From contig NZ_KB910969.1 of the NCBI RefSeq assembly GCF_000383235.1, forward strand, positions 1 to 32,319: DNA of 32,319 nt, in the 5' to 3' direction. Under the pieces are notes generated by a model. The model had not been told where the DNA came from. It was given only the letters and a program-made list of their open reading frames with translations, and did no database searches. The first letter of the stretch is position 1; every line of letters begins with the position of its first letter. Below, one piece after another: positions 1-32,319 of the stretch. A program made the translations under genes and the position numbers. The stretch comes from Bacillus sp. 123MFChir2. GTDB lineage: Bacteria; Bacillota; Bacilli; Bacillales; Bacillaceae_G.

Positions 1-320
1 CCTTGTAAGCCCTGAGGTCCTTGAGGTCCGGTGTCACCAGTAGCGCCCGTAACGCCTTGTAAGCCCTGAGGCCCTTGAGGTCCCGTGACACCAGTAGAGC
101 CAGTAGAGCCAGTAGAGCCGGTAACGCCTTGAATCCCCTGAGGTCCTTGAGGCCCGGTATCACCAGTAGCGCCCGTGATCCCCTGAGGTCCTTGAGGCCC
201 AGTAGCGCCGGTAGGTCCAGTAGATCCACCAGGCGGGACTGGAGGTAATGTAGGACCTAGTACAGCAGAAACAATATATTCTATTGGATGAAGTTGATTT
301 GCGGATTTTTCATTTTTCAT
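1..320 (-). CDS. Collagen-like exosporium protein, N-terminal part (cut by window edge)
   Basis: The start is the ATG at 318-320, preceded by a GGAGGTG ribosome site. The first 106 codons are visible and the C-terminus lies outside the window. Residues near 20-30 read [11 protein letters not shown], which matches the LxGPTLPPxPP exosporium-targeting motif of BclA-type leaders. Gly-X-Y triplets follow and mix GPT, GAT, GPQ and GST. They form a larger unit of 54 bp (18 residues, for example the copies starting at 1 and 55), with one longer spacing of 72 bp. By family knowledge such proteins form trimeric, glycosylated hair-like filaments on the spore exosporium. Threonine-rich triplets are the usual sugar attachment sites. 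A glycosyltransferase starts divergently about 165 bp away. Which Bcl-type protein this is cannot be decided without the C-terminal domain. Confidence 0.88.
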
Positions 321-455
321 GTATTCACCTCCAAGAGTTTTTCAATATATATTAAATGCAGAGTGGAATCAAAATGATATAGTTGTTTTGTGTTTTTTAA
401 AACATAATATTTAAATGTATTATAGTCATGGCAGGGAAATTTTTCTTTCTTTTTT

Positions 456-464
456 CATATACTA
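456..464 (+). promoter_or_regulatory. Possible SigmaK -10 box for the glycosyltransferase at 487
   Basis: CATATACTA fits CATANNNTA exactly, but no AC is found 16-17 bp upstream. Transcription from here would begin near 471, just ahead of the ribosome site, and would exclude the upstream in-frame start at 415. Confidence 0.25.
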
Positions 465-486
465 CAAGATGAGAGGAGGAAGGGAT

Positions 487-1581
487 TTGGTAAACGAAAA
501 TATTACAATTAGCTTGTGTATGATTGTAAAAGATGAAGAACAAACAATTGCTAGATGTTTAGAATCAGTAAAAGAGGTTGTTGATGAAATCATCATTGTT
601 GATACGGGTTCAACGGATCAAACGAAAGAGATTGTTAAGGAGCATACTCCTTATATTTATGATTTTGAATGGATTGATGATTTTGCTGCTGCTCGAAATT
701 TTTCGTTTTCTAAAGCAACAAAGGACTATATTTTGTGGTTAGACGCGGATGATATTTTAATGGAAACAGAAAAGGATAAGTTGTTACAGCTGAAAGAAAA
801 CTTGGATCCTAATGTAGATGCAGTTTCGATGTCGTATTATCTTGCGATTGATGAAAAGGGGAAGCCTACTTACAGTTCTGTCCGAAACCGCTTAGTTAAG
901 CGGATACAGAACTTCCAGTGGATTGGATTCGTACATGAATATTTAGCTGTTTATGGGAACATTATGAAAAGTGATATAGCGATTATGCATAAAAAAGAAA
1001 AAGAACATACAGATCGTAATCTTCGAATTTTTGAGAACTCACTTCGGGAAGGAAGAACTTTCACACCAAGGGATATCGTATATTATGCCAATGAATGCTT
1101 TGATCATAACAAGTATGAAAAAGCAATTGAATTATATAAACAGTTTTTAGATGGAAAAGAAGGCTGGATAGAAGATTGTATACATGCATGTGGGAAATTA
1201 GCAGATTGCTATAAGCAACTGCAAAAATCGGAAGAAGCGCTGCAAGCATGTTTTCATTCTTTTCAATACGACATTCCAAGAGGCGAAATTTGTTGTCGTA
1301 TAGGTCACATATTTATGGGAAAAGAAGATTATAAACAAGCGACCTTTTGGTACGAGATGGCAATCAATGTTCCATTTCAAAATTCCACCAGATTTATAGA
1401 TTATGCATCTTATACATGGATTCCTCATTTGCAGCTATGCGTTTGTTATAGTAGATTAGGGGATAATGAGAAAGCGAATTATCATAATGAACAAGCGGCA
1501 GTATATGTACCGGATCACGCTTCGGTGAAATATAACCAAGAATATTTTCGAAATTTATTGAAAGAAGATACGCAAAAATAA
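487..1581 (+). CDS. GT2-family glycosyltransferase with C-terminal TPR-like repeats
   Basis: The N-terminal GT-A fold carries SLCMIVKDEEQTIARCLES, then VDTGSTDQTKEI and the nucleotide-sugar/metal motif LWLDADD. Together these are typical of GT2 enzymes of the SunS-like, TPR-containing type. The C-terminal half has helical repeats (YANECFDHNKYEKAIELYKQFL and similar), which probably bind the protein acceptor. I place the start at TTG 487, because AGGAGGAAGG lies at 474-483; the reading frame itself is open from 415 without a ribosome site there. The gene diverges from a collagen-like exosporium gene, so the inferred role is adding sugar to that or a related protein in the mother cell. Donor sugar and acceptor are not known from sequence. 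Confidence 0.85.
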   Translation: MVNENITISLCMIVKDEEQTIARCLESVKEVVDEIIIVDTGSTDQTKEIVKEHTPYIYDFEWIDDFAAARNFSFSKATKDYILWLDADDILMETEKDKLLQLKENLDPNVDAVSMSYYLAIDEKGKPTYSSVRNRLVKRIQNFQWIGFVHEYLAVYGNIMKSDIAIMHKKEKEHTDRNLRIFENSLREGRTFTPRDIVYYANECFDHNKYEKAIELYKQFLDGKEGWIEDCIHACGKLADCYKQLQKSEEALQACFHSFQYDIPRGEICCRIGHIFMGKEDYKQATFWYEMAINVPFQNSTRFIDYASYTWIPHLQLCVCYSRLGDNEKANYHNEQAAVYVPDHASVKYNQEYFRNLLKEDTQK

Positions 1582-1652
1582 GTTACTGTGTAAGAAATTT
1601 TGTCCTAATAAATTTATAGAACATGTGATAAATAAATCGTCCTTTTAAATGA

Positions 1653-1690
1653 AAAACAAGGCCATCTCACAATATGAGGTGGCCTTGTTT
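1653..1690. terminator. Bidirectional terminator hairpin
   Basis: A 17-bp inverted repeat with one G-T pair, AAAACAAGGCCATCTCA against TGAGGTGGCCTTGTTTT, with A and T runs on the two sides. It separates the convergent glycosyltransferase (487-1581) and the ExsF-like gene (1691-2197). Confidence 0.85.
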
Positions 1691-2197
1691 TTAAGCAATT
1701 TGTGTTACTGTTAAAGTAGCAGCTCGAACATCTACAGTGCCTCCTACGTCTGCTATCTCTGTTGGGACAATTTGTATTAAGTCTTCTTTATTTAAGTTAA
1801 TTAGAATCAAGCTGCTTGTTACTATAACTAGGCCTGTGCCAGTGTCGGTTGTACGTACAGCCGTTCCAGAACCAGGAATAGGATTAGAGGTACCGTTTAA
1901 TGTTAAGAAAAATGTAGCAGATTCGCGGCCGTCAGGTGGGGCTGGAAAATTATCTAAAGAAACTGTTAATGTATAGTTAAGCTGATATATTCCGGATCTT
2001 TTGACGCGAAGTCCATTCTTAGGATTATTATTTTCCACATCAAGAAGAACTGGGACAGATACGTTTGGATTCGTATTATTACTTGGTAAAGGAATTGGTT
2101 GACCTTCCGAAATAGGTCCATCACCTGCCAAAAAAGCAATTCCAAAAGCAGGGAACTCCTTTACTGGAAAAGAACTGAAATTACAGCAAGAAAACAT
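1691..2197 (-). CDS. ExsF/BxpB-like exosporium basal-layer protein
   Basis: This 168-residue protein resembles the ExsFA (BxpB)/ExsFB family of the B. cereus group. The recognisable parts are PAFGIAF near residue 17, SGIYQLNYTLTVSLDN in the middle, IPGSGTAVR, LILINLNKEDLIQIVP and the end VDVRAATLTVTQIA. The family has a jelly-roll fold like the C-terminal domain of BclA and, by established knowledge, anchors collagen-like filaments to the exosporium basal layer. It is not identical to the classical BxpB I remember, so it may be a third paralogue. The ATG follows AAGGAGTGAGAAT closely. A near-consensus SigmaK promoter lies at 2226-2253. The neighbours are collagen-like and glycosyltransferase genes, which fits an attachment role. 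Confidence 0.85.
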   Translation of the reverse strand: MFSCCNFSSFPVKEFPAFGIAFLAGDGPISEGQPIPLPSNNTNPNVSVPVLLDVENNNPKNGLRVKRSGIYQLNYTLTVSLDNFPAPPDGRESATFFLTLNGTSNPIPGSGTAVRTTDTGTGLVIVTSSLILINLNKEDLIQIVPTEIADVGGTVDVRAATLTVTQIA

Positions 2198-2225
2198 ATT
2201 CTCACTCCTTTATACATTCTCATTT

Positions 2226-2253
2226 TATTTAATGAAAAAAGTAAGTGAAATGT
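2226..2253 (-). promoter_or_regulatory. Near-consensus SigmaK promoter of the ExsF-like gene
   Basis: Read on the minus strand: AC, 17 bp, CATTAAATA, against a consensus of AC, 16-17 bp, CATANNNTA (one mismatch). It sits about 30 bp before the start codon. Confidence 0.5.
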
Positions 2254-2445
2254 TATAGACAGGTTACTAATTTCCCAAAAATAAGGAATGTGCCTTATGT
2301 AGTTAAAAAATAAAACGTTGTGATTCTTTATATAGATATTTGTAATTATGTACATAAAATCAATAATCGTTTTTGGAATAGTAACAGTTATCTTAGTTTG
2401 AATAAAACAAAAACAGGGCTTGTTGGTAGCCCTGTTACCATATAA

Positions 2446-3717
2446 TTATTGATAAAACTTTGAGTTGTTTTTAACAGGTATAGCTACATCTGCCGGTAAT
2501 TGATCGAGCTTAGCTTCAAGACATTTCTGAGCAGCGCGGCCTAACTTGCGTTTACTTTCATTATAATAAGCGCATATGGAAATTTCATAATCAAAAAGAT
2601 AATCATAGACGTGATAATCTACAAATAGAATATCGTCTTTCGGAAAAGGGATTTCTTTCCCTTGTAATGCATACATCAAACTGACGTTGTTTTTAGATTT
2701 ATATCGGTATAGTTTTGCAAGGTGGTATAAAGGTTCAGCCCTGCTAGGTCTGTATTCCCAGGAGTTTTGAAGATAAATAGTCGTAAGAGCAAAAAACTGT
2801 TCTTCCTGGTCAACGAGGTTAGCTATTATGGATTGATCAAGAATTGATTTCTCTTTTATGGATTCTTGGATTAGTTGTTCGCGCTTAAAAGAACATTGAT
2901 CAGCTAAGCGTTCGTAACAGAGACCTATTTTTAATAAGGAGTAAAATACTTCTTCTTCCCATCCACCAGCATCCACTCTTTTTTTATACCAGATGATGGC
3001 TTCTTCTAATTCATTGAGAATAGATAATGTTTGTGCTAAGTAAAACATGTATCTAATTTTTAAATGGATTGGTGTTGTTTGATTATTAATCCCTTCTAAA
3101 AGTAAACGTTTATCCCGTTCAAATTTATCACTTCTACTGCCGCCATCTGCTTGATCATAGATAATTAAACTATCGAGCTTTCCAGTTGTATAAGAGGAAG
3201 CCCCTTGATTAGCCCCTAATTTAGAGTAATCTATATCCCAATATTCATGTGTAACTCCAACAGATGCCCATGGTAAAGATGTCTTGAGTAGGCGACTCAG
3301 CCAATATTTGATGTTGCTATCATATTGCATAGTAAGGTAATGATCCCTATTTAAGGTACACTTATCGAAGTGAGACTGAACCTCTAAGATCATATCGGCA
3401 TCAAGTAGCAATAAATAATCAGCTTCTGGATACGCTTCTTGAGCTAACTTTACAGCTAAAGTTCGATTATATCCAAAGTTTCTAAAAGGTTCATGATGCA
3501 CGGTACCGGGTATGTTACGTTCTCTGCACCAATTTTTAATGATTTCTGGTGTGTTATCAGTCGAACCTGTATCACAAATCGAAACAAAATCAATGATTGA
3601 TTTAGCAGAATCTAAACATCTTTCTATAATTTTTGATTCATTTTTGACAATCATACAAAGGCATATTTTCTTTTCCGATTTTTTGTATTGAGGTGTTTTT
3701 GAGATGTCTCTGGCCAT
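2446..3717 (-). CDS. GT2-family glycosyltransferase with helical C-terminal repeats
   Basis: The protein has 423 residues. The GT-A domain shows ICLCMIVKNESKIIERCLDS, CDTGSTDNTPEIIKNW and the DxD-type motif LLLLDADMILE near residues 100-110. A long helical region follows with TPR-like spacing (IWYKKRVDAGGWEEEVFYSLLKI and PLYHLAKLYRY, among others). The same architecture occurs in the gene at 487-1581, but the two differ clearly in sequence and length, so they are not a recent duplication. The ATG follows GAGGGGAG. A perfect SigmaK promoter match lies 100 bp upstream, which places expression in the late mother cell. The inferred role is glycosylation of an exosporium or coat protein; donor and acceptor are unknown. 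Confidence 0.85.
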   Translation of the reverse strand: MARDISKTPQYKKSEKKICLCMIVKNESKIIERCLDSAKSIIDFVSICDTGSTDNTPEIIKNWCRERNIPGTVHHEPFRNFGYNRTLAVKLAQEAYPEADYLLLLDADMILEVQSHFDKCTLNRDHYLTMQYDSNIKYWLSRLLKTSLPWASVGVTHEYWDIDYSKLGANQGASSYTTGKLDSLIIYDQADGGSRSDKFERDKRLLLEGINNQTTPIHLKIRYMFYLAQTLSILNELEEAIIWYKKRVDAGGWEEEVFYSLLKIGLCYERLADQCSFKREQLIQESIKEKSILDQSIIANLVDQEEQFFALTTIYLQNSWEYRPSRAEPLYHLAKLYRYKSKNNVSLMYALQGKEIPFPKDDILFVDYHVYDYLFDYEISICAYYNESKRKLGRAAQKCLEAKLDQLPADVAIPVKNNSKFYQ

Positions 3718-3825
3718 AATCTTTTCTCCCCTCTACTGTGCTAATAAAGAATTTATCTGCATATGTCGAAATGAATGGATTTCATTTGAGTAGATAATAG
3801 AGAACCTATAGAGATACGTTGGATT

Positions 3826-3853
3826 TATCATATGTTGTATAGATTGGCCATGT
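3826..3853 (-). promoter_or_regulatory. SigmaK promoter of the glycosyltransferase at 2446-3717
   Basis: Read on the minus strand: AC at 3853-3852, 17 bp, then CATATGATA at 3834-3826, an exact fit to AC, 16-17 bp, CATANNNTA. It leaves an untranslated leader of about 100 nt. Confidence 0.6.
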
Positions 3854-4020
3854 GAAGAATTCGGTAGTTGGAGGAGAATTGTATCTGAACTATAATTAAA
3901 AATTTCTAAAATCCAATGATACAGTCTTTAAAGTAACAACAAAATAAGTTTAAGCGAGTATGTTGTACAAAAAAATTTGAAAGCCAATATCTAAATTACT
4001 TCCTAGTGTAATGACATGGA

Positions 4021-4060
4021 AAATCACCAATTTTATGTAGCGAATTGGTGATTTTTATTT
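4021..4060 (+). terminator. Orphan terminator hairpin upstream of rmlA
   Basis: Perfect 12-bp arms, AAATCACCAATT and AATTGGTGATTT, are followed by a T-rich run. No plus-strand gene precedes it. Its homologue at 9312-9347 follows the acyltransferase of 8624-9280, so this one probably marks a lost upstream gene. Confidence 0.7.
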
Positions 4061-4203
4061 TTTGACATTCATAAATTATGAGGTGTAACAACTGTTTTTT
4101 CTTAACTGAGAGAAAGAACCTCTTTAAATTTTAACGAAAAAAATAATTTTTGAGAGAAATGGTAATAAGAAGTAATTATTGATGAGCTTATAACCCTATG
4201 GTG

Positions 4204-4231
4204 ACAAAGTGCGTATCATTCACATAAATTG
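4204..4231 (+). promoter_or_regulatory. Candidate SigmaK promoter of the rmlA-rmlB locus
   Basis: AC at 4204, 17 bp, then CATAAATTG at 4223 (one mismatch to CATANNNTA). It lies in the block most strongly conserved between the two duplicate leaders. In block B the -35 equivalent reads GC instead of AC. The untranslated leader would be about 180 nt. Confidence 0.4.
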
Positions 4232-4418
4232 TAACAACATTAATTTGATTGAGAACGTTATGAAATGAGTAATGGCTAGGAAGGGGAGTATGTAGAAAAT
4301 GAGCGGATATGATCTGTTTATTTTGATATGAAATTTAAAGACGAAATAAATTGCATTTGGATGTATCATTTGTCAGAAGTTATAAAGGCATTTAGCCTTC
4401 AAAGAAGGAGAGAGGAAA

Positions 4419-5165
4419 TTGAAAGGAATTATATTGGCTGGAGGGACAGGATCAAGATTATACCCGATTACAAAAGTTACAAATAAACATTTGCTTCCTG
4501 TTGGTCGGTATCCTATGATTTTTCATGCTGTTTGTAAATTAAAACAATGTAATATTACTGATATTATGATTGTGACAGGAAAAGAAGCCATTGGAGATAT
4601 AGTGAAATTTTTAGGAAGTGGTGCAGAATTTGAAGTAGGACTTACTTATAAGGTGCAAGAAAAGGCTGGTGGAATTGCGCAGGCGCTAGGGATGTGTAAA
4701 GATTTTGTTGCTAAAGATCATATGGTTGTCATATTAGCAGATAATGTTTTTTCTGATAATATTAAAGGCTATGTAGAAAAATTTCAGCAACAAAAACAAG
4801 GAGCAAAGATCTTATTAAAAAAAGTGGATAATCCATCACGCTTTGGTGTGCCTATTATACAGAATGGTCGAATCATTAAAATTGAAGAAAAACCAGAGCA
4901 TCCGCAAAGTTCCTATGCAGTAACGGGAATTTATATGTATGATTCGAATGTATTTCCGCTGATTGAAAAATTAAACCCTTCAGAAAGAGGAGAGTTAGAA
5001 GTTACAGATTTAAATAATTGTTATCTAGAGAAAGGACTCCTCACATATGATATTATGGCAGGTTGGTGGACTGATGCAGGGACACATACCTCTCTTCATC
5101 AAGCGAATATATTAGCACAAGACGTGAATTATACGGAAGAAGAAAATACAAGTATGAGACAGTGA
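4419..5165 (+). CDS. rmlA: Glucose-1-phosphate thymidylyltransferase (RmlA)
   Basis: It makes dTDP-glucose from glucose-1-phosphate and dTTP, the first step to dTDP-deoxysugars. Residues 7-18 (AGGTGSRLYPIT) and K23/P27 form the nucleotidyltransferase signature. LADNVF corresponds to the LGDNIF metal and sugar loop, and KIEEKPEHP plus VTGIYMYD follow in the usual order. At 248 residues it is the short form common in Bacillus. The start is TTG 4419 behind AAGGAGAGAGG. rmlB lies 250 bp downstream, separated by a bcr1-like repeat. Without rmlC and rmlD in the locus, the dTDP-glucose is probably used for a 4-amino sugar rather than rhamnose. Confidence 0.93.
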   Translation: MKGIILAGGTGSRLYPITKVTNKHLLPVGRYPMIFHAVCKLKQCNITDIMIVTGKEAIGDIVKFLGSGAEFEVGLTYKVQEKAGGIAQALGMCKDFVAKDHMVVILADNVFSDNIKGYVEKFQQQKQGAKILLKKVDNPSRFGVPIIQNGRIIKIEEKPEHPQSSYAVTGIYMYDSNVFPLIEKLNPSERGELEVTDLNNCYLEKGLLTYDIMAGWWTDAGTHTSLHQANILAQDVNYTEEENTSMRQ

Positions 5166-5209
5166 TTGACAGTTATCACTTTTGAAAATTACATGTAATA
5201 TATAGATGC

Positions 5210-5396
5210 AAATTGAAAAACTAACATAAAAACCCTTTTCTTTTTCGGTGGGCGAGAGCAACTGGCCATGCATAGAATCGGTCAGGGCCTATTTTTGCCA
5301 CATGCGCTGAGAAAACCAAAAAGAGCAAACAAGTGCAGGTTCCTTTTTTCATAGTAGCAATCTATATGTAAAAAAAATAAATTGGATTTATATATA
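5210..5396 (+). repeat. bcr1-like repeat, copy a
   Basis: It begins near AAATTGAAAAACTAACATAA, has the core GTGGGCGAGAGCAACTGGCC followed by GAATCGGTCAGGGCC, and ends in an AT-rich tract. The same layout recurs at 8481, 13240, 20900, 23085 and 24747, always in this orientation. The B. cereus-group bcr1 element (about 155 bp) is the best match from memory. Here it splits rmlA from rmlB. Confidence 0.75.
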
Positions 5397-5418
5397 ACAT
5401 GATTTAGGAGAGAGATAG

Positions 5419-6378
5419 ATGAATATTTTAGTAACTGGAGGAGCGGGGTTTATCGGAAGTAACTTTGTTCGTTACATGATAAGGAAATATCCTAATTACA
5501 ACATTATTAATTATGATGCCTTAACTTATTCTGGAAATTTAAATAATCTACGTAATATAGAAGCTGAGCGAAATTATACATTTATAAAAGGAGAAATTCA
5601 AAATAGAGATCTAATAGAGCAAGTCATTTATAAATATGAAATTGATGCTGTTATTAATTTTGCAGCAGAATCTCATGTGGATCGAAGTATAAATAATCCT
5701 ATTTTATTTTATGATACGAATGTTTTAGGAGTATCGGTATTACTTGAAGCGATAAGAAAATATAATGATATAAAGTTTGTGCAAATTTCTACAGATGAAG
5801 TATACGGTTCATTAGGAAACGAGGGGATTTTTACAGAAAATACGCCTTTATCTCCGAGTAGCCCGTACGCTTCTAGCAAGGCTAGTGCAGACTTAATTGT
5901 ATTGTCATATTTTAAAACATATGGTTCTCATATTAATATTACACGTTGTTCAAATAATTATGGTCCATATCAACATCCAGAAAAATTAATTCCTCTTATG
6001 ATTACAAATGCATTAGAAGAGAAAAAATCACCTTTATATGGAGATGGTAGGAATATACGGGACTGGTTGCATGTATATGATCATTGTACAGCAATAGACT
6101 TAGTTTTGCATAAAGGAAAAAGTGGCGAAATTTATAATATTGGTGGTAATAACGAAAAGAAAAATATAGAGGTTATAAAGAAGATTCTTCATAAACTAAG
6201 GAAATCAGAGAGACTAATTTACTTTGTTCAAGATAGATTGGGGCATGATTGGCGTTATGCAATCGATGCTAATAAAATAACAACAGAACTAGGCTGGAAA
6301 CCAACTTATACATTTGAAGAAGGATTAGAAGAAACGATTCAATGGTATATGGATCATGAGAATTGGTGGAAATCATAA
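5419..6378 (+). CDS. rmlB: dTDP-glucose 4,6-dehydratase (RmlB)
   Basis: It converts dTDP-glucose to dTDP-4-keto-6-deoxyglucose. The extended short-chain dehydrogenase layout is complete: NAD-binding GGAGFIGS at residues 7-14, STDEVYG at 124-130 with the T-D-E catalytic triplet typical of RmlB, and Y150-x3-K154. NNYGPYQ, GDGRNIRDWLHVYDH and the C-terminal DRLGHDWRYAID follow as in RmlB. At 319 residues it has normal length. The ATG follows AGGAGAGAGAT. The next gene is a 4-keto-sugar aminotransferase that would use its product. A 30-residue relic of a second copy survives at 9566-9663. Confidence 0.95.
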   Translation: MNILVTGGAGFIGSNFVRYMIRKYPNYNIINYDALTYSGNLNNLRNIEAERNYTFIKGEIQNRDLIEQVIYKYEIDAVINFAAESHVDRSINNPILFYDTNVLGVSVLLEAIRKYNDIKFVQISTDEVYGSLGNEGIFTENTPLSPSSPYASSKASADLIVLSYFKTYGSHINITRCSNNYGPYQHPEKLIPLMITNALEEKKSPLYGDGRNIRDWLHVYDHCTAIDLVLHKGKSGEIYNIGGNNEKKNIEVIKKILHKLRKSERLIYFVQDRLGHDWRYAIDANKITTELGWKPTYTFEEGLEETIQWYMDHENWWKS

Positions 6379-6460
6379 AAAAATAGATGATGATAAGCTG
6401 TTAGTATATTTTTGATTTGTAGGGTTAAGTATTAGGGAAGAATTAAGCTCTTCTTAATAA

Positions 6461-7645
6461 TTGAATTCACACCTTATTTGGGATCATTCCAATTCAGAAA
6501 GGAGGCTGAACGTTATCGAAATCAAAAAATTTTCTAAACCTATTTACGTCGCTTCTCCCTTCCTCCCTCCTTTTCAAGAATTCTCCAACTTAATAGAACA
6601 AATCTGGGAAAATCGATATTTAACAAACAACGGATTACTACATCAAAAATTTGAAATGGAATTAAGGAAATATTTAGGTGCTGAAAAGAATACACTATTT
6701 GTGAATGGGCATATGGCACTTGATATTGCAATTAAATCTTTACAGTTAACAGGAGAGGTGATTACAACACCTTTTACATTTGCCTCAACGACTCACGCCA
6801 TTTCTATGAATGGATTAACCCCGGTATTTTGTGATGTAAATAAACATGATTATAATTTAGACGCTTCGAAAATTGAATCGTTAGTCACTGAACATACATC
6901 AGCAATTATACCCGTACATGTTTTTGGAACCCCTTGTGATGTTTATGAAATTGAAAGAATAGCAAAAAAGTATAATTTAAAAGTTATATATGATTCAGCC
7001 CATGCTTTTGGTGTAAAAGTAGATGGCAAAGGAATTGGCATATTCGGCGATATATCTATGTTTAGTATGCATGCAACAAAAGTGTTCCATTCTATTGAAG
7101 GGGGAATACTTACTTATCATGATGAGAAATTATATGAAATATTAAATCAGTATAAAAATTTTGGAATTCAAAGCTCGGAGGACGTTAGTTTAATTGGCCT
7201 AAATGCTAAAATGAATGAATTTCAAGCGGCGATGGGTATTGTGAATCTCCAGTATATAAGAGAAGAAATGAACAAAAGAAAAAAAATAACAAATATTTAT
7301 CGTGATAAATTAAAAAGTATTCCAGGTATTCGCTTTATAGAGGAAATGGAGAACGTTCAATATAATTATTCGTATTTTTTTATAGAGATTGATGAAGCGA
7401 GCTATGGATTAGATCGTAATCAATTATATGAACGTTTAATGTCGTATAACGTATTTACAAGGAAATATTTTTCTCCATTAACGAGCGATTTTATATGTTA
7501 TAAAGATCAATTTGATTCGTGGAAAACACCAATTGCGAAAGGGATAGCTAATACAATTTTGGTGTTACCATTATACGGAGAATTGCAAGTTGAAGAAGTA
7601 GAGAGAATTTGTATGATGATTAAAATGATTCCTGAAAAAGTGTAA
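6461..7645 (+). CDS. VioA-like dTDP-4-keto-6-deoxyhexose aminotransferase (DegT/DnrJ/EryC1 family)
   Basis: This PLP-dependent sugar aminotransferase probably makes dTDP-4-amino-4,6-dideoxyglucose from the RmlB product. Visible motifs, numbered from 6461, are LTNNGLLHQKFE near 54, ITTPFTFASTTHA near 101, IPVHVFGTPCD near 150, D178-x2-H181 in YDSAHAFG, and the PLP lysine K207 in MHATKVFHSIEGG. The start is uncertain. TTG 6461 has no clear ribosome site, while a strong AAAGGAGG at 6498-6505 is followed in frame by GTT ATC at 6512-6517, neither an ordinary start codon. A single G to T change from GTG at 6512 would explain this. Sugar position (C4 or C3) is inferred from resemblance to VioA/FdtB, not proven. 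A broken duplicate lies at 9679-10857. Confidence 0.88.
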   Translation: MNSHLIWDHSNSERRLNVIEIKKFSKPIYVASPFLPPFQEFSNLIEQIWENRYLTNNGLLHQKFEMELRKYLGAEKNTLFVNGHMALDIAIKSLQLTGEVITTPFTFASTTHAISMNGLTPVFCDVNKHDYNLDASKIESLVTEHTSAIIPVHVFGTPCDVYEIERIAKKYNLKVIYDSAHAFGVKVDGKGIGIFGDISMFSMHATKVFHSIEGGILTYHDEKLYEILNQYKNFGIQSSEDVSLIGLNAKMNEFQAAMGIVNLQYIREEMNKRKKITNIYRDKLKSIPGIRFIEEMENVQYNYSYFFIEIDEASYGLDRNQLYERLMSYNVFTRKYFSPLTSDFICYKDQFDSWKTPIAKGIANTILVLPLYGELQVEEVERICMMIKMIPEKV

Positions 7646-7694
7646 TTTGAGTATCTAGAGAAAAGCTTAAATATGAAAACCTCTTTAGGAGGGG

Positions 7695-8471
7695 ATGGTG
7701 ATTGTGAGCGATTTACATGCGATTAAACAAACAGAGAAGGTAATGAGCAATGAATCTTTGCCACCAAAAGTGAATGTTATTATTCCAGCTTACAATATGA
7801 AAGATTATTTAAAAGAAACTGTCGATAGTGTTTTACGTCAAGATTATCCCAATTTAGAAATCATTGTTGCTGACGACTGTTCAACTGATGGCACACAAGA
7901 AATGATGAAACAGTATGACCAGAATCCGAAAGTTAAGTATATTCGAAATGAAGTAAACTTAGGTTCCAGGATGAATGGTCAAAAATTACTGCATGAACAT
8001 GCGGATAGTAAGTATATATTAGGTATTAATCATGATGATTACCTTACGCAAGATAATTACATTAGCAAGGCTGTATCTTTATTTGAAGAAAATCCAAATG
8101 TTTCACTTGTTTTTGCGAATTTATATTTTTTAAATGTTAGTTTAGGGGAGTTAAGTCCTATCACTCAAGATATACCCAAAATCACAAATGGAATTGATTA
8201 TTTTTTAAACTATCAATCTGATAGATATCCGCACATTACAAGTGTTTTGACATCTGTTTATAGGAGAGAAGATGCTATTCGAATGGGGTGTTTTCTTAGA
8301 AAAATCAGAATGCCAGGACTTATTTTTGTATTTCAAATTAATGTTAATTGGCGATTTGAAATAATGTGGTTTAATAATTAAAAAAGTAATGCATTACAAT
8401 TGTTGACGAGTATTTCAGAAAGTTATCCTCTTGCATTTAATTGGATTACGAATCGTTTACATTGGCAATGA
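7695..8471 (+). pseudogene. GT2 glycosyltransferase pseudogene (block A copy)
   Basis: The first 190 or so codons match the intact duplicate at 10910-11875, including NVIIPAYNMKDYLKETVDSV, DDCSTDGTQEMM and INHDDYL. Compared with that copy it has one extra base near 8285-8297, which shifts the frame. It then has a deletion of about 199 bp, apparently between two short AATTGG/AACTGG matches, which restores the frame, and finally CAA changed to TAA at 8379-8381. The rest, to the old stop at 8469-8471, still aligns. The frame is open to 8381 and would give a 228-residue protein without the acceptor half, probably inactive. Confidence 0.9.
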
Positions 8472-8480
8472 ATGTATCAA

Positions 8481-8567
8481 AAAAGGAATGTAGCAGGTTA
8501 TTTTTTGTTCAGCATGGCGGTGAATTGTGTGTTGGAAAGTCAAGTTGGATCTATATATATAAATGTC
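8481..8567 (+). repeat. bcr1-like repeat, 3' half only (copy b)
   Basis: It contains GCAGGTTATTTTTTGTTC, AGCATGGCGGTGAATTGTGT, GTTGGAAAGTCAAGTTGGAT and an AT-rich end, which matches the right half of the other copies. The GGGCGAGAG half is absent. It abuts the end of duplication block A. Confidence 0.6.
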
Positions 8568-8623
8568 AATTCAACTGTGAAATATGTTAATTATCTTTAG
8601 TGACATATGAGGAAGTGAAGAAC

Positions 8624-9280
8624 GTGAAGAAAATTGTTGTTTTTGGTTCAGGAGGTCATGCTAAGGTTGTTATTGATGTTATTCGACGAGCTGGAGATTA
8701 TGAGATTTATGGAATAGTTGACGGCTTTCGTTCACAAAATGAAATGGTTTACGGTTGTGAAGTAATAGGTGATGAATCCAGTCTATTCCCTATTAAAGAT
8801 CATATCCATGGGGGAATTGTAGCTGTAGGCGATAATTGGATAAGAAGAAAGATAGTGGAGAAAGTAAAGGCTATTATTCCAGATTTTTTGTTTATTTGTG
8901 CTATTCATCCATTCGCTATTATTAGTGCAGATGTAATCATTAGAGAAGGAACGGTAGTAGCGGGCGGAGCTGTAATTAATAGTAATGTGCGGATAGGAGA
9001 ACACTGCATTGTTAATACAAATTCTAGTATAGATCATGACTGTGTAATTGATAATTATGCGACTATCGCACCAGGTGTTACTTTGGGAGGGAACGTTAAG
9101 ATTGGGGATTATTCTGTTGTTTCTTTAGGAGCAAATGTAATTCATTCCATTACAATAGGAGAGCATACTGTAATTGGTGCCGGTGCGACAGTTGTAAAAG
9201 ATATCGGCTCTTATGTACTTGCGGTTGGCGTACCAGCAACAAAAATAAAATCTAGAGAGAAGGGAGATAAATATCTGTAA
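8624..9280 (+). CDS. NeuD/PglD-like sugar N- or O-acyltransferase
   Basis: This 218-residue protein has an N-terminal nucleotide-sugar-binding Rossmann-like part (IVVFGSGGHAKVVIDVIRR) and a C-terminal left-handed beta-helix of hexapeptide repeats (for example VRIGEHCIVNTNSSIDHD and VKIGDYSVVSLGANV). SSIDHDCVI carries the histidine used as general base in PglD-type enzymes. The family acylates UDP- or dTDP-4-amino sugars. Next to rmlA, rmlB and a VioA-like aminotransferase, the natural inference is N-acylation of dTDP-4-amino-4,6-dideoxyhexose, comparable to VioB. The start is GTG 8624, 6-8 nt after GAGGAAGTG; an in-frame GTG at 8600 lacks a ribosome site. The hairpin at 9312 probably ends transcription. 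Confidence 0.87.
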   Translation: MKKIVVFGSGGHAKVVIDVIRRAGDYEIYGIVDGFRSQNEMVYGCEVIGDESSLFPIKDHIHGGIVAVGDNWIRRKIVEKVKAIIPDFLFICAIHPFAIISADVIIREGTVVAGGAVINSNVRIGEHCIVNTNSSIDHDCVIDNYATIAPGVTLGGNVKIGDYSVVSLGANVIHSITIGEHTVIGAGATVVKDIGSYVLAVGVPATKIKSREKGDKYL

Positions 9281-9311
9281 GTTCATAGAAAAAGTCAGAC
9301 TATTCGCTGGG

Positions 9312-9347
9312 AATCATCAATTTTATTTAGTAGATTGGTGATTTTTA
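9312..9347 (+). terminator. Terminator after the acyltransferase gene
   Basis: AATCATCAAT and ATTGGTGATT form a hairpin (one T-G pair) followed by a T-rich run, 32 bp after the acyltransferase stop. It is homologous to the orphan hairpin at 4021. The region from here to 9565 is the degenerate leader of block B and contains no gene. Confidence 0.7.
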
Positions 9348-9565
9348 CTTTTTAAAGCTTTCGTCATAATTGTTTGTTCTTACTGTGAGAAAATTTTTAA
9401 AATTAAATGGAAAAATAATTGTTAAGGAACATGGTAAGTGACTATATATGAGTCATGACCTTGTTGTGGCAAAACATATATAGTTCACATAAATTGTAAC
9501 AACATTACTTTTAGTGAAAACGGTATTTAGGAGTTAGTGGTTGTGTGATAAGAGGACGTCATAAT

Positions 9566-9663
9566 GATCGTACATTAAATTATTCCAAAAACCTAAATAT
9601 TTTACTTAATGTAGAATTAGAGCGAAATTACATATGTATAAAAGGGAGAATTGATAATAGTGG
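9566..9663 (+). pseudogene. rmlB: rmlB relic (about 32 codons) in block B
   Basis: In the frame GAT CGT ACA at 9566 the translation aligns with residues 33-64 of the intact RmlB. Shared residues include NL, ERNY and IKG (relic LERNYICIKGRIDN, intact AERNYTFIKGEIQN). No start and no catalytic residues remain. Everything upstream (rmlA) and downstream in rmlB has been deleted. Confidence 0.75.
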
Positions 9664-9678
9664 TGGCATAGAGCTATT

Positions 9679-10857
9679 ATGAATGAGCGTTCAAATTATG
9701 AAAGGAGGCTGAATGTTATCGAAATTAAAAAGTTCTCTAAACCCATTTATGTTACTTCCCCTTTTCTTCCTCCTTTTCAAGAATTTTCTCGTTTAATAGA
9801 ACAAATTTGGGATAATCGATATTTAACAAACAATGGACCGCTGCATCAACAATTCGAAATGGAATGAAGGAAATATTTAGGTGTTGAAAAGAATACACTA
9901 TTTGTAAATGGGCATATGGCACTTGATATCGCAATTAAATCTTTGCAATTAACAGGAGAGATGATTACAACACCTTTTACATTTGCCTCGACAACCCACG
10001 CTATTTCCATGAATGGATTAACTCCAGTATTTTGTGCTGTAAATAAACATGATTATAATTTAGACGTTTCAAAAATTGAATCGTTAATTACTGAACATAC
10101 TTCGGCAATTATACCCGTACATGTTTTTGGCACCCCTTGCGATATTTATGAAATTGAAAGATTAGCAAAAAAATATAAATTAAAAATTATATATGATGCA
10201 GCCCGTGCTTTTGGTGTGAAAATAGATGGAAAAGGAATTAGCTTATTTGGCGATATATCTATGTTTAGTATGCATGCCACAAAAATTTTTCATTCTATTG
10301 AAGGTGGAATGCTTACTTATTATGATGAAACATTATCTGGGGTATTAAATCAGTATGAAAATTTTGGATATAAAAGTTCGGGAGAGGTTAGCTTAGTCGG
10401 TTTAAATGCGAAAATGAATGAATTTCAAGCAGCGATGGGTATTTTGAATATCCGACATATAAGGGAAGAAATGAATAGAAGAAAAGAAATAACGAATATT
10501 TATCGTAATCAATTAAAAAACATTCCAGCTATTCGCTTTATAGAAGAAATGAAAAACGTCCAATATAATTATTCGTATTTTTCCATAGAGATCGATGGAG
10601 CGATCTATGGATTAGATCGTAACTAATTATATGAACATTTAATGTCGTATAACGTATTTACAAGGAAATATTTTTCGCCATTAACAAGTAATTTTAGCTG
10701 TTATAAAGATCAATATGACTCAGGGAAAATACCAGTTGCAAAAGAGATAGCAAATAAAGTTTTAGTATTGCCACTATACGGTGAATTACAAGTTGGAGAT
10801 GTGGAAAAAATTTGTATGATGATTAAAACAATCCCAGAACTAGTTGAATTGGAATAG
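9679..10857 (+). pseudogene. Sugar aminotransferase pseudogene (block B copy)
   Basis: This is a second copy of the gene at 6461-7645, colinear over its whole length. Two nonsense changes break it: TTA to TGA at 9865-9867 and CAA to TAA at 10624-10626. The PLP-lysine region HATKIFHSIEGG survives, but the D-x2-H motif reads YDAARAFG, with the histidine changed to arginine. FCDVNK has become FCAVNK. The ribosome site AAAGGAGG is kept, followed in frame by the same abnormal GTT ATC. The piece 9916-10626 could be read from an internal ATG but would lack the N-terminal region, so function is unlikely. Confidence 0.93.
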
Positions 10858-10909
10858 GAGAAGAATTAGGAGCAAGTAAGAAAAAATTCTTTAGGAAGGG
10901 ATCGTGATT

Positions 10910-11875
10910 ATGAGCAATTTAGACAGTAACAAACAAACAGATAAGGAAATAAACCATGACATTTTTCCGCCAAAAGTAAATGTTATTATTGCAGCCTACA
11001 ATATGAAAGAGTATTTAAAAGAAACTGTCGATAGTGTTTTACGTCAAGATTATCCCAATTTAGAAATTATTGTGGCTGATGACTGTTCAACTGATGGTAC
11101 ACAAGAAATGATGAAACGGTATGAGGGGAATCCGAAAGTTAAATATATTCGAAATGAAGTAAATTTAGGTTCGAGGGTGAATGGTCGAAAATTACTGCAT
11201 GAGCATGCAGATGGTAAATATATATTATGTATTAATCATGATGATTACCTTACACAGAATAATTATATTAGTAGGGCTGTAGCTTTACTTGAAGAAAATC
11301 CAAATGTTTCGCTTGTTTTTGCGAATTTATATTTTTTGGATGTTGATTCAGGAGACTTAAGACCAATTACACAAGATATACCTACGATTACAAAAGGTAT
11401 TGATTACTTTTTAAACTATGAAACTGGTAGTTATCCTCATATAACAAGTATATTAACATCGGTATTTAGAAGAGAAGACGCTATTCGCATGCGCTGCTTC
11501 ATGGAAAAATCAGAATGCCAAGATCTATTTTTGTATTTAAAATTAATGCTAATTGGTGACATTGGGTTTATTACAGATCATGTCGGTGTGTATCGTTTTC
11601 ATAAAAATAGTTTAAGTTTTAACATGCCAACTAAGGGTGATTACGGAACGATTGAAGATCTTGAAGAATTATATGTTTATGCATTAGAGCTAGGGTTAGA
11701 TAAAAGTCAATTAGCTGAGTGGTTAACTATACGAGTGTATAAATATGTGAACTGGCGCTTTGAAATAATGTGGTTCAATAATCAAAAAAGTAGTGCATTA
11801 CAATTGCTTACGAGTATTTCAGAAAAGCATCCTCTTGTATTTTATTGGATTACAAATCGTCTACATTGGGAATAG
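10910..11875 (+). CDS. GT2-family glycosyltransferase (intact block B copy)
   Basis: This is a 321-residue GT-A enzyme. It has KVNVIIAAYNMKEYLKETVD near 25, DDCSTDGTQEMMKR, the metal/nucleotide loop CINHDDYLTQ, and an acceptor domain ending in YVNWRFEIMWFNNQ. The start is ATG 10910, 9 nt after AGGAAGGG; GTG 10904 is too close. It follows the broken aminotransferase by 50 bp and precedes the CgeB-like gene by about 70 bp. Its duplicate in block A is destroyed, so this is the only working copy. The likely role is transfer of the deoxyamino sugar made by the block A enzymes. Acceptor unknown; spore-surface collagen-like proteins are the obvious candidates. Confidence 0.9.
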   Translation: MSNLDSNKQTDKEINHDIFPPKVNVIIAAYNMKEYLKETVDSVLRQDYPNLEIIVADDCSTDGTQEMMKRYEGNPKVKYIRNEVNLGSRVNGRKLLHEHADGKYILCINHDDYLTQNNYISRAVALLEENPNVSLVFANLYFLDVDSGDLRPITQDIPTITKGIDYFLNYETGSYPHITSILTSVFRREDAIRMRCFMEKSECQDLFLYLKLMLIGDIGFITDHVGVYRFHKNSLSFNMPTKGDYGTIEDLEELYVYALELGLDKSQLAEWLTIRVYKYVNWRFEIMWFNNQKSSALQLLTSISEKHPLVFYWITNRLHWE

Positions 11876-11948
11876 AAGTATCATGCATAAATTTTAAGGG
11901 GAGAAAGTGCAATGTATATGAAAAATAGATATGAGGTGGAGATAATAA

Positions 11949-12884
11949 GTGGAAAAAATAAACTTATTATTAATTATTAGAAACTACAGTAAGTGGATTC
12001 ACACGGCACCTTTTTATCTTCAAGAAGAACTGTCAAAAACCACAAACTTATTTGTGTGGAATGAAGATGGCGACATTTCTAATATCCTTAATACTATTCG
12101 TTTTAATCCTGATTTTATATTAATCTACTTATTTGATACAGAGGCGAATGCTCCAAAAATTACAGGACTTCGTAATTTAAAAATTCCATATGGAATATAT
12201 ATAGAAGACTTACATCACAATCCTGCTAAAACATACGCTGCAATAATACATGAAAACGTTGAGCATATATTTACATGTTATAGAGATGCTTTTCATAAAT
12301 TTTATCCTGACTTTTCTGATAAAATCAGATGGTTTCCTCATCATATCAATACTGAAATTTTTAAGGACTATGGCCAAACAAAAGACATTGATATGCTATT
12401 AATGGGAGCAGTTATTCCTTATTATTATCCTCTAAGATGTAAAATCCTTGAAACTTATAAAAATGAAGCTAATTTTGTCTATCATGGACATCCGGGCTAT
12501 AGGAATATTGATGATGGAGAATTTCAAAATGTATTTGTTCGCGAAAGTTATGCCAAAGAAATAAATAGAGCAAAATTATTTTTTACTTGTAATTCGATAT
12601 ATGGATATACAATCTTAAAATATTTTGAAGTACTTGCATGTAACACGTTATTACTTGCTCCAAGCTCAGACGAAATTTTAGATTTAGGTTTAAAGCCAGG
12701 GGTGCATTTTGTGGAAATAAATGAAACTAATTTTATGGAAAAGGCAAATTATTATTTAACACATGACGAAGAACGAGAAGAAATTAGTAAGAATGGATTT
12801 GAACTTGTACAAGAAAAGCATTCAACTACTCAACGGGCTCAACAACTTAAAGAGATGATTCATGAAATATTAAAAGGAGGATGA
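11949..12884 (+). CDS. CgeB-like glycosyltransferase
   Basis: This 311-residue protein resembles the CgeB/DUF3880 type of GT-B glycosyltransferase. The central part reads GIYIEDLHHNPAKT and IFTCYRDAFHKF, then WFPHHINTEIFKDYG, MLLMGAVIPYYYPLR, and the C-terminal donor region YTILKYFEVLACNTLLLAP followed by GLKPGVHFVEI. The last part is the usual E-x-x-A donor-site neighbourhood. CgeB in B. subtilis contributes to the polysaccharide or glycoprotein surface of the mature spore. The start is GTG 11949 after GAGGTGGAG. It is probably the last intact gene of the locus. No transmembrane segment or signal peptide is seen, so it acts in the mother-cell cytoplasm. Confidence 0.82.
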   Translation: MEKINLLLIIRNYSKWIHTAPFYLQEELSKTTNLFVWNEDGDISNILNTIRFNPDFILIYLFDTEANAPKITGLRNLKIPYGIYIEDLHHNPAKTYAAIIHENVEHIFTCYRDAFHKFYPDFSDKIRWFPHHINTEIFKDYGQTKDIDMLLMGAVIPYYYPLRCKILETYKNEANFVYHGHPGYRNIDDGEFQNVFVRESYAKEINRAKLFFTCNSIYGYTILKYFEVLACNTLLLAPSSDEILDLGLKPGVHFVEINETNFMEKANYYLTHDEEREEISKNGFELVQEKHSTTQRAQQLKEMIHEILKGG

Positions 12885-12888
12885 CCAT

Positions 12889-13228
12889 TTGAAGGCTTTA
12901 GTTACAGGCGGAGCAGGCTTTATTGGTTCACACATTGTCTCCACATTGTTGGAAAACAATGTGGCACATGCTAATTTTTTAGCTCTCACGAATGCAGACA
13001 ATCAAATCTGTAATATTAGTTCGAATCAACAAATTTCAGTCAATGAATTACTGGATGTAATCTGTAATGAAAATAGAAGATAAGAGAATATATAAAGAAG
13101 AAAGACCAGGAGATATTGTTCATAGTTATTTATTAAATGATCATGCAAGGAAAAACTTAATGTGGCAACCAAAATTTTCATTGTTTCAAGGATTAGGAGA
13201 AACGATTTCCTTTTTCAAGAAAGTATAA
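12889..13228 (+). pseudogene. GalE-like NAD-dependent epimerase pseudogene
   Basis: The start MKALVTGGAGFIGSHIVSTL is a normal epimerase N-terminus with the NAD-binding glycine motif. After residue 24 (LLENN) it jumps to the C-terminal region (VAHANFLALTNADNQICNIS), so some 200 codons including the catalytic Y-x3-K are deleted. The frame stops at 13081-13083, but after a frameshift near 13060 the usual tail ERPGDIVHSYLL, WQPKFSLFQGLGETISFFKK continues to TAA at 13226-13228. It begins 4 nt after the CgeB-like gene with SD AAAGGAGG, so it was once part of the same operon. Confidence 0.9.
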
Positions 13229-13239
13229 AAGGTTTGGAT

Positions 13240-13434
13240 TTATATATAAGTTAAAAAACGACATAAACCTCATTTTTTGAGGGATATGAGAGTATCTGGC
13301 CATGCATAGAAATGGTCATGGCCTTTTCAACTACATGTCAGATTTAACACAAAGGGAGAAAGTGAGTACAGACCGTATTGTCTTTTGCATGGCATCGAAT
13401 TATGTGTTGGAAAATTAAAATGTATATATAATTT
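13240..13434 (+). repeat. bcr1-like repeat, copy c (diverged)
   Basis: It contains ATATGAGAGTATCTGGCCAT, GCATAGAAATGGTCATGGCC and, at the right end, GCATGGCATCGAATTATGTG then TTGGAAAATTAAAATG. Same orientation as the other copies. It marks the downstream edge of the glycosylation locus. The rest of the gap to 13535 shows nothing recognisable. Confidence 0.65.
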
Positions 13435-13535
13435 ATTTTACGCTTTCTTAATATTGTGAAATGAGCTCTCATTTTCATAAGAAATGTTACATCCTAATGT
13501 TTTTAATTAGTATTGAAAAGTAGAAAAAGCTCAAA

Positions 13536-13580
13536 AACAAAACAGGCTGTGGAGAACAATTTTCCACAGCCTGTTTTTGT
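13536..13580 (-). terminator. Terminator of the BclB-like collagen gene
   Basis: AAACAGGCTGTGGA and TCCACAGCCTGTTT form a 14-bp hairpin with A/T-rich flanks, 16 bp past the stop codon of the gene ending at 13596. Confidence 0.85.
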
Positions 13581-13595
13581 TGAGGTATTGTAGCC

Positions 13596-14486
<891 letters not shown>

Positions 14487-14504
14487 TTAATAGTTGCTTT
14501 AATA

Positions 14505-14531
14505 TAGCTTATGAATAATGAAAAAAAAGGT
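14505..14531 (-). promoter_or_regulatory. SigmaK promoter of the BclB-like gene
   Basis: On the minus strand AC (14531-14530), 16 bp, CATAAGCTA (14513-14505): exact consensus. The ribosome site follows about 30 bp downstream. Confidence 0.65.
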
Positions 14532-14566
14532 ACTAGGTTAAAAGATTTTTCCAAAAATAAAAAAGA

Positions 14567-14617
14567 GGTTGTTCCAAAAGGGCGTTATTCAACGACCTTT
14601 TGGGACAGCTTCTCTTT
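14567..14617 (-). terminator. Long hairpin, probable terminator
   Basis: GTTGTTCCAAAAGG and CCTTTTGGGACAGC pair, with a second short stem CGTT/AACG at the tip. On the minus strand a run of T follows. It lies downstream of the IS110 remnant and upstream of the collagen promoter. Confidence 0.6.
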
Positions 14618-14732
14618 CTTGCGATTAGTTAAGTGGTTTTATAAGAAATGATTCAAATTCCCGCATGAAAAATAATCCTAACGATTTTCTTTTTTTCGCA
14701 AAATCTATTTACGATATACTAGTTTCACACAA

Positions 14733-15171
14733 TTATGAAGGTGTTGAAGTGGTTTCAGAATCGTAAGTTATGTTGTGTGTAATAAGAGGAAAAGCCACTT
14801 TCAATAACTTATTCACACATGCAATGGATGCAACTTTATGACATTTGTTATAAGGTTGCATTTTTAATTTATCATAGTATTCCACAAAATGATTGTTCCC
14901 AAAGCGTCGTGGGTGGATGTAATAGACAGTATGAAAAATCATAATTATTTATAAATCTCTCTAATTGCCTGGAATATACCTCTGGCACTTCAAATACGAT
15001 GGCTGGAGCTTGAGCATCACTTCGTATCAAAGTAACAATCTGCTCATGTAATTTTTAGAAGTGTGTTTGATTATGTAGGATTTCCCCCTCAAAAATACAA
15101 GATTGTGCTGAGTTATAAATAATCATATAACTTTTCCTCATACTAACATCGAAAGCAATTACACTTTGCAT
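14733..15171 (-). pseudogene. IS110-family transposase remnant
   Basis: Starting at ATG 15171 (AGAGG seven nt upstream) the minus strand reads MQSVIAFDVSMRKSYMIIYN, then a TAA interrupting HNQTHF-KLHEQI, then APAIVFEVPEVYSRQLERF. This is the N-terminal DEDD region of IS110-family transposases. After a shift of frame near 14940 the C-terminal end follows: RRFGNNHFVEYYDKLKMQP, YNKCHKVASIACVNKLLKV, AFPLITHN. About 250 central codons are missing. The element is dead. Flanks from 15172 to 15340 show nothing recognisable. Confidence 0.85.
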
Positions 15172-15351
15172 AAGCATACCTCTTAGTTTTTATAGAAGTC
15201 TTCACATCACCTTATCGATTCCCTTTTCTTATACACGATCTCAAGGATCCAACATACTAAAATTGATTCTTATAAGGGGAGTGAAATAGGTCAGTTTTTT
15301 GTACGAGCTCTAGGTTCTGAAGCTGTAACGATCTATTCTTCACTGCTACTA

Positions 15352-15392
15352 TAAAAAATAGTAGCACAAATCATGGCCGTGGTCTGTGCTAC
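15352..15392 (-). terminator. Terminator of the collagen-like gene at 15429-16361
   Basis: GTAGCACA and TGTGCTAC form the stem; on the minus strand TATTTTTTATAG follows directly. Confidence 0.75.
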
Positions 15393-15428
15393 TAATCTTA
15401 GTATGTTTTTATTATGGTATTAATAATG

Positions 15429-16361
15429 TTAGTTTCCTGGTGTTTCGCCAGGCGGCGTGATATCGGTTATAGCCGAAATATGACAAGTCGATAGAACTCT
15501 GACATCACCGTCATTTGTTATTCTGATTAAACCTTCAACTATATTGGCTGCAGTTGGAATAACGACATTAAAGTTTTGTAAATTTTGAAAGTTACTAGAA
15601 CCTTCTGTTTGGAAGTCTGCAGTAGTACCTGCTACTCCTAAAAACGATTCCAGCATAGCTCTTGTCGGTTGTTCACAGCAAGCGCAGAATCCTGTGTCAG
15701 CTTCAACTATTGGCTGAGGAAGTGGTACTGCTAGTAGCGGATTTGGTGAAGAATTAGAGCCTAATCCAGCAATTTTACAAATAGGTATCGCTGCATCTCC
15801 ACCATTAATAACTAAAACGTTACCCATTACCGCGCTAAGTGTTGCATTGTTTATTGCCCCCGCAACGCTTTGTTGTGTAGTTGCGACTGTAATATTATTT
15901 ACAGCACCAGCAGCAATAAGATCTTCTAAAAATTGTCTCATCGGCTCTACGCAGCAATCACACTCAGTATCAACGGCCGGCCCAGTTGGTCCAGTCGGTC
16001 CAGTTGGTCCAGTTGGTCCAGTCGGCCCAGTTGGTCCAGTCGGTCCAGTTGGTCCAGTCGGTCCAGTTGGTCCAGTCGGTCCAGTCGGCCCAGTTGGTCC
16101 AGTCGGTCCAGTTGGTCCAGTCGGCCCAGTTGGTCCAGTCGGTCCAGTTGGTCCAGTCGGTCCAGTTGGTCCAGTCGGTCCAGTCGGCCCAGTTGGTCCA
16201 GTCGGTCCAGTTGGTCCAGTCGGTCCAGTTGGTCCAGTCGGCCCAGTTGGTCCAGTCGGCCCAGTTGGTCCAGTCGGCCCAGTTGGTCCAGTTGGGCATG
16301 GGCATGGTACAGGGAATGCACACTGAATCGGTATGCACCTCTTGTTATTAGAATTACCCAA
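15429..16361 (-). CDS. Collagen-like spore-surface protein with duplicated Cys motif
   Basis: The protein has 310 residues. The leader [19 protein letters not shown] is shared with the gene at 13596-14465. It is followed by PCPCPT and 34 uninterrupted GPT triplets (15984-16289). The C-terminal part contains two copies of a C-x-C-C-x2-P-x-R-x2-L-E motif, [15 protein letters not shown] and [15 protein letters not shown], about 90 residues apart. The second half reads [20 protein letters not shown] near the end. The start is TTG 16361-16359 with AAGGAGG upstream and an exact SigmaK promoter at 16403-16430. By family knowledge it is a fibrous spore-surface protein. The Cys motifs suggest disulfide cross-linking to the Cys-rich coat or exosporium, but this is inference. 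Confidence 0.9.
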
Positions 16362-16402
16362 GTTAAATCCTCCTTATCTTTTAAAAAATAGTTGTTTCAA
16401 TA

Positions 16403-16430
16403 TATTTTATGAATAATAAAAAGGAATGGT
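16403..16430 (-). promoter_or_regulatory. SigmaK promoter of the collagen-like gene at 15429
   Basis: On the minus strand AC (16430-16429), 17 bp, CATAAAATA (16411-16403): exact consensus. The sequence around it resembles the promoter region of the other collagen gene (14505-14531). Confidence 0.65.
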
Positions 16431-16706
16431 ACTGGGTTATCTATCTAAATAGGATATTTCCAAATTGAGAAAAAGAATCTTTTTCCTGTTATATACAAGG
16501 GTTGAAATGTAGTTTTAATACCTTGTACATTCTAATTCTATTTAATGAAGAGAATTGAAAAATGGTTACAGACCAATTCCTAATTGTAAGGAAATAAAGA
16601 AAATACCTTATATACATAGATAAAGGAGTGATTTTTTATGAAACTTCTCTGTCTCATATGAATATAACTGTAATAATGCACGTTTCAGTAAAAAGGAGGA
16701 TTAGAG
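16431..16706 (+). other. Leader region upstream of cotO
   Basis: AT-rich. It holds AAAGGAGTGATTTTTT followed by a 7-codon reading frame (ATG 16638 to TGA 16661), which may be the stub of a lost gene, and a weak CATAGATAA box near 16613 without an AC at the right distance. No other gene is seen. Confidence 0.4.
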
Positions 16707-17273
16707 ATGGCTGGTAAACAAATAAAGAAAGCGAAAAATAAACCGTTATTATATATTCAACATTTGGATTTATATAAGCTTCAGCATGTGCAGCGGAGTG
16801 TAATTGTGAAACAGACAGAGAAAATTACGAAAACAAAGGCGAATGAAATAGATCATAATGAAAATGATGAACCTATTCTAGAAGAGATAAACAGGGGTGA
16901 GCAATATAACGAGAAAACGGACATAGAAGAAGGAAATGAGCCAAATCAAAGTGATGAACAAGAGCAAAGTGATGAACAAGAGCAAAGTGATGAACAAGAG
17001 CAAAACGACGAGCAATATGCAGAATCTGCAAGCAACACATGGCAGAATAAAGCATTTGGAGATATGAATAATGAAGAGAAAATATATTTCTTGTTAAATC
17101 GACCGCATTATATACCAGGTGTGAAATGTATAGTGAAAACAGAAAAAGCTTCTTATGTAGGAGTTATTTCTTCTTATGAAAACGGGGTGTTTCAAATGGT
17201 GGTACCAAATCAAATTGGAAATTTTAGTTTAGGTATAGAAGAGGTCATGTCGATTCGCATAATGGGGTTATAA
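16707..17273 (+). CDS. cotO: CotO-family spore coat morphogenetic protein
   Basis: The protein has 188 residues. The N-terminus is basic (AGKQIKKAKNKPLLYIQHLD), as in CotO. The middle is acidic and Glu/Gln-rich with SDEQEQ repeated three times (18-bp unit, 16949-17002) plus a variant NDEQ copy. The C-terminal 75 residues carry the conserved domain: FGDMNNEEKIYFLLNRPHYI, PGVKCIV, YVGVISSYENGVFQMVV and EVMSIRIMGL. CotO works in assembly of coat and exosporium in Bacillus. The gene lies beside a CotY-family gene, as cotO does in B. subtilis. ATG 16707 follows AAGGAGGATTAG. The repeat tract may vary in length between strains. Confidence 0.85.
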   Translation: MAGKQIKKAKNKPLLYIQHLDLYKLQHVQRSVIVKQTEKITKTKANEIDHNENDEPILEEINRGEQYNEKTDIEEGNEPNQSDEQEQSDEQEQSDEQEQNDEQYAESASNTWQNKAFGDMNNEEKIYFLLNRPHYIPGVKCIVKTEKASYVGVISSYENGVFQMVVPNQIGNFSLGIEEVMSIRIMGL

Positions 17274-17281
17274 TGTGGAAA

Positions 17282-17304
17282 AGGTGGTAGGATTCCTACC
17301 ACCT
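17282..17304. terminator. Bidirectional terminator between cotO and cotY-like gene
   Basis: AGGTGGTAGG, a 3-4 nt loop, then CCTACCACCT: a perfect 10-bp hairpin between convergent genes. Confidence 0.8.
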
Positions 17305-17327
17305 CAATAGTTTTTAGGTTTTACACA

Positions 17328-17777
17328 TTATACGCCTGCAACGTGTACATCGCGTAAGCATTGAATTGCACAGAAACAATTTAAGTCAACAGTTATAACA
17401 GAATTTGTTGCTTGTAGTGTAGCAGTAGGGGTATTTAAGAAGTAACAAATTGGATTTTGATCATGTGGTACGTTTTGTACTTCTAATCCACGTAATACTG
17501 CACAGCAATCGTCTACACTTTCTACGCGAAGAACCAACGTAGTACAATCTGTAGTATTAGTAGAAGGAATAAATACTTTTAATGGATCTGCTTCACTAGT
17601 AAATAATATAAATGGGCGCGTATTTGCGAGTCTCGATCCTTGGTGTGCACCTAGAAATGGAACATCGCAACCTGTTGGGCATGTGCTTGTTGCACAATCT
17701 TGTAATTCATTGATGAAGTTTACAACATCACATACGCAATTGATGTGCATACTCTTTTTATCATCATTGTTACCCAT
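17328..17777 (-). CDS. CotY/ExsY (CotZ-family) cysteine-rich exosporium/coat protein
   Basis: The protein has 149 residues, 12 of them cysteine. Landmarks are CVCDVVNFINELQDC, TGCDVPFLGAH, ANTRPFILFT, LRVESVDDCCAVLRGL, and the C-terminal ITVDLNCFCAIQCLRDV, all typical of the CotY/ExsY family. These proteins self-assemble into the disulfide-bonded crystalline basal layer of the exosporium. It differs from the classical ExsY and CotY I know: the MSCN start is replaced by MGNNDDKK, and one loop is shorter. It is therefore better treated as a divergent paralogue. ATG 17777-17775 is chosen because AAGGAG lies 9 nt upstream; the in-frame GTG three codons earlier overlaps that site. The neighbours cotO and yjcA match B. 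subtilis order. Confidence 0.9.
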   Translation of the reverse strand: MGNNDDKKSMHINCVCDVVNFINELQDCATSTCPTGCDVPFLGAHQGSRLANTRPFILFTSEADPLKVFIPSTNTTDCTTLVLRVESVDDCCAVLRGLEVQNVPHDQNPICYFLNTPTATLQATNSVITVDLNCFCAIQCLRDVHVAGV

Positions 17778-17903
17778 TCTTTTCACTCCTTATCATAAGT
17801 TTTGATTACACTAATAGAATATTGAATGCGAGGTAAATCTGTTACTGCTCTCAAGTTGTTTTTTTCAAAGGATAAGCCTGTATTTATCTGAAAAGAAAAG
17901 GGG

Positions 17904-18272
17904 ATGGGGAACTTGTTTTTTGAGAGCTGGCTTATGTTTTTTATTTTTTCGTTTGCAGTATTTCGGTTAACGCGCCTTTTGGTCTTTGATAAGATTACAT
18001 CTTTTATACGTGCGCCTTTTATTGAAGAAATACAGATTACAGAAGAGGATGGCACGGTTTCAACTTATATGAAAATAAAAGAAGCGGGTTTACGTAAATT
18101 TATTGGGGAATTGTTAAGTTGCTATTGGTGTACAGGAATATGGGTGAGTGCCCTATTACTTTTATGTTATGAATGGATTCCGAAAGTAGCAACGCCTATT
18201 ATTTTATTGTTAGCAGTTGCTGGGGCTGCAGCGATTATTGAAACGATTGTAATTCGATGGCTGAATGAGTGA
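17904..18272 (+). CDS. yjcA: YjcA-like sporulation membrane protein (DUF1360)
   Basis: The protein has 122 residues. Hydrophobic segments lie near 8-20 and 75-112. Between them are FRLTRLLVFDKIT, the charged stretch EEIQITEEDGTVS, and LLSCYWCTGIWVSALLLL with the C-x2-C of the DUF1360 family. YjcA of B. subtilis is a SigmaK-controlled sporulation protein of unknown biochemical role next to the cotVWXYZ cluster. The same neighbourhood here supports the name. ATG 17904 sits almost on AAAAGGGG, so TTG 17913 is a possible alternative start. It diverges from the CotY-like gene. Confidence 0.82.
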   Translation: MGNLFFESWLMFFIFSFAVFRLTRLLVFDKITSFIRAPFIEEIQITEEDGTVSTYMKIKEAGLRKFIGELLSCYWCTGIWVSALLLLCYEWIPKVATPIILLLAVAGAAAIIETIVIRWLNE

Positions 18273-18283
18273 GAAATGAAGGC

Positions 18284-18311
18284 ACGAAACAGAAAGGTTG
18301 TTCATATAGTA
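18284..18311 (+). promoter_or_regulatory. SigmaK promoter of the small Gln-rich gene
   Basis: AC at 18284, 17 bp, CATATAGTA at 18303: exact consensus, just after the yjcA stop codon and about 35 bp before the start at 18346. Confidence 0.65.
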
Positions 18312-18345
18312 AAGAGAGTGTTAAAAAATAGAGGAGATGTTTGCC

Positions 18346-18555
18346 ATGGCGAAGTATCAGCAACCAAATCCATATCATAATCTTCAATATTGGTATCAAA
18401 TGCAGCAACAGCAACAAGGGCAGCAGGAAGAGCAACAGCAAGGACAGCAGGAAGAACAACAACAAGAGCAGCAAGAATGGCAGCAACTGGAACAGCAAGG
18501 ATATGTAAAGAAAAAAGGTTGTAACTGTGGTGGGAAGAAAAATAGATATTCATAG
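18346..18555 (+). CDS. Small Gln/Glu-rich probable spore coat protein
   Basis: 69 residues. The N-terminus is MAKYQQPNPYHNLQYWYQMQ. A low-complexity centre of repeated GQQEEQQQ units follows, then a basic Cys-containing end, KKKGCNCGGKKNR. I do not recognise a named family. ATG 18346 is chosen over the in-frame ATG 18337, because the ribosome site GAGGAG ends directly at 18337. An exact SigmaK promoter and its place between yjcA and yjcD, within a coat-gene island, make a spore coat or crust component likely. The Gln-rich core could be a transglutaminase substrate and the Cys tail a disulfide site; both are inference. Confidence 0.75.
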   Translation: MAKYQQPNPYHNLQYWYQMQQQQQGQQEEQQQGQQEEQQQEQQEWQQLEQQGYVKKKGCNCGGKKNRYS

Positions 18556-18594
18556 ATAATGAAATATGTAAATAATGAGTCTGCTTTTAAATAA

Positions 18595-18641
18595 AAAATA
18601 CCCTGTTTTATCCTTTGGGGAAGAAAAAACAGGGTATTTTT
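18595..18641. terminator. Bidirectional terminator between the Gln-rich gene and the helicase
   Basis: AAAATACCCTGTTTT and AAAACAGGGTATTTT, perfect 15-bp arms followed by T-rich sequence. Confidence 0.85.
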
Positions 18642-18643
18642 TG

Positions 18644-18713
18644 TTTTATCCCGCTATTCGTGGGCAGTAAAGTGGAGGGTGAAGAAAGCCCCTCTGATTA
18701 AAGTTTCACTTTA
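18644..18713 (+). repeat. Second dispersed repeat family, copy 1
   Basis: TTTATCCCGCTATTCGTGGG, CAGTAAAGTGGAGGG, then CTCTGATTAAAGTTTCACTT. The TTTATCCCGC start, the hairpin and the AGTTTCACTTTA end recur wholly or partly at 27362 and 31854. It looks like another bcr-type repeat of the B. cereus group; I cannot assign its number. Confidence 0.6.
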
Positions 18714-18737
18714 TTTCATAAAGCTTTAAGCCAGTTG

Positions 18738-20795
18738 TTATTTTGTTTTTTGTAGGTCATCTCTTGTCAAAAATAAAAATCTCGAAACATCAAGTTTTTT
18801 TCCTCTAAAAAACTGCGGAGAAGAAATGTATAATTCTTCTTTTGCTCGTGTAATTGCCACGTATGCTAAGCGTCGTTCTTCTTCTAATGCCTCGGAGGTA
18901 TCGGTGACGCGGTCGTTTGCATCTTTTAATGACGAAGAATGCGGTAATATTCCATCGCTTGCACCGAGTAAGAAAACGCATGGAAATTCAAGGCCTTTGG
19001 CGTTATGAATTGACATAAGCGAGACCGCATCTTGCTGGGCTCTTGTTTTTAAGGCTTCCATTTCTTTTTGACTTTGTATCGCTGTGTTTACAAAGTCTAA
19101 ATACGCTGGAATGTCGGAAAAGCGATTTGCAGATTCAATGAGCTCTTCAAGCATTTCTTCTTGTATTTCTTTTTGCATTGTGAAAGAAGAACGGTCATTG
19201 CTTTGCAGATATTCTAAATATTGTCCTTTTCCTTTAATAATTTCTTTTAATGCATTTTTCGGTTCAAGTTTTTTAATGAATTTTAGAAAATCAATACGAT
19301 CATTGATTTTCTTTACTTGGAACGATTTTAAATTCGGATTCAGTAAAAGAAAATGTAAAAGGGAAGGGAAACGTCCTTCACCGTATTTCCATTGTTCTCG
19401 TTCAATAAATGATATACATTCATCGCGTCCGATATACATCGTTGGCAAAATACTTGCAAGTGATTCTAATCGAAATGGCTCAAAGGCCAATCGCAGTTGA
19501 TCTAATACCGGTTTAATAAGTGAGTGTTCATAAAATGATTGGCTTACCCCGTATTTGACGAACGGTATTTTATGAACCGTAAGCTGATCGAGTAAGGAAC
19601 GGCTTACAGAATGGGTCCGGTATAATAAGCAAAAGTCTGTATAGCGCCTTTCACCGCTTGCTACTTTATCTTGAATCAGTTGCAGTATTTGATTTGCTTC
19701 ATCCAATGTTGTTGCCGGTCTTGAATAAAACGGCTGCACGCCTTCTTCGTGAACGGAGTACAGTTCTTTGTTAAATCGTTCTTGATTTAGCTTAATGACT
19801 TCATTACCAAGGCCAACAATAAATGGGTTCGAGCGATAATTTGTATTTAAAGTAATAATAGTTGTATCATCAAATTCTTTTGGAAAAGCAAGGATAATTT
19901 GATGACTAGCTCCGCGCCAGCCGTAGATCGCTTGATCGTCATCCCCCGCGATAAATAAGTTGTTTTGCGGTGCTGCTAATAATTTTACAATTTCATACTG
20001 AGCGTATGATGTATCTTGAAATTCATCCACTTCAATGTATTGAAAGCGAGATTGCAGCTGCGTTAATAAAGCTGCATTATTTTCTAACAAATAGAACGTT
20101 TCAAGTAAAATATCATCAAAATCTAAATAGCCATGACTTTGTTTTACGTCTTCATAACGTTGATACACTTCTTGAAATTCACGTTCCACAGGTGTTTTAG
20201 CTTGGACATCTTTTGGCCTATTTAATTTATTTTTTTTAAGTGAAATCATTGCTAGCATACTTTCCGCATCATAGTCATCTTTTAAACGAAGTTCTTTTAA
20301 AATTTTCTTTATAATAATTTGTTTGTGCTTTTCGTTTGCTAAAATTTGTTGGTTGTATCCTTGGCTGCGAAGTAACTTTAAGAACACAGAGTGGAATGTT
20401 CCAGCAACAAGATAATGGCTCGCTGCAGGTGTCATGCCAGGTAATGTTGCTACGCGGCTTCGAATTTCTTCTGCTGCTTTTTGTGTAAAGGTAAGCAGCA
20501 ATATGTTGCGCGGGTGAATACCTTTTACATTGACTAAATAGCCAACGCGCGTTGTTAAGACAGACGTTTTTCCACTGCCAGCACCAGCTAATGTAAGAAC
20601 GGGCCCTTCAGTCTGACGAACAGCTTCTAATTGCTTTTCATTTAAATATATTCCTTGTTTTTCAAGAGCGCGAAAATAAGTAACATCCGCATCATTTGGC
20701 TGAACTAAGTCCGTAGATGTTTTCGGAATATGATAAGTTGCGCGAGGTATATTCGAATGTGTTAATGATTTTTGCGAAAAATTTTCCTTAGTCAT
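18738..20795 (-). CDS. yjcD: UvrD/PcrA-like DNA helicase (YjcD type)
   Basis: This is a 685-residue superfamily 1A helicase. The Q-motif region LNEKQLEAVRQ lies at 51-61 and Walker A AGAGSGKT at 70-77. It is followed by DEFQDTSYAQYEIV (Walker B), GDDDQAIYGWRGA, TLNTNYRSNPF, SIHNAKGLEFPCVFLLG and EEERRLAYVAITRAKEELY. All helicase motifs are present and intact. It is shorter than PcrA and lacks the long PcrA C-terminal tail, and its position downstream of yjcA fits YjcD of B. subtilis. ATG 20795-20793 follows GAAGGTGA; an ATG further upstream has no ribosome site. The likely role is DNA repair or recombination, but the specific job is unknown. Confidence 0.9.
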   Translation of the reverse strand: MTKENFSQKSLTHSNIPRATYHIPKTSTDLVQPNDADVTYFRALEKQGIYLNEKQLEAVRQTEGPVLTLAGAGSGKTSVLTTRVGYLVNVKGIHPRNILLLTFTQKAAEEIRSRVATLPGMTPAASHYLVAGTFHSVFLKLLRSQGYNQQILANEKHKQIIIKKILKELRLKDDYDAESMLAMISLKKNKLNRPKDVQAKTPVEREFQEVYQRYEDVKQSHGYLDFDDILLETFYLLENNAALLTQLQSRFQYIEVDEFQDTSYAQYEIVKLLAAPQNNLFIAGDDDQAIYGWRGASHQIILAFPKEFDDTTIITLNTNYRSNPFIVGLGNEVIKLNQERFNKELYSVHEEGVQPFYSRPATTLDEANQILQLIQDKVASGERRYTDFCLLYRTHSVSRSLLDQLTVHKIPFVKYGVSQSFYEHSLIKPVLDQLRLAFEPFRLESLASILPTMYIGRDECISFIEREQWKYGEGRFPSLLHFLLLNPNLKSFQVKKINDRIDFLKFIKKLEPKNALKEIIKGKGQYLEYLQSNDRSSFTMQKEIQEEMLEELIESANRFSDIPAYLDFVNTAIQSQKEMEALKTRAQQDAVSLMSIHNAKGLEFPCVFLLGASDGILPHSSSLKDANDRVTDTSEALEEERRLAYVAITRAKEELYISSPQFFRGKKLDVSRFLFLTRDDLQKTK

Positions 20796-20899
20796 AATTT
20801 CACCTTCAATAAGTAGCATCAACTTATAACTTTAGCGGAAGATAGGGGAATTGGCAATGTAAAAAGTAGGGGAGTAATGTGATTTCGTTTGGGGTGTAG

Positions 20900-21066
20900 A
20901 AATTAAAAACCTCTCTTTTTTGGATTGGCGAGAGGAACTGGCCATGTGTAGTAGCGGTCAGTTCCTGTGTTAGCCCCGTGCGATGTTCAACCAAAGAGAG
21001 GGAACGAGTGCAGTTTGAATTTTTTTTGAAGAAGCCGTGATTTATGTGTTGAAAGGATTAAAATAA
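20900..21066 (+). repeat. bcr1-like repeat, copy d
   Basis: GATTGGCGAGAGGAACTGGC, TAGCGGTCAGTTCCTG, ACCAAAGAGAGGGAACGAGT, and the right end GCCGTGATTTATGTGTTGAA. Full-length, plus orientation. Confidence 0.7.
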
Positions 21067-21143
21067 ACCACTTATCGGTACGTCTCGATAACGTGCCCAG
21101 CGCACGGCGTTGGCCACGTCCTGAGTGTCCACGCCTATTTGAT
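21057..21143 (-). other. GC-rich segment with an open 26-codon frame, possible gene relic
   Basis: On the minus strand it reads IGVDTQDVANAVRWARYRDV then PISGLF and a TAA at 21059-21057. No start codon or ribosome site precedes it; the upstream side is the terminator of yjcF. GC content is well above that of the flanks. I do not recognise the protein. It could be the C-terminal tail of a lost gene. Confidence 0.3.
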
Positions 21144-21144
21144 A

Positions 21145-21176
21145 AAAAAGAAGCGCCAAACAAGGCGCTTCTTTTT
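21145..21176. terminator. Terminator of the yjcH-yjcG-yjcF group
   Basis: AAAAAGAAGCGCC, a 6-nt loop, GGCGCTTCTTTTT: perfect 13-bp arms. It overlaps the stop codon of yjcF. Confidence 0.85.
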
Positions 21177-21597
21177 ATAGATCTTTTATCATGACAACAT
21201 GCGGAATATCAGCATCCATAAATACATCAGAAGTTGTTTTGTATCCAAGCTTATGATAAAACGGCTCAGCATGTGTTTGTGCATGAAGTTTCAGTTTTGG
21301 AAGAGATTCTTCTTTCGCAAGAACCTCTAATGCGTCCATGATTATCTTGCCAGCCCCTTTTTGGCGGTGAGATGATAAGACACAAATGCGTTCCATTTTC
21401 CCGATACCATCGACGATGCGAAAGCGTCCAGCTCCAACTGGAACATCTTGATCGTATAAAACAACATGTTTTGCAGCTTGATCATATTCGTCGTATTCTT
21501 CTTCGGATGTAACCTTTTGCTCATCTACAAAAACTTGTTTACGAACGGAAAAAGCATCTTCTAGTTGTTTTTCATTTTGTACGACTATAATTTGCAA
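21175..21597 (-). CDS. yjcF: GNAT-family N-acetyltransferase (YjcF)
   Basis: The protein has 140 residues. The acetyl-CoA-binding motif A is RICVLSSHRQKGAGKIIMDA, and the tail AEPFYHKLGYKTTSDVFMDA is typical of the ElaA/YjcF-like group. Small-molecule substrate unknown. The start is TTG at 21597-21595, one base after the stop of yjcG, with AAAGGGG upstream, so translation is probably coupled to yjcG. The gene order yjcH-yjcG-yjcF on one strand agrees with B. subtilis. Confidence 0.88.
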   Translation of the reverse strand: MQIIVVQNEKQLEDAFSVRKQVFVDEQKVTSEEEYDEYDQAAKHVVLYDQDVPVGAGRFRIVDGIGKMERICVLSSHRQKGAGKIIMDALEVLAKEESLPKLKLHAQTHAEPFYHKLGYKTTSDVFMDADIPHVVMIKDL

Positions 21598-21598
21598 A

Positions 21599-22117
21599 TT
21601 ATTGTTGCCCCTTTCCTAAATGGAATGTTTCGTATACTGTCCATGTTCCGTTTTCTAATTGGTATAGTAAATGGAACCGATCGATTGGTTGCTCATAATA
21701 GAAATCTTTCATCTTTAAGCGACCTAAAACATCTGCATGCTCTGCATCTGATAATTGTTGTCCAATTGTAAGGTGCGGCACAAAAGCATATTCGCGATCT
21801 TGTGTGAATATACCGTTATGCATTTCTTCGTTTAGAAATGTTAATTCAGGTGTTTTTTCTACTTTAAAATAAATAACGTTATTTACAGGTGCAAATGAGC
21901 TAACTTTTCCAACATGTAATGTAAACGTATTTGTTTTATTTGCAATTGTATGAAGCTCTTGTACAATCGTTTCTAATTTTTCATCAGCTACTTCGAAAGG
22001 TGCTTTTAATGTAACGTGTGGTGGAACTAATGCATAATGTGGATCATAACGCTTACGCAGACCGTTTGCTTTATCTTGAATCATTTTTGATGGAAAAATT
22101 ACAATACCTAGTTTCAT
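21599..22117 (-). CDS. yjcG: 2H phosphoesterase superfamily protein (YjcG, 2'-5' RNA ligase-like)
   Basis: The protein has 172 residues with the two H-x-T-x catalytic motifs of the 2H phosphoesterase fold: HVTL at 34-37 and HLTI at 115-118. Members act on 2',3'-cyclic phosphates or 2'-5' linkages in RNA; the cellular substrate of YjcG is not known. The ATG follows GGGGAGGAATTTAGAG. It lies 90 bp after yjcH and just before yjcF. Confidence 0.9.
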   Translation of the reverse strand: MKLGIVIFPSKMIQDKANGLRKRYDPHYALVPPHVTLKAPFEVADEKLETIVQELHTIANKTNTFTLHVGKVSSFAPVNNVIYFKVEKTPELTFLNEEMHNGIFTQDREYAFVPHLTIGQQLSDAEHADVLGRLKMKDFYYEQPIDRFHLLYQLENGTWTVYETFHLGKGQQ

Positions 22118-22207
22118 CTCTAAATTCCTCCCCTTGTCTGAACGTAGTTTGTATGAAAAAAGAACTCTTTGTTTATTATATCAGATAATTCTGAATGATA
22201 CTGTATA

Positions 22208-22939
22208 TTATTTCAGCACTAGCATATGAGAAAACGCATGTGGTAAGTTTTTTTGCCAATATTTCCATGTGTGATTGCCAGTAAACTCTTCGTAATAAGT
22301 TATAAATCCTCTTTCAGTAAGAAGAGAATGCAAATCACGGTTTGGCGTTACAAAATCAGAAATATTACCATCTGTTGTTTTTACAGCTGTTTCTTCTGTA
22401 CCGATGATGTGATATAAATCTAAGACGTGCGGCTCTGTAAAGACTTTAGTACGCTCTAATACAGATTCATTTACAAATGGTGACTGCATAATTACCTTTC
22501 CAAATGTATGCGGATACATAAGTGCAGTCATAAATGAAACCGTACCGCCTAAAGAATCCCCGATTAAAACGCGGCCTTTTCCCATTTGATATGTTGGGTA
22601 CTGCTCATCTAAATATGGCACGAGTTCATGAGCTAAAAAGCGAATGTACATGTCATTTTGTGAGCCGTTTGGATGATATTTTTCTTTTCGATCGTGTACG
22701 TCTTTATATGGAATACCAACAATAATCGTTCGATCAATTTCCTCTGTTTCGCGAAGTGACTCTATAACGCGATGTGCTTTTCCAAGTTGAAAATAATCTC
22801 TGCCATCTTGTGCAATCACAATGGTGTGCTTATGAAGCGGTGTGAAATTTGCTGGTAAATAAACGAGAAGCGTTAGATCCTCTTGCAATGATTTGCTGTA
22901 AAAAGTAAGTTCTTCAATTTTTCCGATTGTTTGTGTCAT
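22208..22939 (-). CDS. yjcH: Alpha/beta-hydrolase esterase (YjcH, Fes-like)
   Basis: The protein has 243 residues. The nucleophile elbow GDSLGG places Ser129, and the catalytic His is probably H223 in TGNHTWKYWQ, the arrangement of the enterochelin-esterase-like (esterase D) family. TIVIAQDGRDYF near 39-50 is the usual early strand and oxyanion region. No signal peptide is seen, so it is cytoplasmic. Substrate unknown. The ATG follows AGGGGAG. Neighbours yjcG and yjcF point to one operon. Confidence 0.87.
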   Translation of the reverse strand: MTQTIGKIEELTFYSKSLQEDLTLLVYLPANFTPLHKHTIVIAQDGRDYFQLGKAHRVIESLRETEEIDRTIIVGIPYKDVHDRKEKYHPNGSQNDMYIRFLAHELVPYLDEQYPTYQMGKGRVLIGDSLGGTVSFMTALMYPHTFGKVIMQSPFVNESVLERTKVFTEPHVLDLYHIIGTEETAVKTTDGNISDFVTPNRDLHSLLTERGFITYYEEFTGNHTWKYWQKNLPHAFSHMLVLK

Positions 22940-23084
22940 CGTGTAATCTCCCCTAAGTAAAAAGTTACTACAACTTTATTTTAGCATAAGAATGAGAAGA
23001 ATCTAAAAAATTAGTATTCAGTATGGAAAGAAACGGCTATAATGAAATGAGAATTTTTCTTGTAGATGAATTTGAATTAAAGAT

Positions 23085-23263
23085 CTGACATAAAACCTTC
23101 TTTTTTTAGATGGGCGAGAGGGACTGTCCATGCGTAGGAGCGGTCAGGGCTTAATTCTGCCACGCGCGAGGTTTAAAACAAATGGAGGAAGCGAGTAGCG
23201 GGTCATGTTTTGTTATGTATAGCCGCCACTTATATGTTGAAAAATCAAGATAGATATATAGAA
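23085..23263 (+). repeat. bcr1-like repeat, copy e
   Basis: GATGGGCGAGAGGGACTGTC, GTAGGAGCGGTCAGGGC, then GGAGGAAGCGAGTAGCGGGT and GCCGCCACTTATATGTTGAA. It ends 16 bp before the start codon of the EamA gene, so it forms or overlaps that gene's leader. Confidence 0.75.
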
Positions 23264-23278
23264 ATAAGGAGACAGTAT

Positions 23279-24190
23279 ATGAAGCAGCAACAATCTATAG
23301 CACTGCCGTTAGCGATTTCGATTATTACGATTTCATTTGCGGCTATTTTTGTAAAAATGTCTACGGCACCATCTTCTATTTTAAGTATGTATCGTTTATG
23401 GATTATTGTGATTATTATGCTTCCGATTGTCTGGAAGAAAAGAGCAGAATTTACGAGAATTGAGAAGAAAGACTGGGGATTTTTAATTGGATCTGGATTC
23501 TTTTTAGCACTGCATTTTCTTCTTTGGTTTGCATCGTTAAAATTTACAACAGTTGCAAGCTCTACGATTATTTTAGCATTGCAGCCACTCGTATCCCTCA
23601 TTGGCGGATTTTTCCTATTTAAAGAAAGAACAACACTCATGTCACTTGCAACAATGGGAATTGCGATTATTGGTGTAGGGTGTATTGGATGGGGAGATTT
23701 AGGACTGAGCAGGGAAGCAGTTTTAGGGGATATATTATCATTTTTGAGTGTAATTGCAGTGGTTGGATATTTATTTATTGGACAAACGACAGTGAAAAAA
23801 GTATCGCATTGGATTTATAGTTTTACTGTCTTTACATTTGCAGCTCTATTTTTAAGTATATATAACATGATATTACAAATTCCATTTACAGGGTATTCGT
23901 CATGGGACTGGACTGTATTTTTCTTACTTGCAACCGTACCGACTGTATCTCAAATGATTAATAATTGGTTATTGAATTATGTAAATGCAACAACCATCTC
24001 TATGAGTATTTTAGGTGAGCCTGTCGGTGCGATGATCCTTGCTTTCTTTTTACTCGGTGAAAAATTAAATTCTATGCAAGTAGTCGGAAGCATTCTTGTA
24101 TTATGTGGTGTGTGTATCTTTTTATTACAGCAACAAAAGCGCCCATTTAAAGAATCGGTAGAAGGCATGGTATATACGCAAGAGACATAG
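23279..24190 (+). CDS. EamA-family (DMT superfamily) transporter
   Basis: The protein has 303 residues and two EamA repeats, giving about ten membrane helices. The first repeat covers ALPLAISIITISFAAIFVKM to about 145, with LQPLVSLIGGFFLFKER. The second repeat begins near DILSFLSVIAVVGYLFIGQ and ends with LGEPVGAMILAFFLLGEKL followed by GSILVLCGVCIFLL. The family exports or imports metabolites such as amino acids; the substrate cannot be told. ATG 23279 follows AAGGAG. The frame is open further upstream into the bcr1-like repeat, which is not part of the gene. Confidence 0.9.
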   Translation: MKQQQSIALPLAISIITISFAAIFVKMSTAPSSILSMYRLWIIVIIMLPIVWKKRAEFTRIEKKDWGFLIGSGFFLALHFLLWFASLKFTTVASSTIILALQPLVSLIGGFFLFKERTTLMSLATMGIAIIGVGCIGWGDLGLSREAVLGDILSFLSVIAVVGYLFIGQTTVKKVSHWIYSFTVFTFAALFLSIYNMILQIPFTGYSSWDWTVFFLLATVPTVSQMINNWLLNYVNATTISMSILGEPVGAMILAFFLLGEKLNSMQVVGSILVLCGVCIFLLQQQKRPFKESVEGMVYTQET

Positions 24191-24218
24191 TTGTTTCGGA
24201 CAATTAAAGTATTCATTC

Positions 24219-24251
24219 AACTAGCCACCGGTAAAGCACTGGTGGCTAGTT
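24219..24251. terminator. Bidirectional terminator between the EamA and Ig-like genes
   Basis: AACTAGCCACC and GGTGGCTAGTT: perfect 11-bp arms between convergent genes. Confidence 0.8.
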
Positions 24252-24256
24252 TCACT

Positions 24257-24634
24257 TTATTTAGGTTTGATGATATAGGGCTGAACGTGGACAGTACATA
24301 GATCGCGGAATTTTCCTTCTGCGGTTGTGACAACAATAGTAGCTTGTCCGGCTTGTTTTCCTATTACAGTTGCTTTCTGTTTTTCGGGATGAATCTCTAC
24401 AATATGGGGGTTCATGCACGTCCAAATGATATCTTGGTTACTTGCCTGTGAAGGAAGGACAGCAGCAGTAAGTTCTGCTTGTTGCCCAGTTTTTAGTTTT
24501 AACTTAGCTTTTTGCAGTTGTACACCGATGACCGGCACAATAGAAGGAATAATGGTAATATGAGGCAGATCGGTTTGCATTGCAGCACATGAAGAAGAGA
24601 TAAGGTGTTTTTGGGGATGAAATGGTAATTGCAT
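24257..24634 (-). CDS. Bacterial Ig-like (BIG2) domain protein
   Basis: The protein has 125 residues. From about residue 38 the sequence VQLQKAKLKLKTGQQAELTA, AAVLPSQASNQDIIWTCMNP, ATVIGKQAGQATIVVTT matches the BIG2 fold seen in bacterial surface proteins. The first 35 residues (MQLPFHPQKHLISSSCAAMQ) contain no clear signal peptide. The ATG follows AGAAGGAGGACACC, a very strong ribosome site. Function unknown; single-domain BIG2 proteins of this size may be surface or spore proteins in Bacillus, but nothing here proves it. Confidence 0.75.
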   Translation of the reverse strand: MQLPFHPQKHLISSSCAAMQTDLPHITIIPSIVPVIGVQLQKAKLKLKTGQQAELTAAVLPSQASNQDIIWTCMNPHIVEIHPEKQKATVIGKQAGQATIVVTTAEGKFRDLCTVHVQPYIIKPK

Positions 24635-24746
24635 ATAAGGTGTCCTCCTTCTAATAATGTTCTTAGTTATACTATATACAAAGAATGTTAGAAATAATTT
24701 AAGGTAATATAAAGAATTTGTTAATTTACAGAAAATTCAGTACAAT

Positions 24747-24892
24747 AATATATAAATACAAATTGAAAAACTGACCTAAAAAACTCCTTTCTTTTCAGGT
24801 GGGCGAGAGCATCTGGCCGTGCAGAGAAGCGGTCACTGTTTGTTCTGTATAGCAGTGATTTGCATGTTGAAAAATCAAAATGGATTAATAAA
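24747..24892 (+). repeat. bcr1-like repeat with internal deletion (copy f)
   Basis: Left end AATTGAAAAACTGACCTAAA and core GTGGGCGAGAGCATCTGGCC are joined near 24836 directly to the right end, TGTTCTGTATAGCAGTGATT then TGCATGTTGAAAAATC. About 60 bp of the middle is missing. Confidence 0.7.
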
Positions 24893-24939
24893 AAAACAAT
24901 CCCCGCTTCTATTGTACAGAAGCAGGGATTGTTTTTTTA
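24889..24939 (-). terminator. Terminator of putP
   Basis: ACAATCCCCGCTTCT and AGAAGCAGGGATTGT pair with one bulged C; A and T runs flank the stem. It lies directly after the stop codon. Confidence 0.85.
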
Positions 24940-26403
24940 TTAAGAAGCTATTTTTTCGAACTCGTCAAATTCTTTTTGAACCTTTTCTGATGGCTTTGTT
25001 AATAGACTTACAATAATAATAACGAGTAAGCTCACAGCAAAACCAGGAATCATTTCATATAGCATATCTTTTAAAAACTTAAATTGTGTCCACGTAATAA
25101 CAGTTGTTGCACCGGCGATCATACCAGCAAGGGCGCCCCATTTCGTCATTCGTTTCCAGTATAGGCTTAATAAAACAACTGGTCCGAATGAAGAACCGAA
25201 TCCTGCCCAAGCGTAGCCGACAAGTGCTAGAATTGTGTCATTTTGTTTAAAAGCAAGTCCGGTTGAGATTAGAGCAATGATCAGAACGGCCATACGTCCT
25301 ACAAAAACAAGTTCGCGGTCCTTTGCAGAGCGGCGGAAAAATGTCCGGTATAAATCTTCTGTTACAGCACTTGAAGTAACAAGAAGCTGAGAAGAAATTG
25401 TACTCATAATTGCCGCTAAAATGGCAGCTAATAAAAATCCAGTAATGAGAGGATGGAATAAAATATTTCCAAGCTCAAGGAAAATCGTTTCTGGATCTGC
25501 TAATTTCATATCCCTGTCAGCATAATAAGCAATTCCAATTAGTCCAGTAAACATTGCGCCGACAATAGAGAAAATCATCCAGCTCATTCCGATGCGGCGA
25601 GCGCTTTTTAATTCTTTTACAGATGAAATTGCCATAAAGCGCACGATAATATGAGGTTGTCCAACATAACCAAGACCCCAAGCAAATAAAGAAATAACGC
25701 CGAGGACAGAAGTGCCTTTAAAAATATTTAATAACGTTGGATCGACAGATTGAATCGTATGAAATGCTGATCCAAGACCATTTACATGCATAATTGTTAC
25801 AACTGGAACTAAAACGAGTGCGATGACCATAATAATTCCTTGTACGAAGTCTGTCCAACTTACAGCTAAGAAACCGCCAAATAACGTATATGCTACAACA
25901 ACAGCTGCAACGATGAAAAGTCCTGTGTGATAGTCCATTCCAAATGTATTACGGAATAAAACAGCGCCTGAAACTAATCCAGAAGCTACATAAAATGTAA
26001 AAAAGATTAAAATAACAAGTCCGGAAACAAGACGTAGCATATGAGAATTATCGTGGAAGCGATGTTCCAAAAATTCTGGGATTGTAATTGAATTGTTTGC
26101 AAGTTCAGAGTAGGTACGTAAGCGAGGAGCGACGTATAGCCAGTTTGCATATGCGCCGAGTGTTAAACCGATCGCAATCCAACTGCTGCTTAGACCTGTT
26201 GCAAACATAGCACCGGGTAATCCCATTAATAGCCAGCCGCTCATATCAGCAGCGCCTGCACTAAGTGCTGTTACTGCGGGGCCTAATGTACGCCCGCCAA
26301 GCATATAGTCAGTTAAATTAGATGTTCGTTTGTAGGCGATGTAGCCAATTACTAACATCCCGATCATATAGATCGAAATAGAAATCAAAATCTGTGTGTT
26401 CAT
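24940..26403 (-). CDS. putP: Sodium/proline symporter (PutP)
   Basis: This 487-residue member of the sodium:solute symporter family has about 13 membrane helices. The N-terminal signature YMLGGRTLGPAVTALSAGAA, DMSGWLLMGLPGAMF and the segment GLGYVGQPHIIVRFMAI are characteristic of PutP. It imports proline with sodium. The C-terminus is short and charged (SEKVQKEFDEFEKIAS). The ATG follows AGGAAAGGGG. The upstream gap, to 26661, has AT-rich DNA without a gene. Confidence 0.92.
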   Translation of the reverse strand: MNTQILISISIYMIGMLVIGYIAYKRTSNLTDYMLGGRTLGPAVTALSAGAADMSGWLLMGLPGAMFATGLSSSWIAIGLTLGAYANWLYVAPRLRTYSELANNSITIPEFLEHRFHDNSHMLRLVSGLVILIFFTFYVASGLVSGAVLFRNTFGMDYHTGLFIVAAVVVAYTLFGGFLAVSWTDFVQGIIMVIALVLVPVVTIMHVNGLGSAFHTIQSVDPTLLNIFKGTSVLGVISLFAWGLGYVGQPHIIVRFMAISSVKELKSARRIGMSWMIFSIVGAMFTGLIGIAYYADRDMKLADPETIFLELGNILFHPLITGFLLAAILAAIMSTISSQLLVTSSAVTEDLYRTFFRRSAKDRELVFVGRMAVLIIALISTGLAFKQNDTILALVGYAWAGFGSSFGPVVLLSLYWKRMTKWGALAGMIAGATTVITWTQFKFLKDMLYEMIPGFAVSLLVIIIVSLLTKPSEKVQKEFDEFEKIAS

Positions 26404-26661
26404 GTTAGTCCCCTTTCCTAAGTAGTATCTTTTGCTGCGTTACATATTATAATCTAACATGATTATATGTAAAAATCTATCCTCTAAATATGAATTTTCA
26501 GAAATATAAGCGTATTTAGAAGATAAAATATTTTACCAAAATAAAGTTTTTTGTTGATGCATAGCTATTTTTATAGAGTATTTATTATTTTTACATAAAA
26601 ATGAGTTGTTTTGTCAATATAATATTTAAGATGGACATAAAAAAATTATTTCTTGAAGGTA

Positions 26662-26691
26662 TTGACTTCCAAAAAAAGAAAAGCATATAAT
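26662..26691 (+). promoter_or_regulatory. trp: SigmaA promoter of the trp operon
   Basis: TTGACT at 26662 and TATAAT at 26686 with an 18-bp spacer. Transcription would begin near 26698, just before stem I of the first T-box. Confidence 0.75.
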
Positions 26692-26694
26692 GAT

Positions 26695-26968
26695 TTCAAA
26701 TTTAAAAACGCAAGCGTTGATGAAGAAGAGTACATATTATGGACATGTCAGAGAGCTGATGGTTGGTGCGAATCAGTATGAAAGTAATATGGAATGGGCT
26801 TCGGAGCTTCCAAACCGAAACGACAGAAGTAGGCTTTGGCGAAAAGATCTCATCGTTACAAGAGACACGTATTGTATTTCGATACGGAAAAGTGCGTTAC
26901 TTTTGTAACGAATTAAGGTGGCACCACGGGAGTACCCGTCCTTTTTATAGGATGAGTACTCCCTTTTT
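26695..26968 (+). ncRNA. T-box leader 1, tryptophan-specific
   Basis: The conserved T-box sequence AAGGTGGCACCACGG is at 26915-26929. The terminator stem GGGAGTAC/GTACTCCC (26928-26963) is followed by TTTTT. The upstream stem I region includes AGAGAGCTGATGGTTGGTGC and the specifier area GAATGGGCTTCGG, where UGG (26795-26797) is the Trp codon. By family knowledge, uncharged tRNA-Trp binding favours the antiterminator and allows read-through. Confidence 0.9.
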
Positions 26969-26989
26969 GTATACAAAAAAATGAATAGG

Positions 26990-27252
26990 ATAAATCGATG
27001 AGTAAGAAGAGTATGTATATTGGAGACGTTTCAGAGAGCCGGGGATAGGTGAGAGCCCGGTGCGGTGCCATATGCAGAATGGGCTTACGAGAGGTATGCT
27101 GAACTGTAAGTAGGCAGGCCCGGGTTCCGCCGTTACAAGGATAGGGTATAAGATTGTACCTGAAAAAGAGGGATGCTTTGCATCCAACAAGAGGTGGTAC
27201 CGCGGTAAATTTATCGTCCTCTGCATATTTCCATATGCAGGGGACTTTTTTA
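26990..27252 (+). ncRNA. T-box leader 2, tryptophan-specific
   Basis: A second T-box sequence, AGAGGTGGTACCGCGG, is at 27190-27205. The terminator stem (27216-27245, GTCCTCTGCATAT against ATATGCAGGGGAC) is followed by TTTTTT. The specifier area is CAGAATGGGCTTACG with UGG at 27080-27082. There is no separate promoter between the two leaders, so both must be passed in series for the operon to be transcribed. Confidence 0.9.
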
Positions 27253-27275
27253 TTTTGCATAGAGAGGTGACAGTG

Positions 27276-27374
27276 ATGATGACGAAAGAACAATTTATGA
27301 TGGGAAAACAACAAGGGAAAACCTTTCTTGTTATTCAGGAAGAAGAAGGTGATAAATTAATGCGGGATTGGTGA
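27276..27374 (+). pseudogene. trpE: Probable trpE 5' stub
   Basis: An ATG at 27276, behind AGAGAGGTGA and 24 bp after the T-box terminator, opens a 32-codon frame: MMTKEQFMMGKQQGKTFLVI, QEEEGDKLMRDW, then TGA. This is the position of trpE in related operons, and the segment KTFLVIQEEEGDKL is plausible as the first strand of anthranilate synthase component I. The last codons already belong to the dispersed repeat at 27362. All the rest of trpE and all of trpG are missing. Confidence 0.65.
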
Positions 27375-27431
27375 GGGCTGATAATCAGTGGGGGATGAAG
27401 AAAACCCCCCACTGATTAAAGTTTCACTTTA
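27362..27431 (+). repeat. Second dispersed repeat family, copy 2, at the trpE deletion junction
   Basis: GGGATTGGTGAGGGCT, then a strong hairpin AATCAGTGGGGG/CCCCCACTGATT (27383-27417), then AAAGTTTCACTTTA. The same start, hairpin layout and end occur at 31914-31977. It lies between the trpE stub and trpD and could itself dampen transcription into trpD. Confidence 0.7.
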
Positions 27432-27457
27432 ACTCATGTGAAAGAGGAGGAGAGAGT

Positions 27458-28483
27458 ATGAATGGCTATCTTCGAAAATTAGTAGAAGGGCAAGATTTAA
27501 CGGAACAGGAAATGTATGAAGCGGGTATTAGCTTATTAAGCGAAAATATTTTAGAAAGTGAAATTGCAGCCTTTTTAGCATTGTTAAAGGCAAAGGGGGA
27601 AACAGCAGATGAAATATACGGCCTTGTTCGCGCCCTTCGTGAAAAAGCATTGCCGTTTTCCAATCATATTGCAAATGCGATGGACAATTGCGGAACAGGA
27701 GGGGACGGGGCTGGGACGTTTAATGTGAGTACAACATCAGCTTTCGTACTTGCTGGTGCAGGTGTAAAGGTTGCGAAATACGGAAACCGCGCCGTTTCTA
27801 GTAAAACAGGAAGTGCGGATTTATTAGAAGAACTTGGTGTAAACATTGCATGTTTGCCAAAGCACATTGATTATTTGTTAGAGAACGTCGGTATCGCTTT
27901 TTTATTTGCACCGGCAATGCATCCAGCACTGCGCCGCATTATGAAAGTAAGAAAAGAATTAAACGTTCCAACAATCTTTAACCTAATCGGACCGCTTACC
28001 AATCCCATTCATTTAGAAACACAGTTCGTCGGGATTTACAAACGGGAGATGTTACGTCCGGTAGCAGAAGTCTTGCAAAAGCTTGGCAGAAAAAGAGCGA
28101 TTGTTGTAAACGGCAGTGGATCTTTAGACGAAGCATCTTTGCAAGGGGAGAATCACATAGCAATTTTAAAAGATAACAGCATTATGGAAGTGGGAATTTC
28201 CCCGGAAGAGTATGGATTTTCACGTGTGACAAACGAAGCGATTCGAGGCGGAGATGCAAAGGGAAATGCCAATATTACATTACATGTGCTGCAGGGAGAA
28301 GATAGTGTATACCGTGAGACAGTGTTATTAAATGCCGGGCTTGCCCTCTTTGCAAACGGAAAGGCAAGGACAATTGAAGATAGCATTCGCTTAGCAGCTC
28401 ATAGTATTGATTCAGGAAGGGCGCTGGAGAAATTACAGCTCTTAATTGCTGAAAGTAACAAAAAACTAGAAAGGGTGAAGTAA
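27458..28483 (+). CDS. trpD: Anthranilate phosphoribosyltransferase (TrpD)
   Basis: It transfers phosphoribose from PRPP to anthranilate. The protein has 341 residues, normal length. The PRPP-binding loop [15 protein letters not shown] (78-92), [18 protein letters not shown] (108-124) and NLIGPLTNP are complete. The ATG follows GAGGAGAGAG. The stop codon is followed directly by the ATG of trpC. It is intact although the genes for its substrate, trpE and trpG, are missing upstream. Confidence 0.97.
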
Positions 28484-29245
28484 ATGGACACAATTTTAAC
28501 GAAAATTATCGAGCAAAAAAAGAAAGAAGTAGCAGTGTTGTATGAAACGTATATCCCAGAAAAGAAAAACCGTACATCCTATTCTCTTGTAGAAGCACTA
28601 GGACAATTTACAGTCATTGCAGAAATAAAACGTGCTTCACCGTCTAAAGGAGATATGAACTTACACGTTGACGTTGCGAAACAAGCGGAGCTTTATGAAA
28701 CAAATGGTGCCGGAGCAATCTCTGTTTTAACAGATATTCACTTTTTTAAGGGCTCATTTCACGAGTTAGAAACGGCAAGAAATCATGTGAATGTACCGCT
28801 TTTATGTAAAGATTTTATCATTGATCGGATCCAAATTGACCGGGCGTATGAAGCAGGAGCCGATCTCATTTTATTGATTGTTGCTGCATTACCAAAAGAA
28901 GAATTATTTGCGCTATATGCGTATGTAAAAGAGCTCGGCTTAGAAGCAATTGTAGAGATTCATAATGAAGAGGAATTAGAAATAGCGTTAGAGCTAAATC
29001 CAGATGTCATCGGCGTAAACAATCGGAATTTAAAAACATTCGAAGTCGATTTATGTATAACGGAACAACTTGGGAAACGGTTAAATAAACAAAACGTACT
29101 TTGGATTAGTGAGAGCGGTATTCATACGAAAGAAGATATTACACGTGTGAAGCAAGCCGGAGCAAAAGGAATTCTTGTCGGAGAAGCGTTCATGACAGCC
29201 TCGTCTGTCGGAGACTTTTTTCAATCACTGCAGGTGACGAAATGA
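28484..29245 (+). CDS. trpC: Indole-3-glycerol-phosphate synthase (TrpC)
   Basis: It closes the ring of CdRP to indole-3-glycerol phosphate. This 253-residue TIM barrel has [14 protein letters not shown] with the catalytic lysine region, [26 protein letters not shown] and [11 protein letters not shown], all as in active enzymes. It starts directly after the trpD stop and overlaps trpF by 4 bp (ATGA), so the genes are translationally coupled. Confidence 0.97.
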
Positions 29246-29844
29246 AAGTAAAGATTTGCGGGATTACCGATATAAAAGCGGCGAAAATCGCTTGTGAATA
29301 CGGAGCGGATGCTATTGGCTTTGTATTTGCGGAAAGTAAACGGAAAATTACTCCCAAACATGCAAAACAAATTATCGAAGAGCTTCCGGAAAATGTAATG
29401 AAAGTTGGTGTTTTCGTAAATGAGTCGATGGAAGTAATTGAAAACATTGCAACGCATTGTGGTTTAACGCACGTACAACTACATGGAGATGAACAAAACT
29501 ATCATATCAAAAGATTGAATATTCTGTCTACAAAGGCGATTGGTGTGAGTTCGCGCGAAGATATAGAACGGGCAAAGGAATATGAAACTGATTTTATATT
29601 ATTTGATAGTCCGAAAGAGCAGTTTCATGGCGGGAATGGAAAAACATTTTCATGGGAGTTATTGCGATCAAATCCGCTTGAAAAAAAATGCATATTAGCA
29701 GGCGGATTGAATCTTGAGAATATAACATATGCAATTGAAATGGTTCGGCCCTATATGGTTGACGTGAGCAGCGGCGTAGAAACAAACGGCAAAAAAGATA
29801 TCGAGAAAATAAAACAATTTATAACAAAAGCGAAGGAGTGTTAA
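29242..29844 (+). CDS. trpF: Phosphoribosylanthranilate isomerase (TrpF)
   Basis: It converts PRA to CdRP. The 200-residue barrel shows the catalytic KICGIT (Cys6), then [34 protein letters not shown] and [14 protein letters not shown], complete. It overlaps trpC by 4 bp, and its last codons contain the ribosome site of trpB. Confidence 0.96.
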
Positions 29845-29846
29845 CT

Positions 29847-31040
29847 ATGCAATATGTATATCCAGATGAAAAAGGTCATTACGGTATGTACGGAGGACGT
29901 TATGTCCCAGAAACATTAATGCAGTCTGTTTTAGAATTAGAAGAAGCGTATAAAGAGGCAATGCAAGATGAATCATTTCAAAAGCAATTACAGCATTATT
30001 TACAAACGTATGTCGGCAGAGAAACACCGCTTTATTTTGCAGAAAATCTAACAAAGTATTGCGGCGGCGCAAAAATTTATTTAAAGCGTGAAGATTTAAA
30101 TCATACAGGTGCTCATAAAATTAACAATACAATTGGGCAAGCACTTCTTGCAGTGCGAATGGGCAAGAAGAAAGTTGTCGCTGAAACCGGGGCTGGGCAG
30201 CATGGAGTCGCAACAGCAACTGTATGTGCCTTGCTTGGCTTAGAGTGCGTCATTTTTATGGGAGAAGAGGATGTGAAGCGTCAAAAATTAAATGTCTTTC
30301 GAATGGAATTGCTCGGCGCAAAAGTGGAAAGAGTTGCAGCAGGAAGCGGGACGCTAAAAGATGCAGTAAACGAGGCGCTTCGCTACTGGGTTGCACATGT
30401 ACATGATACACACTATGTGATGGGATCTGTTCTTGGACCGCATCCGTTTCCGCAAATGGTACGTGATTTCCAAAGTGTGATCGGCGAGGAAACGAAGAAA
30501 CAATATGCAGCGTTAGAAGGGAAATTACCGGAAGCTGTTGTCGCTTGCATTGGCGGCGGGAGTAATGCGATGGGAATGTTTTATCCGTTTGTGCAAGAGG
30601 AAGAAGTTGCACTTTACGGCGTAGAAGCAGCAGGCAAGGGAATTCATACAGAGAAGCATGCCGCAACATTAACGAAAGGAAGCGTCGGCGTCCTGCACGG
30701 ATCGATGATGTATATTTTGCAAAATGAAGAAGGACAAATTCAAGAGGCGCACTCCATTTCGGCAGGGCTTGATTACCCAGGAGTTGGTCCGGAACATAGC
30801 TTATTAAAAGACATTGGCCGTGTATCGTATCATTCCATAACAGATGAAGAAGCACTCCATGCGTTTCAGTTGTTAACGAAGAAAGAGGGGATAATCCCGG
30901 CATTAGAAAGTTCACATGCTGTTTCGTACGCACTGAAACTAGCACCGACTATGAAAAGTGATGAGGGACTTGTCATTTGTTTATCCGGGCGCGGTGATAA
31001 AGATGTTGAAAGTATAAAACGATATATGGAAGAGGTGTAA
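29847..31040 (+). CDS. trpB: Tryptophan synthase beta chain (TrpB)
   Basis: It joins indole and serine to tryptophan with PLP. The protein has 397 residues. [14 protein letters not shown] opens it, [16 protein letters not shown] holds the PLP lysine, followed by [14 protein letters not shown], the phosphate loop GGGSNAMG, and SGRGDKDV near the end. ATG 29847 is chosen because AAGGAG lies 9 nt upstream; an in-frame GTG at 29838 overlaps that site. Confidence 0.97.
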
Positions 31041-31043
31041 GTG

Positions 31044-31796
31044 ATGGGAGTAGAAAGAATAAGTGAAGTATTTGAAAATGGAAAAAAAGCGTTCATTCCG
31101 TATGTAATGGGCGGAGATGGCGATTTACAAGAACAAATTCGTTTTTTAGATGAAGCCGGGGCAAGCATTGTTGAAATTGGCATCCCGTTTTCTGATCCAG
31201 TTGCAGACGGACCAACGATTCAAAGGGCTGGAAAACGAGCTTTAGAAAACGGAGCAACGTTAGAGGGGATTTTTCAAGCACTTGCGGAAGTGCGAAGAGA
31301 AGAGCAAATCCCATTTGTACTCATGACCTATTTAAATCCTATTTTAGCATTTGGGAAAGAGCGTTTTATAGGGCGCTGCATCGAAGCAGGCGTCGATGGG
31401 ATAATCGTGCCAGACCTCCCATATGAAGAACAAGATATCATTGTACCGCTACTATCCGATGCTAACATTGCACTTATTCCGCTTGTAACAGTAACGAGCC
31501 CCATAGAACGAATTCAAAAGATTACAAGTAAATCACAAGGATTTGTTTATGCTGTCACAGTAGCAGGCGTAACGGGAGTACGCCGCGATTTCACGCAAGA
31601 ATTACACACATACTTAGAAAAGGTGAAAGCGCATGTGCAGCTTCCCGTTGTTGCTGGATTTGGTATATCAACAAAAGAGCAAATAGAAGACATGACTCGA
31701 GCGTGCGATGGAGTCGTGGTCGGCAGTAAAGTCATTGAACTGTTAGAGAAGGAAAAACGAGATGAAATTCGTGAGCTGATTGCTGCGGTGAAATGA
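31044..31796 (+). CDS. trpA: Tryptophan synthase alpha chain (TrpA)
   Basis: It cleaves indole-3-glycerol phosphate and passes indole to TrpB. The protein has 250 residues. Catalytic Glu44 in [10 protein letters not shown] and Asp55 in VADGPTIQ correspond to E49 and D60 of the E. coli enzyme. [24 protein letters not shown] and [10 protein letters not shown] follow. ATG 31044 (or the adjacent GTG 31041) follows AGAGGTG. This is the last gene of the operon. Confidence 0.96.
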
Positions 31797-31853
31797 AGGG
31801 ATTTTGGCAACTCTTTAAACTGTACACGGTGCGTCGAACGGTGTCGAGGAATC

Positions 31854-31977
31854 TTTATCCCGCATTAACGGGCAGTAAAGAATGGGGAAGCACGGGGAAG
31901 AAAACTGCCCGTAAAAGCCCGATTGGTGAGAGCTTTCCATCAGTGAGAAAAGCGTCACTGATGGAAGTTTCACTTTA
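31854..31977 (+). repeat. Second dispersed repeat family, copy 3 (longest)
   Basis: It starts TTTATCCCGCATTAACGGGC. There are two hairpins: ACGGGCAGT/ACTGCCCGT (31868-31912) and CTTTCCATCAGTGA/TCACTGATGGAAG (31933-31967). The end is AGTTTCACTTTA. It shares its start with 18644 and its second half with 27362. It may act as terminator of the trp operon, since none other is seen before it. Confidence 0.65.
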
Positions 31978-32077
31978 AATTGTGTCGAAGCGCCGATATA
32001 TTCTAAAAAATGGTCGATATATAAAGAGGCCACTGAAAAACTCACGTTTTTTCAGCTCAAAAACCGGATGTGAAATT

Positions 32078-32123
32078 AGAAAGGCGACTTTTCGTTCAAA
32101 ATGGAACGAAAAGTCGCCTTTCT
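32078..32123 (-). terminator. Perfect 20-bp hairpin after the transposase gene
   Basis: AGAAAGGCGACTTTTCGTTC, a 6-nt loop, and its exact complement (32104-32123). Confidence 0.8.
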
Positions 32124-32136
32124 TTCTATTCTTTTT

Positions 32137-32319
32137 TTACTTTTCTTCCTTTTTTTCCTTCATTAAGGTCATAATTCGTTTTAAATTGACGGCAAATATA
32201 GCCATCGCACCTTGCATTCGCATACCAATGAGACCCGAGGAAGATGCTACATCATACCCGTGTCTGTGCTTCAGTTCACTATTTTTCGCTTCGATTTTGT
32301 AACGCTCTTTCCCTTTTTC
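32137..32319 (-). CDS. IS1182-family transposase, C-terminal 60 residues (cut by window edge)
   Basis: Reading the minus strand from 32319 gives EKGKERYKIEAKNSELKHRH, then GYDVASSSGLIGMRMQGAMA and IFAVNLKRIMTLMKEKKEEK, then TAA at 32139-32137. The E-x-K-N-S-E-x-K-x-x-H-G region and MQGAMAIFAVNLKRI are typical of the C-terminal DDE domain of IS1182-type transposases. The frame is intact as far as visible. Confidence 0.85.
   Translation of the reverse strand, partial: EKGKERYKIEAKNSELKHRHGYDVASSSGLIGMRMQGAMAIFAVNLKRIMTLMKEKKEEK

What the first reader, a model, noticed from the sequence alone, without database searches (positions are those of the whole stretch)
4419..12884. Candidate spore glycosylation system for an anthrose/viosamine-like sugar
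rmlA and rmlB are present without rmlC or rmlD, followed by a VioA-like aminotransferase, a GT2 enzyme, a NeuD/PglD-like acyltransferase and a CgeB-like transferase, all lying between collagen-like exosporium genes. RmlA, RmlB, VioA and VioB chemistry would give an N-acylated dTDP-4-amino-4,6-dideoxyglucose. Anthrose on BclA is a related sugar, but that pathway is encoded by a different operon with other genes. The sugar and its acceptor here may be undescribed.
Basis: partly seen in the sequence, partly recalled or inferred. Interest (0 to 1): 0.72.

Follow-up and report, generated by a model that had tools for sequence, protein, structure and literature searches.

The report
Anthrose-like sugar genes for spore surface
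A Bacillus pseudomycoides-like bacterium carries, between its spore-surface genes, a set of enzymes predicted to make an anthrose-like amino sugar and likely to attach it to spore proteins, with a sugar-transferring enzyme whose relatives examined in other bacteria lie close to flagellin genes.

Summary
The genes are real and mostly as described. RmlA, RmlB, a VioA-clade aminotransferase (AT) and a VioB/PerB-type N-acyltransferase would make an N-acylated dTDP-4-amino-4,6-dideoxyglucose (N-acyl-viosamine, the sugar class of anthrose). The set lies between a BxpB homologue and two collagen-like genes plus CotO- and CotY/ExsY-type genes, so it is very likely for the exosporium.

Corrections: the cluster is two diverged copies of one operon, each partly broken. 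Only the first AT and the second GT2 are intact. The left flank is bxpB, not a collagen-like gene. The lack of rmlC/rmlD is only shown for the window: relatives with the AT or GT2 also encode RmlD, in two strains apparently on the same contig, so rhamnose is probably made as well.

New: all 7 close GT2 homologues examined outside the B. cereus group (6 if two identical ones count once) lie near flagellin; 6 of 7 have a VioA-type AT and 6 of 7 RmlA and RmlB nearby. None of 5 distant homologues does. The best reading is a flagellin-type viosamine glycosylation module recruited to the exosporium locus. Acyl group, linkage and acceptor are untested. I rate it a new variant of a known kind.

The parts
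415..1581 (+). GT2 glycosyltransferase with TPR; candidate initiating transferase
   Evidence: PF00535 + TPR; 30-37% to GT2-TPR proteins next to flagellin in L130 and L131
1691..2197 (-). BxpB/ExsF homologue (exosporium basal layer)
   Evidence: PDB 7r1m, 8d02 'BxpB', 9h3d 'ExsF'
2446..3717 (-). GT2-like glycosyltransferase
   Evidence: PF00535; SigK-like site 110 nt upstream
4204..4230 (+). SigK-like site, 189 nt before rmlA
   Evidence: AC-N17-CATANNNT; one of 18 matches in the window against 16.2 in shuffles, so weak alone
4419..5165 (+). rmlA, glucose-1-phosphate thymidylyltransferase, short form
   Evidence: best PDB 3hl3/4ecm, E 7e-120; PF00483
5419..6378 (+). rmlB, dTDP-glucose 4,6-dehydratase
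   Evidence: TIGR01181 above cutoff; PDB 6bi4; TDE at 125 and YASSK at 150
6461..7645 (+). VioA-type sugar 4-aminotransferase, intact copy (start uncertain; AGGAGG at 6500)
   Evidence: PF01041; K207 aligned with the lysine of 2po3; tree
7695..8381 (+). GT2, first copy, broken (lacks an internal stretch present in the second copy)
8600..9280 (+). NeuD/PglD/VioB-family N-acyltransferase
   Evidence: TIGR03570 above cutoff; best PDB perosamine N-acetyltransferase 4ea7, also VioB 7txp; H146
9312..9353 (+). palindrome, copy of 4022-4063: start of second unit
   Evidence: repeat D7
9455..9526 (+). copy of the promoter region 4190-4261
   Evidence: repeat D4, 76%; no SigK-pattern match
9562..9674 (+). 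rmlB fragment in the second unit
   Evidence: 73% over 113 bases to rmlB
9679..10857 (+). aminotransferase, second copy, pseudogene
   Evidence: two in-frame stops; 83% to copy 1, 89% to P0006
10904..11875 (+). GT2, second copy, intact: candidate N-acyl-viosaminyl transferase
   Evidence: PF00535; examined close homologues in flagellar clusters
11949..12884 (+). PF13524 (Glyco_trans_1_2) glycosyltransferase
   Evidence: 43-46% to proteins on Priestia megaterium plasmids, beside several spore-coat genes on two of three fetched
12889..13226 (+). remnant of an NAD-dependent epimerase/dehydratase
   Evidence: PF01370 E 2e-6 on 64 aa; a stretch further on, as requested, held 4 stops
13596..14465 (-). 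collagen-like protein, 29 GPT triplets; candidate acceptor
   Evidence: PF01391; SigK-like site 41 nt upstream; GPT count
15429..16361 (-). collagen-like protein, 34 GPT triplets; candidate acceptor
   Evidence: PF01391; SigK-like site 43 nt upstream; GPT count
16707..17273 (+). CotO-type spore coat protein
   Evidence: PF14153 109 bits, cutoff 35
17328..17786 (-). CotY/ExsY-type exosporium protein
   Evidence: PF10612 Spore-coat_CotZ 109 bits

Best explanation
The cluster encodes RmlA, RmlB, a VioA-clade aminotransferase and a VioB/PerB-type acyltransferase, which together would turn glucose-1-phosphate into an N-acylated dTDP-4-amino-4,6-dideoxyglucose (dTDP-N-acyl-viosamine), and an intact GT2 gene whose product likely transfers this sugar to a spore-surface glycoprotein, probably the collagen-like proteins encoded next to it. 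Predicted steps: RmlA makes dTDP-glucose, RmlB makes the 4-keto-6-deoxy form, the AT adds the 4-amino group, and the acyltransferase caps it. The GT2 would then add it as a terminal residue, perhaps on rhamnose, as VioT does on flagellin of Pseudomonas syringae and as anthrose sits on rhamnose in BclA. Shown: the gene set, the family and clade placements, the spore-surface neighbours, the partly broken duplication that leaves one intact AT and one intact GT2, and the flagellar location of the GT2's close homologues that were examined. Inferred: sugar stereochemistry, acyl group, donor of the GT2, acceptor, and expression in sporulation. My reading of the history is that a viosamine flagellin-glycosylation module was recruited into the exosporium locus.
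For: AT: in a clade of DesI, E. coli and B. glumae VioA and Bacillota relatives (100/99), apart from QdtB, WecE and ArnB; 59 of 5,426 E. coli genomes match part of its DNA, and 24 of the 40 rows shown are annotated vioA. Acyltransferase: TIGR03570 above cutoff; H146 aligns with the His that is N or A in 4eaa and 4eab. Gene order: E. coli O123 and O121 have rfbB, rfbA, AT and an acyltransferase with no rfbC/rfbD in the stretch shown; O39 has rfbBDAC, vioA and acyltransferase. Location: BxpB, two collagen-like genes, CotO and CotY/ExsY around it; in B. thuringiensis HD73 bclA, exsY, bxpB and cotY are numbered HD73_1438, 1449, 1452 and 1453 (PMC4750369, passages). GT2: 7 of 7 close homologues examined are near flagellin, against 0 of 5 distant ones examined; AT and GT2 relatives share a contig length in 5 cases. 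Retention: exactly one AT and one GT2 reading frame remain whole. Rhamnose: RmlD on a contig of the same length as that of the AT or GT2 in two relatives.
Against: No genome is held for the window, and none of the 80 loci returned was named as B. cereus group, so context in its relatives was not seen. The GT2 relatives closest outside the group by sequence (Paenibacillus P0132-P0134, 54-58%) were not seen in context; the seven examined are about 41-51% identical, two were found through the AT, and L131 and L132 have identical GT2s, so they are fewer than seven independent cases. L133 has a different DegT enzyme, a KAS III and another hexapeptide transferase, so this GT2 family may accept other amino sugars. 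A NeuD-type gene lies within 10 kb of the AT in only 5 of 80 relative loci, RmlA plus RmlB in 33 of 80, and 8 of those 33 also have RmlC and RmlD (some loci end early). Raw identity of the AT to QdtB (33%) is no lower than to DesI (31%), though bits favour DesI (226 against 151), and the tree has long branches. The SigK-like pattern is not enriched over the window (18 against 16.2 in shuffles) and does not hit bxpB or cotY. The collagen-like N-termini do not show the BclA anchor motif as I recall it. Partial decay could mean that the locus is on its way out.
Confidence: 0.6

Rival explanations
1. The cluster makes anthrose itself, or serves an anthrose pathway whose other genes lie elsewhere, with the methyl and 3-hydroxy-3-methylbutyryl groups added by enzymes outside the window.
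For: Anthrose is a 2-O-methyl N-acyl-4-amino-4,6-dideoxyglucose on rhamnose (PMC6222408, start of abstract); RmlD is present in relatives.
Against: The known pathway is a separate antABCD operon (PMC10050317, passages). No methyltransferase family was matched by the window proteins scanned.
Confidence: 0.12
2. The sugar is made for flagellin or a vegetative polysaccharide, and the exosporium neighbours are incidental.
For: The examined close homologues of the GT2 lie near flagellin.
Against: No flagellar family among the window proteins scanned and no tblastn match to a flagellin in the window; spore-surface genes lie on both sides and a SigK-like site precedes rmlA.
Confidence: 0.12
3. The locus is a decaying relic and makes no finished sugar.
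For: Two broken genes and two gene remnants.
Against: One whole reading frame for every step remains; near-identical AT and GT2 proteins occur in other isolates (99% P0002, 97% P0004; 99% P0121).
Confidence: 0.1
4. The sugar is a different dTDP-aminodeoxyhexose, such as a 3-amino or a 4-amino-galacto form.
For: DegT enzymes are hard to assign by identity alone; QdtB is 33% identical.
Against: Clade placement with VioA/DesI and the NeuD/VioB partner; among NCBIfam models DesI scores 305 bits against PseC 216, LegC 176, the two WecE-type models 164 and 131, and ArnB 163, all below cutoff.
Confidence: 0.12

Closest known systems
Viosamine island of Pseudomonas syringae (vioA, vioB, vioT and others; mVio-Rha-Rha on flagellin; PMC3927599, passages)
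   Same: VioA-type aminotransferase and VioB-type acyltransferase making an N-acyl-viosamine for a protein glycan; VioT adds it to rhamnosyl glycan
   Different: Acts on flagellin; has KAS III, ACP, reductase and methyltransferase genes for a 3-hydroxybutyryl, 2-O-methyl sugar; VioT is 1,173 aa and was not compared with this GT2
Anthrose operon antABCD and BclA glycan of Bacillus anthracis (PMC10050317 and PMC7793302, passages; PMC6222408, start of abstract)
   Same: Exosporium collagen-like protein; N-acyl 4-amino-4,6-dideoxyglucose; probable rhamnose pathway in the genome
   Different: A separate four-gene operon there; here rmlA and rmlB are in one cluster with AT, a NeuD-family acyltransferase and transferases beside bxpB and collagen-like genes. 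Gene functions inside antABCD are recalled, and no direct protein comparison was made
E. coli O121, O123 and O39 O-antigen clusters
   Same: rfbB, rfbA, VioA-clade aminotransferase and an acyltransferase together
   Different: Lipopolysaccharide O-antigen with Wzx/Wzy; GNAT or another acyltransferase, with WbqC in two, in place of NeuD; O39 also has rfbC and rfbD
Flagellar glycosylation clusters of Bacillota (L032, L069, L130-L134)
   Same: Same GT2 subfamily; VioA-type AT in 6 of 7 and RmlA+RmlB in 6 of 7
   Different: Flagellar genes in place of exosporium genes; GT2 forms of 307 to 454 aa, or part of a 1,024-aa protein (L032)

Membership tests
VioA (dTDP-4-amino-4,6-dideoxyglucose aminotransferase) | DegT/DnrJ/EryC1/StrS fold with PLP lysine | tested here: met
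   PF01041 300 bits; K207 in HATK aligned to 2po3
VioA (dTDP-4-amino-4,6-dideoxyglucose aminotransferase) | Groups with VioA/DesI, not with 3-amino (QdtB) or WecE/ArnB enzymes | tested here: met
   100/99 branch; long branches noted
VioA (dTDP-4-amino-4,6-dideoxyglucose aminotransferase) | NCBIfam equivalog cutoff for DesI (TIGR04427, 650 bits) | tested here: not met
   305 bits; best-scoring NCBIfam model but below cutoff. This is the cutoff of DesI, not of VioA
VioA (dTDP-4-amino-4,6-dideoxyglucose aminotransferase) | Makes dTDP-Qui4N in vitro | not testable with these tools
   needs enzymology
NeuD/PglD/VioB sugar N-acyltransferase | TIGR03570 cutoff | tested here: met
   200.3 bits against 160.8
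NeuD/PglD/VioB sugar N-acyltransferase | Catalytic histidine | tested here: met
   H146 aligned with the PerB His that is N or A in 4eaa/4eab and with His of VioB 7txp
NeuD/PglD/VioB sugar N-acyltransferase | Acyl donor and sugar acceptor | not testable with these tools
   acyl group unknown
dTDP-rhamnose operon (rmlACBD) | rmlC and rmlD in the cluster | tested here: not met
   tblastn of E. coli RmlC and Bacillus RmlD on the window: only a weak match to rmlB; RmlD exists in relatives
Anthrose operon (antABCD) | Orthologues of AntA-AntD | not tested
   no Ant protein was available; the enzyme paper on the operon is not held
CgeB | PF13524 Glyco_trans_1_2 domain | tested here: met
   61 bits; general domain, not specific to CgeB
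CgeB | Orthology to B. subtilis CgeB | not tested
   no NCBIfam match; fold model unusable
BclA-type nap glycoprotein | Collagen-like GXX region, rich in GPT | tested here: met
   29 and 34 GPT triplets; PF01391
BclA-type nap glycoprotein | BclA amino-terminal anchor and C-terminal trimer domain | tested here: inconclusive
   only Collagen found by Pfam; N-termini compared by eye with a recalled motif

The most novel reading that the evidence does not exclude
A complete viosamine-type glycosylation module of flagellin origin (VioA, VioB-like acyltransferase and its cognate GT2) was captured by the exosporium gene island of the B. pseudomycoides lineage, which thereby acquired its own anthrose-like terminal sugar on collagen-like spore hairs by a route separate from antABCD: convergent evolution of the anthrose type of spore cap. 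The operon then doubled, and the two copies lost complementary genes.
Probability: 0.35. Interest if true: 0.72.

Novelty: new variant of a known kind. Interest (0 to 1): 0.5.

Why it matters
Anthrose is treated as a signature of one species' spores; one paper states that no other Bacillus makes it (PMC10050317, passages). A near neighbour with a locally encoded route to the same sugar class would explain possible cross-reactions of anthrose-directed reagents. It would also show how spore-surface sugars are swapped between strains, and would link flagellin and spore glycosylation through one glycosyltransferase family. It gives a short, directly testable enzyme pathway.

Tried and rejected
Own genome: not held, so presence of rmlC, rmlD, ant genes or flagellar genes elsewhere in this genome could not be tested. 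Plasmid searches for GT2 gave only distant hits, none at 60% identity or more, and the region upstream of rmlA had no plasmid match. A viral-contig scan with the GT2 gave one partial hit of no use. The single-sequence AlphaFold model of 11949-12884 is unusable (mean pLDDT 35), so no fold search was run; the PDB sequence search found no relative. RNA families: only two T-box leaders. Sigma-70 promoter-like sites in 3700-13600 were fewer than in shuffles (43 against 58) and were not used.

Considered and dropped: 'rhamnose-free glycan', because RmlD occurs in relatives; 'two functional paralogous operons', because each copy has a broken gene.
Full report
WHAT IS THERE. The window carries, from left to right, a GT2-TPR gene (415-1581), a BxpB/ExsF homologue (1691-2197, minus), a GT2-like gene (2446-3717, minus), then on the plus strand rmlA, rmlB, an aminotransferase (AT), a GT2, an acyltransferase, a second aminotransferase, a second GT2 and a PF13524 glycosyltransferase. 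These are followed by two collagen-like genes (minus), a CotO-type spore coat gene (plus), a CotY/ExsY-type gene (minus), and further right by a UvrD-type helicase, unrelated genes and trp genes after two T-box leaders. The named proteins closest to the AT and to the second GT2 come from B. pseudomycoides (97% and 99%) and from an isolate named B. thuringiensis (99% for the AT). I therefore place the window in or near B. pseudomycoides; no marker-gene tree was made.

TWO HALF-BROKEN COPIES. The region is in fact two diverged copies of one operon. 9690-11559 matches 6487-8354 at 85% over 1,871 bases. The palindrome (4022/9312) and promoter region (4190/9455) are repeated, and 113 bases of rmlB survive before the second AT. 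The second AT has two in-frame stops. The first GT2 lacks an internal stretch. What remains is one whole AT frame (first copy) and one whole GT2 frame (second copy). The copies are not recent: the ATs are 83% identical and the GT2s 75% over 214 residues. AT copy 2 is closest to P0006 of Bacillus sp. UNC322MFChir4.1 (89%), copy 1 to P0002 and P0004; GT2 copy 1 is closest to P0124 (85%), copy 2 to P0121 (99%), among the relatives compared. That exactly one of each is left suggests, but does not prove, selection for one working set.

THE SUGAR. The best NCBIfam model for the AT is TIGR04427 (DesI, 305 bits, below its cutoff of 650), against 216 for PseC, 176 for LegC, 164 and 131 for two WecE-type models and 163 for ArnB. 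The best solved structure is 2po3 (DesI by recall). A tree of 24 sequences puts the AT with DesI, annotated VioA of E. coli O39 and B. glumae, and Bacillota relatives, on a branch of 100/99 support that leaves out QdtB, 7b0d, WecE and ArnB. The root is drawn at the midpoint only, and WecE, DesI and ArnB have long branches. Raw identity alone would not decide (DesI 31%, QdtB 33%, E. coli VioA 43%, B. glumae VioA 44%). At the DNA level 59 of 5,426 E. coli genomes match at about 64-70% identity over 13-47% of the query (40 of the 59 rows shown), and 24 of the 40 rows shown are annotated vioA. The acyltransferase passes the NeuD/PglB/VioB cutoff. Its closest structures are perosamine N-acetyltransferase and, further down, VioB. 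H146 aligns with the histidine that is Asn or Ala in two deposits of the former. RmlA and RmlB are closest to 3hl3/4ecm and 6bi4. The E. coli O123 and O121 clusters show the same logic: rfbB, rfbA, AT and an acyltransferase with no rfbC or rfbD in the stretch shown. O39 has the full rfbBDAC set as well. Among the 80 AT relatives, RmlA and RmlB both lie within 10 kb in 33, with no RmlC or RmlD hit in 23 of these and with both in 8; a NeuD-type gene is near in only 5 of 80, strongly in L002 and L007 (some loci are cut short by contig ends). The straightforward product is dTDP-4-acylamino-4,6-dideoxyglucose. The acyl group cannot be read from sequence.

RHAMNOSE IS PROBABLY MADE TOO. No rmlC or rmlD was found in the window. 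But RmlD proteins are found in B. pseudomycoides (P0210, P0296), in Bacillus sp. UNC322MFChir4.1 on a contig of 247,935 bases, the same length as that holding its AT (P0219, P0006), and in Bacillus sp. 491mf on a contig of 270,610 bases, the same as that holding its GT2 (P0217, P0123) (the best 120 of 7,999 hits were listed). The same length in the same strain is taken as the same contig; the distance is unknown. So the argument from missing rmlC and rmlD holds only for this window.

THE TRANSFERASE AND FLAGELLAR CLUSTERS. AT and GT2 relatives share a contig length in five cases: B. arachidis, B. fungorum twice, B. manliponensis, and an unnamed 21.7-kb contig. Outside the B. cereus group I looked for the GT2 in two ways. 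Among the 80 AT loci, two carry a strong GT2 homologue (49%): L032 and L069. Both have flagellin; flagellin lies within 10 kb of the AT in 4 of the 80 loci in all. Profile searches with 46 GT2 sequences at E 1e-60 hit 5 of 397 genomes of one order, 41 of 392 of another and 1 of 391 of a class. Scores fall into a close group (E 5e-125 or better, six places including L069's own genome) and a distant group (41 places, about 1e-74 to 1e-88). I fetched 20-kb stretches of all five close ones not already in hand (L130-L134) and of 5 of the 41 distant ones (L135-L139); the other 36 were not fetched at that length. All five close ones have flagellin: within 8 kb of the GT2 in L130-L133, and at 10.2 kb, with FliD, in L134. 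AT is present in L130, L131, L132 and L134, and RmlA plus RmlB in L130-L133. None of the five distant ones has any of these. Together with L032 and L069, 7 of 7 examined close homologues are near flagellin, 6 of 7 with a VioA-type AT and 6 of 7 with RmlA and RmlB. Limits: L032 and L069 were found through the AT; flagellin in L132 and L134 was seen by tblastn only; the GT2s of L131 and L132 are identical; L133 has another DegT enzyme, a KAS III and another hexapeptide transferase, so this GT2 family need not always use viosamine; and the Paenibacillus proteins closer in sequence (P0132-P0134, 54-58%) were not seen in context. A GT2 tree puts the window's GT2 with B. cereus-group and Paenibacillus sequences and L134 (95/94), in a group that holds all the flagellar members and excludes the four distant ones included (100/100, long branches noted). 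The contexts of the GT2 in the other B. cereus-group species were not visible.

THE SPORE SIDE. BxpB on the left and collagen-like, CotO- and CotY/ExsY-type genes on the right mark the exosporium island. In B. thuringiensis HD73 bclA, exsY, bxpB and cotY are genes 1438, 1449, 1452 and 1453 (PMC4750369, passages). The same paper reports SigK-type promoters (CAC-N16-CATATGTTA for bclA) for such genes. The pattern AC-N15-17-CATANNNT occurs upstream of rmlA (189 nt), of both collagen-like genes (41 and 43 nt) and of 2446-3717 (110 nt), that is within 400 nt of 4 of the 15 gene starts tested. It is not enriched over the whole window (18 against 16.2 in 60 shuffles), misses bxpB and cotY, and the pattern was my choice. 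The collagen-like proteins carry 29 and 34 GPT triplets. The PF13524 transferase has 43-46% relatives on six Priestia megaterium plasmids, beside several spore-coat genes on two of the three fetched. These last points are circumstantial. No flagellar family was matched by the window proteins scanned, and flagellin found no tblastn match in the window.

COMPARISON WITH WHAT IS KNOWN. P. syringae flagellin carries modified viosamine on two rhamnoses, made by VioA, VioB and others and transferred by VioT (PMC3927599, passages). A B. glumae plasmid has an annotated vioA near flagellin, fliD, KAS III, ACP and an acetyltransferase. BclA of B. anthracis carries an anthrose-capped rhamnose oligosaccharide, with anthrose from antABCD (PMC10050317, passages; PMC6222408, start of abstract). 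The window's module looks like the first, placed where the second belongs. In the library held, papers with 'viosamine', 'Bacillus' and 'spore' number two (a giant-virus review and a Clostridium flagella paper), with 'anthrose' and 'viosamine' one, and with 'pseudomycoides' and 'exosporium' 16, of which 15 were listed. None of those listed has a title on this operon. Three papers on anthrose, cereose and BclA glycans were not held, so I do not claim that it is absent from print.

VERDICT. A real and coherent pathway, best read as an N-acyl-viosamine glycosylation module of the exosporium with a flagellar past. Sugar class fairly sure; spore use likely; acyl group, linkage and acceptor open.

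Noticed in passing
window 5215-5360, 13250-13420, 20890-21050, and a match at 23124-23151: A repeated intergenic element of about 130 bases with a conserved core (CTGGCCATG..TAG.A..GGTCA...CC), 4 matches with none in 100 shuffles; the 20.9-kb copy folds better than shuffles (z -3.0), the 5.2-kb copy does not clearly (z -1.0). Not an Rfam hit; resembles the bcr repeats of the B. cereus group by recall. One copy fills the rmlA-rmlB gap.
   Followed up: partly
window 8512-8555 and 13387-13430: Two further similar intergenic stretches (77% over 44 bases), after the broken GT2 and after the epimerase remnant; perhaps scars of the same duplication or another repeat.
   Followed up: no
L130, L131, L134 and window 415-1581: GT2 (mostly GT2-TPR) proteins related to the one at the left edge of the window recur in the flagellar clusters (30-37%); it may be the initiating transferase in both settings.
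   Followed up: partly
   Followed up: no
L002 (Sporomusa malonica) and L007 (soil MAG): Order AT - NeuD-type acyltransferase (54% and 50%) - GT2 outside Bacillales; a sign that AT and NeuD act together.
   Followed up: partly
window 26708-26946 and 26989-27224: Tandem T-box leaders before trp genes.
   Followed up: no
L087, Priestia megaterium plasmid: Close relative of the PF13524 transferase next to an acyltransferase, with galE and SDR genes near, on a plasmid that also holds a spore coat gene.
   Followed up: no
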